The position numbers were made by a program, and so were the translations under genes. 64,000 bases of DNA from IMG/VR virus record IMGVR_UViG_3300025082_002887, positions 20,702 to 84,701 of that record. One strand, written 5' to 3'. Positions 1 through 64,000 of the stretch are shown in pieces (the stretch's first letter is position 1; each line of letters begins with the position of its first letter). The stretch is from a virus. The notes beneath the pieces were generated by a model. That model saw only the letters and a list, made by a program, of their open reading frames with translations. It made no database searches and was not told the DNA's origin.

Positions 1-456
1 AAAGACAATGCTTTATATATCACGAATGATCAAGATAACGAAAATGATATGATGGATGACATTGTGCACGAAATTGCGCATGCCGTTGAAGAACAATTTG
101 AAGAACAGCTTTATTCTGATGTCTCAATTGAAAACGAGTTTAGAGGAAAAAGAGAAACTTTATATCACCTTTTAGACCAAGAAGGATATGAGCCCCCCGG
201 GAAACAATTTAATAATATCGAATACAACAAGTATTTTGACCATTATCTTTATAATATTGTAGGATATCCTACGCTAAACGCTTTAATCGCGGGCCTGTTT
301 TATTCTCCATATGCTGTGACGTCTTATCGAGAATATTTTGCAAACGGTTTCGAGAACTATTTTTTAAGAGATCAAAACTATTTAAAGAAAGTAAGTCCGA
401 TATTATATAATAAGATTGTCGACTTATTAGTTGACCAAACAGAAGAGGAATTATAG
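1..456 (+). CDS. HExxH zinc metallopeptidase, 5'-truncated by the window edge
   Basis: The reading frame is open from base 1, so the gene starts upstream; the ATG at 49 is probably internal. The visible part has the zinc-protease motif HEIAH (bases 67-81, two His ligands and the catalytic Glu). About 85 residues later comes SYREYFANGF, whose Glu (bases 331-333) sits where families like the anthrax lethal factor (ATLF) type carry their third zinc ligand (E-x-F-A-x-x-F). No signal peptide can be judged because the N-terminus is missing. It is followed 3 bases later by the next gene. A phage-encoded metallopeptidase could act in virion maturation or on host proteins; the sequence does not decide which. 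The metallopeptidase assignment is good, the ATLF-like subfamily is inferred. Confidence 0.7.
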   Translation, partial: KDNALYITNDQDNENDMMDDIVHEIAHAVEEQFEEQLYSDVSIENEFRGKRETLYHLLDQEGYEPPGKQFNNIEYNKYFDHYLYNIVGYPTLNALIAGLFYSPYAVTSYREYFANGFENYFLRDQNYLKKVSPILYNKIVDLLVDQTEEEL

Positions 457-459
457 AAA

Positions 460-783
460 ATGAATATTAAGTTTATCGATAAGAACACTGTAGAAATTAC
501 AGCATCTTTAAAGTGGATCGCCACGCGCCCACCAGCGTCACAAAGGAAAATTATAAAAAAAGAAGAGTTTATTGCTAAGTTCAAAAAGAAACACCCTTCT
601 TATACTGTAGAAAAAGTCGAAGGCCCCGATAAGATTTCCAACTTTAGAGAAGAAAGACAGTCTAAAGGGGCATGGGTGCTCACGGTATCGAAAATTGAAA
701 AAAGCAAGCTTGCACCAAAAAAAGTAAAAAAAGTGATCACTAAACCGCAACAGCCACAAAAAGAAAAGAAACAAGGTGTTTAA
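460..783 (+). CDS. small Lys-rich basic protein, function unknown
   Basis: A 107-residue protein I do not recognise. It is strongly basic, and its last 25 residues are a low-complexity Lys/Pro/Gln tail (KKVKKVITKPQQPQKEKKQG), which suggests nucleic-acid binding or a disordered linker. The body has alternating hydrophobic residues consistent with a small alpha/beta fold. There are no cysteines and no membrane segment. An AGAGG ribosome-binding site at 444-448 lies inside the preceding gene, and the TAA stop overlaps the next ATG by one base, so it is co-translated with the metallopeptidase and nuclease genes. Confidence 0.6.
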   Translation: MNIKFIDKNTVEITASLKWIATRPPASQRKIIKKEEFIAKFKKKHPSYTVEKVEGPDKISNFREERQSKGAWVLTVSKIEKSKLAPKKVKKVITKPQQPQKEKKQGV

Positions 784-1559
784 TGCCCCACATATCTTTC
801 TCAGAATTAAAATTATGGAATGAGTGCCCCTGGAAACACAAGCTCGTTTATTTAGATGGCATCAAGGCCTTTGAGGGCAATGAGCACACAGCTTTTGGTA
901 CAGCAATTCATTCTGTTTGTGAACAACTGGTCGAGAATAATATTAAAAATGCAGCTGAATATTTTCAGGAACAATTTTTAAAAGAACTACAAGAATTACC
1001 AAAAGATTATGAATTGAAAAAAGATCTTGTTACTAGTATGCGTATGCAGGGATGTATGTTGATTGGCCATATATTGCCATCATTAAAAGATTATTTTGGA
1101 AGTTATGAGTTGGTTTCTGTTGAAGAAAAACTATATGTGCCCATTGAAGGATATGACGATTATAATTTTAAAGGGTATATTGATTTGGTTTTGAAAACTT
1201 CTGATGAAAAATATCATATTATTGATTGGAAGACGTGTTCTTGGGGTTGGGATCCACGACGCAAAAGTGATAGAATGACAACATATCAATTAACACTATA
1301 TAAGCACTTCTTTTGTATTGAACATGGTATAGACACGTCAATGGTAGACACACACTTCGCGCTGCTTAAAAGAACAGCCAAAAAAAATAATATAGAGTTA
1401 TTTAAAGTTACTAGTGGTAATAAAAAAACTGAAAATGCCCTTAAATTATTGAATAAATCTCTTTATAATTTAACTAATAAAAATTATATTAAAAATCGCG
1501 CGGCGTGCCAAGGAAGATTTGGCCCCTGCGAATTTTTAAAATCACAACATTGCAATTAA
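783..1559 (+). CDS. Cas4/RecB-type PD-(D/E)XK nuclease with putative Fe-S cluster
   Basis: A 258-residue protein with the RecB/Cas4 nuclease signature. The N-terminal helix ISFSELKLWNECPWKHKLVY is typical of the family; it is followed by FGTAIH (helix with the His), the active-site Asp134 in GYIDLVL, and Asp148-Trp-Lys150 in HIIDWKT, which is the (D/E)xK pair. Cys15 plus Cys242, Cys249 and Cys257 give the one-plus-three Cys layout that binds a 4Fe-4S cluster in Cas4 and AddB. It probably degrades or resects DNA, with a role in phage recombination or host DNA breakdown. No cas genes are nearby, so it is not evidence of CRISPR. The length fits a stand-alone phage Cas4-like exonuclease. Confidence 0.8.
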   Translation: MPHISFSELKLWNECPWKHKLVYLDGIKAFEGNEHTAFGTAIHSVCEQLVENNIKNAAEYFQEQFLKELQELPKDYELKKDLVTSMRMQGCMLIGHILPSLKDYFGSYELVSVEEKLYVPIEGYDDYNFKGYIDLVLKTSDEKYHIIDWKTCSWGWDPRRKSDRMTTYQLTLYKHFFCIEHGIDTSMVDTHFALLKRTAKKNNIELFKVTSGNKKTENALKLLNKSLYNLTNKNYIKNRAACQGRFGPCEFLKSQHCN

Positions 1560-1568
1560 GAGGCCCGC

Positions 1569-2837
1569 ATGAGCGAAAAAATTAAGATCATGACTATTAG
1601 TGATATGCCTTTTGCACCTTCTGGTGTGGGCACACAAACAAGATATATTATTGAGAATATGTTAAAAACTGGCAAATACAAATTTGTTAGCTTAGGGGGC
1701 GCTATGAAACACGCCTCGCACAAACCGATTACAACTGAAGAATGGGGCGAAGACTGGATTACTTTTCCAGTAGATGGATACGGCACACAAGAAATTGTAA
1801 GATCAATTCTTCGACAAGAAAAACCTGATATACTTTGGTTTATGACGGACCCAAGATTTTGGGGTTGGCTGTGGGAAATTGAAAACGAAATCCGCCCACT
1901 GGTTCCAATGGTCTATTATCATGTTTGGGACAACTACCCCTACCCAGACTATAATAAAAAGTTTTATGAATCAAATGATTTGATCGCGACAATATCTAAA
2001 GTCACTGATGACGTTGTAAGAACTGTGGCGCCCTCAGTAAAATCAATTTACTTACCGCACGCTGTCAACACAGAAGCATTCAAAAAACACGATTCAGAAA
2101 AAGTTAAATCATTCGTTATGAACAGTTTTGGCGATAAATATGATCCGGATAAATTCATTTTCTTTTGGAACAATAGAAATGCACGCCGAAAACAAAGCGG
2201 CTCATTAATTTTTTGGTTTAAAAAGTTTTTAGATAAAGTGGGACACGACAAAGCTTCTTTAATAATGCATACCGATGTTAAAGATGCTCATGGGCAAAAC
2301 CTTGAAGAGATTGTTAACCATTTAGGAATAAACAATGGAGAAGTGATGTTCTCGCAGAAAAAAATAAATCCAGAAGTATTAGCATTATTATATAATATGG
2401 CTGATTGTACAATTAATATAGCAGATGCAGAAGGGTTTGGTTTATCTACTTTAGAATCATTGGCTTGCGAAACCCCCATTATTGTCAACATGACAGGAGG
2501 CCTACAGGAACAAGTAACAGATGGCGAAGAGTGGTTTGGAATTGGGGTAGAGCCTACATCCAAAGGAATAATCGGCTCACAGGAAATATCTTGGATTTAT
2601 GAGGACCGGCTTTCTGAAAAGGTGGTTGTTGATGCGATGTTAGAAATGTATAACAAGTCTAAAGAGGAAAGATCTGAATTGGGCAGGAAAGGGCGCAATC
2701 ACGTAATGACTAACTATAATTTTGATAATTTTATTAAAAAATGGGATGAAGTGTTTACAATGGTCCACGAAGAATATGGTTCGTGGGGCACGCGAAAACC
2801 ATATGATAATCGCTGGGTTTTAAAGGAGATCGCATGA
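1569..2837 (+). CDS. glycosyltransferase, GT4-like (GT-B fold)
   Basis: First gene of the glycan island, 422 residues. The N-terminus MTISDMPFAPSGVGTQTRYI matches the donor-independent half of a GT-B glycosyltransferase, with the Gly loop after the first strand. In the C-terminal half, EGFGLSTLESLACETPIIV is the classic GT4 E(x7)E nucleotide-sugar binding motif, followed by a GGLQEQV loop. It transfers a sugar from an activated donor to an unknown acceptor; no donor can be named. An AGAGG site at 1559-1563 precedes the ATG. The stop overlaps the next start as ATGA, implying translational coupling with the following glycosyltransferase. Family level is secure; substrate unknown. Confidence 0.85.
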   Translation: MSEKIKIMTISDMPFAPSGVGTQTRYIIENMLKTGKYKFVSLGGAMKHASHKPITTEEWGEDWITFPVDGYGTQEIVRSILRQEKPDILWFMTDPRFWGWLWEIENEIRPLVPMVYYHVWDNYPYPDYNKKFYESNDLIATISKVTDDVVRTVAPSVKSIYLPHAVNTEAFKKHDSEKVKSFVMNSFGDKYDPDKFIFFWNNRNARRKQSGSLIFWFKKFLDKVGHDKASLIMHTDVKDAHGQNLEEIVNHLGINNGEVMFSQKKINPEVLALLYNMADCTINIADAEGFGLSTLESLACETPIIVNMTGGLQEQVTDGEEWFGIGVEPTSKGIIGSQEISWIYEDRLSEKVVVDAMLEMYNKSKEERSELGRKGRNHVMTNYNFDNFIKKWDEVFTMVHEEYGSWGTRKPYDNRWVLKEIA

Positions 2838-4123
2838 AAAAGAAAATATTGGTTAGAGCACCTGTTTTAACGCGGTCAGGCTATGGGGAACATTCTCGAT
2901 TTGTCTTGCGTTCTCTTCGCACACAAGAAGACAAATTTGATATTTATGTGTTTCCTGTGAATTGGGGCAAGTGCGGCTGGATATACGACGATAATGAAGA
3001 GAGAAGGTGGCTGGACAAGCTTATTACCAAGACCGCTCATTATAACCAGGATAAAAATGCATTTTATGATATTAGTATTCAAGTCTCTATCCCAAATGAG
3101 TGGGAGCGCATAGCGCCCATTAATATTGGTGTTACCGCCGGAATTGAAACGAATCGTGTCGCCCCAGTGTGGCTCGAAAGAGCAAACATGATGGACAAAA
3201 TTATTACAATCTCTAGTCATTCAAAAAATGTATTTTTAAACACAGAATACGATGCAGTACACAAAGAAACAGGGCAAAAGCTTCAGCTACGCTGCAATAA
3301 GCCTGTAGAGGTTGTCCACTATCCCACAAAAGAATTTGAAGATCTTAATCTTAATTTAAAATTGGAAACTGATTTTAATTTCCTTGCAGTTGCCCAGTGG
3401 GGCCCCAGAAAAAATTTAGAAAACACAGTAAGATGGTTTGTTGAAGAGTTCATTGACCAGCCGGTGGGCCTTGTTGTTAAAACTTTTATGAAAGGTAATT
3501 CCGTCATTGATCGCACACACATCGATGCGAAACTTACAAATATATTAGAAAAATATAAAAATAGAAAATGCAAAGTTTATTTATTGCACGGAGACATGAC
3601 AGATCAGGAGTTGCACTCCTTGTATAAACACCCGAAAATTAAAGCATTTGTTTCGCTTGCCCACGGAGAAGGTTTTGGACTTCCTCATTTTGAAGCCGCA
3701 TATTCAGGCCTCCCGGTGGTGGCGCCAGAATGGAGTGGGTATCTTGATTTTCTTTGTGCCCCGAGAAAGGATAAAAAAACTGGAAAAGAAAAAATTAAAC
3801 CATATTTTGCATGCGTAGACTGTGATTTACAGCCTGTACAAAAAGAGGCGCAATGGGATGGGGTTATACAAGCGGATTCAATGTGGTGTTTTCCGCAGCA
3901 AGGCTCATATAAAATGAAACTTCGCGAAGTACATAAAGATTATGGGCGATTTAAGAAACAGGCGGATTCGCTTAAAAAATGGATATTAGACAACTTTTCT
4001 GAAAAAAAACAATATGAAACATTTGCTAGCCACTTAAAAGAATATGCCCCCGTTCCGGGCGAGTTCGTATCTAACAATGAAATAGATGATTTATTTAATA
4101 AATTAGCTAAACAGAGTGTATGA
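2834..4123 (+). CDS. glycosyltransferase, GT4-like (GT-B fold)
   Basis: A 429-residue protein coupled to the preceding gene by an ATGA overlap. Its start LVRAPVLTRSGYGEHSRFVL resembles the N-terminal strand-loop-helix of GT4 enzymes. The C-terminal half has HGEGFGLPHFEAAYSGLPVV, the E(x7)E donor site, followed by an inserted Lys-rich loop (KDKKTGKEKIKP) before the last strands. The phrase VAQWGPRKNLENTVRWF marks the start of the donor-binding domain, as in WGPRKN-type GT4 proteins. It probably adds a second sugar in the same glycan as its neighbours. It is a distant paralogue of the previous gene rather than a close copy. Confidence 0.85.
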   Translation: MKKKILVRAPVLTRSGYGEHSRFVLRSLRTQEDKFDIYVFPVNWGKCGWIYDDNEERRWLDKLITKTAHYNQDKNAFYDISIQVSIPNEWERIAPINIGVTAGIETNRVAPVWLERANMMDKIITISSHSKNVFLNTEYDAVHKETGQKLQLRCNKPVEVVHYPTKEFEDLNLNLKLETDFNFLAVAQWGPRKNLENTVRWFVEEFIDQPVGLVVKTFMKGNSVIDRTHIDAKLTNILEKYKNRKCKVYLLHGDMTDQELHSLYKHPKIKAFVSLAHGEGFGLPHFEAAYSGLPVVAPEWSGYLDFLCAPRKDKKTGKEKIKPYFACVDCDLQPVQKEAQWDGVIQADSMWCFPQQGSYKMKLREVHKDYGRFKKQADSLKKWILDNFSEKKQYETFASHLKEYAPVPGEFVSNNEIDDLFNKLAKQSV

Positions 4124-5736
4124 TCTTTTTTGTTTGCGACATGTTTGCCGAACAGTATGAGGGCGGCGCTGAATTAACTACAGAAGCTATAATTAAAAAG
4201 GGATTATTTCCAGTAAATAAAGTTATTTGCAGCGAAGCCAATCCCGCCATTATGGAAAAGTATAAAGATGCATTTTGGATATTCGGAAATTATAGAGACC
4301 TATCAGAAGAGTGTCTTATGTATGCTGCGAAAAATCTTCACTATAGCGTTTTGGAATATGATTATAAATTTTGTTTCTATCGCTCTATTAAGAAACACGA
4401 ATTTGCGGAAGGAGCTTGTACGTGTGTAACTTCAAGAAAAGGAAAGTTAGTATCCATTTTTTTGCACAATGCAAAAGCCACCTGGTGGATGTCTCAAAAA
4501 CAGATGGAAAAATATCAGAGTCTTTATCCATTTTTGAAAAAGAGCAATAATATAGTATTAAACTCTGTGTTCTCTGATGAAACTTTAGAGTACGTTGAAA
4601 CACTAGATACAGAAAATAAAAATGATACATGGTTGATATTGGATTCTCCTTCTTGGATAAAGGGGGCAAAGGAATCCATCAATTATGCTGAAAAAAATAA
4701 TTTAAAGTATGAACTAATCTGGGATATCCCGCACTCGAAACTTTTAGATAAGCTAGCGCAATCTAAAGGGATTATTTTTTTCCCCCAAGACTCTGATACA
4801 TGTCCGAGGATGACAGTAGAAGCCCGACTACTTGGTTGCGAAATTATATCAAATGACAATATGCAGCATAAAGACGAGCCGTGGTTTAAAAACAAAAATT
4901 CTACCATAAAACACTTAAGGCAGAGAACAAATATTTTTTGGAAAGAGATAGAAAATATCGCTGCCAAAAATCTAAATATTCCGCAAACAATTAGCGTTAT
5001 TAGTGATCTTAAGTTTAAAATTGTAGTTCCGTTTTTCAACTGCGAAAGGTGGATCAAAAAATGTATCAACAGCATGCAAAGTCAAAAATATAAAAATTTT
5101 GAATGTTTTTTGATAGATGATGCGTCAACGGACAATTCAGCAGGCATCGTAAAAAAAGAGATTGCAAATGATTCTAGATTTAATTTAATACAGAATAGAG
5201 AGAAGAAATATGCCCTCTCCAACATTGCCGGCGCAATAGAAGAATTCAATTGCAATGATGATGATGTAATTATTTTACTTGACGGAGATGACTGGTTCGC
5301 TTCTTCGCTAACTTTGAATAAACTTTGTGAGAGCTACGGTGACAAATTAATGACTTATGGAAGTTACGTTTTTAATCCTAGCGGTATAAGAGGTCCTGAA
5401 CCATCAGAATATTCAAATGAAGTGATTAAAACAAGTTCTTTTAGAAAAGATCAATGGAGAGCCTCTCATCTAAGAACTTTTAAATATGAACTATGGAAAC
5501 GTATTGATCATAATGATTTAAAAGATGAGAATGGTGATTATTATAAAATGACTTATGATCAAGCCATAATGTTTCCCTTGTTGGAAATGGCAGGAGATCG
5601 CTCCGCCTTTATACCAGAAATTTTACACGTCTACAACAAAGACAACCCATTAAGTGTCGACAAAAATAAAGCACAAGAACAATGCGCCCTGGCTCAAAAA
5701 ATTCGTTCTAAAAAGACCTATAGCAAATTAGTATGA
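4120..5736 (+). CDS. two-domain glycosyltransferase: GT-B-like N-terminus fused to GT2
   Basis: A 538-residue protein overlapping the previous gene by ATGA. Residues about 1-285 look like a GT-B-type domain (WLILDSPSWIKG; GIIFFPQDSDTCPRMTVEAR with the E-containing donor loop; CEIIS). Residues about 298-538 are a GT-A family 2 domain: FKIVVPFFNCERWIKKCINS, then LIDDASTDNS (nucleotide-binding Asp pair) and LLDGDDW (residues about 386-392; the metal-binding DxD is in here). Two catalytic folds in one chain suggest that it adds two successive sugars. The N-terminal half is more divergent and might be only acceptor-binding. It ends in an ATGA overlap with the next glycosyltransferase. Confidence 0.8.
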   Translation: MIFFVCDMFAEQYEGGAELTTEAIIKKGLFPVNKVICSEANPAIMEKYKDAFWIFGNYRDLSEECLMYAAKNLHYSVLEYDYKFCFYRSIKKHEFAEGACTCVTSRKGKLVSIFLHNAKATWWMSQKQMEKYQSLYPFLKKSNNIVLNSVFSDETLEYVETLDTENKNDTWLILDSPSWIKGAKESINYAEKNNLKYELIWDIPHSKLLDKLAQSKGIIFFPQDSDTCPRMTVEARLLGCEIISNDNMQHKDEPWFKNKNSTIKHLRQRTNIFWKEIENIAAKNLNIPQTISVISDLKFKIVVPFFNCERWIKKCINSMQSQKYKNFECFLIDDASTDNSAGIVKKEIANDSRFNLIQNREKKYALSNIAGAIEEFNCNDDDVIILLDGDDWFASSLTLNKLCESYGDKLMTYGSYVFNPSGIRGPEPSEYSNEVIKTSSFRKDQWRASHLRTFKYELWKRIDHNDLKDENGDYYKMTYDQAIMFPLLEMAGDRSAFIPEILHVYNKDNPLSVDKNKAQEQCALAQKIRSKKTYSKLV

Positions 5737-6644
5737 ATATACATTTAGAAAATGTTAATTTACAAAGCACATCCGGTCCAAATCACTTTGCTTCAAAGTT
5801 GATTAAATATTTAGACGCCACTTTTGATTACAATGAGAAACCAGGCGCGAGATTATGTTTTATAGAGTCTCATAGAAGCACGTTCGACGACATACCCTTA
5901 TTTCAAAGGCTGGATGGCATATATTTCAACACAGCACAAGATTACAAATCGCAGAATACAAACATAAAAAGAACTTATGACAATGCAGATGGTGTTATTT
6001 TCCAATCAAACTTCAATAAAGAGCTTATAACAAAGCATTTCGGAGAACATAAAAACTCCACTGTTATACATAATGGTGCTGATGTTGAGTATATTGATAA
6101 AGTTCCACCACTGGAAAATTCAAAATTAGATCAACATGAAAATGTTTGGTGTTGCGCTTCTTCCTGGAGGCCACATAAAAGATTGTCTGAGAATATAAAA
6201 TATTTTTTAGAACACTCTTCTGAAAAGGATTGCTTAGTAATTGCAGGCCCTAAAGATCAAGATATAATTAAAAATGATAGAATTTTTTATGTTGGAAATG
6301 TAAGTATCCTTCCACTTATTTCTTTATATAAAAGATCTAAATATTTCATACATTTAGCATGGCTCGATCATTGTCCAAACGTTGTTGTAGATGCTCGCGC
6401 AGCAGATTGTCAAATTATTTGCACTTCTGCTGGAGGCACAAAAGAAATTGCTGGGCCGAATGCAATTGTGATTGAAGAAGATAAATGGGATTTTGAGCCA
6501 GTTGAATTATATAGCCCCCCCCCATTAGACTTTAGTAAAAAGATTAAAAATGATTGGGAAATAGATTATAATATGAGAGCAGTCGCAAAAAAATATAAGA
6601 ATTTTCTAGAAGGTGTGATAAATGAGAAAAACAAGACATTATAA
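5733..6644 (+). CDS. glycosyltransferase, GT4-like, short
   Basis: A 303-residue GT-B-type protein, shorter than the 370-430 residues usual for GT4. It has the N-terminal loop NLQSTSGPNHFASKLIKYL, the central NGADVEYIDKVPP linker that separates the two Rossmann domains, CCASSWRPHKRLSENIKYF starting the donor domain, and HLAWLDHCPNVVVDARAADC. In the last segment the donor-site motif is altered: His/Asp and Asp replace the usual Glu pair. GGTKEIAG follows. The reduced N-terminal domain and altered donor residues make the exact chemistry uncertain. The 3' end overlaps the next gene by 23 bases. Confidence 0.75.
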   Translation: MNIHLENVNLQSTSGPNHFASKLIKYLDATFDYNEKPGARLCFIESHRSTFDDIPLFQRLDGIYFNTAQDYKSQNTNIKRTYDNADGVIFQSNFNKELITKHFGEHKNSTVIHNGADVEYIDKVPPLENSKLDQHENVWCCASSWRPHKRLSENIKYFLEHSSEKDCLVIAGPKDQDIIKNDRIFYVGNVSILPLISLYKRSKYFIHLAWLDHCPNVVVDARAADCQIICTSAGGTKEIAGPNAIVIEEDKWDFEPVELYSPPPLDFSKKIKNDWEIDYNMRAVAKKYKNFLEGVINEKNKTL

Positions 6645-7869
6645 CAATTATAAAGAATACCTAGATCATCAAAAAACCAAGACTCTTGACCCAGCGCGCC
6701 GAAAAAAATGGCTTAATGAAGAGTGGGAATTAAAATTAGATGGTTTTGGGCGGATGTTTGATCGACATATGGGTACTGTTTTACGGCCGGAAATGAAAGT
6801 TTTATGTGTTGGCGCCCGTACAGGTCAAGAAGTAGTCGCCCTTAGAGATAGAAATATTGATGCAGTTGGAATTGATATTGTTCCACACCCACCACACGTA
6901 ATCCAAGGAGACATGCACAATCTAGATTTTCCAGATAATAGTTTTGATTTTGTCTTTTCTAATATATTTGATCATTCGTTGTATCCCGACAAGAAGATTT
7001 CAGAGATAGAAAGAGTATTGAAAACCAATGGACATGTTTTATTACAATTCCAAATTGATATTAGCCAAGATGAATATACAGAAGTTATCGTTAATCGTGT
7101 TGATCATGATGTATTGCCCTTGTTTGAAAAGTCATTTTGTATTGTTAAAGAAAATATTCCAAGAAACTTTGCAGGGATGAATTATGAAGTATTAATGAAA
7201 AAAGATGCGCTTATGTCTTCCTTGTATGATAAGGTTGGCAATGTGACAGAAATCACGTTACCAGAAGAATATAAAAAAATTTGGAATGATATAAATTTGC
7301 CAATTCAAACCAACAAAGGGCATGTACATAATATACAAGGACCCGAGCTTGATGAGTGTTTGAATAAATTATCCAAAAGGGCATATTATCTTGTCTCTAT
7401 AGCAGAACACTTCGGTGTTAAAAACATTGCTGAAGTCGGCACAGCACAAGGATGGCAATTTTACTCTTTCGCTCATTATGCACAAAAAGTTGGTGGCAAG
7501 GTTTATAGCTGCGATATTAAAGATGTTAGAAATGAACAATATAAAAATAAATATTTGAATTCATCTGTATTCTGTTTAGGGGATAGTAAACAACTAGCTA
7601 ATAGATTAAAAGAAGATAATACAAAAATTGATTTATTCTATATTGATGGCGATCACATAGCAAAAGCTGTCTTAACGGACGTGATTAACCTCAGAGATTA
7701 TCAATCGGATCAATGCATATGGGTTTTTGATGATTATGATGCAAGATTTGGGTGCTTTAAAGAGATAGGAATGTTACAACAAATTAATAATAATTTTAAA
7801 GTTTATCGTGTTGGAGATGCAGCCAGCGGAAATCCAAACCATCAAGTTGTTATATTGGGGAAACTTTAA
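6622..7869 (+). CDS. double SAM-dependent methyltransferase
   Basis: A 415-residue protein with two class I methyltransferase domains. Residues about 50-160 carry VLCVGARTGQEVVAL (SAM motif I), VGIDIVP (acidic residue binding the ribose) and FDFVFSNIFDHSL, as in Methyltransf_11. Residues about 265-400 carry a second motif I, IAEVGTAQGWQFYSF, then YSCDIKD and IDLFYIDGDH, as in the Methyltransf_24 type often found among sugar O-methyltransferases. Inside the glycan island it most likely methylates sugar hydroxyls, possibly at two positions or as a chain cap. A start downstream of 6622 is possible, but the sequence after this ATG already fits the protein. Confidence 0.8.
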   Translation: MRKTRHYNNYKEYLDHQKTKTLDPARRKKWLNEEWELKLDGFGRMFDRHMGTVLRPEMKVLCVGARTGQEVVALRDRNIDAVGIDIVPHPPHVIQGDMHNLDFPDNSFDFVFSNIFDHSLYPDKKISEIERVLKTNGHVLLQFQIDISQDEYTEVIVNRVDHDVLPLFEKSFCIVKENIPRNFAGMNYEVLMKKDALMSSLYDKVGNVTEITLPEEYKKIWNDINLPIQTNKGHVHNIQGPELDECLNKLSKRAYYLVSIAEHFGVKNIAEVGTAQGWQFYSFAHYAQKVGGKVYSCDIKDVRNEQYKNKYLNSSVFCLGDSKQLANRLKEDNTKIDLFYIDGDHIAKAVLTDVINLRDYQSDQCIWVFDDYDARFGCFKEIGMLQQINNNFKVYRVGDAASGNPNHQVVILGKL

Positions 7870-7877
7870 GGAAAAAA

Positions 7878-9119
7878 ATGTTAAAAAGTTTAGAATTTAA
7901 ATCATTTGAGTTTAACTCGCGCAAAGAAACATTAATCGGCATCGACGCAACTAGAAAGTACGTAATCAAGATACAGATTATAAAAAATAAAAACAAAGCC
8001 AACAGTATAGAACAAGAATACGAAGTGATGAAACATTTAAATAAGAATGGTTGCGTAACGTGCCCAGAAGCATATGAGTTGGGGACAGTACAAAAATCAG
8101 AAATTTATCCTAAAACAAGAGAAAACAATATTTTAGATTCTATTGATAAAACAAAATTTGAATATATTATTCAAGAGTATATCCCAGACAGCGGAACACA
8201 CAAATTAGCAGATATAGTGTTAGCCCTTATTGAACAAAAAAAATTAGGAGTTTATCAAGGGGACGTAAAGCCAGATAATGTTAGATTTGATCCGAGTAAA
8301 AATATTTGTTATTTTATTGACTACGATCAGTCTATTTTTCTCAGTGATGAACAATCTAATCTAGATAATATTAGTTTTTTAAATTTTTGTTCTGAGTATG
8401 ATAAAGCCAAGTATGGCTTCGGCAATTGGCTTCGACATTTTTCTCGGTATACAGAGCGTAATGTAACATCTTTGTTTAGTAATAAGGCTTTCAATCTTGA
8501 AGCTACTACTGTTTTTAAAACTCAAAAGACTACTAATTCTGCAAGTGGCATATACCACTCTATTGATGAAAGAGACATTTTTATTAATGGCTCAAGGGCG
8601 CTGGATGTTCGTGCAAAACTATTGGATGAATGTACTTTTGATGCAAATGAAAGAGTTTTAGATATTGGTTGTAATGCGGGGCTGCTTAGCATGTATCTTC
8701 ACGATAGGGGATGCCGAACAGTTGGAGTTGATAACGATCCTCATATTGTTGTTGCATCTAAAATTATTTCAAACATTCTTGGGAAAAACATTGAGTATTT
8801 TCATCTAGATTTAGATCGCACAGAACAGGTAGAAGACTTTGATACAATAATGTTGTTTTCAGTAATTCACCACACCAGAGACCTTGTTAAGAATGCTAGA
8901 AAAATAGCAAATTCATGTTCTAGGTTTTTTTTGGAAACCAGATTAATTGAGAGCGGTAAACAACCATATGGAGATATATGGGTAGACACGACAAGATGGT
9001 CTTTTGATACTGTTGATGAATTGGTTTCTTTTTGTGAAAGTATTTTTGAAGGCTTTAAGTTGAAAACTAACTTAGGAATGGCAGATAAAGATCGTTATAT
9101 ATTAGAGTTTGTTAAGTGA
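7878..9119 (+). CDS. kinase-methyltransferase fusion (WbdD-like parts, reversed order)
   Basis: A 413-residue fusion. Residues about 15-200 are a compact protein-kinase-like fold: KYVIKIQI (Lys31, ATP-binding), an Glu-rich helix IEQEYEVMKHL, the catalytic loop GDVKPDN (Asp129, Asn134) and IDYDQ in place of DFG. Residues about 235-413 are a class I methyltransferase: ERVLDIGCNAGLLSMYL (motif I), VGVDNDP, and LFSVIHHTRDL. In E. coli O9a, WbdD joins the same two activities in the opposite order (methyltransferase, then kinase) and caps the O-antigen with methyl phosphate. A similar phospho-methyl cap is plausible here but inferred. The AAGG site 5' of the ATG is spaced normally, and the stop overlaps the next GTG. 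Confidence 0.78.
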   Translation: MLKSLEFKSFEFNSRKETLIGIDATRKYVIKIQIIKNKNKANSIEQEYEVMKHLNKNGCVTCPEAYELGTVQKSEIYPKTRENNILDSIDKTKFEYIIQEYIPDSGTHKLADIVLALIEQKKLGVYQGDVKPDNVRFDPSKNICYFIDYDQSIFLSDEQSNLDNISFLNFCSEYDKAKYGFGNWLRHFSRYTERNVTSLFSNKAFNLEATTVFKTQKTTNSASGIYHSIDERDIFINGSRALDVRAKLLDECTFDANERVLDIGCNAGLLSMYLHDRGCRTVGVDNDPHIVVASKIISNILGKNIEYFHLDLDRTEQVEDFDTIMLFSVIHHTRDLVKNARKIANSCSRFFLETRLIESGKQPYGDIWVDTTRWSFDTVDELVSFCESIFEGFKLKTNLGMADKDRYILEFVK

Positions 9120-9739
9120 GAGATATAGCGATTAAGAAAATATGTAGTAAACTAATTGATAGATATCATATAAATTTAGATGATAAAACTGCACTAGATT
9201 TTTTTGCCAGAGAAGGAGATTGGCAGACGTCTTATTATGCCAATAAAATAAAGAAAATTTATGCATGGGAAATCAACCCTAGGCACGAACAAAATTTAAA
9301 ACAAAATTTACCTGAAAATGCTGATGTAACCATAGGAGATTCATTTGTATTGGCAAAACAAAACAATATCTTTTTTGATATGGTTGTTTTAGATAACCCA
9401 CAGGGATGTTATGGCAAAAATAAAATGTATTGCGAGCACTTTGAAGCATTAGAGCTTTCTCTTGATTTATTAAAAAACTCCGGCGCCCTACTGATTTTTA
9501 ATGTTAAGGCACAACCATTTAATTATGCGGATAACAAACAATGGCAAAAAAGACGTAATGATTTTTATTCATTAGGGGATTGTTCTTGTCTTTCTAAAGA
9601 ATTTATATTTAGTTTTTATGAAAATTATTTTAACATACGAGGATATGTAACTAAGTTTGCTTTTATAGAAACCCGACCACAAGAGCCTGGATTATATGCT
9701 TTTGTAACACAAATAGTAAGGATTGCTGATGATAATTGA
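9116..9739 (+). CDS. putative SAM-dependent methyltransferase, GTG start
   Basis: A 207-residue protein. TALDFFAREGDWQTSYY is a variant SAM motif I (F-x-x-x-G-x-W replacing the usual Gly-rich loop), followed by IYAWEINP (acidic ribose-binding residue) and ADVTIGDSF and FDMVVLDNP, where DNPQG stands in the position of the catalytic motif IV. The start is GTG in a GTGA overlap with the previous stop. The degenerate Gly loop means activity is not certain. By context it would modify a sugar or lipid of the glycan, but RlmI-like nucleic-acid methyltransferases have a related core and cannot be excluded. Confidence 0.62.
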   Translation: MRDIAIKKICSKLIDRYHINLDDKTALDFFAREGDWQTSYYANKIKKIYAWEINPRHEQNLKQNLPENADVTIGDSFVLAKQNNIFFDMVVLDNPQGCYGKNKMYCEHFEALELSLDLLKNSGALLIFNVKAQPFNYADNKQWQKRRNDFYSLGDCSCLSKEFIFSFYENYFNIRGYVTKFAFIETRPQEPGLYAFVTQIVRIADDN

Positions 9740-10856
9740 GAACATAACTAATGGTTTAAATACAACAAAAAAAGCTGCTTTATATTATAAGACAGAACCC
9801 TACTATACCAATGTGGATTCTTATGTACATACAAATAACTGGGAAATATTACAATCAATAAACATCTTAAACCGGCGAGGGTATTCCGTTGATTTGTTAG
9901 ATCGGGGGATTCATAATTGGGCTCCTAAATTATCTTATGATATATTTCTTGGCCTAGGCGTAGGAAATACAGGAAGAAATTTTGTAAGGTGGGCCACCGC
10001 TTCCAGGGCCAAGCAAAAAGTTTTGTTATCGATGGGCCCTCAACCAGATGTTTCTAACAAACTGGTGCATATGCGATATGAGATGTTCAATAAAAGAACT
10101 GGACAGCATGCCCCTCCGATGAGAACCGTTGAGGCAGTAACGGGCGATCAATTTATTGAAATTATAAACACCGCAGATTTTGTGTTTAACATTGGCGAAA
10201 AAAACACTCCAAGTTATAATAGTTTTGCCAAGTATGGAAAGCCCGTTTTGAATTTTTATCCGTCTGTAAGCCCTGCTGTACAGTTCCGCCCGGATTGGAT
10301 TGAAACAAGAGACCTTAATTCATTTTTGTGTTTTGCTGGAAATGGATTTATTTGTAAGGGCGTGGACCTTGTAGTGGAATCATTTTTGAACAATCCCACA
10401 AAACAATTACATATATGTGGACCAAATACAGAAAAAGCCTTTTTTAATTATTATGGAGATCTTATCAACAAAGCACCCAACATTAAATATCATGGTTTTA
10501 TTACGCCCGGAGGAAAAGTATTTAATGAATTAGCCGCCAAGTGCTCGTTTGTCATTTTTCACTCCGCGGCCGAAGGTTGTTGCACCTCTGTTGCCACCGC
10601 AATTAAAGCCGGCCTGGTGCCAATCATTAATCCATGGACCGGCATTTGTATTAATAATCAAGATGGCATTGTATTAAGTGAAGATGGGATCTTGATTGAA
10701 AATATATCTGATGGGGTAAAAAAAGCTTCATCGATGAGCGACGCGGCCTATGAACAGATGTTGAGCCATACTTTAAAAAAATCTGAATTGTTTTCACAAC
10801 AATCCTTTATAAAAAGCTATGCAGCTGCGCTAGATACAGTGATAGGGGAGGAATAA
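9729..10856 (+). CDS. glycosyltransferase, GT4-like (GT-B fold)
   Basis: About 375 residues. I choose the ATG at 9729, which overlaps the previous stop; an in-frame TTG at 9723 is an alternative. The N-terminal half has NILNRRGYSVDLLDRG and DIFLGLGVGNTGRNF. The donor domain begins at FLCFAGNGFICKGVDLVVESF and continues with HICGPNTE and FHSAAEGCCTSVATAIKAGL, where the usual E(x7)E donor motif is partly kept (one Glu followed by a Cys/Ser-rich stretch). It is a probable sugar transferase in the same pathway as the neighbouring genes. The stop overlaps the next ATG by one base (TAATG). Confidence 0.78.
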   Translation: MIIENITNGLNTTKKAALYYKTEPYYTNVDSYVHTNNWEILQSINILNRRGYSVDLLDRGIHNWAPKLSYDIFLGLGVGNTGRNFVRWATASRAKQKVLLSMGPQPDVSNKLVHMRYEMFNKRTGQHAPPMRTVEAVTGDQFIEIINTADFVFNIGEKNTPSYNSFAKYGKPVLNFYPSVSPAVQFRPDWIETRDLNSFLCFAGNGFICKGVDLVVESFLNNPTKQLHICGPNTEKAFFNYYGDLINKAPNIKYHGFITPGGKVFNELAAKCSFVIFHSAAEGCCTSVATAIKAGLVPIINPWTGICINNQDGIVLSEDGILIENISDGVKKASSMSDAAYEQMLSHTLKKSELFSQQSFIKSYAAALDTVIGEE

Positions 10857-11824
10857 TGAAAATTGTTTTTAACACACAACAGCCGTATGCGCCATGTTCC
10901 ATGTTTTACACGGCAGCGTTTCAGGGAATAGACGATTTAGTTTTTTATGATAATGATTTTGCTTCATATGATGTGGCATTATTTATGACATATGATCATG
11001 AACAAATAAAACATGTTAAACGGAGGTTTCCTCAATTAAAAGTAGGCATAATTGATCCACGCAGCAGCAAAGTATATGATAGCACACAATATTGTGATTT
11101 TATTGTCATTGACAGCATTGAAATGGAAGATTTTTGGAGGATGTCTGGGAAGCCTATTTTTAGATACATTGAATACCCCAACATACCATATGTGAAGAAA
11201 GTGCATGAACAAAAAGATAAGATAATTATTGGCTACCATGGCAACCAAATTCATTTAGCATGCATGGCAGAAAATGTTACGCCCGCTTTATCGGCGCTCG
11301 GTAAAAAATACAACATAGAGCTTTTAGTTATGCACAATGGCTCTCCACCGCGCGGCAACGAAAATTGGATTCCAGATAACGTGTCAGTTCGCCACATTCC
11401 ATGGAGTATGGAAAACTATATTCATGAATTAGGACATTCAGATATAGGCATTGTGCCCAACAATAAAATACATGATGTTTCAACAAAGTTATTAACTAAA
11501 ACAAATAATAATTTTAACTATACTGATGATGATTATTCCTTAAGGTTTAAAATGCCGTCAAACCCGGGGAGGTACGTTATTTTTGGCAAATTAGGTATCC
11601 CCGTGGTTGCTGATTTCTACCCATCAGCGTTACAGTATTTAAAAAACGATGTCGGATTTGTAGCCCATAGTAAAGCCGGTTGGCACCATTGTTTGGAACA
11701 GCTAATCATTTCTTATAATTTGCGACAAAAGATGGGCGACAAACTTCAAAGTTTAGTGCGAGAAGAGTTTGATTTTGAGTTGCAAAATAAGAAACTAATT
11801 TCTTTTTTAAAAGCTAATGTATGA
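10856..11824 (+). CDS. GT-B-like glycosyltransferase family protein
   Basis: A 322-residue protein. It begins with MKIVFNTQQPYAPCSMFY and has an N-terminal Rossmann-like half (LFMTYDHEQIKHVKRRFPQL, VGIIDPRSS). KIIIGYHGNQIHLA opens a second Rossmann half that contains DIGIVPNN, a long polar insertion and IFGKLGIPVVADFYPSALQYL, which aligns with the donor-side end of GT4 enzymes. It lacks a clear E(x7)E pair, so it may use a different donor mode or be a divergent member. Position between two sugar-modification genes supports a glycan role. Confidence is lower than for the other glycosyltransferases. Confidence 0.62.
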   Translation: MKIVFNTQQPYAPCSMFYTAAFQGIDDLVFYDNDFASYDVALFMTYDHEQIKHVKRRFPQLKVGIIDPRSSKVYDSTQYCDFIVIDSIEMEDFWRMSGKPIFRYIEYPNIPYVKKVHEQKDKIIIGYHGNQIHLACMAENVTPALSALGKKYNIELLVMHNGSPPRGNENWIPDNVSVRHIPWSMENYIHELGHSDIGIVPNNKIHDVSTKLLTKTNNNFNYTDDDYSLRFKMPSNPGRYVIFGKLGIPVVADFYPSALQYLKNDVGFVAHSKAGWHHCLEQLIISYNLRQKMGDKLQSLVREEFDFELQNKKLISFLKANV

Positions 11825-12459
11825 TGATGAAAGATTTATATTTTTTTATTGCCCATTTAGATGATTTTGAAATATCGTGTTTGGGATACCTTTTTAAAAA
11901 TAAACACCAATACAATAATATTAATATTATTATATCTACGAATTGGGCACCCAAAAAAGAGATATGGAAAGAAAATCTTGAGCTGATAAAATCTAAATTA
12001 GACATTAATGTTGATTATATTAATTTGGATTACAATCAAAGAACACTGATGAGCAATTTTGACAATTTAAAAGACGACTTCTATAAACAAATAAATTTTA
12101 ATAATAGATTTGATATTGTCACGCACGATAGTGAAGATTGCCACACGGATCATATAGCCTGCAACATAATCGCCACGGGCCTTTTTAAATACACGAATAA
12201 GTTTGTAACTATATATTCACCCAGCTCTAAAAATTTTAAGGCAAATTATTGGATTGGGTTGACTAAAAAAACATATCAATTCAAAAAAGAATGTATTGAT
12301 AAATATAATATTAATAATGAACAATCTTATACAAAATTGGGCTATTATATACAAAACGAAGATCATTATAATATTGGTAAATCCTATTATCTTGAAAATT
12401 TTGTACATCAAGACTGCGATTATTATGAAACCTATAGAATACTTAAGTCTTTAGAGTGA
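11821..12459 (+). CDS. PIG-L/LmbE family deacetylase
   Basis: A 212-residue protein matching the PIG-L (LmbE) zinc-dependent N-deacetylase family. The N-terminal AHLDDFEISCLG corresponds to the family's (P/A)HPDDE motif, giving ligands His12 and Asp15 and catalytic Asp14. The second site is DCHTDH (His108, His111), which corresponds to the HxxH metal ligand. The usual Pro of HPDDE is Leu, and the final Glu of DDE is shifted, so this is a divergent member. It would remove an N-acetyl group from an amino sugar of the glycan, producing a free amine. It overlaps the neighbours on both sides (ATGA and GTGA). Confidence 0.75.
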   Translation: MMMKDLYFFIAHLDDFEISCLGYLFKNKHQYNNINIIISTNWAPKKEIWKENLELIKSKLDINVDYINLDYNQRTLMSNFDNLKDDFYKQINFNNRFDIVTHDSEDCHTDHIACNIIATGLFKYTNKFVTIYSPSSKNFKANYWIGLTKKTYQFKKECIDKYNINNEQSYTKLGYYIQNEDHYNIGKSYYLENFVHQDCDYYETYRILKSLE

Positions 12460-13160
12460 GAATAAGCATACATCAGCCGGAACATATGCCATGGCTTGGT
12501 TTTTTTAACAAAGCTATTAATTGTGATATTTTTGTGCTTTTAGATACCGTTCAGTTTGAGAAGGATTATTTTCAAAATCGAAATCAAATTATATCAAATA
12601 ATGCTAATGGTCGAGAGTGGCTCACCATCCCTGTAAAAAAAGGCAGACACACAGATTTAATTTGTGAAAAACAAACAGCATTTAATCGAAAGACCAAAAA
12701 TAAATATTTACAACAAATATATAGAGCCTATAGTTCTTATCCTTTTTATCGCGATATAATGTGCGACATTACAAGCATTATTAATTATGATGATGTATAT
12801 TTATCAAAGTTGAACATCAAGCTAATAAAATATTTTATTAATCTATTAAACATAAAATGTAAATTACAAGTATCATCTGATCTTCAGTTGAGGCCATGCG
12901 AACCAGGCGGCGTAATAAATTATAATATTTGCAAGAAGCTGGGTGCAACAACGTATTTGTCGGGAAAATCAGGTAAAAATTATTTAGACGAAACCCCGTA
13001 TTTAAAAGATAATATTTCTGTTAAATACCAAAATTTTAAACATCCAGAATATCTTCAACCTAGAGACAGTTTTATTTCTAACTTGAGTATTCTAGACTTG
13101 GTTTTTTCTTTAAGTGTTGACCAGTGTTGTGATATAATAAACGAAGCATACCAGATATAA
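12456..13160 (+). CDS. WbqC-like family protein, GTG start
   Basis: A 234-residue protein that starts with ISIHQPEHMPWLGFFNKA and continues DIFVLLDTVQFEKDYFQNRN and WLTIPVKKG, which is the WbqC family pattern (the family is found in O-antigen and capsule gene clusters; its reaction is not established). A late LSGKSGKNYLDE and a conserved-looking C-terminal half complete the expected length. The start is GTG inside a GTGA overlap with the deacetylase gene. In O-antigen clusters, WbqC proteins sit next to amino-sugar genes and have been suggested to act on amino-sugar N-substituents, which would fit the adjacent deacetylase; that link is inference. Confidence 0.8.
   Translation: MRISIHQPEHMPWLGFFNKAINCDIFVLLDTVQFEKDYFQNRNQIISNNANGREWLTIPVKKGRHTDLICEKQTAFNRKTKNKYLQQIYRAYSSYPFYRDIMCDITSIINYDDVYLSKLNIKLIKYFINLLNIKCKLQVSSDLQLRPCEPGGVINYNICKKLGATTYLSGKSGKNYLDETPYLKDNISVKYQNFKHPEYLQPRDSFISNLSILDLVFSLSVDQCCDIINEAYQI
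13130..13138 (+). promoter_or_regulatory. candidate extended -10 promoter inside the glycan island
   Basis: TGATATAAT is an exact TGn-TATAAT extended -10 element at the very end of the WbqC-like gene. No good -35 hexamer lies 16-18 bases upstream (closest is TTAAGT). Transcription would begin near 13145 and leave a leader of about 30 bases with an AGGAG ribosome site before the GTG at 13177. It could start an internal transcript for the second half of the island. An AT-rich coding sequence produces such motifs by chance, so this is tentative. Confidence 0.35.
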
Positions 13161-13176
13161 ATTAACAGGAGTAAAC

Positions 13177-13836
13177 GTGTTAGATAAGAAGAAAGTGAGA
13201 GGATTAATATGTGGCCGCGGCAAATCATTAAAACACTATAATAAGCTTTTATCGACAAAATTTGATTTTACTTACCTGGTTAATGAATTTAATCGATTTA
13301 TTAGAGAAGATGAAAATTTATTGTTGTTTTTAAAAAGCAAGTCAGAAGAAGGTCACTTAACCCAACAAGTCAATATCGAAGCTGGGGGAGTTGACTCTTT
13401 TTTGTTAGAAAACATAGAAATAAAAGAAATAATAATGGCTAGGTTGGCATACAATGGTGAAAACTCAAAATGGCGCCCTCGTATAAATACAAACATTTTT
13501 AATCACTTTGGAAAAACCCTACAATTACAGCCGGATACAGTCGCTCCTTATATGAAATATATTGAAAACTCTTTAGGTATTGCAATATTGAATTTAATAG
13601 TTGACAAGGGTTGCGATGAAATATGTATTATAGGCTCGGACTTTTATGAGGCTGACTATTATCTTTCCCACCGCGGCCCTGATTGGTTTGAGGTTTCTAA
13701 GAAGAAAATACAGGATAAATTAAAAAAAGGGATTGATCAGTTGGTGGAAATATTCCCAGAGGTGAAGTTTAATATTTACACCTGTTCAACTTATAAAAAT
13801 AATTTTGCTAACTGTGATATCACAAAAATTGAGTAA
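13177..13836 (+). CDS. GT42/DUF115-like protein, possible sialyl- or nonulosonyl-transferase
   Basis: A 219-residue protein with a GTG start and an AGGAG site. VRGLICGRGKSLKHYN resembles the G-(N/R)-G-x-S-L nucleotide-sugar loop of family GT42 sialyltransferases (CstII type) and DUF115/Maf proteins. It is followed by YLVNEFNRFI, the position of the conserved N-x-F. Near the end, CDEICIIGSDFYEADYY fits the second half of that fold. GT42 enzymes use CMP-sialic acid; the SpsF- and NeuB-like genes downstream would supply such a donor, so the neighbourhood supports the idea. Sequence similarity seen by eye is limited to short motifs, so the family call is tentative. Confidence 0.5.
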   Translation: MLDKKKVRGLICGRGKSLKHYNKLLSTKFDFTYLVNEFNRFIREDENLLLFLKSKSEEGHLTQQVNIEAGGVDSFLLENIEIKEIIMARLAYNGENSKWRPRINTNIFNHFGKTLQLQPDTVAPYMKYIENSLGIAILNLIVDKGCDEICIIGSDFYEADYYLSHRGPDWFEVSKKKIQDKLKKGIDQLVEIFPEVKFNIYTCSTYKNNFANCDITKIE

Positions 13837-13844
13837 ATTTTAAT

Positions 13845-15464
13845 ATGAGCACCAAAACAGATATCGGTATGAAAATAACTTTTATTAACATGCCTCTTCG
13901 CGAATCAGCTTCGCCCAATACTCCACCCGAAGGTCCAGGTATATTAGCAGCAATTGCACGCCGGCACGGAGCAGAGTCGTATATACTTGATTTAAATGCT
14001 TATCGGATTAAAGATATCATAGCTGAAAAAAGAGGGCTCCCGAATGGAAGACACTTAACATATGATGAGGCTGAGAATTTAATAGTTCAACATATTAAAA
14101 ACGTGGGCGATCAAGACATAATTGCTTTTTCTGGCAAAATAACGACTTTAAGATGGCAAGAACAAATAGCAAAAATCATTAGAAACCATCAGCCAGATGC
14201 CTTTTTAGTAAGCGGGAATGGCCTAGCTACAGAAATCAAGACAGGCCTATTCAATTGGATTCCAGAATTAGATGCAATTGGAAGATCAGAAGGGGATGAT
14301 ATTATTCTTTTAATTTTGCAAGATGCAAAAACTATAAAAGAAATGGGGATTAATAAGGCTTTACGATCCGGTAGACTAAGCACATCTTACATAGGGGAAC
14401 TTAATGGAAAACATAGGTTTTGCTATGAAGGTGATAGGCCTCGTAATCTAGATGTGATCCCATATGCAGCGTGGGATTTATTAGAGTCTGATCCATATGG
14501 TCATAATGTTTTAGAAGACTACATTAAAATACCGGTGTGGGGAATTGCTGCAAATAATAGCTCTGCCACCCCTTTTACTATGGAGAGAAGCTTAACTACA
14601 GTTAGTAGTCGTGGCTGTCCGTATGCATGCGCATTTTGCTACCGCGGCTCTCAAGGCGAGCGAAATTATGGGATGAGATCTCCAGAGCACATTGCAAAAC
14701 AAATTAAAGAGTATGTTGATAATTACAATCTAGATTTTATAGGCTTTCCAGATGATAATTTTGCAGTAGATAAAAGAAGAATGGAAAGAATCCCAGAAGT
14801 TTTTAAGGAATACGGAATTAATCATATTAGGTGGGGCACACACACTCGTATGGATGAAGCAGATGAACGAATATTCGACATGGCACGAGGTGGGTGTGTA
14901 TATATTGGCTTTGGAGCAGAATCTGCTTCTCCTCACACTTTGAAGCTCATGAAAAAGGGCGGTTTTATATTAAAAAATGGCCTAACGCCAACAAAAATTA
15001 ATGGAAAAATTTATGAGTTTCCAACAACCATGGTTAACGCCGTTAAAAACAGTAAAAAAGCTGGTGTACACGCAAACTGTACTTGGATCATGGCATACCC
15101 AGGAGAAGAGCTAAAACATTTAAAAACAAGCGTAGCATTTATTTTATGGCAACAGGAATTTTGGTCGAATAGAGAATCAGTGAATAGAAAAATGTTTACA
15201 GCAACTGCATATCCCGGGACAGAAATGTGGAAAGTGGTTCGCCCACAATTAGAAAAGCATTTTAATATCAATTTTAATGTTATGGGAGAGCCCATTTGTG
15301 ATGAAAATTTTCATCAATATGTTTTAGAATTAGATGATGCTACGAAAGTTTTAAATAATAAACATGGAAATCCTGTAAATTTTGGCAGGATGCCAATGGA
15401 AACTTTCCTACAGGCTAGAGACTATGTTAATTCTGATCAAATAGAAAAGATCTTAGACATGTAG
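13845..15464 (+). CDS. radical SAM enzyme with N-terminal B12-binding-like domain
   Basis: A 539-residue enzyme. Residues about 10-150 look like a cobalamin-binding-type Rossmann domain (ITFINMPLRESASPNTPPEG, GILAAIARRHG, ILDLNAY, IIAFSGKI). It lacks the DxHxxG His that ligates cobalt. The radical SAM core follows with GCPYACAFCYRG, the CxxxCxxC cluster motif, then the domain's usual PDDNFAVD and FGAESASPHTL strands. The reaction is unknown. Such enzymes in sugar clusters perform C-methylation, epimerisation or dehydration. The gene sits between the transferase genes and the nonulosonate-type genes and is separated from them by 7-8 base gaps, so it belongs to the same transcript. Confidence 0.85.
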   Translation: MSTKTDIGMKITFINMPLRESASPNTPPEGPGILAAIARRHGAESYILDLNAYRIKDIIAEKRGLPNGRHLTYDEAENLIVQHIKNVGDQDIIAFSGKITTLRWQEQIAKIIRNHQPDAFLVSGNGLATEIKTGLFNWIPELDAIGRSEGDDIILLILQDAKTIKEMGINKALRSGRLSTSYIGELNGKHRFCYEGDRPRNLDVIPYAAWDLLESDPYGHNVLEDYIKIPVWGIAANNSSATPFTMERSLTTVSSRGCPYACAFCYRGSQGERNYGMRSPEHIAKQIKEYVDNYNLDFIGFPDDNFAVDKRRMERIPEVFKEYGINHIRWGTHTRMDEADERIFDMARGGCVYIGFGAESASPHTLKLMKKGGFILKNGLTPTKINGKIYEFPTTMVNAVKNSKKAGVHANCTWIMAYPGEELKHLKTSVAFILWQQEFWSNRESVNRKMFTATAYPGTEMWKVVRPQLEKHFNINFNVMGEPICDENFHQYVLELDDATKVLNNKHGNPVNFGRMPMETFLQARDYVNSDQIEKILDM

Positions 15465-15471
15465 GGAATAT

Positions 15472-16239
15472 ATGTCAAAAGCTATATTTATAACAGTTCG
15501 ATCCGGATCATCCCGATTACCAAAAAAAGCGTTATTAAAAATTAATGATGCTGCAACAATAGAACATTTAATAAATCATGTAAGAAAATCACAAAAAGCT
15601 GATAAAATTGTTGTTTGTACTACTGTCTCTAAAAATGACGACGAAATTTGTGCTTTGGCAGAGAAGAGCGGAGTTAATTTTTTTAGAGGGAGCATTAAAG
15701 ATAAATTAGATAGATGTTTAAAAGCTGCGTTGCATTATAATATAGAATATTTTGTTAATGTTGATGGAGATGATATCTTTTGCGAGCCGGAATTAATTGA
15801 TTTGGCTTTTGATCAGTATGAAGCTGACAATCATGATTTCATAAAGTCAAATGAAAAAGACCTTGTTTGCGGAGCTTTCACTTTTGGTATTAAAACAGAG
15901 GCGCTAAAAGAAATCTGTCGTATTAAAGATACTGATGATACTGAAGCTGCGTGGCTTTTATTTTCTGAAATTTCTTCTATTAAGACGTCAATGCTGGACA
16001 ATATACCCGAGATATATTGCCGTCCAGAAATAAGAGCAACCCTGGATTACTCAGAAGATCTAGAATTTTTTAAAGCTATAATTGATCATTTTCACGACCG
16101 AAACAAAAAACAATTTAGCTTGAGAGATATTATATCTTTTATAGATTCGAATCCTGACGTTCTGTTAATCAACAGACACAGGCATAAAGATTATTTAGAA
16201 AATCAAAAAAAATTATTAAAAAATATAGGAGTCCAATAG
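15472..16239 (+). CDS. spsF: SpsF/NeuA-like cytidylyltransferase
   Basis: A 255-residue nucleotidyltransferase. The N-terminus IFITVRSGSSRLPKKALLKI is the nucleotide-binding loop of CMP-sugar synthetases (R-x-G-S-x-R-L-P-x-K). VVCTTVSKNDDEI and VNVDGDDIFCEPELID follow, with the Asp residues that bind the metal. This layout is that of SpsF and CMP-NeuAc/CMP-Kdo synthetases, and SpsF genes are often found near NeuB-like genes, as here. It would activate an eight- or nine-carbon acidic sugar to its CMP form. The exact sugar cannot be read from sequence. The following gene starts immediately after the stop codon. Confidence 0.8.
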   Translation: MSKAIFITVRSGSSRLPKKALLKINDAATIEHLINHVRKSQKADKIVVCTTVSKNDDEICALAEKSGVNFFRGSIKDKLDRCLKAALHYNIEYFVNVDGDDIFCEPELIDLAFDQYEADNHDFIKSNEKDLVCGAFTFGIKTEALKEICRIKDTDDTEAAWLLFSEISSIKTSMLDNIPEIYCRPEIRATLDYSEDLEFFKAIIDHFHDRNKKQFSLRDIISFIDSNPDVLLINRHRHKDYLENQKKLLKNIGVQ

Positions 16240-17256
16240 ATGTCCGAATTAAAAGAAAGAGTTACATATCATTCCGGTGAATGGGTACCGGAATCTAAAG
16301 CTGCGATTCATATATATGATTCTCAGTTTATGTATGGAGATGGTGTTTTTGAGATGGTTAGAACTTTTAAACATAAGTTCTTTTTGTTGGAAGAGCATAT
16401 CGACAGGCTTTATAGAAGCATGAAGTACATGCATATACCATTTAATAAAACAAAACAAGAAGCAATTGATTTATGTTTAGAATCATTTGATAGAAACAAG
16501 GCCCACTTTCCGGAAGGAGAAGAGTGTCGTGTGATGATTAATGTTTCTAGGGGTCCACTAGGCATATATAAAGAAGTATTTGAGCTATCCAAAAGTCAAG
16601 CTTGGAATGAACCAACTTGGATTGTGAATGTTTGGCCTCTTAGTAAAACTGCTGGAATATTAGGGCATTTTTATGAGACAGGCGCTAATGCGGTGATTCC
16701 ATCACAAAGACAAATCCCCTCGCGCCTGTTGGAAAACAAAGTTAAAAATAGGAGTAGATTTCATTACCAAATGGCAAATATACAGGTTTCTTCTTTTGGC
16801 AAGGATGCTATGCCGTTGTTATTAGATGAGGATGGCTTTATAACTGAGAGCACAGGCGCAAACTTTTTAATGATAAAAGATGGAAAGTTGATTGCTCCGG
16901 AGCTAAGAAACATGCTCAGAGGCTCTAGTATGATGTATATTTTGGAAGTTTTAGCTCCTCAAATTGGTTTAGAAGTGGTTCATAAAAACTTTGAACCTTA
17001 TGATGTTATGAATTGTGATGAGGCTATGTTCACTGGAACTTTTGTTAATTTGCTCCCTTGTAATAGATTAAACGGAATATATCTTAATGCGGACATAAAA
17101 GAAAATCCAATTGGGCCGGTCACACAAAGAATTTGTGACGCATGGTCAAAAAATGTTGGGATTAATTTTATAGGACAAATAAAAGATTGGTCTAAAAATG
17201 TTTCTTCAGTGGGCATATCAAGTGCAATGTTGGGGTCTGGAGGTGAAAATGAGTAA
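16240..17256 (+). CDS. class IV (IlvE/D-amino-acid type) PLP aminotransferase
   Basis: A 338-residue fold-type IV aminotransferase. The N-terminal sequence IHIYDSQFMYGDGVFEMVRT is the family hallmark (D-x-x-x-x-x-G-D-G-V-F-E). RLLENKVKNRSRFHY probably carries the PLP-binding Lys, and GFITESTGANFLMI is the phosphate-binding (T-E-x-x-x-x-N) motif. The ATG follows the previous stop directly. In this cluster it might supply an amine or keto acid for the unusual sugar; a substrate cannot be given. The C-terminal 40 residues, after the usual fold, are unfamiliar. Its 3' end overlaps the SDR gene by 8 bases. Confidence 0.85.
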   Translation: MSELKERVTYHSGEWVPESKAAIHIYDSQFMYGDGVFEMVRTFKHKFFLLEEHIDRLYRSMKYMHIPFNKTKQEAIDLCLESFDRNKAHFPEGEECRVMINVSRGPLGIYKEVFELSKSQAWNEPTWIVNVWPLSKTAGILGHFYETGANAVIPSQRQIPSRLLENKVKNRSRFHYQMANIQVSSFGKDAMPLLLDEDGFITESTGANFLMIKDGKLIAPELRNMLRGSSMMYILEVLAPQIGLEVVHKNFEPYDVMNCDEAMFTGTFVNLLPCNRLNGIYLNADIKENPIGPVTQRICDAWSKNVGINFIGQIKDWSKNVSSVGISSAMLGSGGENE

Positions 17257-17944
17257 GAGGATAATTATAACCGGCTCAGAGGGGCTTTTAGGAAAAGAGA
17301 TAAGTAGATATTTAGAATCTACTGGCCACTCTGTGATCGGGTGTGATTTACAGCTTGGTCACGATTTAACAGATGAAGAATTTGTAAAAGATTTTTTTAA
17401 GAAAAATAAAGCAGATTGTTTAGCAAATTTGTATGCTATTAATCCACATGTGAATTCAGAGGATTACTCTACAAACATGTTTGATATAACTTTAGATTCT
17501 TTAAATTCGTATTTACAGGTTAACCTTTTGAGTCTTTTTTCTGTTTGTAGAGAATATGCAAGAAATAATAAAAATGGCTCTATAATTAATTTTTCTTCGA
17601 CATATGGAATTGTATCGCCCAATCCTGCGCTTTATGAAGAGGGAAAAGAAAAACATATTGGCTATTGCGTTTCTAAATCTGGTGTGATACAATTAACTAG
17701 ATATTTGGCTGTACACTTAGCACCAAATATCAGGGTAAACTGCGTAGCACCAGGAGGCGTTACTTTTGAACCCACTAACGAACATAGTAAAAAGTTTATT
17801 GAACAATACAGAGAGAAAACACCTATGAAAAGAATGATGAATGTTGATGAATTAAATGGAATTATCGAATATTTATGTTCTGACAAATCCTCATATGCTA
17901 CTGGGACTACCTTTCATATTGACGGGGGCTGGACCATATGGTAG
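17249..17944 (+). CDS. short-chain dehydrogenase/reductase (SDR)
   Basis: 231 residues from the ATG at 17249. I prefer this to an upstream in-frame start because it has a GGAGG site 4 bases upstream and begins exactly at the first Rossmann strand. IIITGSEGLLGKEI is the cofactor loop (G-x-x-x-x-G variant). INFSSTYGIVS supplies the catalytic Ser, and YCVSKSGVIQL supplies Tyr and Lys. VNCVAPGGV and GTTFHIDGGW are the family's C-terminal landmarks. It is probably an NAD(P)-dependent reductase acting on a keto-sugar intermediate. It overlaps NeuB as ATGGTAG. Confidence 0.88.
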   Translation: MSKRIIITGSEGLLGKEISRYLESTGHSVIGCDLQLGHDLTDEEFVKDFFKKNKADCLANLYAINPHVNSEDYSTNMFDITLDSLNSYLQVNLLSLFSVCREYARNNKNGSIINFSSTYGIVSPNPALYEEGKEKHIGYCVSKSGVIQLTRYLAVHLAPNIRVNCVAPGGVTFEPTNEHSKKFIEQYREKTPMKRMMNVDELNGIIEYLCSDKSSYATGTTFHIDGGWTIW

Positions 17945-18789
17945 ATTTTAGAAATTTAAATAAACATTATTTTATTGGTGAGATCGGCATTAATCATAAC
18001 GGCGATTTGCAAATAGCAAAAAAATTAATTGATGCGGTGCATGCATGTAACTGGGATTGCGCCAAATTCCAAAAAAGAAATCCCGATGTCTGCGTGCCAG
18101 AACATCAAAAAAACGTCTTAAGGGAAACACCATGGGGCACTTTAAAATATATTGACTATAAATACAGAGTTGAATTTGGTAAAGAAAAATATGATTATAT
18201 AAATTCTTATTGTGGCGAAAAACCAGTCGATTGGTCAGCTTCTGTTTGGGATTTAAATAGTTTAGATTTTCTGTTACAATATAATCTGCCTTTTATTAAA
18301 ATCCCTTCTGCCATGGTGGCTAATGAGGTTTTAGTGGCAGAAACTGCAAAGTCTGGTAAACCTATTATAATGTCAACTGGTATGTGCAACATAGAAGAAG
18401 TGGACAGTGCTGTAAATAATGTATTGAAATATAACGATAATCTAGTTTTAATGCACACAAACTCTAGTTACCCGACACCCAAAGAGGAACTAAACTTAAG
18501 TTTAATACCTTTCTTAAAGGAACGTTACAATTGCACAGTAGGATACTCGGGGCATGAAGAGGATCTAGAACCAACAGTGATCGCTGCAGTACTGGGTGCT
18601 AAAGTTATTGAAAGGCATATAACATTGTCGCACGATATGTGGGGCACAGATCAAAAATCAAGTTTAGAAGTATTGGCAATGGATATATTACAAAAGAGAA
18701 TAAAAGATATCGACAAGATTGTGGGAAAACCAATCAAGGAAGTTACAAATAGTGAAGTCAATATTAGAAAGAAGTTGAGGGGATATTAA
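17938..18789 (+). CDS. neuB: NeuB-like nonulosonate synthase lacking the SAF domain
   Basis: A 283-residue protein with the NeuB TIM-barrel signature: FIGEIGINHNGDLQIAKKLI (strand 1 with E-x-x-x-N-H-x-G), CAKFQKRNPD (the K-F-Q), PIIMSTGMCNIEE, HTNSSYPTP and VGYSGHEED, then IERHITLSHDMWGTDQKSSL where other members have the D-H-x-x-S metal/substrate loop. These are the residues that condense phosphoenolpyruvate with an amino-sugar aldose to give a sialic, legionaminic or pseudaminic type acid. The family usually has about 340 residues, with a C-terminal antifreeze-like SAF domain; here the protein ends right after the barrel. It may therefore need a partner or differ in dimer-based substrate binding. 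Confidence 0.87.
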   Translation: MVDFRNLNKHYFIGEIGINHNGDLQIAKKLIDAVHACNWDCAKFQKRNPDVCVPEHQKNVLRETPWGTLKYIDYKYRVEFGKEKYDYINSYCGEKPVDWSASVWDLNSLDFLLQYNLPFIKIPSAMVANEVLVAETAKSGKPIIMSTGMCNIEEVDSAVNNVLKYNDNLVLMHTNSSYPTPKEELNLSLIPFLKERYNCTVGYSGHEEDLEPTVIAAVLGAKVIERHITLSHDMWGTDQKSSLEVLAMDILQKRIKDIDKIVGKPIKEVTNSEVNIRKKLRGY

Positions 18790-18814
18790 TGAAAAGTAGT
18801 TATGATGTGATTAA

Positions 18815-19126
18815 ATGGTAATTTATGTAGATATTGATGAAACAATTTGTATAACACCAGGAGATGCGCATACGGCAAGAAATTATGAAAATGCAAAACC
18901 TCTATTAAAAAACATTGAAAAATGTAATAAACTATATGAAGATGGTAATACAATTGTATATTGGACCGCCAGAGGGTGTACAACTGGTATAGATTGGTTT
19001 GACGTTACAGAAAAGCAATTAAATGAATGGGATGTTAAATATCACGATCTAAAATTGGGAAAGCCATTTTATGATTTATTTATTGATGATAAAGCAATAA
19101 ATTCAAAAGATTTTTTTAAAAATTAG
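18815..19126 (+). CDS. small HAD-family phosphatase (capsule type)
   Basis: A 103-residue HAD phosphatase. MVIYVDIDETIC is motif I (Asp6, Asp8, Thr10). IVYWTARG gives motif II (Thr in the strand end), and LGKPFYDLFIDDKAI gives motif III/IV with the Lys and Asp pair. It resembles the minimal capsule-biosynthesis phosphatases. In a nonulosonate pathway such an enzyme would remove the 9-phosphate made by a sugar-phosphate NeuB. A 10-codon ORF (18789-18821, MKSSYDVIKW) ends as ATGGTAA over the HAD start, which may couple translation to NeuB, since no ribosome site is visible. Confidence 0.8.
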   Translation: MVIYVDIDETICITPGDAHTARNYENAKPLLKNIEKCNKLYEDGNTIVYWTARGCTTGIDWFDVTEKQLNEWDVKYHDLKLGKPFYDLFIDDKAINSKDFFKN

Positions 19127-19137
19127 GAGGAAAATAG

Positions 19138-20022
19138 ATGGCTAAATGCTTAGTTACGGGTCATAAAGGATATATTGGCTCAAAAGTATATGCAAGATTA
19201 AAGGAATTAGGACACGAGGTACAAGGAATAGATCTTTTTGATGGTTATGATATATTAAAAGATTTAAAAGAATATAATGAACCAATGCGTGGTCGTTTCC
19301 ATCCACATTATCATGAGTTCAAGCCAGAATATATTTTTCATTTAGCCTGCATCCCGCGTGTTGCTTATAGTGTTGAAAACCCTGCGCGTACAATGAAAAA
19401 CAATGTTCTAGCTACGACATATATCCTTAATTTTGCTAGAAAAAGAAATGTAAAGCGCGTTATTTATTCTGGATCGTCTTCAGTCGTTGGTAATGGATCC
19501 GGCCCGAGCAGCCCATATGGATTACAAAAATTAATTTCAGAGATGGAATGTAAATTGTATTCTGATTTATATGGATTAGATACTGTTTCTTTACGTTACT
19601 TTAACGTATATTCTCCAGATCAAGAGGCAAGCGGCCCGTATGCAACGGCAATCGCAAATTGGATGCAATATATTAGAGATGGCAAAACTCCATATATAAC
19701 TGGTAACGGGGAACAAAAACGCGATATGGCACATTTAAATGATATAGTGTCGGCAAATATTTTTGCAATGGAACATAAAAAGGATTTCAATGGACAACAT
19801 TTTGATGTTGGGACAGGTAGCAATATTTCTTTAAATGAAATTAAGAATATTGTTTTAGATTATTTTCCAAATATAAAATTTGATTACACTGAAGAAAGAA
19901 AGGGCGATGTACTACACACACAAGCAAATATATTGCCTTTAAAAGAGTTAGGATGGCACGCTAAAGTGAACATCGTTGATGGCATTAACGAATGCTTTAA
20001 AATATTAAAAGAAAGGAGTTAG
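19138..20022 (+). CDS. NAD-dependent nucleotide-sugar epimerase/dehydratase
   Basis: A 294-residue extended SDR. CLVTGHKGYIGSKVYARL has the G-x-x-G-x-x-G NAD loop. IYSGSSSVVGN gives the catalytic Ser, and SPYGLQKLISE supplies the Tyr and Lys (YxxxK). YFNVYSPDQEASGPYATAI and the GKTPYITGNGEQKRDMAHLNDI tail match UDP-glucose/UDP-GlcNAc 4-epimerases. It would interconvert or prepare a UDP-amino sugar for the pathway. An AGGAGG site at 19125-19130 precedes the ATG, the strongest ribosome site in the island. It is the last gene before the phage regulatory genes. Confidence 0.88.
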   Translation: MAKCLVTGHKGYIGSKVYARLKELGHEVQGIDLFDGYDILKDLKEYNEPMRGRFHPHYHEFKPEYIFHLACIPRVAYSVENPARTMKNNVLATTYILNFARKRNVKRVIYSGSSSVVGNGSGPSSPYGLQKLISEMECKLYSDLYGLDTVSLRYFNVYSPDQEASGPYATAIANWMQYIRDGKTPYITGNGEQKRDMAHLNDIVSANIFAMEHKKDFNGQHFDVGTGSNISLNEIKNIVLDYFPNIKFDYTEERKGDVLHTQANILPLKELGWHAKVNIVDGINECFKILKERS

Positions 20023-20024
20023 AA

Positions 20025-20273
20025 ATGACACAAGATAAAAATATGTCAATGTCAGACCAAGCAGTGGGGGCCGTTATGATGGCTCTCCAAAAAAGTTTAA
20101 TGGAACAAAGCGATATTGTTCCGGTGCTAAAAGGGTTTAAATTTAGATTATCCAAACAAGGTCTTGCCGTTTTGAACCCACCTATTGTTAAGTTCAATGA
20201 GGAAACCCAAAATAATTTTCAAGAAAGTTTAGATTTTGGAGACCAAGACCATTCTGAAGATTCAACTTCATAA
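20025..20273 (+). CDS. small conserved-looking phage protein
   Basis: An 82-residue protein I cannot name. It has an amphipathic N-terminal half (QAVGAVMMALQKSLMEQ), a central beta-like VLKGFKFRLSKQGLAVLNPP, and an acidic, Ser-rich disordered tail. It has an AAGGAG site and its TAA overlaps the next ATG. It sits with the zinc-ribbon and sigma-factor genes; I have the impression that T4-like marine phages carry similar small proteins beside FmdB-type genes, which is unverified. Confidence 0.65.
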   Translation: MTQDKNMSMSDQAVGAVMMALQKSLMEQSDIVPVLKGFKFRLSKQGLAVLNPPIVKFNEETQNNFQESLDFGDQDHSEDSTS

Positions 20274-20527
20274 TGCCCATCTATATTTATGGTTGTGATA
20301 ATTGTGGAAGTGAAACAACAGTCAGCCATTCAATGACTGAAATAATAGAAGACTGCGAAGTATGCGAAATTTCTAGTTCTTTAACTAGAAGGCCTTCTAT
20401 GTTTTCCAATATCAAAAAGAAACCAGAACAAAAACAAAAAGTTGGTGACTATGTTGAAGGCTTTATAAAAGAGGCTGAACAAGATTTAAAACAACAAAAA
20501 AACAATTTGAGGAAAAAGAATGATTGA
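20273..20527 (+). CDS. FmdB-type zinc-ribbon protein
   Basis: An 84-residue protein. MPIYIYGCDNCGSETTVSHS followed by CEVCEISSSLTRRPS matches the FmdB/putative regulatory zinc-ribbon family: Cys-x2-Cys and a second Cys-x2-Cys about 20 residues later, with the S-(M/L)-x-x-R-x-P ending. The C-terminal 45 residues are a charged helix rich in Lys and Gln. A role in transcription is suggested for the family but is not established. It overlaps the following gene by 8 bases. Confidence 0.8.
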   Translation: MPIYIYGCDNCGSETTVSHSMTEIIEDCEVCEISSSLTRRPSMFSNIKKKPEQKQKVGDYVEGFIKEAEQDLKQQKNNLRKKND

Positions 20528-20822
20528 AATATTATTAGGAGTATCCATTTTAATTAATGGATTTTTGATATGGTATGTTGTTAAGTTAATAAAGAAATTT
20601 CTTAATATTTCTGAAGAGTTAGAAGGGCTTTTTATTCTCTTAGAAGAATATGCGGAGCATGTAGACTCTGTATACAATTTAGAAAGATTTTATGGCGACA
20701 CGACATTGGAACATTTAATGAGACATTCTAAATCTATAGCTGAAATAGCCAAGAATTTTCGAGTTATTTATGATGTAAATTATGAGTTAGAAGAAGAGGA
20801 AGATGAGGAAGAGGAAGAATAA
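20520..20822 (+). CDS. small membrane-anchored protein with acidic tail
   Basis: A 100-residue protein. Residues 3-28 are a hydrophobic membrane segment (IEILLGVSILINGFLIWYVV) followed by positive KLIKK, predicting N-out or N-in anchoring with a cytoplasmic helix. Residues 30-85 look like a helical hairpin. The last 10 residues are almost only Glu/Asp. No enzyme motif is present. It lies between the zinc ribbon and the late sigma gene. Confidence 0.65.
   Translation: MIEILLGVSILINGFLIWYVVKLIKKFLNISEELEGLFILLEEYAEHVDSVYNLERFYGDTTLEHLMRHSKSIAEIAKNFRVIYDVNYELEEEEDEEEEE
20791..20819 (+). repeat. GAA/GAG simple repeat encoding acidic tail
   Basis: Purine-only codons GAA, GAG and GAT encode a Glu/Asp run at the C-terminus of the membrane-anchored protein. 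A second, longer run of this kind occurs near 62130, so acidic tails are a recurring feature of this genome. Confidence 0.7.
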
Positions 20823-20825
20823 TGT

Positions 20826-21521
20826 ATGGCCGGCAAAAGAAAAAAAAACCACTACTTTACTAAAGTTCATGAGCAAGCGATTATAGACTATTGCTCGTCC
20901 CATGACCAGAAAGAAAGAAACGAATTATATAATGAATTTATCGGCCCTGCCTTTAGTGAATTAGTAGACAAAATTGTTTATACATATAAATTTACTAATC
21001 TCCCAAACTGTGATTATTTGAGAGAAGATTGCAAAAATTGGCTAATAACTGTATTAAATAAATATGATCCAAATCGCGGCTCTAAAGCCTTTTCTTATTT
21101 TAGTGTCATAACAAAGAATTGGTTCATTCACAAAGTAAAGAAAAATGTACAAAGAGCTAAAAGAGAAGTATTAATCGAGAGTTATTGCGCGCCATTAAGC
21201 CAACAACAAGATGCACGCCATCCACTAGTAGTTTATAATACATTTATTGAAGATAATATAAAAAATGAATTTTGGACTGCGTTTAAAGAACAAATACATG
21301 ATTGGGAAAAATTACCTGTTCGAAATAACGAAAAAAAAGTTATTCAAGCTGTTAAAATTCTTTTCGAAGAATCTGAAAATATAGAAATTTTTAATAAAAA
21401 AGCTATTTATTTATACATAAGAGAAATCACGGGCTTGAATACTAAACAAGTTGTTAGTAGCTTAAATAGAATTAGAGTTCGATACAGGGAGTTTAAAACC
21501 AAATGGGACAAGGAAGATTAA
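20826..21521 (+). CDS. gp55: late transcription sigma factor, T4 gp55-like
   Basis: A 231-residue protein. The start MAGKRKKNHYFTKVHEQAI and the segment NKYDPNRGSKAFSYFSVITKNWFIHKVKK match gp55 of T4 and of cyanophages, in the helix that corresponds to sigma region 2 (DNA melting and core binding). It would replace the host sigma to read late promoters of the structural block that begins right after it. The C-terminal part (KQVVSSLNRIRVRYREFKTKWD) is basic. In T4, gp55 works with the clamp and gp33. The downstream small gene overlaps its end by 19 bases and is a possible partner. Confidence 0.85.
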   Translation: MAGKRKKNHYFTKVHEQAIIDYCSSHDQKERNELYNEFIGPAFSELVDKIVYTYKFTNLPNCDYLREDCKNWLITVLNKYDPNRGSKAFSYFSVITKNWFIHKVKKNVQRAKREVLIESYCAPLSQQQDARHPLVVYNTFIEDNIKNEFWTAFKEQIHDWEKLPVRNNEKKVIQAVKILFEESENIEIFNKKAIYLYIREITGLNTKQVVSSLNRIRVRYREFKTKWDKED

Positions 21522-21808
21522 AAAACATCGATGAATATATTAATGAATCGCTTTCTAATATAAGAGATGATAGAGCCGTTACCTCCACTCTTTTGACAGA
21601 GTTATTAATAGAAATGAAGAAAGCCGGCGACCTTGAGACCCACAAACAGCTTGGTTTAATCGCGTCCAAATATGTTGAAACCCTCCAGCGATCCAACGAA
21701 CAGTTAGTTAAAATCACTGCCATATTAAACAAAAGACAGCAAGGTACACTTGAGCTAGATGAAGAAGACAAACAAGAACTTTTTGATTTGATTCAGGGAG
21801 AAAAATAA
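21503..21808 (+). CDS. small helical protein next to the late sigma factor
   Basis: A 101-residue, mostly helical protein with no cysteines (RLKNIDEYINESLSNIRDD, TSTLLTELLIEMKKAGDLE, KQLGLIASKYVETLQRSNEQLV). Its acidic end DEEDKQELFDLIQGEK is hydrophobic at three positions. Tight coupling to the gp55-like gene makes a role in late transcription (for example a gp33-like coactivator) conceivable, but no motif proves this. Unknown function is the safer call. Confidence 0.55.
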   Translation: MGQGRLKNIDEYINESLSNIRDDRAVTSTLLTELLIEMKKAGDLETHKQLGLIASKYVETLQRSNEQLVKITAILNKRQQGTLELDEEDKQELFDLIQGEK

Positions 21809-21811
21809 TAT

Positions 21812-24800
21812 ATGGCAGAATGTGATTATCAAGGCGATGAGGGGTGCGAAGCGCCAGCTATATTTAAGTTGCCGGCCGGGACGCTTAATCCTCAAATTAA
21901 TGAGGTCGACCTCAATCAAAGAAGTATAAATTTTCAAGAAGAAGGTGTTTATTCTGTCCTAGGCCAAACAGTAGATGAAGCTTTTACCCCAAATAAATTT
22001 AAAGGTCTCGGCCCTTTAAATGCTATATTATTGCGGATAGAAAATCCATATGGCGAAGGCGCTTCATGCACAGCCGAAGAGGTTGCTGCGAATGCCACCC
22101 ATACTGGTGAAAAAGATCCATTAACAAAATATCGCGTACGCATACCGGAGATGTGTGTTGCTACTTTGCCGCCACCGAACAACTTAGAAGATCCTTGTGA
22201 TCAAGACAACCTTCGCATCGATGCCCACATACTTTGCGAAGCAAAAGACAGAGAAGTGATGAGCATACCAGTTAAACTTGGCCAAGTAGTCAGAGTTCAG
22301 TTCGCTTCTGGCGCCGGATTAACTAATCTTAAATACTTGGGCCCCGTCGATTCGAAGGGCACAGCGTGGGAAAAACTTGATGGACCACACAGCCCCCCCG
22401 CCGATTATGGGAAACGCTTAGAAGAATGTAAAAAAATATATCCCAACAGAGGGGCAACTGGTGACATAATTGGTATGGATACAAATTTGTGGAAAAAAAA
22501 TAGTGGGCGTACACCGCTTGTTTCGGGCATTGGTATACCCGATGGTCCTGTCATCCCCGGAGAAATACACAAAGAATGGGTTGTAAACCTGTTTAAAGAA
22601 CTAAAAAAAGAAGGTAAGTATAAAGGATTAATTTGGACTGGGGTATGCAAAAATAACGGACCAGAAGATAATCTAAATATGTTAACAAGCGCCGGAAAAA
22701 AATCTTCTATAGGCGATCCCGGGCGCTCAACTGTTATTTATATGCCAATTGGCACCGACCCCACAATCCCTCTAGAAATAATATATTGGTTCCATGATGA
22801 AGCCGGCTTTAAAAACGATAAAGAAGAATGGGATGTGCTTTGGCAATCATTGTCGGGGATGATTAAAAAAAAGAGATCTTTAAATAATGCGAGGCGCAAT
22901 TTTATTTTAGTTATACCAGAGATGTTATGGTCTAAACAAAACACTACAGTAGCCGGTATGCGAAGAAATGAAACCACGCCAGTTTCAATAAAGTTTGGCC
23001 AATTAGATGTCGCCTCTTCATCGGGCTTCGTTGGTGAAACTCGCCTGCGCCATGCGGGATACACAGACCGTCAATGGGCCGCCTGGGGCTTCTCCGCAGG
23101 CTCGCATGATACCATCAACGCCTCGTCATTCGATCGGCCGTATCCGCCGCTAGCTTTCGTGTCATTAGAAGCCGGAGAAGCAAACCCTGCTTTGGCTGCT
23201 CCCACTGCCGGCAATATGAAACTTCTTCATGAGGAAGTATTGGGCCTATTACAAAAATATTTCAACGTCACCAAGGACAACGCCACACAAATAACATTGG
23301 TAGCCGATCACAAAGGAGGCATTGCTATATCTAATTTAGCACGTCTTAACCAATTAGAAGAGTTAAATCCATCAAAAATAGTTTTAATACACGCAGATTA
23401 TAGCAGCATCGGGCAATTACCAACCCAAGGGCTAGCGTTCGCGAAGAACTCCCAGATTCCAGACGGTATAGTTTTTAATTATTTTCATGACAATGATGCA
23501 TTTGAGATTTTAAAACACATTAATGCAAACACTCGATTAGAAATACATGTATCGCGCACCTCCGGGAAAAATCCCCTGCCGCGCCAAGCGGCCCGGGCCT
23601 TTATAGGGGCACTTTCCACAATGCTGCCCACTCCACCCGGGTGGTGGGCGCCCGACCCGCTCCCGGTCCACACCTTCGACGACCGCGTGCAAAAATTAAA
23701 AGAGCTTTATCATTACGCTGGTTTGGACCATTGGAGAGGAAAAACCACTGACGGGAATTATAATCCAAACCCCGCCCTGTTTAATGCTTATAAAGCTGGC
23801 TATTCCTTAATAAATCGCACCGGGCCCGCCGCCAATATAATTCGATTGGAGCCTCCCTTTAATAATATTGTATATAAAAGCTGGGGCGCATCTGCAAAGG
23901 GAGCTTTGGCGTGGCTCCCAGCAGATAACAACGTATCGCAACCTGAAGCACTGGTACAAGAATCCAAAAAACTTGCAGGCACTTTTGATATCGAGTCCGA
24001 TGTACCCAACAGCGTAAAAGAGGCCTTTAGAAAGTTTAGCGGAAGAGCGATATTATACAGATCAGAACTGGTCGGCACTACAAAAAATGTTGCAATACTA
24101 GAACCCAGCGGTGCTAGCATTTATAATAATTACGAACTTATCTATTATTTACATGGGGATATAGGCCAGAATGGCGCCGCAAAAACATATACAGACGCAT
24201 TAGGGAATCAATTTGCAACAATGGTTGGCGACGACCGAAATGTAATTATTGTGTTAATGGATCTTGATAATCCATCATCTAACACGGGCCTTTGGCAAAA
24301 TGGCGGCTTTAATCGGTTTCATGAGGAAATTTTATCCAAAATTAAAGAAAAGTGGTCTGGCCAAAAAAAGGGAGTTAATGATGATGGAAGTATATCATAT
24401 GACACTCCAGTCCACCCCCAACCCGGATTCTTTACAATCAAAGCCAATCACGGCGGATCTCGGATTCTTAACAGTATTGTTAAAAGCTTGGATAGTTCTC
24501 TTAGAGCGCCATCACCAGGCGCCCTCCGGAGGATAGATTTATTTGATGCAAATTACGGCCCAGAAATAGGAATAATCAAACAACTAAAAAGTTGGGGTGC
24601 TTCGACGCTAGGTACTAATTTTGAAATTCAAATGGTAGTAACGCCCACTACGATTGGGAAGCCCGGCCAGCAAGGCCAGCCGGCCAACAAACAAGCTGAA
24701 AAATATCAATCAGAACCAGGAGTATGGATTATTCCGGCTTCGGTTGATCACGGTGTGCTGCCCTATGTGTATTTTTCTGCCCCAAGTAAATTAGACACTG

Positions 24801-25828
24801 GTATACCAAAGATCCCTGTTCCAAACACACCAGATGCTTTACCTTTAACTCCTCCTGGTATGAAACCCAAGGCCCCCATACCACTTGTGTATAACAAAGA
24901 TGGTCATGCATATGCTGAACAAGGCGCCCCGTATTATGGAAAAAGATTACCAGAATATGATATGCAATTAACAGCATTTTTTAAAGGCAGATTAGAATAC
25001 CACACACCATCGACAGAAGAAGTTGGAAAAATAGAAGTGTGTTTAGCGGATTCGCGCCGAACGAACAACACTACAAAAACTTCTACATCATCTACTTCTG
25101 CTGATACTCAAGATTGTAAAACAAACCCGCTTGGATTAATAGATTATAAAACATCTGATTTTACTAGTATTGCTATAGAACCAACAAAAAGAAATTTTTC
25201 TTGGGGGGCCAAAGAATTTGGTAAATATTTAAAAGATCTTGATGCTTCTATGTGGGCAAGAACTAGCCCCGCCACTAAGTGGATTATTAAAGACTTATCT
25301 CCTAAAAATGCTAATGGCGTTGATAAAGTAGGGGGCCACGCTTCGCACAGAGAGGGAATAGACGCAGATTTTAATTTACCAAAAATAGATACTACTGGCG
25401 AAGCACCAATTCCAGTAGGACTAACAACATCAGAAATTTTAAAGGCACAAGAATTAGATGTAGATAAAATGTTGGCTTTTATAATGCTTTCAAAGATGCA
25501 TGGCGCAAAAGTTTTTTTCTTAGATAAAAAGTTTTTTAAACCTTTAAGAGAAAGGGCAAATTTTATTGCAACGGATGGTATCACGGCAACAACTAAAGGT
25601 AAAACTTTAGTTATAGATAATGCACTCAGAAGCTTTTTTAGAGAACATCTATATGAAAAACCAAAAATGGTTAAAGAAATAATGAATTCACTTATACACA
25701 AGCCGGGGCATCAAAACCGAGTACACGTAAGGATCCAGCGCAAATGGGGGTCTCACGAAACAAGAGATTATCCTGGCTGGGCAATTAGGCGCCTTAAAAA
25801 AATGGGCTGTAATTATAAAGAATTATAA
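21812..25828 (+). CDS. baseplate hub/puncturing protein with C-terminal murein endopeptidase
   Basis: A 1338-residue protein. Residues about 60-185 have an OB-like beta region (YRVRIPEM, VKLGQVVRVQFASG) as in baseplate hub gp5. Residues about 300-540 and 770-930 are two related alpha/beta-hydrolase-like segments. The first includes GFSAG (Ser428) and VADHKGG (His500); the second has LHGDIGQNG and KANHGGS (His880). The last 170 residues are a zinc endopeptidase: GGHASHREGIDADF (His1176, His1179, Asp1184, Asp1186) and VHVR (His1305), the pattern of M15/M74 (MepA-type) LD- or DD-endopeptidases that cut murein cross-links. It probably forms the cell-wall-piercing tip. The hydrolase-like parts may be binding or degenerate. 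Confidence 0.75.
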   Translation: MAECDYQGDEGCEAPAIFKLPAGTLNPQINEVDLNQRSINFQEEGVYSVLGQTVDEAFTPNKFKGLGPLNAILLRIENPYGEGASCTAEEVAANATHTGEKDPLTKYRVRIPEMCVATLPPPNNLEDPCDQDNLRIDAHILCEAKDREVMSIPVKLGQVVRVQFASGAGLTNLKYLGPVDSKGTAWEKLDGPHSPPADYGKRLEECKKIYPNRGATGDIIGMDTNLWKKNSGRTPLVSGIGIPDGPVIPGEIHKEWVVNLFKELKKEGKYKGLIWTGVCKNNGPEDNLNMLTSAGKKSSIGDPGRSTVIYMPIGTDPTIPLEIIYWFHDEAGFKNDKEEWDVLWQSLSGMIKKKRSLNNARRNFILVIPEMLWSKQNTTVAGMRRNETTPVSIKFGQLDVASSSGFVGETRLRHAGYTDRQWAAWGFSAGSHDTINASSFDRPYPPLAFVSLEAGEANPALAAPTAGNMKLLHEEVLGLLQKYFNVTKDNATQITLVADHKGGIAISNLARLNQLEELNPSKIVLIHADYSSIGQLPTQGLAFAKNSQIPDGIVFNYFHDNDAFEILKHINANTRLEIHVSRTSGKNPLPRQAARAFIGALSTMLPTPPGWWAPDPLPVHTFDDRVQKLKELYHYAGLDHWRGKTTDGNYNPNPALFNAYKAGYSLINRTGPAANIIRLEPPFNNIVYKSWGASAKGALAWLPADNNVSQPEALVQESKKLAGTFDIESDVPNSVKEAFRKFSGRAILYRSELVGTTKNVAILEPSGASIYNNYELIYYLHGDIGQNGAAKTYTDALGNQFATMVGDDRNVIIVLMDLDNPSSNTGLWQNGGFNRFHEEILSKIKEKWSGQKKGVNDDGSISYDTPVHPQPGFFTIKANHGGSRILNSIVKSLDSSLRAPSPGALRRIDLFDANYGPEIGIIKQLKSWGASTLGTNFEIQMVVTPTTIGKPGQQGQPANKQAEKYQSEPGVWIIPASVDHGVLPYVYFSAPSKLDTGIPKIPVPNTPDALPLTPPGMKPKAPIPLVYNKDGHAYAEQGAPYYGKRLPEYDMQLTAFFKGRLEYHTPSTEEVGKIEVCLADSRRTNNTTKTSTSSTSADTQDCKTNPLGLIDYKTSDFTSIAIEPTKRNFSWGAKEFGKYLKDLDASMWARTSPATKWIIKDLSPKNANGVDKVGGHASHREGIDADFNLPKIDTTGEAPIPVGLTTSEILKAQELDVDKMLAFIMLSKMHGAKVFFLDKKFFKPLRERANFIATDGITATTKGKTLVIDNALRSFFREHLYEKPKMVKEIMNSLIHKPGHQNRVHVRIQRKWGSHETRDYPGWAIRRLKKMGCNYKEL

Positions 25829-25856
25829 AGAATTAATAGTTATATAGAGGGAAATA

Positions 25857-26840
25857 ATGTCAGCAAATACTGTAAAACCGAGCGATCCAAAAAGAAAGGC
25901 TCCCGGGGGCAACTTACCAAAAGAAAGGATGCTCCGACAATCTGGGATTGATGGAGATCCAAATCCACAAAAAGTACCTAAATTAAATGTGCCTCCCTCC
26001 GGAGAGGTAGTATATTTTGGCCCTTATGGATCGCACATCGCGCTGGGCGGGGATCGTTTAAACCCGCGCAAAGGCTTCAAATATGGCGGAGGGAAAGCCA
26101 TGGCCGGCGTTACTGCCTGTGCCCATGTTGATATTGTCGCCGGCCTTGATTCTTTTGACACGTATAAGAATAGAATACCCACAGTACCAGTTAACCCGGA
26201 TGCATTTCGTGATGCTGCACGAGTTTATATTTCTCAAAATTGTGATGTAGACGATCAATTCACTTGCGCAGATGGCAGTATAGGAAATATAAAAAATAAA
26301 TCGGCTGCAGTCATCAAAGCTGATGGAGTTAGGATAATTGGACGAGAAGGGATTAAAATTATAACTGGAACCGACTCAGCTAATTCACGCGGCAAAACTA
26401 TAAATAGTGTTCCTCCTATCGATTTAATTGCTGGAAACGCCCCTCCTGAAATGATGCAACCCATTCCAAGGGGCATGAATTTAAGAGACGCGCTACAAAC
26501 AATAGTTGATAGAATCAATCAATTGAGTGGAATTGTTGATAATTTTTTCACCGAACAGCAAGCCTTTAATAGCGTGTTGGCATGGCACGACCACCCAGAT
26601 TTCATATCAATGGCAATTTCTGGGATTGCCACAAGCGGCACAAGTACAAAAGCTTTTTTTAATGGCAATACTTATTTTAATATGGATGTAGCGATCCAGG
26701 GATTGAAAAACCAGGCTGCCGGCATCAGAATTAAAAAAGATTTTCTACTTCACAAATGTGCGATGAGTGGTTTAGTTGTAGAATATTTAAGACCAAGCGG
26801 CCTCAAATGGATTAATAGTCGCCAAGTTAATACCAGCTAA
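25857..26840 (+). CDS. spike-like virion protein
   Basis: A 327-residue protein that follows the hub after a 28-base gap with a GAGGG site. The N-terminal 60 residues are Pro/Gly/Lys-rich and disordered. Residues about 140-175 (SAAVIKADGVRIIGREGIKI) look like repeated beta turns of the kind found in triple-helical spikes of gp5/VgrG proteins. A helical segment (RDALQTIVDRINQLSGIVDN) follows, and FFNGNTYFNMDVAIQGLKNQ lies near the end. Position after the endopeptidase hub suggests a separate spike or a hub-associated protein. Recognition is structural and inferred. Confidence 0.5.
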   Translation: MSANTVKPSDPKRKAPGGNLPKERMLRQSGIDGDPNPQKVPKLNVPPSGEVVYFGPYGSHIALGGDRLNPRKGFKYGGGKAMAGVTACAHVDIVAGLDSFDTYKNRIPTVPVNPDAFRDAARVYISQNCDVDDQFTCADGSIGNIKNKSAAVIKADGVRIIGREGIKIITGTDSANSRGKTINSVPPIDLIAGNAPPEMMQPIPRGMNLRDALQTIVDRINQLSGIVDNFFTEQQAFNSVLAWHDHPDFISMAISGIATSGTSTKAFFNGNTYFNMDVAIQGLKNQAAGIRIKKDFLLHKCAMSGLVVEYLRPSGLKWINSRQVNTS

Positions 26841-26857
26841 ACAAATGAGAAACTAAT

Positions 26858-29800
26858 ATGCCTAATAATATACCTTTAACAGAAGAACAAAAAACACAAC
26901 TGTACCGCTCACTTTATACACTGTATCAAAACTTAAAAGATTCACCCGAGAAAGGTACGAATAATATTTCATTTGTTGCTTGGACCGCCCCTAAAGGAGT
27001 CCCCGGATCCGCCGGCTATATAGCCGGTTTCTATTCTCCCACACAAACTGAGTTTGTAGACACGCTAACCGCACAATACAAAGAATCCTCACAAACAATA
27101 CAACAATTTATTGTTGATACATACAAATATTATGGCTACGGACCAAAAATCAAGATTAAAGAAGAAGGAGCCGACACAACTGCAGAAAAATGGCATTTAC
27201 AAACAAAAACTTTTTTGTCAAAAGATAAAAAATATTATATTGTTCCAGTAGTATATAAGAAAATAGTTGACAACCCAGCGATAAAACAATTTTTTACAAA
27301 CCCTTCTGATACTCTTTCTAAAGACAGTAAACTACAGATTTATGGCAATAAGGAAGAGCCCGGTCATGGAATTCTTGGTGATGCTCCTGCTTCTAAAATA
27401 TTTCGAAATTCTGCAAAAGTATGGGCTCTGGAAAAGCTAGCCAGCGATTTAGCAAAAAGTATTAATCAAGACCATAGAAAAGAAGCGGAAACTATGGGCT
27501 TTCTACCTGTTGATTCTAAAAACGTTGATAATAATAATGCTGAAATGGCAGAAGCATGGTATATTGATGCGCGCCCACCTGAATACCAAAATCTATTTTT
27601 AAAAATAATGTTTGATAAAGGCTGGGTCGATGCAATCCCTCCACAACTTAGTCCTTGTGTGGACTTGCCATCATCTCGCACTGTTATGATATTTATAAAA
27701 TCATTTCAACAAGATCTAAATAATTTAGAACAAATATTATGGAAATTTAATGATCGTATTATATCTTCTAAAGTTCAAATGCCTTTTGATGCGGCGTGTA
27801 CCGCTGGAAAAGTACCAAAGATTCCTGAACTTATAAACTATCTCCTAAGATTAAATGGAAAGCCTGAAATTGATGACAAGTCCAACGCCGCCCTTCAATT
27901 TGGTTTTACCGAGGAATTAGAATTACAATATATTGCTTACAGCGAAGAACCTGAATGTTTGTGTGACGACACAAACATTAATGCATACATTTTACAAAAA
28001 GGCATCGAAGATCTTAAGAAAACTCCTCCTTTCGACTCTCCAACTAACAATGGTTTTTTATTTTATTTGCCTGAAATTATGAGAAAATATGTTCCATACC
28101 TGAACGGGCCAAAAAGTAAGTTTCTTTTTTCAGCTCAAGAGTCGTGGATACGTTTTGCTAATTCTTTTGTCTATCCAAAGCCTGAAATAGTACATGACAC
28201 ATCAGAATCTGCGGCGGATCATTTTGCAAAACAAATGGCAGCAATCGAAAAAGTAACAAAATCAGGCTTTAACGTCTTAAAAGACGCTGCGTATCTTCAA
28301 GACCCCACAATGATCATGAATTCAGATATAAGAAATTTAATTCAAGGGGCAACGAGTTCTCAAGTTGTATTTGCTGGTGATGATGTAATGATGAAGGCCA
28401 TTAAATCAGATATACTTAATTTAACATCATTATATGGGCGCCTTCTTCACAAAGTACCAATAACAGAATTAGTTAAACTTGCTGTAGCAGCTATTGTTAA
28501 ATGCACCAGCGATAGCGCGCTTAAGAAAAAATTATGTAGAACTCTTATAAAAACGATGCCAAGGATTGAGATTGAAACAAAAATATATCCATGTTTGCGC
28601 GATGGCGGCCATGAAGGTGCCATCGCTTCATTACAAAGTGCTATTGGAGGAAGAGAAAGTAAAGTTTATGAACAGGCAAGGGCACGCCATCCAGAAAAAT
28701 TTCCCGCTTCTGAAGGAATGAAAACAGAAGCCGAGATGGCAGCCGTAAATGATTTTTATTGTAATGACCCGGCACTTCAAAATGCGCTCGGTCGTTCTCC
28801 CGATGACATGTCTGAAGAATTGCTTGCTTGGCTAGAGGGCGAATATGCATCGGCCGTTTGCGATTGTATATTAACAGTTTACGGACCCGTACAAAAAATA
28901 ATTCAATTTGTAGAAGAAGCAAAAGACGAAGTTAGCGATGTTGTAGACATCCTTGGTAAAAATAAAGCTCAATCTGCAGAAGGCCAATCAACTTTTTCAT
29001 TTGACAGATATATAGCTCCTTGCAAAAAAACCGAAGACAGGATCCAGTCCTTCGGGGACGAACTTCAAAAAGGTCTAGAAAAGATGGTTCTTGATATAAT
29101 GTTAGCGGCCGTTTTAGTAGTATTAAACCAAGTTAAAAGTTCAATAATGGGAGGGCTCCTAAGAGATGTATGTAATGCAGCAAAAAGTCCCTGGAAATTA
29201 TTAGATATCACCGATGAAATAATGAATTCTCCTCTTCATGTAGATACGACTTTTCTTGATCTTAAGAAAAAGATTGGAAATATTGGAAAACTGGCCGGCC
29301 TTAGTGCCGATATAAACGATTTAATAGACGGAATTAATGCTCTTTCTAGTGAGTTCAGCCCAAGCGAAATGAAACGTCTTTTTTTCACCGAGTGTGGTGA
29401 TAACTCTTTTGATGCCGGGTTTCAATCAGTTGCCGATTCGATGGCCAAGAACCACAATGTTACCATTGAGGGACAGAACCCCGAGGTGGCCACCAATAAT
29501 ATATTTAACGACCATACTCCCACAGGCGCCGCGCTTACAGCACAAGAATCAATGACGTTAACAAACCTAGAAGACCCAGAAGCGGCACCATTAAATATTC
29601 CTCCGGCATGCCCGGCCGCCCCCGTAAATAGCCCGGGCCCCTATCACGATTTATTATCGGGCATAGGCGGACTAATGAGTCCTGATGTGTTTGATGAAGC
29701 AATAGATGCTTGGGAAAGAGCTAAATCAGAGTTTGTTGACTTATGTGATCCGGACACGCCAAATGTTCTGGGGGACAATGTTTCCGAAGGTGATATTAGA

Positions 29801-32800
29801 AAATTAGCAGAATATGATCAAAACAAGATGCTTGATGAAATTACAACAATGTTGCCATTGTTGGATCCTAGTAAACTAGAAGATATGATGCCTCCATTAT
29901 TTTGCGGCCCATGTGATCCTGGAAAAGTTGGCCAAGAGCCTTTAATGCCAAGCCAAACACATCCATCACAATTATTCTTGCTTGATCGCATGAACAAAAA
30001 TCTTTTTAAAATGGTTAATAAGATGTTTAATAACAATATAAGCGCTTATAAGCCAATTATAATGGACGTTAGAGAAGATGCTAAACAATACCCAGAAATA
30101 TACAAAGAGTTGGCAGAAAAACATATGCCCACTAAAAAAGAACTAAAAAAAATGACAGATGTTGAAAAGTCAGAGGCTTTTTCAGATGCTCACAAACTTA
30201 TACAAACAGAAATGATGTCGCGCTTCGCCGCTGAAGATGGCGATGGGACGAGCCAAAAAGATAAATTTGTTGCAAAAGCACTTTTGGATGCTCTTGAATC
30301 GGCCGCGGCCCAGTCTGAGGTTAACCCAAACCAAAATATAATTATCAATCCTGAATCCCGCGTATTCTCATACGATATCCCTGATAGTGCGAATCAAATA
30401 TTAATGATAATAAATTTTTCAAACAGCGCATCGACATATGGTTCTATAACAACAGAATCACGACAAATAAAGATTGCTGTTCAAAATAAATTTAGTAAAA
30501 CCATTGAATACGAATGGCCTAATCCTAAAAGTACCGAACTCCACCAAATAAAAGATTTTAACGAATTAGATTTAACTATGGAATTTTTTAGGCACCTCGG
30601 TGAAAAAATACCCGCGATGAATTCTTTACTAGGATTGGAGGTTGTAACCCAGACAATAACGGGGGGAAAACAAGCATCGGTTCTTACACAACACTATCCT
30701 TTGATTGTAAATCTAATATTTGAAACTGTTTTTACTCAAGCAGCACAACATGATTTGTTTAGAAGTAATATATTTTATCAAGTGCCATTGACGGATGAAG
30801 AAGTAAAAAAGAGATGCAAAGAGGGCCCCGGCAAAAAGCCTCTTTTAGATACGGCAAAGCTTGCTGATGATGTTTCCAAAGCACGCGAAGCGCTAGAATG
30901 TGTTATAGGAATGTTTGAAACTCCAGACGCAACCCAGGTTGCACAAATGTTTGGTCTTTATAAGTTAATAATCAAAGTTTGTATAATAGAAGAATTCTTA
31001 AAAAATATATTTATCTTTGGTTTCGTTAGAATAGCTGATATTTTAGAATCAGACATATACATGCCAATATTATTAAAAAATATTGTTGGTGTTATACAAT
31101 CATCAGTTAACGGAGACAACTATGATAACTTATTAGATTACTCAGCAAAAATTATAAATGGGCGAGAAATTTTAGGAGAAGAATTTAAAAGCGTAGGCCC
31201 CGCCGACGAATGGGCAACAGGGCCTTTCGGTCCAATGAAAAAAATGAAAACACCAGAAGAGTGTTTAATGATAATAATTAGAGAAACCGCGCGAGAAGTT
31301 AACGACATTTTAGATGATCGTATACAAGGCCTTTTAGATCCAGGCTGGACTAAAAAGTTTTTTGCATATGATAGTGTAGACGACCCCGAAACTCAATCTG
31401 TATTAGAAAGTAGACTTTTAGAGTATGCAATTTTATCGCCAGATTATTGGTCTCCAAACGTATATCCCCGCCCCCATCACGGCCTCTCACCTACTTTAGG
31501 AAAGTTAGATGCAATGAACCCTATATTGGAGACCGAACCCGACCGCGGGCTGACCGTGTACAGCGACGCCAACGGTGCCACAATCTTCAAAGGTGGGTGG
31601 CCCACCGCCCCCACAAACGTAACCCAGTTTGAAACGGACCGCGCATTCAACGCAGTATCTTATTGGCCGACTATTGGGAATCAACCATGGGGCGGCGGAC
31701 TATTTCTGCAACCTTATATGAAAATTACATCTAAACTATCTGGCCCGTCAGGACCCGGCTCCTTTTGGACAAAATTCAAAAAGGCCTATGAGTTAAAAAA
31801 AGAATTCGAAACAAATCCAACCTCGGCCGCATTCGCCGCACAGTATACAAAATCTTCTGATCCAAACAATGTAGGAGAAAATGCAGTTGCGTTGTTGATA
31901 AGCAAAATGGATGACAATAGTCTGACACAGGATGCGCGCGCTCTATTATTCAATTCGTTCTTTAAAACATTTTTCGACCCAACTTACCTCCCAGATGCGA
32001 AAGCTAAAATGCCGTTTACACGATTAGTTTCTTCGCAAGTAACCTCGGCTGAAACCGCCGACACTAGCTATGAACCATATTATTATTGGGACGACAACCT
32101 AGATAACGCCATTCAGGGCGCCCAAGAAAGATATCATTGGCTTAATAGAGGTATAATATCGACGGACTTTGCTCTTGACGTAGCTCAGCGAGCCGAGCAA
32201 AAAGCACAGAACCTCGCCCTCGCGGAAGAAATAGCACTTCAGGCAGCATATGCAAATATGATATCAGGAATCGTACTCGCCCCCGGGGAATCCTTGTCCT
32301 CCCGTAAAAAAGAGATTCATAGTTACATCTATTCTAACAGGAAGCATTTTTATCCTCCCCACATTAACCCTTCCAACAGCTTTGGAAACTTAAACGCTGT
32401 TCCTGCAAAGGCGTTCCCAGAAGGCATGATGTTGTCTACCATTAATTTACTTGGGCTGGCCAAAGATATGTCCCCAATTACTAATCTAAAACCATCGACG
32501 ACAACCAGTGCCTTCTTCGACAGTGTTCGCAATTTTTTAGGCACAAACGGCGCCGGCTCTTTACAAACAACTGATCAATATCCCATCGACAAGGACGGCG
32601 CCGGCGGGTTCGAGTCCCCTGTACATGATTATACTGAAGCTGTAGCGTTCTGGTCTAGAGTAAGAGATATAATTTTTGATAGTCCTTATGATCTCTGGTT
32701 TGATTTCACATTAGGGATGAGATTAAATTTGGTGTTTCCTATAGATAGCGAAGAGGCTCAACAAGGTATTTTTGAAGCGGCGCAATTTCAAATGGACAAG

Positions 32801-34828
32801 GAAGACTTTGCTAAATACAAAAAAGAAAAAATGTTTATTTGGGAGAAAAGCGTGGACGAGAGGTTTCTTTGCCTTCCCTTGGAAAGTGTAGAGCATGACT
32901 TAACTTACATTGAAAACGAAATATGGAATGGCTGGGGCCCCGTTTATACAGCTTTAAATGATATTAATACATGGACGTCTCCGCTCTTCGGCACACAAAG
33001 TACTCTGGGCATAGTCACCACTCCCGGCGATTCTGGCGCGCCGTCTTTGTGGTCTATCACAAGAGCCATGTCTGCTGGCCTATACCAAGACAAAGATAAA
33101 GTTTTAGGATTGTTAAAAAAAGAATTAATGCAAAAAATGTTAGCTCCCGGGCCCGAACAAGAGCCTAATAAATTTTTGAATGAAATTCTGCCGGTTAAAG
33201 AATTAGTAGTAACAACTGCTTTGATGTTTCGATATTATATGGAAGGCGCCTACCCTTCTTTGAACCAATTATTTGATCCAACTAAAAAAACTCTTAATAG
33301 ATATATAAAACAATTAGCAGCAACCATTGATGGAGACTATCAATACGTAGATGACCTTACCGAAGAATCCGACCCGAACGCAGATTTAGGCACATCCCCG
33401 ACCGCAGAAGAGATAGTAAAGAAATTTTTCATGCTGGTGGTCCAGATGGCAGCTAATATGACAGATCCAACATGGAAAACGCCATGGTTTTTACCAGGCC
33501 CAATAACACCATGGGGAATTATCGCAAAATTATTAAATACTAAGTGGTCAGAGGACGAAACCGCTGGGGATTCAGACCTTCTTAAGCTTCTAGAAGAGTG
33601 CCCCGCCATACCGGTATCGTACGGCGAATCAGAGGAAGAGGCTGTAGAAGAAATATTATTACCGACTGCGCCAATGATTGACCCAGTAATACAAGAGCAG
33701 CTTAACAAATGGGCTCAAGATAAAGCAGACGGCTTTCCACCTCCAACATACGATGGGTTTGTCTTCTCGCCGTTCCCTTATTCGGAAGGCATACAGTTCC
33801 GCTATCGCGACGGCGTAGTTAAAAATAATAAAACGCTCCTTAAACTCCCCTTCTGGGAAAATAAGTGGCGCCACCCAATATACGTACCATATGTTTATTT
33901 GACAGACGAAGCGAAAAAGCGCCAATGGGAATTTTTTCAAGCGCGCCATTTTGGATTCCCAGCGCCCCCACCGTTTTATAATAAATTCAATGTTTTGAGT
34001 TGGGCCGTGGCCACGGACGACATTACAATCGATCAAAGCAACAACGCTACATACCCAAACCTCGCATCGACGACCCACCCGCGCTATAAAAAAAGCTGGG
34101 ACGGGATCCTCCGCGGCGTTAAAAACGCTGATTTTGCAGAGATGGCCGCCGGAACGATTCAACCAGCCTCTTGGGCACAAGTTTGTTCTTGGTATAATCC
34201 ATGCGTTTCCGACACCCCGCGGAGCGGGCTAGCATACACTGATGAATGCAGTTGGCCCAACGTACAACACCCTCCGCGAAGAAATTTCCCTGCATGGGGC
34301 GGCTCTGTGACCTCTCTCGGAGTCTCCAACCCCGAGCTTGTTCCATTTGTACATGGAAAGAACCTCACATGGAACCCAGCCCCCGGCGCCGTTGTGTGGG
34401 TGAGCCCCACGGATCCGGATAAGGTCATGTTCGCACCCCCGGCCCAGCCTTTAACAAACACCCAGACACACCCAGAGACAGGCGGAGTCGTGCCTTACAC
34501 TGAAACCGGCTATAATCAAGCCTGGTATTATTATTTGTATGGCTATGCCGGCGGTACATATGATACATTCGGACACAAAGGAGAAAACTATAAATACACG
34601 GACAACTGGTGGCAATGGCCCAACTTGTTCGGGCCCCCAAATTGGTCGCCCACATGGAAAGGCCCCGACATTCATACACAGATATATGTTAGCTGGTATC
34701 AAAGTCAGATAGTTGAGTATCAAATAGTGAAAGAAGGCGCTGTTGAACATCTTAAAGGATTAGCACAAGAAGTGATCGATACAGGGTACATCACTGCGGG
34801 CATGGCGGCTACTTGGAAAAACTTCTAA
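26858..34828 (+). CDS. giant virion protein, 2656 residues, function unknown
   Basis: Single uninterrupted frame. No catalytic motif is recognised. The first 600 residues are Lys/Asp-rich and mixed alpha/beta. Around residues 660-760 there are several Cys (VCDCILTVYG, YCNDPAL). Two hydrophobic helices occur near residue 745 (MLAAVLVVLNQVKSSIMGG) and near 1380 (IFIFGFVRIADI). The last 500 residues are Trp/Tyr/Pro-rich (WWQWPNLFGPPNWSPTWKG). Its position between the spike-like gene and the gp25-like gene places it in the tail or baseplate. It is not an obvious tape measure because it lacks long coiled coils. Local GC-rich patches occur at about 31520-31640 and 34200-34500. Function remains open. 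Confidence 0.55.
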   Translation: MPNNIPLTEEQKTQLYRSLYTLYQNLKDSPEKGTNNISFVAWTAPKGVPGSAGYIAGFYSPTQTEFVDTLTAQYKESSQTIQQFIVDTYKYYGYGPKIKIKEEGADTTAEKWHLQTKTFLSKDKKYYIVPVVYKKIVDNPAIKQFFTNPSDTLSKDSKLQIYGNKEEPGHGILGDAPASKIFRNSAKVWALEKLASDLAKSINQDHRKEAETMGFLPVDSKNVDNNNAEMAEAWYIDARPPEYQNLFLKIMFDKGWVDAIPPQLSPCVDLPSSRTVMIFIKSFQQDLNNLEQILWKFNDRIISSKVQMPFDAACTAGKVPKIPELINYLLRLNGKPEIDDKSNAALQFGFTEELELQYIAYSEEPECLCDDTNINAYILQKGIEDLKKTPPFDSPTNNGFLFYLPEIMRKYVPYLNGPKSKFLFSAQESWIRFANSFVYPKPEIVHDTSESAADHFAKQMAAIEKVTKSGFNVLKDAAYLQDPTMIMNSDIRNLIQGATSSQVVFAGDDVMMKAIKSDILNLTSLYGRLLHKVPITELVKLAVAAIVKCTSDSALKKKLCRTLIKTMPRIEIETKIYPCLRDGGHEGAIASLQSAIGGRESKVYEQARARHPEKFPASEGMKTEAEMAAVNDFYCNDPALQNALGRSPDDMSEELLAWLEGEYASAVCDCILTVYGPVQKIIQFVEEAKDEVSDVVDILGKNKAQSAEGQSTFSFDRYIAPCKKTEDRIQSFGDELQKGLEKMVLDIMLAAVLVVLNQVKSSIMGGLLRDVCNAAKSPWKLLDITDEIMNSPLHVDTTFLDLKKKIGNIGKLAGLSADINDLIDGINALSSEFSPSEMKRLFFTECGDNSFDAGFQSVADSMAKNHNVTIEGQNPEVATNNIFNDHTPTGAALTAQESMTLTNLEDPEAAPLNIPPACPAAPVNSPGPYHDLLSGIGGLMSPDVFDEAIDAWERAKSEFVDLCDPDTPNVLGDNVSEGDIRKLAEYDQNKMLDEITTMLPLLDPSKLEDMMPPLFCGPCDPGKVGQEPLMPSQTHPSQLFLLDRMNKNLFKMVNKMFNNNISAYKPIIMDVREDAKQYPEIYKELAEKHMPTKKELKKMTDVEKSEAFSDAHKLIQTEMMSRFAAEDGDGTSQKDKFVAKALLDALESAAAQSEVNPNQNIIINPESRVFSYDIPDSANQILMIINFSNSASTYGSITTESRQIKIAVQNKFSKTIEYEWPNPKSTELHQIKDFNELDLTMEFFRHLGEKIPAMNSLLGLEVVTQTITGGKQASVLTQHYPLIVNLIFETVFTQAAQHDLFRSNIFYQVPLTDEEVKKRCKEGPGKKPLLDTAKLADDVSKAREALECVIGMFETPDATQVAQMFGLYKLIIKVCIIEEFLKNIFIFGFVRIADILESDIYMPILLKNIVGVIQSSVNGDNYDNLLDYSAKIINGREILGEEFKSVGPADEWATGPFGPMKKMKTPEECLMIIIRETAREVNDILDDRIQGLLDPGWTKKFFAYDSVDDPETQSVLESRLLEYAILSPDYWSPNVYPRPHHGLSPTLGKLDAMNPILETEPDRGLTVYSDANGATIFKGGWPTAPTNVTQFETDRAFNAVSYWPTIGNQPWGGGLFLQPYMKITSKLSGPSGPGSFWTKFKKAYELKKEFETNPTSAAFAAQYTKSSDPNNVGENAVALLISKMDDNSLTQDARALLFNSFFKTFFDPTYLPDAKAKMPFTRLVSSQVTSAETADTSYEPYYYWDDNLDNAIQGAQERYHWLNRGIISTDFALDVAQRAEQKAQNLALAEEIALQAAYANMISGIVLAPGESLSSRKKEIHSYIYSNRKHFYPPHINPSNSFGNLNAVPAKAFPEGMMLSTINLLGLAKDMSPITNLKPSTTTSAFFDSVRNFLGTNGAGSLQTTDQYPIDKDGAGGFESPVHDYTEAVAFWSRVRDIIFDSPYDLWFDFTLGMRLNLVFPIDSEEAQQGIFEAAQFQMDKEDFAKYKKEKMFIWEKSVDERFLCLPLESVEHDLTYIENEIWNGWGPVYTALNDINTWTSPLFGTQSTLGIVTTPGDSGAPSLWSITRAMSAGLYQDKDKVLGLLKKELMQKMLAPGPEQEPNKFLNEILPVKELVVTTALMFRYYMEGAYPSLNQLFDPTKKTLNRYIKQLAATIDGDYQYVDDLTEESDPNADLGTSPTAEEIVKKFFMLVVQMAANMTDPTWKTPWFLPGPITPWGIIAKLLNTKWSEDETAGDSDLLKLLEECPAIPVSYGESEEEAVEEILLPTAPMIDPVIQEQLNKWAQDKADGFPPPTYDGFVFSPFPYSEGIQFRYRDGVVKNNKTLLKLPFWENKWRHPIYVPYVYLTDEAKKRQWEFFQARHFGFPAPPPFYNKFNVLSWAVATDDITIDQSNNATYPNLASTTHPRYKKSWDGILRGVKNADFAEMAAGTIQPASWAQVCSWYNPCVSDTPRSGLAYTDECSWPNVQHPPRRNFPAWGGSVTSLGVSNPELVPFVHGKNLTWNPAPGAVVWVSPTDPDKVMFAPPAQPLTNTQTHPETGGVVPYTETGYNQAWYYYLYGYAGGTYDTFGHKGENYKYTDNWWQWPNLFGPPNWSPTWKGPDIHTQIYVSWYQSQIVEYQIVKEGAVEHLKGLAQEVIDTGYITAGMAATWKNF
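27012..27027. repeat. 16-bp perfect palindrome
   Basis: CCGGCTATATAGCCGG lies within the 2656-residue gene near its start. At 16 bases, about one such palindrome is expected by chance in a window this size, so it is noted but not argued. Confidence 0.35.
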
Positions 34829-34896
34829 GCAGAATAAAAAGAAGAAGAGAAATAATTGATGTAATTGCTATTTATTATAAAAAGGGGTAAAAAAAA

Positions 34897-35307
34897 ATGG
34901 CAGTTGGATTTTCTCCAAAATTACCTTTGCAACCTGATTCTGTAGACGGGTTTTACAAATTAAATAAAACTTTAGGAGAAGTTGTTAAGCAAAATTTAAA
35001 AATGATTATATTGACAACGCCTGGCGAACGCATGATGCACCCAGAGTTTGGCGTCGGTGCCAGAAATTTTTTATTTGAGACAACAGACTCAACCTTCCAG
35101 GGTCTTACTGCTAAAATAAATGAACAAGTACGAAAATATTTACCCTTTATTGATATTGTAGATATTGGTTTAACAGACGAGAATCTAGAAAAAACAGATA
35201 ATTTTAATTATAAATCAACACACTATATGAGATTACAGCTAGTATATTATATTCCAAATTTAAACTTAAGTGATACTTTAAGAATCGTTGTTTCTACGAG
35301 CCCTTAA
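34897..35307 (+). CDS. gp25: baseplate wedge protein, gp25-like
   Basis: A 136-residue protein of the gp25/GpW family. NLKMIILTTPGERMMHPEFG is the family hallmark (L-x-T-x-x-G-E-R-x-x-x-P-x-F-G), followed by helical and beta segments (QGLTAKINEQVRKYLPFIDI). gp25 is a lysozyme-like fold that forms part of the wedge joining the hub to the sheath in contractile tails. An AAGGGG site lies 9 bases before the ATG. TATAAAAA at 34876-34883 is one base from the T4 late promoter TATAAATA. The next gene, gp6-like, keeps the order of many T4-like genomes. Confidence 0.9.
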   Translation: MAVGFSPKLPLQPDSVDGFYKLNKTLGEVVKQNLKMIILTTPGERMMHPEFGVGARNFLFETTDSTFQGLTAKINEQVRKYLPFIDIVDIGLTDENLEKTDNFNYKSTHYMRLQLVYYIPNLNLSDTLRIVVSTSP

Positions 35308-35327
35308 ATAACAAGGAAAGATAAAAG

Positions 35328-37115
35328 ATGCCAAAAATAAAACCTTCTATAAATTATACAAGCCGTGATTTTGAATCAATTAGAACGGACTTAGAAACTT
35401 ATGTAAAAAGATATTATCCTGATAATTTTAAAGATTTTACCGAGGCGTCTTTCGGCGCCCTGATGCTAGATACAGTTTCATATGTTGGAGACATGCTATC
35501 TTTTTATGTAGATTACCAAGCGAACGAATCATATTTAGCGACCGCTAATGAATTTCAAAATATATTAAAATTAGGTTCAGAACTTGGATATAAATATAAA
35601 CCTTTCCCATCATCTTTTGGAGTGTGCAATTTTTATATAACAGTCCCCGCCGAAACGAATTCGCCCGCACCAGATGATAGTTACAAACCAATTTTGAAAA
35701 AAGGCTCAACCTTTTATTCTAGTGCAAATGTTATTTATACCTTACTGGAAGATGTAAATTTTGCAAAGAGCGCTAATCCAATCGTAGTCGCGAGCCAATC
35801 AGAAACAGGGGCCCCCACTACATATGCCGTACGTTCGGCCGGCCAAGTAGTTTCTGGCGAACTAGCAGTCCAAGAGCAACCAATTGGTGAATTTCAAAGA
35901 TTTTTGAGAATTGCAGTAAAAGGACAAAATATTAGCGAGATAGTTCAAGTTTTTGACGACAATGGAAATCAATATTATGAAGTTGACTATCTTACACAAA
36001 ATGTAATATATGTCCCCGTTTTGAACAAAGGCGACGACTCAAGCACGGTGCCTTATATAATAAAACCAGTAGCAGTATCGCGTCGATTTATGGTTGACAG
36101 TACTCCAAATGGCGTCTACCTACAGTTTGGGTATGGAAGCGAAGAGGCGCCAGTTTCGCTTAAAGACCCTTCTGAGGTAATTTTGCAGCTTCATGGCAAA
36201 GATTATACCTCTGATACTTCGTTTGATCCATCCATTTTGAATGAGACAGACAAACTAGGCGTCGTCCCGGCGGATACTATTTTAACAATAATCTATAGGA
36301 TCAACACTAATGAAAATACTAATTCAGCAGCCAACACGATAAGAAGGGTCGGAACCGCCGATTTCCAATTCACCGCGCCAGAAACTTTAGATAGCAACAA
36401 AAGAAGCTCCGTAATTAATAGTTTAGCAGTTTTAAATGAAGAACCAGTAATTGGCGATATAAGCGTAGTGACTGGCGAAGAGATTAAACAACGAGCAGTT
36501 GGAAATTTCGCAGCACAATATAGGGCCGTAACAAAACAAGATTATATTAGTATGGCTTACAACATGCCTTCTAAATACGGAAAATTTAAAAGATGCGCTA
36601 TAGAGCTAGATTCTGATTCTTATAACCAACGAAATCTTAATTTGTATGTTATTTCTGAAGATACAGACGGCACTTTAATAACGAGCAATGGTGCTCTTAA
36701 AGGTAATTTGAAGACCTGGGTCAACCAATATAAAATGATTAACGATACTGTTGATATATTAGATGCCAAAATCGCCAACATAGGCATTGAATTTAAGGCG
36801 CTTGCATTCTCTGGCGTAAATAAATATGACCTTTTGAACGAAGCAGCAACGGTCTTACGAAGCGCTTTTGATAAAGCGTTTTATATTGGTGAACCTCTTT
36901 TGATAACGGATGTATACCAGACTTTAAAATCAGTACCTGATTTAATGGATGTTATCGATGTCGATATTGTGATAAAAACAGGAGCCACATATGCAGATTC
37001 ACCGATAAGTATCGAAAATGTAATATCTGCAGATGGAAGATATGTCGTGCCTCCATCGGATACAATTTTTGAGATTAAGTTTCCAAAATCAGACATATTA
37101 GGAACAATATTATAA
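35328..37115 (+). CDS. gp6: baseplate wedge protein, gp6/J-like
   Basis: A 595-residue protein. INYTSRDFESIRTDLETYVK and FGALMLDTVSYVGDMLSFYV plus NILKLGSELGYKYKP are the N-terminal signature of gp6/baseplate J proteins. RAVTKQDYISMAYNMPSKYG near the centre and a C-terminal SPISIENVI region match the rest. gp6 dimers form the ring of the baseplate wedge and connect it to gp25 and the sheath. The stop and the next ATG overlap by one base. Length is close to T4 gp6 (660 residues). Confidence 0.9.
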   Translation: MPKIKPSINYTSRDFESIRTDLETYVKRYYPDNFKDFTEASFGALMLDTVSYVGDMLSFYVDYQANESYLATANEFQNILKLGSELGYKYKPFPSSFGVCNFYITVPAETNSPAPDDSYKPILKKGSTFYSSANVIYTLLEDVNFAKSANPIVVASQSETGAPTTYAVRSAGQVVSGELAVQEQPIGEFQRFLRIAVKGQNISEIVQVFDDNGNQYYEVDYLTQNVIYVPVLNKGDDSSTVPYIIKPVAVSRRFMVDSTPNGVYLQFGYGSEEAPVSLKDPSEVILQLHGKDYTSDTSFDPSILNETDKLGVVPADTILTIIYRINTNENTNSAANTIRRVGTADFQFTAPETLDSNKRSSVINSLAVLNEEPVIGDISVVTGEEIKQRAVGNFAAQYRAVTKQDYISMAYNMPSKYGKFKRCAIELDSDSYNQRNLNLYVISEDTDGTLITSNGALKGNLKTWVNQYKMINDTVDILDAKIANIGIEFKALAFSGVNKYDLLNEAATVLRSAFDKAFYIGEPLLITDVYQTLKSVPDLMDVIDVDIVIKTGATYADSPISIENVISADGRYVVPPSDTIFEIKFPKSDILGTIL

Positions 37116-38644
37116 TGGCTATTAAAAGATATAAAGCAGATGCAGACACAACAATAACAAACGCTTTTAAAGCAAACTTAACAACTCGCGGCGTGAGCGG
37201 CAATATGGGGCAATCAGATATACTTGAAGTGTTTTCAATTTATGCCCAAGAATCTTCTGCATCATCGGAATTGGAAAGAATTTTAATTAAATTTCCTGCT
37301 ACCGGCACTGCGGCTGGGTACATTTCTTATGATAGAACACAAGGAAATATACCAGCCTCCGGGAGTGTTTCATTCTATTTAAGAATGTTTAACGCAGAGC
37401 ACTCACAAACCACCCCTAAAAATTTTAATTTAATTGTTTCTGCGATTTCTCGTTCCTGGGCGGAGGGGCTCGGGTTGGATATGGAAGAATATACTGATGA
37501 AGGCGCCGCCAATTGGATGTCAGGAAATATTTCAGCTAGTGTCGATGACGATGGATCTTGGACGACGCCAGGTGGTGATTATTTAACAGACGTTTCTTCT
37601 TCTTTTACTGCATCTTTTGACACAGGATTCGAAGATGTAGAATTAGATATTACTCCATTGGTTGAACAGTGGATTAATAGTGCAGGTAATGAAGCAGTCT
37701 TAGGTTCTAAATCAAATTATGGCGTCGGAGTCAGACTGTCACCGACAGAAGATAGCGCGACTGATTCTTATTACACTAAAAAATTCTTTGCAAGAGGATC
37801 ACAATTTTTCTTTAAGCGCCCCTATATCGAAGCGCGTTGGGATTCTTCCACCAAGGATAATCGAGGAAGTTTTTATTATAGTAGCTCATTAGCGCCAGCG
37901 GCCGATAATTTGAATACAATTTATCTCTATAATTATGTGCGTGGGCAATTAAAAAACATTCCAAGCATTGGATCCGGCTCCATTTATGTTAGTGTTTATT
38001 CTGGCTCCTCTGACAATTCTACACCGTCTGGTTCGAAATTACAATTAAGCGTCGGAGGAGACGTCGCCTCAACGAACCTTTTTAACATTACCGGAGGGAA
38101 TGTATCTACGGGCCTTTATTCAGCATCGTTTGCTTTTACGGGTTCGACCTCTTTGTCAGGCGTATTTGATGTTTGGCATAGCGGCAGTACAGAATATTTT
38201 ACAGGAACAATTACTCCAGCAAGCTTAACGCAAAACTGGCCCGGGCAGTCTCACAACCCAAATCAACAGTATGTATCTAAAATTACAAATTTAAAATCTT
38301 TTTATTCGAGTCAAAATACAACTGCCAGATTACGTTTATATACTAGAAAGAAAGATTGGAATCCAAATATTTATAGTGTGGCTTCTTCAGAAGCTCCTAT
38401 TGACTTGGTAGAAGATGCCTATTATCGAGTATATCGCGTAAATGATAATTTGAGCGCGATATCTTATGGAACTGGAAGCGACAACAGCACGCGGTTATCA
38501 TACGATAATAATGGAAGCTACTTTGATATAAATATGTCTCTTTTAGAGCCAGACTATACGTATGCAGTCAAATTTGTTTACTATCTTAATAATCAATATG
38601 TAGAACAGCCAGAAGAATTTAAGTTTAGAGTAGAGAAGGTATGA
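37115..38644 (+). CDS. DNRLRE-like beta virion protein
   Basis: A 509-residue, Ser/Gly-rich beta protein. Residues about 1-220 resemble DNRLRE adhesion domains: DADTTITNAFKANL, ELERILIKFPATG, ISRSWAEGLG, DITPLVEQWIN and a FFARGSQFF ending. The rest repeats beta strands with many SGS turns. It is probably a baseplate or fibre component exposed to the outside. It overlaps the 3545-residue gene by ATGA. The DNRLRE comparison is from short motifs and is tentative. Confidence 0.6.
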   Translation: MAIKRYKADADTTITNAFKANLTTRGVSGNMGQSDILEVFSIYAQESSASSELERILIKFPATGTAAGYISYDRTQGNIPASGSVSFYLRMFNAEHSQTTPKNFNLIVSAISRSWAEGLGLDMEEYTDEGAANWMSGNISASVDDDGSWTTPGGDYLTDVSSSFTASFDTGFEDVELDITPLVEQWINSAGNEAVLGSKSNYGVGVRLSPTEDSATDSYYTKKFFARGSQFFFKRPYIEARWDSSTKDNRGSFYYSSSLAPAADNLNTIYLYNYVRGQLKNIPSIGSGSIYVSVYSGSSDNSTPSGSKLQLSVGGDVASTNLFNITGGNVSTGLYSASFAFTGSTSLSGVFDVWHSGSTEYFTGTITPASLTQNWPGQSHNPNQQYVSKITNLKSFYSSQNTTARLRLYTRKKDWNPNIYSVASSEAPIDLVEDAYYRVYRVNDNLSAISYGTGSDNSTRLSYDNNGSYFDINMSLLEPDYTYAVKFVYYLNNQYVEQPEEFKFRVEKV

Positions 38645-41600
38645 GCAAAGATTATAAAGAACTTTTTGGCCAAAAAGATGTTATTCTAACAAATGCGGAC
38701 AGAGAAGTTTTAGGGTCAGAACTAGAATCTGTCGAGTACATGACAGAATATTTCAACAAGAAACAAAGATTTGTCCCTCCTGTCGACTTCACCAAGCCTA
38801 AAAATTTCGCCCGGTTTGGCTCAGCAGAAAAATACTATATTGATGCAATTGATAGAATTTATAAAACTTATCCGTATGATGGCTCACTAAAAGAACGAGT
38901 TCAGTGGGAGTTAAGTTCATCTTATTTTGACCTCCACGTTTTTGAAAACGGATACCCCCGTACAAATGGTTACGTACTTTTTTCTCCGGAAGGCTGGGGA
39001 ACGAGAGTTGGCTCACAAGTCAATAACTTTGGTCTCTCGGATGCAGTTGAATATGTTCAAATTAAAGGCGGCCCCAATACTTCTCAGCGGAGTCAAGGCA
39101 AAGATATTCAGGACACAACAGGAGATTATAAAGATGGCTATGCTAATGTATGGGACCCCGTAAAAAATCGAACTTCTAACTTAGCTTTGGATCTTGACGA
39201 GGGCGTCACAGTTGAATTTTGGTTAAAAAAAGCAGCTGCGCTCGGCATCGGAGAATCAGTACTAGAAACAATATTTGATGCATGGAACGACGACGATTCC
39301 GCCGCCGCCTACGGTAGGCTCCAAATTCTCCACATTACGGCCGCCCCCAGCCTCATCGGAGTTTATTTCAGTTCGGGGTCTGTATACAATACTATGACAT
39401 CGCCTGCGTATTACTTGTCATTGGATGACCAGTGGCATCATTATGCAATTAGTTTGAAAAATGATGGTTCTAATTTAATCACTAAATTTTATAAAGATGG
39501 TGCATGCGTAAAGGAAGAAGCAGATACGACACTGAATGAAATTACTGGTTCTCTAATTGCGAATATTGGTGCTGCTCGACGCCCCTCGATAGTGCGCATG
39601 GAAACCGCAACCTTATCACCCGCCCAAAAAATTGATGGGTACGGCAAACTTTCTGGTTCTATAGATGAATTTAGATTTTGGAAAACAGAAAGAACATCCC
39701 AACAGATCGGTCGCCAAATGATCGAACCGGTCGGTGGCGGCGCAAATACTGATGATGCGAATACTGATTTAGGTGTATATTATAAATTTAACGAAGGAAT
39801 CACTTCAGTTGCCTCAACTGATAATATTGTCTTAGATTATTCTGGTAGAATTAGTAATGGTAGCTTTGTAGGATATAGCACCTCTAGTAGAAACACCAAC
39901 TCAGCAATAGTTGAATCAGGAAAAGCATCAGAAGAGTTTAAAGATCCAATTCTTTATGATTTTCACCCAGATGTTATATCTTTTCGAGACACAAAAAAAT
40001 CTGAAGGACAAATTTATGATTATTCAAATAATTCATCCATTTATCATACACTTCCAACGTGGATATTAGAAGAAGACGAGCTTAAAGAATACTCTCCATT
40101 AAGAAATTTAACTCAGATTATTGGCAGCTACTTTGATTCGTTAGCAAATCAAATTTGGACTCTTCCAAAATTAAAACATAAAAACTATTTAAGCTCAAGT
40201 TATAAAGCATATCCCTTTTCTGATAAGCTATTGGAATCAGTTGGGTTTTCATATTTTCCAGAATTATTTTCTGACGCGTCAGCCCTAGCTCAGTTCAGGA
40301 ATAGAGACGATAACTTACTTTTTAAACAGAAATTATATGACGTAAAAAATCGCATATATCAAAATATCTACAATAATATTGTTTATATATATAAAACAAA
40401 GGGCACCGAAAAGTCTTTTAGAAACCTTATTCGTTGTTTTGGCTTCGATGATGAAATTTATAAAATAAATTTATATGGGAATAGAGTAACTTATCAATTA
40501 AAAGACAACTACTCATCCGTGGCAGAGTTTAAAAAGTATATTAATTTTGCGCTAACAGGCACACAAGAAGCAACCGTTTTTCCAGTTTCATCGAGCAGGA
40601 ATCCAAACTCTACTTCATATATTTCTGGTACAGATAACAATGAATGTAGTTTTACATCATTCACAATGGAAACAGAAGTCGCCTTTCCTAGACGACACAG
40701 CCTCGCAGCTGCTAATACTGTAGTAGAATCCAGCAAAGGACCAAGCAAGTCTTTTAGAGCATATATACCTTTTAAAACCGCTTCTCTTTTTGGTACACAT
40801 CAAGTTAATGGCACAACAGAAAATGATTTAACATGGGCGTCAACTGATTATGCTAATTTTCAGGTGTCCGCTGTTAGAGATGAAGAATACTCGAAAAGAT
40901 GCCAATTCAAATTAACAGGCGTCGGCGCCTCTGTTATGCCAACCTTAACAAGCAGCTATTTCGATACAGTATTTGATGATACGCGCTGGACTTTTTCTGT
41001 AGCCTTAAGGCCGTCTTTGGAAGCAGATCTGCCATCCGGATCAATCCACTCTCCTTTTATAGTAGAATTTTATGGCGTAGAAAAAGTATTAGATATTACT
41101 AACAACGAATTTTTCTTGACCTCTTCAATTGATTCAACTAGCGCTCAGCGGTTTATGAATAATCCAAAGAGTGTTTATATCGGCGCACACCTAGAGAACT
41201 TTTCTGGAACACTGCAACAACGATCTGATGGAAATATTTCATCGACGCGAGTTTGGTTAACACATTTGCCAACCGGCACAATAAAACAGCACGCACAAGA
41301 CGTAAAGAACTACGGAACGTCAAGCCCATATAAAAGTGCGTATTTATATCAAACTTCAATGACCGGCACCCGCGTACCGGAAATTCATACGCTAGTATTA
41401 AATTGGACTTTTGACACAGTAACTGGATCTGATTCTGGCGGAGCATTTATTGGAGAAGATTTTTCTTCCGGCTCAGTTAGTTTACAAAACCGATATAATT
41501 GGATTGGAAACATTGTAGGAAAACAATATTTACCAAAAGGTTACAATTTCCCAACTAATTTTTCTAGCTCTATTAATAAAAAGTATGTTTATTCTGCAAA

Positions 41601-44600
41601 AAAACAATTACCAGAGTTTGTAAACAGTTCAAACATGGTAAATATTTTGTCTGATGATGACATATTTTTTAATAAAGTTGATTTAGCGCGACCAACGAAT
41701 TATTATATGTATATTGAAAAAAGTATGTATCAAACCATATCGGAAGAAATGGTAAGAATGTTTTCTTCAATAAAAGATTTTAATAACCTGATTGGAGAGC
41801 CGGCAAATAAATATCGAAGCAGTTATAAGCATATGGAAAAGCTTCGACAACTCTTCTTTGAAAGGGTCGGCAATACACCAGATCTAGATAAATATATTGA
41901 TTTTTATAAATGGGTCGATCACACTTTAGATGTATTACTTGGCTATCTGGTACCGGCGTCAGCAGACATTAGCGATCAATATGGCAGCAATATTCGTACG
42001 CTAGTAGAAAGTCACGTTTTAGAAAGAAACAAATATAAATGGCAATTCCCCACATTAGAAGATAAAGGATCAGACCCGGAAGGAAATATACTTGGCATTA
42101 ATGAACTCCTTTATAATTGGGAATATGGCCATACACCCCTCGATCCTTTCAATTCGAAAAGTATCGCCTTTAATGGGATGACCGGTCATTCACTATTGGC
42201 CGCCCCAGCACCCGCTTCTGATTTGCTCTTCGGCGCCGATGGGGATCCCGCCAATGAACCCAAGTTTTCTTTATGTGCGTGGGTTAAGCCAGCCACGTCT
42301 CTCAGCACGAACTTTGGGGTTATAGGCCACGGCGCCTATTCCGCAACCAACGCCGGCTATGCTTTAGATATATCCACAGCACATAAAGTTCGAATGTCTA
42401 TCCGCGATGAAGACACCAATGCGAGCAACCTGTTGACTGCAATAGAAAATGCCGTTAGTTTGACACCTGGCGAATGGAACCACATTTGTGCAACTTATGA
42501 TGGTTCTTCCGCCGCCACTGGAATAACTATTTATGTTAATGGAGAGTCTAAGACAACGACAAAAACCACTGGCGGTTCCTATTCTGCGATGCACAATATC
42601 AACTCCGATGTTACTATTGGGCGGAAATATTCAAATTTCACCTATGATAGCCAGGCCGAAGGTAATATTGATGAAGTTGCCGCCTTCGGCAAAGAGTTGT
42701 CAGCCACTGAAGTTACCGAGCTTTACCATTCGCGACATGCGTACGATCTAAACACCTTTTCTGCCCGGACCAGTTTAGTTTCATGGTGGAGAATGGGGGA
42801 TAAAGCCTCCGGAACATCCCCAAACTATACAATTCCTGATCTAGTTGGCTCTAACAACGCCACAATGACCAACTTTTCAGGCACCATAGACAGTGGGGTA
42901 GTCGACGATCATGCACCCTCTGTTCGGGACCAAATTCAAAAGTGCCTATGGTGGCGCCAGAGGGCAGAAAGAGATACTCCAGCCATCTCTTCATCCGCTA
43001 ACGGCGTTAATTCTGATAAGCAGGCAATGCTTGATTCCATCAACAACGAGACAAACGCTAAGAACTATATGCTATATGATAGTGCAACTAGCACAACGTA
43101 TTCTGGTTCTACATTTGCAATTCGCCGATTAGCCAAACCATACAAATTTACAGTTGATGAGTCTCGTACGACCAAGGGCGGTACAAATTATTATCCCAAT
43201 AAAAAAGTTGATATTATTAAGTCTGAAATATTATTTGGGCAGCCAGCCTCTGACAATCCAGTCGCGCGGCTATCATTGCCACTTTCCGAACTCGAAGCTC
43301 TTGAAAATTGCGATGACGACGCAGGGCTAATATTAAAACGCAAACGACATGGCCTAGCTTACATTTCTCATGACGACGCCTCCGACGCGACACATATAGC
43401 TCAAAAAGAAGGCTATCTTATAGGAAAAAGTGATTTATTTACACCGTTTAGTATGTATAGCGCGTCCAGCCCAGTTACTTATCATAACATAAGTGCGTGG
43501 CAGAATATTGACATTACAAACTACCACGCTGACATATACGGCCCTTCTTACGAAGTGCCAATGCAGGGGCCGTTCACAGAAAAATATGTCGGTGGAAATC
43601 AGTACAGACATGTGGGTTTAAATGATGGCCTTGATGATCTCAACACCCGCCCAGAGGGCTGGCGGACTCTTTTAGCTCCCACCGTTTTGTATCTTTACAA
43701 TGGCGGCGCAGGAGCCCAGGCACAGCCTAATGCCTCGCGCTATAGAGATGAAACAGCTAAACGCCCCGTAAACATTAGAAATATTCAACAAGCAACCGGG
43801 TCTAGTATAATTGGCAATTACAATAAAGATTATGAAATTTTAATGACTAGTGGCCGCACAATTAATAACCGCTTTTTTGTTAAAAACGAAGGCGTTTCTG
43901 CAAGCTCAACAGACTCTTTATCGGTAAGCGGAGTATTCGATTATGTTTTACCAGGCGCCGCTCAATCAGAAAGAGACCGACAAGAAGTTGTTATAAACGG
44001 TCTAACTTCGTCCGCGCGCAATGATTATATTATTGTCAACAGATTCTCTGCGCCTGGAGATCCATCAACAATGGGGTTTGCTTATTTAGATATCGAGGCA
44101 CAAGAATATTCAGTTTACAATGCACTGCCATGGCGCAACTTAATAGTTCGTGAAAGTTTGCATGAGCTGCTGACAGATCACACAAAACAATTTGGATATT
44201 TTAGTGACACACAGAATTCAGCCAGCTATGCTTTAGCGGGCGCCACCTATCCGGGGTCCAGCGGCTCGGTAAATGCACTAGATTATGTCGGCACCGCATC
44301 TTTTCACAAGATCAATAGAAACGCAACAAGAACAATAAATTTGACAGAGACTACAGCCAACTTTGATAATAGTAAATATATAGATTTTGAAGCTTCGAAC
44401 AGTGAATTTCTAAGCTCTTCGGCACCAAGCGGATTTCTGACAAATAAGTTTAGTTTCTCTGCGTGGGTAAAAGCAGAAAGCGTGGATACTAATACTTATA
44501 TAGCCACTCATGGGGATTTTGGGTCGAGCCACTACACCGCTCGTTGGTGGTTGTTGAAACGCACAGACGCGGTCGCCGGAGTGGATGCCATAACTGTATA

Positions 44601-47600
44601 TATTGTGGGTGACGGATGGTCTACTTCAACTTATAAATTTTGGACCACCGCCGAAGACGCTATTTACGCAGACACTTGGGCCCATGTTGCCTTCACTTAT
44701 GACGCCTCTCTTGACAGCGCCGGCGGCGACGCGGCCCTTAAAATTTATATTAACGGAGTAGAACAATCCACCACTATGGGTGAAACCGGCACCGGTGCGC
44801 AGCCGCCTAATTTGACTTCTCAAAACGGCCCATTCGTTGTTGGTGCCATCCAAAACAACGGCGCGCCAAGCTCACCATTCGACGGCGGCATAGATGAGCC
44901 AAGTTTTTGGAACACGGCTTTATCGCATCTCGACATTAAAGAAATTTACGAAGGATCTTCCGGAGTTTATAGCGCCGCCGGCGGCCCTGGCAATTTGAAT
45001 GCGCACACAAAGAAAGATAATTTAGTTTCATGGTGGCGAATGGGCGATGACTATAATGATGATGTTACGCCCGGTATACCTGATGGTGTTCAAGACGTCG
45101 GCCAAAATGGAAATAATAACCACCTGACAATACCAATCGCATCGTGGAACCCAGTGTCGTCTTCGGTAAATTATTTAACAGGCGCGGCCTATTATGTGGC
45201 GGAAACTGGCCCCAAAAGAAATGATAACTGGTTTGTCCAACATCAGATTCCTCAAACTGATTTACAATATCAATGGATTACAGCAAGCGTAATTGAAGGA
45301 TATACGGGCTCAGCATATTATGGTTTCCAACAGCCAGATTATAGCAACGCAGGTTTAGCTTCTACTGATATTACGTTTGTACTACAAAGCCAGATTGAAG
45401 ATGCAGATGGAAATAAAGTTGATTTTGCTGGAATAAATACGTTGATTGTCGATCCGATTTCAAGTACTTCGAACACATTAAGTTCATCTGATGGCTATCT
45501 TGGCTATAGTAATAATGATGTGGCCGGCGGCATCGCCCCATCTCAAATTTTAAATGGTTTAAATCTCCATAGAAACGGCCCTTACGAATGGGCTTCGTGG
45601 CAACAAATTAGAGGAAATGAACATCCTGTAATCCGACTACATAGAAAGGAAAATAGACAATCATTTTTACAATTAATCAAAGGCGGTACAGACTCAGGAA
45701 AATTAAAATATAAAAAATCTGTAGTTTCTCAAATAGTGACACCAATTACATCAAAGCACAAGCCGTTAAAACATTATTTAAATATTAAGGAAAATAAACA
45801 TTCAGATTCTCCCACTTCAGGAATAACAATACGCCATACCTATGGAAATGAAAGATGTTACTTTCCTCAAAGAACTTCGGGTGGAATAGATTTGAATAAA
45901 TCAAACTTTATTTATACTCAAGCAGGTACTATGGGCCAAGCAATTAATCAGGGACAAAAGAATTTAATTTATGACTCTTTGAATCAATTTATTATTAACA
46001 AAGATATGAGCGGGTCAACTGCAAACCCTGTTGATAAATTTGTTAAAATGACAATGGGACAGACAATTCATCCTCGCGGATATAACACTTATACAAAAAG
46101 AACAAGACAGCGCGACAACTTCCAAAATAATTTCTGGAGAGATCTTCGATTAGCAAGAACACCGGGATACCCAAACTTTGTGACGGCGAGCGTCTACCCG
46201 TACAACCTACACAAGAATTCCCAAGGATTCGGCACATGGTACTCTTGTAAGGCCTCGGGGCGCGCCTCGAACGGGGGCACCGCAGAGCTTCCAATGTCAA
46301 GTATGTGGGCTCTCGACGGCCGCGTTGACCGAGCAGGATCGTATCAAGACGCCGTGCTCGATAATAATAGCTGCGACGGGCAACCATCAGGCACTTCTGG
46401 TATGGTCTCGAAAGGTGAACTGCAGAATAGTTATAGTTTATACTTATATATTCAAGCCAGCGGGATCCGGTTTCATATATTATTGGCCGCGGCCGCAACT
46501 TATTGTCGAATGGTGCCAGAAAGCATGTCAAGCGGAATACAGTTCGCTGGGGACACCAAATGGGAAGCCGGCGAACAAGCAGGCATTAATCCTTTTTACG
46601 ATTCGTATGAATATTATATTGAAGATCTAAAAAGAATAGGTAAAGATTATGGAATATTACCAGAATTTAGAATTAGTGACCATATGGATTATTATGTAAA
46701 TGACAAAAAAGAAGACTTTTTAGCAAACAATCCCGGTTTCCTTAGCCTAACTGGGTCAACGATTTCTAGTAGTAATGATGAATCTTTTTATACGGTGTAT
46801 TCCACTAGTGATTTTATGCAACATTTTGGTTTAGTTCGAAAAGATTACGGAAAAACTGCGCTCCCCACTGAATTAAAACTTGAATGTAAAGGCTTAATGA
46901 AATTTTTACCATATGATGGTTTTTATCCAGCACAAAGAACATTACAATTAGCATCGCTATTTAGTAAATCTTTCGGCCCAACGGCTGAAAAATATTCAAC
47001 CGGCTGGGGCGGCTACAATCCGCTGATCAGCTCGTGGCAAACTCTTTTGCAGCCCATATTTTCCCCGGGTCTATTATATAATTCAATTAAATCTGGCATC
47101 GCAGTTGAATATCCAGTTTGCACAGGCTCAGCAGGCGTACATATGGCTATCACAGGAGTATACGCAGATTCCGGAGTCGGCTTCCCCGGCTGGGGAGACC
47201 ATCATGATGGCGCCGATGCACGCCTTTCGGGCACTTTCGAACATAGAATACCATTTGAGGCTTTAGCAAGCCCAAACCAGCACTTAAATGGCTTAAAAAT
47301 AATATATATGGAGCCACACCCTAGCGCTTCTATCATGCAGACAGCCAGCTTTGGCACCTCCGAGAATCCATTATATCGCTATGCAATGAACAACTTCTTA
47401 GCGGAAACGCCATCATTTTTCTTGCAAGGGAGCGGTCTTAGCACCATATCTTCAAAATCGGACAAAGATTTAAAAACAGTTGAGGAAAATAAACAGTATA
47501 AAATGAGAATAGTGCTAGCACATTCACAGCGGAAAAATAAAGAACTTTTTGAGATAAGTGCCATTGACCCAGACGAAAGCTCAAAATTTGCACTGTCACG

Positions 47601-49278
47601 GTCGTTAAATTATCTTTCTTTCGAATGGAATCGGCCAACCATAACAATGTATAATCGCTCCTTCGACCGGTCAACCAAAAAAGATTATGTAGGATCTTTT
47701 GTGGGGGACAGCGGATCAACACTAGCTTACGGGTCGTCTTTTGGTCCTCCTTGTGCAGCCTCCTCCTCAGAGTATGGCTACGAAGCTAGTTTCGAGCCTT
47801 TTACACCGCCTTATTATAATGGCTATAGTCATATTGAGGTTACATATGATTCTGGCCTAGGCGGCGACACACAAATATCTGATATACTAGCCAAAGCCCA
47901 ATCAACGGCCACTCTTCATCGTGAACATAGCCGGCTGGATTATGCCAACTCACCGGCTGGAGTCAATGCGATGCAGCTTACAGCGTCTTTAAATTGGAAT
48001 CAGCTTGTTACGGACCCTGATACTGGAGCAGGAAGATGGGTGATACAACCCAAATGGGAATGTCCTGTATTAGATTTTAATGAAGCTGATATCACATTGC
48101 CAATTACTGGATCTGGATCAGTTGCAAAAGGAATGTGGCACCAATATGGCTCTATTCCACGCGGGCCGGCCGGCATCACTTTATCAGTACAGGATGTACC
48201 AGGGTCAGATTCTCTAAGAGATCTTTTGGGCATAGAAACTGAGGAAATAAAACTAGGCCGCGTCTCAGAAGAAGGTAAAGAAATTTCTGAAGCTATTGTT
48301 GCAATACCGTTCGTAGATCAGGTAGCCAAAGATTATTTCAATATTAATCGTCAAACAATTGACTGGGCTGAAGCTATATTAAAGCCGCCGCCGACTTTCC
48401 ACTCTGACAACGCTTCTTACTGGGTTGATAGATTTGTCGCTACTAAAAAGCCTTTTAAAATTCACAAGCCTGCACAAAGTGTTCTTGAGATGGTTAAGAA
48501 AATGCGAAAATATGTAATTCCCCCGCGCTTCGATTTCTTAACAAACAAAAGTATTAAACCTCTTGCAATGGTAATATTTGAATTTACAGCACAATTATCG
48601 CAACAAGATTTAGTAAATATATGGCAGAATTTGCCGCCAACAAGTTTAAGCACTATCATGACAGGATCTCAAGCAACAATTTCATTAGATCTTCTCCGAC
48701 GTTATGAATCTTTTGACGGAGACCCAACAGGGGACAGCTGGAAAGGATTTAGCTTATTGAATGAAAGAGCACCGGACAACGGACCGTCCCCTTTCCCAAG
48801 TAAAATTCAGTGGCTTGTTTTCAAAGTAAAGAAGAAAGCAAAAACTAATTATTTTGGTTTAACAGCAAAAAATGAAAAATCTGAAGCTCAAACAGCCATG
48901 GGGTTTGATCCAACTTTTAAAGGTACCCCGCCTCCTCCAATTCCTAATTATAGTTTTAATTGGCCATATGATTTCTTTTCTTTAGTTGAGTTAGCCAAAA
49001 TAGATTCTACATATAAATTAGAACCACACCCATCACTAGTAAAAGACATCGCCCCCTCAAAGATTTCTCTTGAAGAAGCGCTTGACAAAGGAGAGGACGC
49101 ATCTGAAAATACTGAAGAAATAACTAACAAGGAAAAAGAATTGACGATGGGCCAACAAACGGGCGTCGGCTGGGATAAAAATGCATTAGAAAATGTCGAT
49201 CAACAAGGTGGTGCCGTAGATAAGCCCGCCGGCGGCGCAGGTTCTGGAAAAGCTGGTAAGCCTGGAGGAGTATATTAA
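38641..49278 (+). CDS. giant virion adhesin with three LamG/ConA-like domains
   Basis: A 3545-residue protein. Three concanavalin A/LamG-type domains are visible: residues about 180-360 (VTVEFWLKK ... DQWHHYAISLKND ... GSIDEFRFW), 1170-1370 (SLCAWVKPATS ... GEWNHICATYDG ... GNIDEVAAFGKELS) and 1910-2105 (FSFSAWVKAES ... WAHVAFTYDA ... GGIDEPSFWNTALS). Each ends with the 'IDE...W/F' strand of the fold. These domains bind glycans or proteins. The linking regions are beta-rich, and the C-terminus is Gly-rich and ends in GGVY. Position directly after gp6 and a DNRLRE-like protein suggests a large baseplate-attached fibre. T4 gp7 occupies a similar map place but is far smaller. Confidence 0.7.
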   Translation: MSKDYKELFGQKDVILTNADREVLGSELESVEYMTEYFNKKQRFVPPVDFTKPKNFARFGSAEKYYIDAIDRIYKTYPYDGSLKERVQWELSSSYFDLHVFENGYPRTNGYVLFSPEGWGTRVGSQVNNFGLSDAVEYVQIKGGPNTSQRSQGKDIQDTTGDYKDGYANVWDPVKNRTSNLALDLDEGVTVEFWLKKAAALGIGESVLETIFDAWNDDDSAAAYGRLQILHITAAPSLIGVYFSSGSVYNTMTSPAYYLSLDDQWHHYAISLKNDGSNLITKFYKDGACVKEEADTTLNEITGSLIANIGAARRPSIVRMETATLSPAQKIDGYGKLSGSIDEFRFWKTERTSQQIGRQMIEPVGGGANTDDANTDLGVYYKFNEGITSVASTDNIVLDYSGRISNGSFVGYSTSSRNTNSAIVESGKASEEFKDPILYDFHPDVISFRDTKKSEGQIYDYSNNSSIYHTLPTWILEEDELKEYSPLRNLTQIIGSYFDSLANQIWTLPKLKHKNYLSSSYKAYPFSDKLLESVGFSYFPELFSDASALAQFRNRDDNLLFKQKLYDVKNRIYQNIYNNIVYIYKTKGTEKSFRNLIRCFGFDDEIYKINLYGNRVTYQLKDNYSSVAEFKKYINFALTGTQEATVFPVSSSRNPNSTSYISGTDNNECSFTSFTMETEVAFPRRHSLAAANTVVESSKGPSKSFRAYIPFKTASLFGTHQVNGTTENDLTWASTDYANFQVSAVRDEEYSKRCQFKLTGVGASVMPTLTSSYFDTVFDDTRWTFSVALRPSLEADLPSGSIHSPFIVEFYGVEKVLDITNNEFFLTSSIDSTSAQRFMNNPKSVYIGAHLENFSGTLQQRSDGNISSTRVWLTHLPTGTIKQHAQDVKNYGTSSPYKSAYLYQTSMTGTRVPEIHTLVLNWTFDTVTGSDSGGAFIGEDFSSGSVSLQNRYNWIGNIVGKQYLPKGYNFPTNFSSSINKKYVYSAKKQLPEFVNSSNMVNILSDDDIFFNKVDLARPTNYYMYIEKSMYQTISEEMVRMFSSIKDFNNLIGEPANKYRSSYKHMEKLRQLFFERVGNTPDLDKYIDFYKWVDHTLDVLLGYLVPASADISDQYGSNIRTLVESHVLERNKYKWQFPTLEDKGSDPEGNILGINELLYNWEYGHTPLDPFNSKSIAFNGMTGHSLLAAPAPASDLLFGADGDPANEPKFSLCAWVKPATSLSTNFGVIGHGAYSATNAGYALDISTAHKVRMSIRDEDTNASNLLTAIENAVSLTPGEWNHICATYDGSSAATGITIYVNGESKTTTKTTGGSYSAMHNINSDVTIGRKYSNFTYDSQAEGNIDEVAAFGKELSATEVTELYHSRHAYDLNTFSARTSLVSWWRMGDKASGTSPNYTIPDLVGSNNATMTNFSGTIDSGVVDDHAPSVRDQIQKCLWWRQRAERDTPAISSSANGVNSDKQAMLDSINNETNAKNYMLYDSATSTTYSGSTFAIRRLAKPYKFTVDESRTTKGGTNYYPNKKVDIIKSEILFGQPASDNPVARLSLPLSELEALENCDDDAGLILKRKRHGLAYISHDDASDATHIAQKEGYLIGKSDLFTPFSMYSASSPVTYHNISAWQNIDITNYHADIYGPSYEVPMQGPFTEKYVGGNQYRHVGLNDGLDDLNTRPEGWRTLLAPTVLYLYNGGAGAQAQPNASRYRDETAKRPVNIRNIQQATGSSIIGNYNKDYEILMTSGRTINNRFFVKNEGVSASSTDSLSVSGVFDYVLPGAAQSERDRQEVVINGLTSSARNDYIIVNRFSAPGDPSTMGFAYLDIEAQEYSVYNALPWRNLIVRESLHELLTDHTKQFGYFSDTQNSASYALAGATYPGSSGSVNALDYVGTASFHKINRNATRTINLTETTANFDNSKYIDFEASNSEFLSSSAPSGFLTNKFSFSAWVKAESVDTNTYIATHGDFGSSHYTARWWLLKRTDAVAGVDAITVYIVGDGWSTSTYKFWTTAEDAIYADTWAHVAFTYDASLDSAGGDAALKIYINGVEQSTTMGETGTGAQPPNLTSQNGPFVVGAIQNNGAPSSPFDGGIDEPSFWNTALSHLDIKEIYEGSSGVYSAAGGPGNLNAHTKKDNLVSWWRMGDDYNDDVTPGIPDGVQDVGQNGNNNHLTIPIASWNPVSSSVNYLTGAAYYVAETGPKRNDNWFVQHQIPQTDLQYQWITASVIEGYTGSAYYGFQQPDYSNAGLASTDITFVLQSQIEDADGNKVDFAGINTLIVDPISSTSNTLSSSDGYLGYSNNDVAGGIAPSQILNGLNLHRNGPYEWASWQQIRGNEHPVIRLHRKENRQSFLQLIKGGTDSGKLKYKKSVVSQIVTPITSKHKPLKHYLNIKENKHSDSPTSGITIRHTYGNERCYFPQRTSGGIDLNKSNFIYTQAGTMGQAINQGQKNLIYDSLNQFIINKDMSGSTANPVDKFVKMTMGQTIHPRGYNTYTKRTRQRDNFQNNFWRDLRLARTPGYPNFVTASVYPYNLHKNSQGFGTWYSCKASGRASNGGTAELPMSSMWALDGRVDRAGSYQDAVLDNNSCDGQPSGTSGMVSKGELQNSYSLYLYIQASGIRFHILLAAAATYCRMVPESMSSGIQFAGDTKWEAGEQAGINPFYDSYEYYIEDLKRIGKDYGILPEFRISDHMDYYVNDKKEDFLANNPGFLSLTGSTISSSNDESFYTVYSTSDFMQHFGLVRKDYGKTALPTELKLECKGLMKFLPYDGFYPAQRTLQLASLFSKSFGPTAEKYSTGWGGYNPLISSWQTLLQPIFSPGLLYNSIKSGIAVEYPVCTGSAGVHMAITGVYADSGVGFPGWGDHHDGADARLSGTFEHRIPFEALASPNQHLNGLKIIYMEPHPSASIMQTASFGTSENPLYRYAMNNFLAETPSFFLQGSGLSTISSKSDKDLKTVEENKQYKMRIVLAHSQRKNKELFEISAIDPDESSKFALSRSLNYLSFEWNRPTITMYNRSFDRSTKKDYVGSFVGDSGSTLAYGSSFGPPCAASSSEYGYEASFEPFTPPYYNGYSHIEVTYDSGLGGDTQISDILAKAQSTATLHREHSRLDYANSPAGVNAMQLTASLNWNQLVTDPDTGAGRWVIQPKWECPVLDFNEADITLPITGSGSVAKGMWHQYGSIPRGPAGITLSVQDVPGSDSLRDLLGIETEEIKLGRVSEEGKEISEAIVAIPFVDQVAKDYFNINRQTIDWAEAILKPPPTFHSDNASYWVDRFVATKKPFKIHKPAQSVLEMVKKMRKYVIPPRFDFLTNKSIKPLAMVIFEFTAQLSQQDLVNIWQNLPPTSLSTIMTGSQATISLDLLRRYESFDGDPTGDSWKGFSLLNERAPDNGPSPFPSKIQWLVFKVKKKAKTNYFGLTAKNEKSEAQTAMGFDPTFKGTPPPPIPNYSFNWPYDFFSLVELAKIDSTYKLEPHPSLVKDIAPSKISLEEALDKGEDASENTEEITNKEKELTMGQQTGVGWDKNALENVDQQGGAVDKPAGGAGSGKAGKPGGVY

Positions 49279-49281
49279 TAA

Positions 49282-50361
49282 ATGAGTTTTTTAGATCCAA
49301 AAGAAAGAGTCATTGATTTACAATTAACTTCATATGGAAGATATTTGTTGTCCATCGGAGCTTTTAAACCAGCAATATATGCTTTTTTTGATGATGATAT
49401 TATTTATGATCAACGTTTTACACAAAGTGGGTCTACCACAAAAACAGAAGAACTTCAAAATGAAATTGAGCTACGCATACAAGAAAACACTCCGCGCTTA
49501 GAAGCACAAACGCTTTATAGAGGGTCCGAACTTGGCGTCTTCTCTAGTAATCCAAACTTGGCTTACAATCTAATGCCAGGCGTGTTAGCGGACAAAAAGA
49601 ATGAAGTAAGCTTAACTCAAACTCCTGAAAAATCATACCTTCTGTCAGAACCAATTGGTAATTCTGCTTATAATTCTAAAAATATAGCTGCTTGGGACAT
49701 CGGCTTTTATAAGGCACCTTTATTAAACTCATCTGAAGTTTTAACTGGTTCTTATAAAGAGATGCCCACTACATTTATTCCGCAGCTGGAGTGTACTATA
49801 GACTATCACATTGAACGGTATCCGGCGGATGTGGAAATACAAAACACACTTGGAACATGGGAAAAAATGGCTCAAGCAGGAGAGGACGTCGCCGCGCATC
49901 AAGCCATGTACGATGAAAATACGCCTATTATGTTCAAAGATGATACTTATATGATTTATAAAGAAGACTTTGCATTATTAAAAATAGAAGAAGCCAATAC
50001 TGAATTTTTAAAAGAAAATTTTGAAATAGAAGTTTTCAAAAAAATCCCAGTAACCGGCTCTGCTACATATATCGTCGACGGCGTCACAAGAACTAAAACT
50101 ACTTATTCTGAAATACTAAAAAAATTATATTTTGGCGGCGACGATGTTATAGAGACAGATCGTATTGATTATTATTTTGATATAGATATTGATTTTGAAA
50201 TAAATGAAGAAGAATATTGCAAGCTAAGTCGCGACGAAGATAAAGTTAAAAATATTTATGTTGATAGGGTATTTAATTGTAAGAGCAGAAAAGAAACATT
50301 ATATGCATTAAATATTTATGCCACTGCTGAAAATCAAGAACCGGAGGATGTTTGCCCATGA
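49282..50361 (+). CDS. virion protein sharing an N-terminal motif with the 57571 gene
   Basis: A 359-residue protein. Its first 45 residues (SFLDPKERVIDLQLTSYGRY, then AFKPAIYAFFDDD) align with the gene at 57571: both have L-T-x-x-G-R-x-x-L, then a Phe and Y-A-F-x-D-D. The rest is helical and acidic (KLSRDEDKVKNIYVDR) and unfamiliar. The GGAGGAG ribosome site lies in the end of the previous gene. A tail or neck role is likely by position. The stop overlaps the next ATG as ATGA. Confidence 0.6.
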   Translation: MSFLDPKERVIDLQLTSYGRYLLSIGAFKPAIYAFFDDDIIYDQRFTQSGSTTKTEELQNEIELRIQENTPRLEAQTLYRGSELGVFSSNPNLAYNLMPGVLADKKNEVSLTQTPEKSYLLSEPIGNSAYNSKNIAAWDIGFYKAPLLNSSEVLTGSYKEMPTTFIPQLECTIDYHIERYPADVEIQNTLGTWEKMAQAGEDVAAHQAMYDENTPIMFKDDTYMIYKEDFALLKIEEANTEFLKENFEIEVFKKIPVTGSATYIVDGVTRTKTTYSEILKKLYFGGDDVIETDRIDYYFDIDIDFEINEEEYCKLSRDEDKVKNIYVDRVFNCKSRKETLYALNIYATAENQEPEDVCP

Positions 50362-53300
50362 GTTATGAATTTAATGGATTGCTCGATTCTGTGCTACCAA
50401 ATGTTTACATTAATAAAATTACTTTGGAACAACTCAATTCACAGCCCCCCTCACATAATAAATATGATGTAACACCTCATATTGATCAATCAAAAACACC
50501 AGAACGCGAGGTGCAAGTAACTGCAACCACGACTGAAATAGTAACGGAACCAAATTTAACTGCAGGGTATGGTAGTTACGAAGATAAGCTAAGAGTCATT
50601 TTTGATTTATTTTTAGAAATACCAAACGTCGATAGCGATGATTTTTGGAGTTTTCTTTTTGATGACGATATAACAAAACACTTGTCACTTAAATTATTAG
50701 TATTGGCCGGCGCCGGCGGCAAAGAACAGTACCTACGCTTATTGAACCCAGCCAACACCTGGGCCCAAGTAACAGACGTAGTAGACTTATTAGAAAATGG
50801 TAATCCTGTTGATTGGGATTTAGTAGAGCACGATGATTATCACTACGAAAATAAAACATCACTATTTGCAGAACTAATCGATCCTGGTAAATTTATAGGA
50901 AGCAAGACAGCAGACACTGGAGATATTAGCGATTCACAAAGACTTGCTTACGTTAAACAAAAATATGCAAAAACATTACCAGACGGCACAGTTGTATATA
51001 AAATTCCTATTAGAATGGAGGCGCGCCTAAATGGTGCTTTTCCTACTGATCTAGCTGCTATAGCATATTGTGGCTTGGATGTGAGCGAAATATTTCAAGG
51101 CATGGCGTCCGCCGGCGCCTCCGGGGCGCAGATAAACCTTGCAAAAACTAATGCTTTTGGGCGTATGGCAATGGAAGTAATCATCCAAAACAAGAGAATT
51201 CAACAAAGTGGGATGATATTTTTTGTTTCAAACGATCAAAGCGTTGCAACAGACCAAGACCTTTCTGCAAAGCGAGAAGCCGCCTTTAATCATCTTAAGG
51301 GGCAACTTTGGTTTGGGAACGTTCAATTAAAAAAACTTCCAAAAAAAGATCGTTACATGGCCGGGAGTAATCAAAAAGGTTATGAATCTACTGAAGCTAT
51401 GAAGCCTTTTTTAGATTACGTAACTGTACCAAATAGACGAATACAAGACTTTAGACAAGTGGCAACGATACAAAAACAAATAGCCAACTTTAATCCTGTA
51501 ACAAATTTAGTGTTTGGAGGAGACTATATTGACTTGAGAGCTAAAGCAACCGGCACTTCTTTTGAAAATTTAGCAGTATTTTCAAATCTGTTATCATCGG
51601 TTGATAAATTTGAACATATTAAATTATTTTTTAGTATTGACTGGGGCAAATTAATTAAAAAATATTGTGCCATCCCAGCGCTATTAGATAAACTTTCACA
51701 GCCCGGCGCCCCAGGAATAAATCAACTACTTGGTGATTCCCCATCTCCCCTTTCTTTTAAAGTTTATAGAAAACGAGTGGATGCTGGTAGTGAAGTTGGA
51801 GACAATACCAATGAGCAATTGATTTACAATGGATATCCCAATCTTTATTATTTCGGCGCCTATCATCCGGATGTAGGAGCTGCTGGTAAACCCACTATTT
51901 CTTCTTTGGCGCCAGTGAAGCTCGACTCCGCTGCAACTTCTTTTAATGGCTATCATCGACACTACTCTTTTACAGACTATGGTGTGAATAGAGGAAAAGG
52001 TAATTTTAAATATTCAATTGAAATTGAAATATATGATCCAACGTTAGATTATTTTAAAGACCAACTTAAATTAGCAAAATTAGCTATTAGTAAATTAAAA
52101 AAATATATGTATCTTGCAAACGGTACGCATGGTAATCAACTTTATTATAATTCTTATCTAGGAGAATTTGAAGAAGAGTTTAAAATATTAGCCACTAGCG
52201 GGACTGATAAAATTGAGGGTTTGGGCTTTGGAGACACACTGCCAAGCCCCATTTCGGATGCGCTAGGAACACTTCAGTTTATGACAGGGATTTTACGTTC
52301 AAATTATACCGCGGCGAACGCTGCAATTGAGACTGTAGATACTAAACCGTCAATTGGTGGTTTGACGCCCGCCATCACAAATATGTTAAACCCCTATACA
52401 GCAACTCCGGATTCTATAACAGCCGTGTATGAAATATTTACTACATTAACAGCTCAATTGAGAAACTTTATAAAATCTTTTTCTACTGTCAAAAAACCTA
52501 AAATAGATAGCGCACTCGGCGCGAGCGGAAACAAAATAGAAGAAAATTTTACTACAACGCCTGTGGGAGCAGCTACCCCAGAAAGAAAAATAATGATCAG
52601 ACATGATTTTGATGATCTAGCAGAGCTTGTAGATACAACTCAAATGGCCGCAGGCTATGATTTTTTTGCCGATCTTAAGAACACTTCTAAATACGGAGTT
52701 GGCTTAAAACTTATACCATATGATTCTTATAGCGAGAAGTCGATATCAGAAACCTTAAAATATTTTGCCATTGAGGGATCATCTCCCCATCTTAGAATCC
52801 CTCTCCAGTTATCCTCACTAGCTGATGACAAAGGAAAGATTCTTTCCGGAAAATCTGTTTTTGCAGATACAGAATTTACACAAGGACAATTTTTTACTTT
52901 AGGAACAAATAGTCCCGGATCCCCCAGCAACCCTTTTGGCACTCAATTTACAAAATTACCTAAATCTATTAAATCTGCTAATGAAGAAAACGAACCATGG
53001 AAACTCATAAATAATGTAATTCGATACAAACTTAATTTGCTAGGGAACCCAGGAAAGTATTCTTATCTTGGTTATGACGACAACGATAATATTCCAGGTA
53101 GTGAATTTATAGGGCCAACAATGGAAAGAATTCTTAAAGAGTACCAGACACTGGCTCACAAAGGAGCAGTTTTTGTCCATGAACAGTATGCAAAGCCTGG
53201 CGACCCAGCAATGTCTAAAGGCATTATTGGGCCTTTAGACTACGTGGCTAGTGATTCCGAACCAGTACAAGACGAGCAAGCGCCCCCCCCAGAATCAGAA

Positions 53301-54122
53301 TCCAGCGATAATCCGCTACCACCATACTACTCCTCCCAACTCTGGTTCCTCCCGGAGCCCGCAACTAAAGTTCCATGGGCAGCAAACGTAGGCCAAGAAA
53401 GATTTTTATTAGCATTAATTATGCAAAGCTGTTTCAATCTAAAATTTAATGATATAAAATTAGGTTCATTTAACGCAAACATAATTAAAAGCATTACAAG
53501 CAAGTATTTAAGTAGCTTTGTTCCATCCAAGGATAAAGGCTTTAAAATAAGTATAAAGAAGACTTGGGAGCCATGGGTCAAAGCGGCGCTTGATAATTTA
53601 CCAAATCAAATTTTAGTTTTGGTAGCAAATCATAATAAAAACATAAAGAGTAATATAAATCCAAAAATGTATTATCTTGGCAATGACAAGCTTTATAATA
53701 GTGCAGAGGAGGGGACCGACCAAGAAACAATGTTTGCACAGGATTTCGGCACCTTTTGGTTTCAACACCAGAATTTGGTAGAGGTACAATATTTGAGTGG
53801 CTATAAAAAAGTTACGCAAGGAGGAAACCTAAACAAATATGAAAACAGTATGGGCAGTTCTGTCATTAACTCACCTGTATGGAAGCCACTAAAAGCCAAG
53901 ACTGCTCAAAATTTTAACAAAGACGCAGATGGTTTATTATTGTGCCGACTTAAAAAATACAGACATCCGCTTTTTACTAATAAGCGCGCCTATGATATTT
54001 TAGATTTGCCTCTTTATGATGAACATTTTCTCATGCTTGTTGGATCTCAATTAAATGCGCGCGACGCGCTCCAGCCGTACCCGCCGTCGCTCATGATTAA
54101 GACACAGGAGCCGTCCATATAA
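50358..54122 (+). CDS. large virion protein, function unknown
   Basis: About 1254 residues from the ATG at 50358; an in-frame TTG at 50352 would add two residues but has poorer spacing to GGAGG at 50343-50347. The N-terminal region is acidic and helical (LLDSVLPNVYINKI, DLFLEIPNVDSDDFWSFLF). The middle has an Ala/Gly segment (GMASAGASGAQINLA) and beta-rich stretches. DEQAPPPESESSDNPLPPYY is a disordered Pro/Ser/Glu linker about residue 980. The end NARDALQPYPPSLMIK is compact. No homologue is recognised; tail or baseplate location is inferred. Confidence 0.55.
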   Translation: MSYEFNGLLDSVLPNVYINKITLEQLNSQPPSHNKYDVTPHIDQSKTPEREVQVTATTTEIVTEPNLTAGYGSYEDKLRVIFDLFLEIPNVDSDDFWSFLFDDDITKHLSLKLLVLAGAGGKEQYLRLLNPANTWAQVTDVVDLLENGNPVDWDLVEHDDYHYENKTSLFAELIDPGKFIGSKTADTGDISDSQRLAYVKQKYAKTLPDGTVVYKIPIRMEARLNGAFPTDLAAIAYCGLDVSEIFQGMASAGASGAQINLAKTNAFGRMAMEVIIQNKRIQQSGMIFFVSNDQSVATDQDLSAKREAAFNHLKGQLWFGNVQLKKLPKKDRYMAGSNQKGYESTEAMKPFLDYVTVPNRRIQDFRQVATIQKQIANFNPVTNLVFGGDYIDLRAKATGTSFENLAVFSNLLSSVDKFEHIKLFFSIDWGKLIKKYCAIPALLDKLSQPGAPGINQLLGDSPSPLSFKVYRKRVDAGSEVGDNTNEQLIYNGYPNLYYFGAYHPDVGAAGKPTISSLAPVKLDSAATSFNGYHRHYSFTDYGVNRGKGNFKYSIEIEIYDPTLDYFKDQLKLAKLAISKLKKYMYLANGTHGNQLYYNSYLGEFEEEFKILATSGTDKIEGLGFGDTLPSPISDALGTLQFMTGILRSNYTAANAAIETVDTKPSIGGLTPAITNMLNPYTATPDSITAVYEIFTTLTAQLRNFIKSFSTVKKPKIDSALGASGNKIEENFTTTPVGAATPERKIMIRHDFDDLAELVDTTQMAAGYDFFADLKNTSKYGVGLKLIPYDSYSEKSISETLKYFAIEGSSPHLRIPLQLSSLADDKGKILSGKSVFADTEFTQGQFFTLGTNSPGSPSNPFGTQFTKLPKSIKSANEENEPWKLINNVIRYKLNLLGNPGKYSYLGYDDNDNIPGSEFIGPTMERILKEYQTLAHKGAVFVHEQYAKPGDPAMSKGIIGPLDYVASDSEPVQDEQAPPPESESSDNPLPPYYSSQLWFLPEPATKVPWAANVGQERFLLALIMQSCFNLKFNDIKLGSFNANIIKSITSKYLSSFVPSKDKGFKISIKKTWEPWVKAALDNLPNQILVLVANHNKNIKSNINPKMYYLGNDKLYNSAEEGTDQETMFAQDFGTFWFQHQNLVEVQYLSGYKKVTQGGNLNKYENSMGSSVINSPVWKPLKAKTAQNFNKDADGLLLCRLKKYRHPLFTNKRAYDILDLPLYDEHFLMLVGSQLNARDALQPYPPSLMIKTQEPSI

Positions 54123-54162
54123 TTATATTTTTATTAAAACTAATTAATTAGAGGAGTACAAT

Positions 54163-54456
54163 ATGGCAGTTAAAGCAACAGAATTATATAATGCAGACTT
54201 TTTTTCACAGGTAGGAACTGAATATATTTGTACTGGTTTTATGTTTGGGATGGTCCCAGAAGCCACTATGGATAAACAATTAACAAAAGCCGGCGTTTTT
54301 ATGGCCGGCCAAGTCGCCACCACGGGCAAGCAGGGAGAAGCTCTCACTGGACACTCGGCAGACAAATATGGATATATAGCTCAGCAAAAAGGAGGAGGCG
54401 CCTCCACACCTGGAACAACCGGAATGGGCGGTTCGAAAGGGGGAGGAAGCTACTAA
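54163..54456 (+). CDS. small virion-type protein with Gly-rich Tyr-terminated tail
   Basis: A 97-residue protein with a GAGGAG site. The N-terminal 50 residues contain a hydrophobic helix-like stretch (FICTGFMFGMVPEATMD-type, mixed). The last 30 residues are Gly/Ser/Thr-rich and end in GGSKGGGSY. The 3545-residue protein ends similarly in a Gly-rich tail and GGVY, so the tails may share a role. It is packed between large virion genes with 3-base spacing downstream. Function unknown. Confidence 0.55.
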   Translation: MAVKATELYNADFFSQVGTEYICTGFMFGMVPEATMDKQLTKAGVFMAGQVATTGKQGEALTGHSADKYGYIAQQKGGGASTPGTTGMGGSKGGGSY

Positions 54457-54459
54457 AAT

Positions 54460-57400
54460 ATGGCTTTTTTCACAACAAAAACTGGCGATGTTTATGAACA
54501 AGATATTGCCAATAATGAGTTAATTAAAGCCGCTCAAGCTGAATTAATTTTTATACCTTTTGGAGTCCCATGGATCACCCTTGGGATTACCGACGCAACG
54601 AAATACAATGCATATGCTCGCGCATGGTGGCCCGGCGGCCGCGGCTCCAAAGGAATGAGCAATTATTATCCATATGGTTTAACAGCAATTGCGAATGAAA
54701 CAACTGCATGGGACTTTGCTGATGAAACTGGCGTCATCGACCAAAACATGGGCATAGAAGGAACAAATCTGGATAATGAATTCGTTGCGCCACCTCCCGG
54801 AACCATTGGCGAAGCACAAGCAGATCCCTTAAGAACTCTTTTTTTTACAAGATTCGTAGATAACCGCGCGAATGTGGAGAGCGCCGGCGTCCCAACCGCC
54901 ACCATCGGATTGGAAAAAAGAATAGATTGGGCGCCGTACTTCGGGACGGCTCCTCCAACGCCCCATGGGGCGTTGGGTGCACCATGGTCTGGCAGTGTCT
55001 CCGATGGGCTCGCGCTGGCCTGGTACAAGAGTAGCCATCTTCTCCCGGGAGAAGATGGTGTCATTAGAATAACAGAAAAATCAGGTTTTGAGGAACGTAT
55101 AAGCAAATTAGATGCGATGGGATATACCTATATGACACCTAAATCATACCGCGATGCAACTTTTTCAATAAAAAAACCGTTTGTTGAAGTCGCGTACGGG
55201 GAAGCTTTAGGAGAAAAAATTGGGATATCCGACCCCGTAAAAGTTAAAGCACATTATAATTTTTATTTGCAACCATATGAAAACGTTGTGAGTACTTTAG
55301 AAATAGGTTCAGATACCACCGCTGGCCCCACGCAATTGCCAGAAACAGTATTACCAAATATATATACTTTAATATCTGATTTAGAAAAAGAGGGTTTTGA
55401 AGAATATCAATTCGCAGAACAGTGGGCCCCCTGGAAAGCCGACCCCACTGAACAAAAGATTGCCGCTGAACAGCTAGCTAAAAAATGGAACTCGTCGGGT
55501 AATCGAGAATACTTTAACACCATGGCGACCATCTTCTCGACCATTGCCTCTCACGGCAATATCCCGCACACAGATATTGGGCGCCAAATTGATACAAAGA
55601 GATATTATACAACTGGTATGGCATCTAATAAGATAAAAGACTTTATGGATGAAGCCGACAAAACCAAAAAGCATTTTCCTATGTATGTTGATATAGAAGT
55701 ACCTCCCGCCAATCAAGGTAAAGTAGGTGCTATTTTACACAAGGCCGGCCTCATGGATCAATTTATGCAATTGATGATAGCGGCAATGTTTCCGCGACCA
55801 TACTACGCTTTGGCAACCGACAGCACGCCTTCTTTTTTTAGAAAAACATTTATAATTAAAAAAGATTCTTTTATTAAAGATGATCCTATTAATGGCTTAA
55901 ATTTAAGTGGTTGGCAAAATAGTCTTTATGAAGAACCATTAATCAAAATATGGCTAAATGAGATTCTTCTAGATGAAGGCTGGGAGGCTCCTCCTGATCT
56001 AGATAGCGAGCAGGCAGCTGTCCTAGAAGTACCTTCGGCGCTGAAAAATTGGTACATTACAGATAGCGACCCGGCGGGGTTTATGAATAAGCTTAATGAT
56101 CAAATTGGCAATGTCCCGTTCATACGACCAGTTATAATTGGAAAGAAAAAAGGAAGTCCAATCAAATTTATTAACAATATCAAATGGCTAGCTACAAAAA
56201 AGAAAATAAAAAAAATTATTAATGAAAAAACACGAAGTGTCAAAGAAATATATGACGGCGATTATGCATATTCTGAAGTGTTATTTTATGAAATAGCAAA
56301 ATTCCGCTCCACAAAAGATGAAAATGGAGTCGTCAAAGAAGCCGGCGGTACATTTGTACAGAATATCTTTTTACCGAACACACCAGGAATGGAAGTTCTC
56401 AAATATGTTGATACACAAGTTAAATACGGCGAAGAATATTATTATCAAGTTTATGCACACACTTTTGTTGTTGGAACTCAGTACCGGCTTTCTGATCAGA
56501 GTATCCAATTGGTGGATAAAAGTACGCTAACCGCAAAATTTAAATTTAAGCCTACCGTTTATCTAATGAGAGTACCTTATTATAATACTTATGTAACTAT
56601 GAATGGCGCAGTCACGGAGGAAGGCAATCCGATTACTAAAAATGTTTGGAATTGGAATCCATCTAAATTAGAAAGAACTCCAATACATGATATGCCTCCT
56701 GTTTTTCCAGATGCAGTATTCCTTCCTCTGTACGGCGAAAGAGACAAGATATTATTAAATACTAATTTTAATGTTGGAGAATATGAATTAGCACCAGTTT
56801 TTCTTGATGAAAAAGAAAAGGTGAATTTAGATAAGATAAGAAGAAACCAAAAAAAGATGCCGCCGTCGTCGGACGCCCCCGGCCCGCCAATAACTTTTAA
56901 GAGTGATGATTTTTGTGGACAAATAGAACTTTTAAGAATAGATAAAAAGCCAACTTCATACGCAGCTTTCGATCCCACTAATGACAGAATTGCTATTTTA
57001 GGAGGATCCTCTGCTTTTGGCTATATTGATGACACTCTGGAGCCAAATAAAGATTATTATTATGTTGTAAGAGCGAAAGATGTACATGGCAATTATTCAA
57101 ATCCTTCACCAATATATCAGGCTCGGCTTGTAGCTAGAGAAGGAGAAGCCCCTTACGCTATTTTTAAAATGTTTTTCATCGAAGAGGTAGAAGAAAAGAA
57201 ACCTGTAATACGAAAAAATTTAATGAAATACATAAGAATCCAACCGTCGTTTAAACAGACTTATATTAATGCCGGCGCATTAACTTCCGGACTTGATTCT
57301 GCGGAAGAGGTCAGTGACACTATTTTAAGCGCTAACCTTGGCGAAACAGGCTTAAAAACTGTTTTCGGAGAAAAATTTAAGATTCGGTTTACAAGCAAAA

Positions 57401-57513
57401 AGACGGGGAAAAAATTTGATTTAAATCTTAATATACAGTCTCCTTATATTGCCCCCGCAGAAAATAAAAGCACAAAAGGCGCTCAAGACGAGTACAGTTC
57501 AGGAAAATGTTAA
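54460..57513 (+). CDS. large virion protein with FN3-like domains
   Basis: A 1017-residue protein. Near residues 625-690 the stretch EEYYYQVYAHTFVVGTQYRL and near 840-885 the stretch EPNKDYYYVVRAKDVHGNYS look like the F/G strands of fibronectin type III domains. The N-terminal 150 residues contain Trp/Pro/Gly loops (RAWWPGGRGSKGMSNYYP). A basic patch (WLATKKKIKKIINEKT) is central. FN3 domains on tails often aid attachment. Two perfect palindromes lie inside the gene (54955-54976 and 55035-55058). The location among fibre-like genes supports an exterior tail role. Confidence 0.6.
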   Translation: MAFFTTKTGDVYEQDIANNELIKAAQAELIFIPFGVPWITLGITDATKYNAYARAWWPGGRGSKGMSNYYPYGLTAIANETTAWDFADETGVIDQNMGIEGTNLDNEFVAPPPGTIGEAQADPLRTLFFTRFVDNRANVESAGVPTATIGLEKRIDWAPYFGTAPPTPHGALGAPWSGSVSDGLALAWYKSSHLLPGEDGVIRITEKSGFEERISKLDAMGYTYMTPKSYRDATFSIKKPFVEVAYGEALGEKIGISDPVKVKAHYNFYLQPYENVVSTLEIGSDTTAGPTQLPETVLPNIYTLISDLEKEGFEEYQFAEQWAPWKADPTEQKIAAEQLAKKWNSSGNREYFNTMATIFSTIASHGNIPHTDIGRQIDTKRYYTTGMASNKIKDFMDEADKTKKHFPMYVDIEVPPANQGKVGAILHKAGLMDQFMQLMIAAMFPRPYYALATDSTPSFFRKTFIIKKDSFIKDDPINGLNLSGWQNSLYEEPLIKIWLNEILLDEGWEAPPDLDSEQAAVLEVPSALKNWYITDSDPAGFMNKLNDQIGNVPFIRPVIIGKKKGSPIKFINNIKWLATKKKIKKIINEKTRSVKEIYDGDYAYSEVLFYEIAKFRSTKDENGVVKEAGGTFVQNIFLPNTPGMEVLKYVDTQVKYGEEYYYQVYAHTFVVGTQYRLSDQSIQLVDKSTLTAKFKFKPTVYLMRVPYYNTYVTMNGAVTEEGNPITKNVWNWNPSKLERTPIHDMPPVFPDAVFLPLYGERDKILLNTNFNVGEYELAPVFLDEKEKVNLDKIRRNQKKMPPSSDAPGPPITFKSDDFCGQIELLRIDKKPTSYAAFDPTNDRIAILGGSSAFGYIDDTLEPNKDYYYVVRAKDVHGNYSNPSPIYQARLVAREGEAPYAIFKMFFIEEVEEKKPVIRKNLMKYIRIQPSFKQTYINAGALTSGLDSAEEVSDTILSANLGETGLKTVFGEKFKIRFTSKKTGKKFDLNLNIQSPYIAPAENKSTKGAQDEYSSGKC
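54955..54976. repeat. 22-bp perfect palindrome
   Basis: Two 11-base arms, CCAACGCCCCA and TGGGGCGTTGG, meet without a spacer. Random expectation for a 22-bp perfect palindrome in 64 kb is about 0.015. It lies in a GC-rich patch of the FN3-like protein gene, 58 bases before a second, longer palindrome. Codons encode a Pro/His/Gly loop. It can form a hairpin of nine pairs with a CATG loop in the mRNA. Confidence 0.9.
55035..55058. repeat. 24-bp perfect palindrome
   Basis: Arms CCATCTTCTCCC and GGGAGAAGATGG meet without a spacer, spanning 55035-55058. Random expectation is about 0.004 in this window. It encodes HLLPGED. The two palindromes, separated by 58 bases, could form paired hairpins in mRNA or a site for a dimeric protein in DNA. 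Confidence 0.9.
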
Positions 57514-57570
57514 TAAAGAAAGAAAAAACCAATAAAACTTACTAATTATTTACAGTAAAGGAGTATTATT

Positions 57571-58515
57571 ATGGCATTTTTAGATAATAGTGGTGATATC
57601 ATTTTGGATGCAGTCTTAACAGATGCAGGCAGAAAGAGATTAGCAGAAGGCAATGGTTCATTTAGAATTACTAAATATGCCTTTGGTGATGATGAAATTG
57701 ATTATAGCAATTATAATGCTACAAACAGTAGTGGTAGCGCGTATTATGATTTAGAAATTTTACAAACTCCAATATTAGAAGCGTTTACAAACAACACCGC
57801 TACAATGAAATCAAAACTTGTTACATTAACAAATAATAATATTCTTTATTTGCCCATGACAGTGTTGAATACTTTGGACGAAACATGTCAAGTTAATACA
57901 CAAGTTGGCTCAGGGTCGCATATTGTATGTGTAGACGTAGATACAACTAACACGTTCTCTACAGAATTTAGCGCCGGCGGCGCAGGGTTTGGATATTATA
58001 TTGATGGAACCAATCCCGGCAGCACAAATAGCCGTGATATAAGAATAGATCAAGGACTTAATACACTTGAGATACCTGCCACTTATAAAATTGATGCGGA
58101 ACTACAAGAAAATCAGTATATTGTAGAAATTGATAATCGCTTCGGAACTATAACCACTAACAAGGGTAACGTCGCGCAATCATTTTCTTTTATTGATGAT
58201 GACAATATCGCTAGTTATTATTTGTCGACAACAGATTATGTTAATTCAACGGCTGCGCAACCAGTCGTCCTTGTTACAACCGACACAATAAACCAGGCGA
58301 TATCAGGGCCAAGAGGTACCCATTTAGTATTTAGAATACAAGCTTCTACTAATCTCAGAACAAGCAATTATTTGTTTGACAGACTTGGAAGCTCTTTTGG
58401 TATCACAGGCGCCGAAAGCTATACATTTAAATTTATAGATACTATAATAAGAGTTACTGGCGCAACCACAGGATATAAGTTGGATATTCCGGTTAGGTTT
58501 ATTAAGAAACAGTAA
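57571..58515 (+). CDS. virion protein sharing an N-terminal motif with the 49282 gene
   Basis: A 314-residue protein preceded by an AAGGAG site after a 57-base gap. It begins MAFLDNSGDIILDAVLTDAG and has RLAEGNGSFRI and YAFGDDEIDY, which match the 359-residue protein at 49282. The remaining 260 residues are beta-rich with Thr/Ser/Asn (TNTFSTEF, NTLEIPATY), typical of tail or collar beta proteins. I suspect a structural role at the tail; no enzymatic motif is seen. Confidence 0.65.
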   Translation: MAFLDNSGDIILDAVLTDAGRKRLAEGNGSFRITKYAFGDDEIDYSNYNATNSSGSAYYDLEILQTPILEAFTNNTATMKSKLVTLTNNNILYLPMTVLNTLDETCQVNTQVGSGSHIVCVDVDTTNTFSTEFSAGGAGFGYYIDGTNPGSTNSRDIRIDQGLNTLEIPATYKIDAELQENQYIVEIDNRFGTITTNKGNVAQSFSFIDDDNIASYYLSTTDYVNSTAAQPVVLVTTDTINQAISGPRGTHLVFRIQASTNLRTSNYLFDRLGSSFGITGAESYTFKFIDTIIRVTGATTGYKLDIPVRFIKKQ

Positions 58516-58540
58516 TAACAAAAATTGAGGAAAAGCAAAT

Positions 58541-59632
58541 ATGGCTACAACATTTAAAACATTTCTAAATAATGACATTGCATCAGCAAGGACATTACTG
58601 CACGAAGCAATTCCAATCACAGGGTCGATTGTATCAGGAACATACGCCGGTAATAATATTAAAAATTATGCGCACGGAATGTTTCAATCAGTCTATGATT
58701 ATCCATATTTAAGCTCCTCTGCAAACCACATTTTTGATCTTACAGTGGGTCTTAGTTCAAACAGCGCCCTTAGCCAGTCCGGTACAGACACTAGTGTTGC
58801 CAACTATGTTTCAAGCCAGTTTACAAAAAAGCGCAATATTTATGATCAGATGGCACAAGTTCTGGTTCCTTACGACACCAGCGGGAATATTCAACCCTTT
58901 GATCAAGATGGAGATATTGTCGCCGGCGGAAATAAATTTAATGATTCGTTTTTTGTTAATTTCTCTCGACTCCTAAACAAAGACGAAGTTAAGAAAGGCA
59001 CATTTACAGTATCATTTTTTACTGGCGGCGCCCCCTCCCAGCCGACCGATATACTAACAATTTCTGACCATAACGCAGCCAACAGCTTTAAGGTCAATTC
59101 ACCAACTGGTGAATACGGGCTATTATATACCGGATCGCTGGACGCCGGCTCGGCAACAAAAGCCGTAGGCCATATCTATTATCAAGCAGGGATTGCAGTC
59201 ATAACAGCTAGCATTTTTAGTAATAATTTCCTGACGCCAACTCTGATGTGCGGCTTTGGGTCCGCCGATGGCGTGTACGACACAACTAATTATCAAGCTG
59301 TTTTGACGGCATCAACAATTCAGTCATTTTCTGATGGCCTTAGAAACAGACTATACAATATTTCGTTTAATAACACAACAGAACTAAATTCAACAATTTA
59401 CTTCTGTAGAGCAAATGTTGGAGATTATAACTATTCTTCAAATCCAACATATTTAAGTTCTAGTAAAATTATAGTGAAAGGAGATCAACCATTCGCGGAG
59501 CCGGTTTCATATATTACAACCATTGGCCTATATTCTCCAAATAATGAACTCTTGGCCGTTGCAAAACTTTCAGAACCTCTCAAGAAAACCCCCAGTAACG
59601 AACTTACGCTACGCGTTAGACTAGATTACTAA
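58541..59632 (+). CDS. tail/fibre-like protein, C-terminal motif shared with 59637
   Basis: A 363-residue beta protein. The C-terminus TTIGLYSPNNELLAVAKLSE then PLKKTPSNELTLRVRLD matches the end of the next gene. The middle contains short repeats of polar strands (DGVYDTTNYQAVLTAS). The GAGG site precedes the ATG. Related C-termini at the ends of otherwise different proteins suggest an assembly domain. Function inferred from position. Confidence 0.6.
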   Translation: MATTFKTFLNNDIASARTLLHEAIPITGSIVSGTYAGNNIKNYAHGMFQSVYDYPYLSSSANHIFDLTVGLSSNSALSQSGTDTSVANYVSSQFTKKRNIYDQMAQVLVPYDTSGNIQPFDQDGDIVAGGNKFNDSFFVNFSRLLNKDEVKKGTFTVSFFTGGAPSQPTDILTISDHNAANSFKVNSPTGEYGLLYTGSLDAGSATKAVGHIYYQAGIAVITASIFSNNFLTPTLMCGFGSADGVYDTTNYQAVLTASTIQSFSDGLRNRLYNISFNNTTELNSTIYFCRANVGDYNYSSNPTYLSSSKIIVKGDQPFAEPVSYITTIGLYSPNNELLAVAKLSEPLKKTPSNELTLRVRLDY

Positions 59633-59636
59633 TGAT

Positions 59637-60821
59637 ATGCCTTATTATGAATTTAAAACAAAGGATGTTCTTCGAAATACCTTAAAAACACATCCGCAAT
59701 ATACATTTAATATTTACAATAGAAACATATATCTGAACAATCAATATAATATATCCGGCACCCATGTTGATAATGTAACAATGGTTCCTACCGGGTACGT
59801 AAGTTTGTACGAATTGAATATTGATAGAGCTTCTGACAATAAAATTTACCCATTTGTTACGAAAGACGGCAATTTTTCATCTATCGGCACTGTAACAAAT
59901 GCCTCTTTTAATAGTAGTTTTCAATATGGAGATGTAATTAGCGGTTCTTACCCACTATCAGCCAGTATTATTAGAGAGAGATTTGCCAGCTCTCGTCCTG
60001 CCAGCGCGGCCTCCCATGTTGAAGCTTTAAAAAATACTTTAAACCACTATACATATTTAAGCCAGCACTATGCATATTCCTCCTCGCTTGGTGATAAATC
60101 ACAACAAGAAATTAATTTAATAAGTATACCATCCATCTTTTTCGATAGCGGTATAAAACCCGGGACAGTTGATTTAAAATTTTATAATACCGGCACACTA
60201 GTTGCACAGGTTACAGATAAAAATAAAAATGGCGAATTAATACAAATAAGCGGCACCGCATATGCGCAAGCTAATGGTTTCGAATCAGTTGCCGGCGTCG
60301 TTTTATATAATGAGGGATTTGTATTATTAACTGGTAGTTGGAACTTGACCGAAGAAAGCTATAATTTCAATTCAACGGCCTCTCCTTTGAACCGAGTCGG
60401 CTCGTGGCGAGATTTCGCAGTCGGAGCAAACGATACCGCTGACGACGGCCTTACTTTTTCTGGTAGTTTTCAATTTCAATTCCAAGGCACGAATGAGGTT
60501 TCAACGTTGACCATGAATGCAATTGCGCCCCGCGGCCAGCTAAATCATTCTATGAATTCAACTTTTAGGCTATATGAAAGCGCATCACTACCCGGTTCCG
60601 CCGATCAATTTACGTACACAGAAGCTGCTGCCATTCCGGTCAAGAATACAATAAGCAGTTCATTTTGTAATTTTTCTGCATCTTTTGCAAAGCAGACATT
60701 TATTAGCAAAATAGGAATATATGATGACGAGAGAAATCTTATAGCAATAGCAAAATTAGCTACTCCTGTAAAGAAAACAGAAGACAGGGCCCTTACTTTT
60801 AAATTAAAACTAGATATTTAG
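59637..60821 (+). CDS. tail/fibre-like protein, C-terminal motif shared with 58541
   Basis: A 394-residue protein. Its start MPYYEFKTKDVLRNTLKTHP is Tyr/Lys-rich. A variable Ser/Asn/Thr-rich beta body follows. The C-terminal 38 residues (SKIGIYDDERNLIAIAKLAT then PVKKTEDRALTFKLKLD) align with the preceding protein: I-G-(L/I)-Y, L-x-A-(V/I)-A-K-L, P-x-K-K-T, L-T-(L/F)-x-(V/L)-x-L-D. There is no clear ribosome site; the preceding stop is 4 bases upstream, so translation is probably coupled. Structural role inferred. Confidence 0.6.
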   Translation: MPYYEFKTKDVLRNTLKTHPQYTFNIYNRNIYLNNQYNISGTHVDNVTMVPTGYVSLYELNIDRASDNKIYPFVTKDGNFSSIGTVTNASFNSSFQYGDVISGSYPLSASIIRERFASSRPASAASHVEALKNTLNHYTYLSQHYAYSSSLGDKSQQEINLISIPSIFFDSGIKPGTVDLKFYNTGTLVAQVTDKNKNGELIQISGTAYAQANGFESVAGVVLYNEGFVLLTGSWNLTEESYNFNSTASPLNRVGSWRDFAVGANDTADDGLTFSGSFQFQFQGTNEVSTLTMNAIAPRGQLNHSMNSTFRLYESASLPGSADQFTYTEAAAIPVKNTISSSFCNFSASFAKQTFISKIGIYDDERNLIAIAKLATPVKKTEDRALTFKLKLDI

Positions 60822-60832
60822 AGAACAAATAT

Positions 60833-61405
60833 ATGATATTAGGATTGGATATTTCAACCAGTATTACTGGTTATACAGTAATGGATCTCGAAGGTAAAAT
60901 TCTTCGATGTGATGCATGGGACATGCGCAATAAAAAGAAGTTTGGGAATCACTTCGACAAAGCGCAATTCATAAAAGACGATCTTTGTTTCTTGAAGGTT
61001 CAATACCCCATTAGTAAAATTTATATTGAGGAACCATTTATGTTTTTTAATTCTGGAGGATCCTCCGCCAAAACCATGGCGGTCCTTCAAAAGTTTAATG
61101 GGGTCGTTTCCTGGCTTTGTTACGATATATTTGCTCTCACCCCAAATTATGTTAGAGCAAACGAAGCGCGCAAACTTTGCGGTATAAAAGTACACAGAGG
61201 GCAGAAAGCAAAGAAAGTTGTCATACAATGGCTACTTGACAATGATCCAAGTTTTAAGGTAGAATATACATCAAAAAACAATCCGAAGCCTAAATATTAT
61301 GATATGGCAGATTCAGTGGTAATTGCTAAAGCTGGCTACTATTTACTTAAAAAGCAGAACCCACAAGTTTGTTACAATAAGGACTTAACAAATGAAACTA
61401 ACTAA
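60833..61405 (+). CDS. RuvC-like Holliday-junction resolvase
   Basis: A 190-residue RNase H-fold resolvase. GLDISTSITGYTVMD gives the first catalytic Asp6. KIYIEEPFMF gives Glu66/Glu67, and YDMADSVVIAKAG gives Asp157 and Asp160. This is the Asp-Glu-Asp-Asp set of RuvC-type enzymes. It would cleave branched DNA during packaging or recombination, as T4 gp49 does by a different fold. It starts 12 bases after the structural block and overlaps the next gene by 14 bases. Confidence 0.85.
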   Translation: MILGLDISTSITGYTVMDLEGKILRCDAWDMRNKKKFGNHFDKAQFIKDDLCFLKVQYPISKIYIEEPFMFFNSGGSSAKTMAVLQKFNGVVSWLCYDIFALTPNYVRANEARKLCGIKVHRGQKAKKVVIQWLLDNDPSFKVEYTSKNNPKPKYYDMADSVVIAKAGYYLLKKQNPQVCYNKDLTNETN

Positions 61406-61436
61406 ATCCAAGCTAAAACAGATCATCAAAGAAGAA
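61392..61436 (+). repeat. direct repeat copy 1, start of leader-peptide genes
   Basis: The first 17 bases, ATGAAACTAACTAAATC, are identical to those at 61879-61895. The rest of the roughly 45-base copy differs mostly at third codon positions. This suggests an ancestral duplication followed by selection on the peptide. Confidence 0.8.
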
Positions 61437-61877
61437 ATACAGAAAACATTAAACGAGGGCCCGGGCGCGGGGGAACGGGACCCCACGCGAGTGGATGCAC
61501 CATATGGTCGAAGGCCTCACGCGCATGATGCGGGGAGTGATGAACGTGTCATAGCTGGCCTTGGAGATGGCGGGCCCGGATCCGGGTACAATCCTTATCG
61601 TAGGGAAGGCGGCGAGTGGTATGGTGACTACATTGCAGGCCCCGTTCCTGAAGAGGAAGTGTTCGCAGCGGTTTATGAACAGCTCTATTGGAGTATGACT
61701 GCAGAAGAGATAGAACACGATTCGCGCGATGAAATGATTGGTAAAGTAATGGAGCTTTATAAATCAGGTAAAATCAATCCATTCGATATGGACAATGAAG
61801 AGAAAGATAATTTTATTGACAAACTTCGTCCACAAATGGAGCTTCCTTTTGGCAAAGATGACGAAGAGGAATGGTAA
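61392..61877 (+). CDS. Gly-rich protein with putative capsid-targeting leader
   Basis: A 161-residue protein. It begins MKLTKSKLKQIIKEE, then TLNE-GPG: Leu20-Asn21-Glu22 before Gly23 fits the T4 gp21 prohead protease consensus (L/I-x-E before G/A). After the leader there is a Gly/Pro/Arg/Asp-rich stretch, then helical acidic segments (EVFAAVYEQLYWSMTAEEIE). Its leader is nearly the same as that of the next gene. Proposed role: an internal head protein delivered by packaging. No similar annotation can be cited. Confidence 0.6.
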   Translation: MKLTKSKLKQIIKEEIQKTLNEGPGAGERDPTRVDAPYGRRPHAHDAGSDERVIAGLGDGGPGSGYNPYRREGGEWYGDYIAGPVPEEEVFAAVYEQLYWSMTAEEIEHDSRDEMIGKVMELYKSGKINPFDMDNEEKDNFIDKLRPQMELPFGKDDEEEW

Positions 61878-61878
61878 A

Positions 61879-61923
61879 ATGAAACTAACTAAATCAAAAC
61901 TTAAACAACTCATTAAAGAAGCC
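61879..61923 (+). repeat. direct repeat copy 2, start of leader-peptide genes
   Basis: Second copy of the leader-coding repeat, matching 61392-61436. Substitutions keep M-K-L-T-K-S-K-L-K-Q-(I/L)-I-K-E at protein level. Confidence 0.8.
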
Positions 61924-62301
61924 TTCGAAACCGAAGAAGATTTTCTCGAAGCAGTCCCCGAAGGTGAAGAAGAAGGCGAAGATCTCGGAGGCGAGACCAT
62001 CGATACAGTAGACGAATTTATGAAAACCGCGCAGACTTTTTATGATAGTTTACCGGAGGAAAAAAAGCGGGCCATGACCCAGGCCTTTGAGCTACATTTT
62101 GATAAATGGGAAGAAGAGCTAGAAGGCGGCACCGAAGAAGAAGACGAAGAAGAAGGCGAAGAAGAAGACGAAGAAGACGAAGGGGAATATGAAAAGCTCC
62201 GGGGCGTTTACGGGCGCAAAACCAGGCATGGCACTCCACTGACACCAACACAAGCGGTGTGGGCAACAAAAAGAGGATATCCTTTTCAATCTGAAAAGTA
62301 A
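61879..62301 (+). CDS. acidic protein with the same putative capsid-targeting leader
   Basis: 140 residues from the ATG at 61879. I reject an upstream in-frame ATG (61795) because it lies inside the previous gene and the leader peptide restarts at 61879 behind a GAGGA site. MKLTKSKLKQLIKEAF repeats the previous leader, and Ile12-Lys13-Glu14 before Ala15 fits the same prohead protease consensus. The middle is helical. Residues about 86-105 are almost only Glu/Asp/Gly, then basic GRKTRHGTPLTPTQ follows. A head-internal role is inferred. Confidence 0.6.
   Translation: MKLTKSKLKQLIKEAFETEEDFLEAVPEGEEEGEDLGGETIDTVDEFMKTAQTFYDSLPEEKKRAMTQAFELHFDKWEEELEGGTEEEDEEEGEEEDEEDEGEYEKLRGVYGRKTRHGTPLTPTQAVWATKRGYPFQSEK
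62134..62187 (+). repeat. GAA/GAC simple repeat encoding an acidic run
   Basis: A run of GAA, GAC and GGC codons that encodes Glu/Asp/Gly residues within the second leader-peptide gene. It is a purine-rich strand and could vary by slippage. It resembles the acidic tail encoded near 20790. Confidence 0.75.
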
Positions 62302-62310
62302 AATAAACCC

Positions 62311-62339
62311 TTGACATCTTAAATTACATTTGATAATAT
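62311..62339 (+). promoter_or_regulatory. sigma70-like promoter for the primase gene, possibly leaderless
   Basis: Perfect -35 TTGACA at 62311-62316, 17-base spacer, then TAATAT at 62334-62339 (4 of 6 to TATAAT). An alternative -10, GATAAT at 62332-62337 with a 15-base spacer, fits 5 of 6. From the TAATAT box a start 6-8 bases downstream is 62345-62347, on the ATG at 62346. There is no ribosome-binding site before the ATG. This would give a leaderless mRNA. Confidence 0.6.
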
Positions 62340-62345
62340 TTATAC

Positions 62346-63275
62346 ATGCACTTTGACAAGCTTCGAATCCTCGAAGAAATACTAGGAAACAATTACCGAT
62401 CAAACGATGAACACCTATTCTTTTGTCCGCTTTGCAAACACCACAAAAGAAAGATGTCAATAAATATATCTAAAAATACATACAAATGCTGGATATGCGA
62501 TAGCCGAGGGAAAAACATTTACACCCTCGTAAGAAAGTTTGGTAATCACTTCCAGAAACAAAAGTGGCAAAGCTTCGAAGAGAGTGTTAACATATCAGAA
62601 TTTGATAACATCTTCGAAGAAAAAGAAGAAGAAACAATACAGCGAATTTCCCTCCCAAAAGAATTCATAAGCTTGGCAAATAAGAATTTGTCTTTAACTG
62701 CAAGCGCACCTTTAAATTATTTGAGAAAAAGAGGAATTAATTCGGCTGATATATTAAAATGGAAGATAGGATATTGTGAAGATGGAGAATACAGAAATCG
62801 TATTATTGTTCCCTCATTTAATAGGGATGGGAATTGCAATTATTTCGTTGCACGGTCGTGGACGAAAGACTGGTTAAAATATAAGAACCCACCAGCATCA
62901 AAAAACGTAGTTTTTAATGAATTAATGATAAATTGGGATGAACCAATTGTTTTAGTTGAAGGTATATTTGACGCTATAATCGCAGACAATTCGATACCTC
63001 TGCTAGGCTCTACATTAAATGCCTATTCTAGGCTGTTTAAGGCCATTCTGACGCGCTCTAAGCAAGTTTATGTAGCCCTCGACCAAGACGCTGAAAAGAA
63101 GGCTCTAAGCATCATTAGCGCGCTTATTTCGCATGGCATTGAAATTTATAAAATTGATACATCTGGCTACGAAGATGTTGGAGAGATGACAAAAGAAGAG
63201 TTCAAGGAGAAAAGAGAATTAGCTATAGCATTTGATTCAAGTGCACTTTTAATACAAAAGATATTGCAAATCTGA
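62346..63275 (+). CDS. DnaG-type primase, T4 gp61-like
   Basis: A 309-residue primase. CPLC (Cys27, Cys30) and CWIC (Cys48, Cys51) make the zinc-binding domain at the N-terminus. The catalytic TOPRIM domain includes LVEGIFDA (Glu205) and ALDQDAE (Asp246, Asp248). It would synthesise RNA primers on the lagging strand with the replicative helicase. The C-terminal 55 residues are helical; the protein is a little shorter than T4 gp61 (342 residues). It probably begins a replication module that continues beyond the window. Confidence 0.87.
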   Translation: MHFDKLRILEEILGNNYRSNDEHLFFCPLCKHHKRKMSINISKNTYKCWICDSRGKNIYTLVRKFGNHFQKQKWQSFEESVNISEFDNIFEEKEEETIQRISLPKEFISLANKNLSLTASAPLNYLRKRGINSADILKWKIGYCEDGEYRNRIIVPSFNRDGNCNYFVARSWTKDWLKYKNPPASKNVVFNELMINWDEPIVLVEGIFDAIIADNSIPLLGSTLNAYSRLFKAILTRSKQVYVALDQDAEKKALSIISALISHGIEIYKIDTSGYEDVGEMTKEEFKEKRELAIAFDSSALLIQKILQI

Positions 63276-63292
63276 ATTAAGGGTGATATAGT
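63264..63292 (+). promoter_or_regulatory. sigma70-like promoter with extended -10 for the gp47-like gene, possibly leaderless
   Basis: TTGCAA at 63264-63269 (4 of 6 to TTGACA), a 17-base spacer and TATAGT at 63287-63292 (5 of 6 to TATAAT), with TG at 63284-63285 making an extended -10. A start about 7 bases downstream falls at 63298-63300, and the ATG begins at 63300. The nearest ribosome-site-like AAGGG (63279-63283) is too far away and would not be in the transcript. Confidence 0.55.
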
Positions 63293-63299
63293 ATACATT

Positions 63300-64000
63300 A
63301 TGAAATTTGCTCACATTGCGGACACGCACATTAAAAACCTTAAATATCATTACGAGTACCGAATTGTTTTCGAAAAACTCTATGAAAAATTAAAAAAAGA
63401 AAAAGTCGATTATATTATTCATTGCGGAGATTTAGCGCACACCAAGACACAGATATCTCCAGAGTTTGTAGAGATGTCCACAAACTTTTTAAGAAGTTTA
63501 GCTGACATCGCACCTACATATGTAATATTGGGGAATCACGATGGGAATCTTAAAAACTCCAGTAGACAAGACGCATTAACACCAATTGTTGATGCTTTAG
63601 AGCATACGGATCTTCATTTATTGAAGAATTCCGGGGAGGTATGTTTAAACGATGAGTTTACTATTAACGTTTTGTCTGTTTTTGATCGCGATAATTGGGC
63701 CACTATTTCTGATACCAGTCGGATTAATATTGCACTTTATCATGGGTCTATATCAAATAGCAAAACAGATCTTGGTTGGATTATGGAACATGGCGAAGAC
63801 GATGTATCTATTTTCGAAGGATACGATTTCGCTTTCTTGGGGGACATTCATAAAACCAATCAAGTTTTAGACTACAAGGGTACAATTCGTTACGCAGGTT
63901 CCACGGTGCAGCAAAATCATGGAGAAACTAACGACAAGGGTTTTCTAGTTTGGGACATTGAAAACAAAGATGATTTTACTTGTAAACATGTTACACTAGA
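63300..64000 (+). CDS. gp47: SbcD/Mre11-type nuclease, T4 gp47-like, 3'-truncated by the window edge
   Basis: The frame opens with ATG at 63300 and runs past the end of the window (233 full codons seen). It carries the metallophosphoesterase motifs in order: IADTHI (Asp8, His10), HCGDLAH, LGNHDG, YHGSIS and LGDIHKT, then RYAGSTVQQN typical of SbcD. In T4, gp47 pairs with gp46 (an SMC-like ATPase) as a recombination nuclease, and a gp46-like gene probably follows. The gene is easy to miss because a shorter internal frame (63652-63870) overlaps it. Confidence 0.9.
   Translation, partial: MKFAHIADTHIKNLKYHYEYRIVFEKLYEKLKKEKVDYIIHCGDLAHTKTQISPEFVEMSTNFLRSLADIAPTYVILGNHDGNLKNSSRQDALTPIVDALEHTDLHLLKNSGEVCLNDEFTINVLSVFDRDNWATISDTSRINIALYHGSISNSKTDLGWIMEHGEDDVSIFEGYDFAFLGDIHKTNQVLDYKGTIRYAGSTVQQNHGETNDKGFLVWDIENKDDFTCKHVTL

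Follow-up and report, generated by a model that had tools for sequence, protein, structure and literature searches.

Why do two adjacent genes of a virus genome begin with the same 14 residues, MKLTKSKLKQ(I/L)IKE? The genes, orf161 (positions 61,392–61,877, plus strand, 161 aa) and orf140 (61,879–62,301, plus strand, 140 aa), lie in the analyzed window, a stretch of 64,000 nucleotides that corresponds to bases 20,702–84,701 of an 84,701-base virus record (G000). An initial annotation took these starts, and the LNE-G and IKE-A sequences that follow, for a phage-specific targeting tag on co-injected head proteins, cut by a gp21-like protease. The twin leaders are present at these positions as described. 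With a probability of roughly 0.8, they are cleavable capsid-targeting sequences on head-packaged, injected accessory cargo proteins of a T4-superfamily phage.

The orf161 and orf140 Genes

The N-terminus of orf161, MKLTKSKLKQIIKEEIQKTLNE (residues 1–22; 61,392–61,457), is followed by GPGAGER, so that EIQKTLNE separates the shared 14 residues from GPGAGER and LNE-G occupies residues 20–23. The predicted cut, E22/GPGAGER, rests on the family alignment and on a model helix at residues 5–22. In orf140, whose N-terminus is MKLTKSKLKQLIKEAFETEEDFLEAV, the shared residues 1–14 (MKLTKSKLKQLIKE; 61,879–61,920) continue as AFETEEDFLEAV, placing IKE-A at residues 12–15 and an alternative, FLE-A, at residues 22–25 (FLE24 at base 61,950). 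Both proposed sites thus exist, LNE coinciding with the family-wide site at residues 20–22, but IKE (residues 12–14) falls inside the conserved tag. Since 95% of the family have E at residue 15, FLE/A (24/25) is an equal candidate to IKE/A, and from its sequence orf140 could be cut at either position or at both.

Each start codon is preceded by a purine-rich, Shine-Dalgarno-like stretch on the plus strand (AAGGA, 61,379–61,383, for orf161; AGAGG, 61,865–61,869, for orf140). The ORF listing also contains a longer version of orf140 (orf168, start 61,795); the ATG at 61,879 is the more likely start. The DNA encoding the two leaders differs at 6 of 42 bases, five of them silent and one exchanging I for L, which indicates that the protein rather than the DNA is conserved. 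A third copy of the leader, MKLTKSKLKKIIKEELKNILLNEDDEKR, is located 5' of the window in the same record (L065, record positions 14,432–14,728), while no ORF of the window besides orf161 and orf140 carries it.

Database searches returned no match for either protein, leaving orf161 with an orphan body. For the acidic orf140, no relative of the body was confirmed among viral contigs; a low-complexity match in G022 (E = 8e-6 without composition correction) is weak and was not trusted. AF2 modeling of the single orf161 sequence gave a low-confidence structure (mean pLDDT 55) with helices at residues 5–22, 87–101, 109–124 and 135–148. The first helix ends exactly at residue 22 and is followed by low-confidence coil; in this model the body seems to lack order between residues ∼23 and 83 and is helical afterwards. 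The orf140 model has a mean pLDDT of 58, and both models are too weak for a fold search. An amphipathic character of the helix in orf161 was considered and rejected, as its hydrophobic moment is ordinary (24% of shuffled sequences reach the same value).

Leader A Is Shared by Unrelated Proteins

A search of viral contigs with orf161 identified 63 loci whose genes start with MK(I/L)TKSQLKQIIKEE(I/L)xxxLxE and then encode differing proteins, a recurrence far beyond chance. We refer to this start, with the pattern MKITKSQLKQIIKEE[IL]xxxLxE, as leader A. Genes carrying it form clusters, such as nine genes within 6.6 kb in L021 and six each in L005 and L036, and a single contig holds up to 10 of them, compared to three internal proteins and Alt in T4. 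Together with a second leader, B (see below), leader A is found on hundreds of otherwise unrelated proteins from uncultured, mostly marine, T4-superfamily contigs; the 513 proteins tagged with A or B fall into 280 body families. The tag is, therefore, not specific to one phage as first proposed but common to a large uncultured group, and the suggestion that it could serve as a finder of other cargo genes is supported by these comparative data.

To leave the site residues unselected, 126 distinct leader A ORFs were picked by a pattern on residues 1–14 only. Conservation in this set extends over residues 1–22 and gives way to noise thereafter. The motif [LIVMF]xE occupies residues 20–22 in 57 of the 126 ORFs, whereas every register from 21 on has 0–5 occurrences. 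In a larger, profile-selected set, a hydrophobic-x-E is present at this register in 106 of 228 leaders (∼46%, against a body background of 1.6%), although the HMM-based sets of both leaders were chosen in part by the LxE positions themselves. The next residue (P1') is G, A or S in 46 of these 106 leaders, versus 18.5% after other glutamates of the bodies (p = 3e-8). When 82 proteins with non-redundant bodies are aligned, the conserved part is MKITKxQLKQIIKEExxxxLxE alone.

The hydrophobic-x-E might instead mark the end of a helix in a targeting or docking tag (e.g. for the prohead core or portal) that is never removed. A helix end is indeed expected at this point from the orf161 model, and the exact LxE register is absent from many A leaders. 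However, the excess of small residues at P1' points to cutting, as do the exchange of leaders precisely at xxE with a conserved residue behind it and the L-x-E of the capsid precursors, both described below. An uncut tag is, thus, unlikely.

Two ORFs carry an A-type leader at the N-terminus plus a second, C-terminal or internal copy (G022, 1860–2852; G017, 82643–83911). A contig from a metagenome-assembled genome (MAG) of the predatory bacterium Halobacteriovorax sp. (L153, PBIO01000025.1, 101 kb) has about nine nearby genes with a leader variant, MRITKRQLKRIIKEE, and this MAG also encodes an S77 protease. It is possible that the contig hints at a host, or that a phage contig was mis-binned into the MAG.

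Leader B Replaces Leader A at the Same Border

We compared N-termini within each of nine genomes in an unbiased manner, using mid-protein segments as the control. Far more pairs are shared at the N-terminus than in mid-protein (51 vs 2 in G010, 53 vs 4 in G018, and 45 vs 5 in G002), and the N-terminal sharing in the nine genomes involves mostly two leaders, A and B. Leader B, with the pattern MKLLFENWRKFLNE, is found at at least 78 loci. It is closed by [LIV]xE at residues 12–14 in 241 of 285 proteins, a count to be read with the fact that the profile used for selection includes these residues. In an alignment of 104 B proteins with non-redundant bodies, the conserved part is MKLLFENWRxYLxE alone. 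The P1' residue of B leaders is frequently E or D, unlike typical T4 sites. Three consecutive B-tagged genes (MKLLFENWRKFL.EE) lie near the left end of G000, 5' of the window (L065:1256-5645); they start at record positions 1256, 2521 and 3948 and have bodies of 422, 476 and 565 aa, with one weak match to DUF7178.

The bodies behind leader A are mostly without known function. Those behind leader B include protein kinases (4), PNK/zeta-toxin-like P-loop kinases (3), NUDIX (2) and GNAT (2) proteins, as well as a CCA-adding enzyme (tRNA nucleotidyltransferase), a 2H phosphoesterase, HAD/NT5C phosphatases and DnaJ.

Were the leaders equivalent, detachable labels, one would expect to meet a given body behind either of them. 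BLAST comparisons revealed five body families, and a weak sixth, that follow A or B depending on the phage. In every case, homology starts at the x-x-E that closes the leader. The junctions (A versus B) are VMNE/SMPGMEPYD and FLKE/SPPGMEPYD; TMAE/AAEPHSAHH and HLSE/AAVPHSAHH; RLDE/GHGLSKKDL and YLNE/AHGLSQKDL; VLSE/GKVSYSGVVLD and FLTE/QNIAYSGIVLD; VLRE/NMGLKMFVLVGPPSVGKSTW and YLTE/GEQNKKIFVLVGPPSIGKSTW; and, in the weak case, AIKE/GDVVQGPWG and YLKE/GNVVRGPWA. A separable module, the leader has a fixed hydrophobic-x-E end, and it is there that a second leader can take its place. No other observation speaks as strongly for an equal function of A and B, or for xxE as the boundary at which a removable part meets a retained one.

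A candidate third leader, C (M.RRKN.KFIDPRYFMDE), was noticed on adjacent genes in G002 (89619 and 90026) and also in G013 (68201), G018 (191850) and L238 (12561). The body KSPERADDQQ is found behind leader A in L008 and L039 and behind leader C in G018. Several long B-tagged proteins (L180:4753, L201:4001, L205:223, L206:77 and L209:4363) contain lysine-rich separators, xxEEKKKKKK, that part repeated small basic domains (DACYHKVKxRYxVWPSAYASGALVKCRKVGAKNWG). Some of them have internal leader-A-like sequences, which gives them the look of polyproteins to be processed into several cargo units.

Prohead Protease and Capsid Precursors

The S77 family (PF03420, represented by T4 gp21) was detected in 23 of 35 and 20 of 26 contigs in the two sets searched. 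Among contigs of at least 80 kb, the proportions are 12/13 and 20/24, respectively; the only such contig of the first set without the protease is G000. The search for a gp21-like protease gene was negative in the G000 contig, which breaks off immediately ahead of the syntenic head module, and positive in most large contigs, including a 185-kb relative (G038), where the gene is located ∼17 kb downstream of the primase gene. The protease of the present phage is inferred from this relative. The idea of a tag cut by a gp21-like protease is thus supported by comparison, while the gene itself is not on this contig.

Twelve gp23-like major capsid protein (MCP) precursors contain LL(K/R)E followed by A (9), S (2) or Q (1) in the region preceding a conserved GDVxGF(A)xVAFPIVRR, which is the layout of the T4 gp23 site. 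A leader that mimics the MCP propeptide was rejected as an explanation, since the leader profiles score ≤0 bits on all 12 precursors.

The leaders are found in phages with a matching S77 protease, whose gene has tagged neighbors in some of them: A-tagged genes in L074, L076, L077, L085 and L072, and B-tagged genes in L068, L073 and L074. In several larger contigs A genes are 0.7–20 kb from the protease. Elsewhere (G010, G011, G028 and part of G018) a long stretch of the linear contig separates the two, and most B genes also lie at a distance. Proximity is, therefore, a tendency rather than a rule. A conserved small gene directly after the protease starts with MKKxxLKxxIKPLVKECIxExLxEEG. Its counterpart in the Halobacteriovorax MAG contig, MAKLSRSQLKSIVKECLVEILEEG, reaches E = 0.0025 against the A profile; matches of the KP form are weak or absent.

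The leaders could also send proteins elsewhere in the infected cell, such as to the membrane, a replication compartment or a host partner, and not to the head. Several B bodies count against packaging in this respect: protein kinases, polynucleotide kinase, NUDIX, tRNA nucleotidyltransferase and GNAT proteins are cytoplasmic in many phages, and cytoplasmic action of the NUDIX, kinase and CCA-adding enzymes found here is also conceivable. However, the co-occurrence of the leaders with the S77 protease and the tagged genes next to the protease gene argue for the head, and T4 itself packages an enzyme, Alt, via its capsid-targeting sequence (PMC5694885, PMC9026906). We consider a destination other than the head improbable, slightly more so than an uncut tag.

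Two further explanations have a negligible chance of being correct. A recent tandem duplication with LxE-like sites arising by chance would account for two neighbors that are alike at their starts, but the bodies of orf161 and orf140 differ, their leader DNA differs at synonymous sites, and hundreds of unrelated bodies in other phages have the same leader, in contradiction to duplication. An RNA or translation-control element before accessory genes would fit a sequence at the very start of ORFs that are packed head-to-tail; against it, leader codons within contigs show 1559 synonymous versus 1364 non-synonymous differences, and this abundance of synonymous change indicates selection on the leader protein, while rare internal or C-terminal copies also disagree with such an element.

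Comparison with Known Packaging Signals

In T4, a capsid-targeting sequence (CTS) of 10–19 residues is common to divergent internal proteins, brings them to the prohead core and is removed by gp21 (PMC9026906, PMC3012670, PMC5694885). In the CTS of IPIII, positions 4 and 7 matter for targeting, and positions 8 and 10 for processing; an Asp at position 10 of IPIII prevents processing but leaves targeting intact (PMC9026906). Leaders A and B resemble the CTS of IPI, IPII, IPIII and Alt as short N-terminal leaders on unrelated accessory proteins that close at hydrophobic-x-E before a small residue, with the site of orf140 itself being ambiguous. As in T4, contigs of the relatives encode an S77 protease (gp21-like, MEROPS S77) and a gp23-type MCP, and their accessory genes turn over. 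Leader B has the layout of the T4 CTS, with aromatic residues at −7 and −4, a hydrophobic residue at −3 and E at −1, the positions of functional importance in IPIII. In contrast, leader A is longer (22 aa), basic and then acidic, and without the aromatic pair. The coexistence of two dissimilar leader families that swap is also unlike T4.

The T4 CTSs obtained no significant score against the A and B profiles: the T4 internal proteins are nowhere near the top with the A profile, and IPIII and IPII rank 13th–14th of 256 T4 ORFs with the B profile, with negative scores. The absence of a significant score ruled out filing the leaders as direct homologs of the T4 CTS, and leader A in particular is classed as a CTS-like variant, not a homolog. 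The best reading of the comparison is that the leaders work like the T4 CTS, with homology of leader A to it unsupported. The best T4 match to the leader B matrix is gp61.1 (NC_000866, 18966–19130), whose start, MKTFKEFIKE/DMVAG, is very close to the leaders of T4 internal proteins; judging from this start, gp61.1 might be an unrecognized internal head protein.

The ejection proteins of the giant phages SPN3US, phiKZ and 201phi2-1 are cut by the prohead protease C-terminal to Glu, and the paralogs gp53 and gp54 of this system have an identical 15-aa N-terminus (PMC5694885). The present leaders are similar in the predicted cut after Glu and in an N-terminus common to several proteins. They differ in that giant-phage sites are A-x-E or S-x-E and the propeptides mostly much longer, as opposed to L/I/V/M/F-x-E and 14–22 aa here; phiKZ/SPN3US-type sites are not the pattern, P3 being L, M, I, V or F in the leaders and L in the 12 MCP precursors. 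An N-terminal signal directs P1 DarB, a defense protein, to the inside of the head and can do the same for a foreign protein (PMC9024508). That signal is described for one protein, unlike the short leader reiterated here, and the two are likened by description only.

Neither leader was found in cultured phages, in searches of low sensitivity for such short queries. In the phage collection, leader A matched only the uncultured LR756508.1 (E = 3), and leader B matched none. This unannotated 484-kb record is the only one of the collection to combine a protease match with an A-like leader, located at 156564 and 189655. A literature search, whose coverage lay outside subscription journals, found neither the leader strings nor a description of such a system.

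Proposed Mechanism and Significance

In the capsid-targeting mechanism that we favor, the helical leader (14–22 residues) of each cargo protein would bind the prohead core during head assembly, thereby enclosing the protein in the head. The S77 (gp21-like) prohead protease would then cut after hydrophobic-x-E, at LNE/G in orf161 and at IKE/A or FLE/A in orf140, and mature orf161 would be expected to start with GPGAGER. The freed body would stay in the head, be injected with the DNA and presumably act early in the host. By analogy with T4, we infer core binding, cutting, retention, presence in the virion and injection for the tagged proteins.

More broadly, there is a somewhat better than even chance that this uncultured, mostly marine T4-related lineage uses plug-in delivery, in which leaders A and B (and perhaps C) swap at the exact protease site and load at least 10 different accessory proteins per phage into the head for injection. 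The cargo would include kinases, tRNA-repair-type enzymes, NUDIX proteins and phosphatases, and the sequence alone would suffice for listing injected effectors. Proteins that enter the host together with phage DNA are a phage's first weapons against host defenses, but their small size, rapid change and lack of known domains make them hard to find. If the leaders serve packaging, the injected cargo of many uncultured phages, mostly of unknown function, could be listed by a simple profile search, which would also point out the genes to test for counter-defense. Two interchangeable tags would, in addition, offer a ready means of addressing proteins to T4-type heads.

Genomic Setting of the Putative Cargo Slot

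The two genes are bordered on the left by a RuvC-like resolvase gene (60,833–61,405, plus strand; phrog_159, E = 1.7e-12), in an order kept in relatives, and on the right by a DNA primase gene (62,346–63,275, plus strand; phrog_47, E = 4.9e-43; 37 related loci). An SbcD-like nuclease gene (63,300–64,000, plus strand), assigned by synteny in G002, G013, G022 and G038, is cut by the window end. In these relatives, SbcD precedes further tagged genes, terminase, portal and the S77 protease, and the gene order is tail genes, RuvC, primase, SbcCD, terminase, portal, protease and capsid. The RuvC–primase interval is an accessory cargo slot: it has no gene in L235 (31 bases), L239 or L240, one tagged gene in L236 and two different A-variant genes in L237/L238, and contains orf161 and orf140 here.

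Elsewhere in the window, positions 1569–20022 form a long block of genes that, as read from their sequences, are glycosyltransferase-, methyltransferase-, radical-SAM-, aminotransferase- and sugar-synthase-like. Two giant ORFs (26,858–34,828, 2656 aa; 38,641–49,278, 3545 aa) are found among the baseplate and tail genes.
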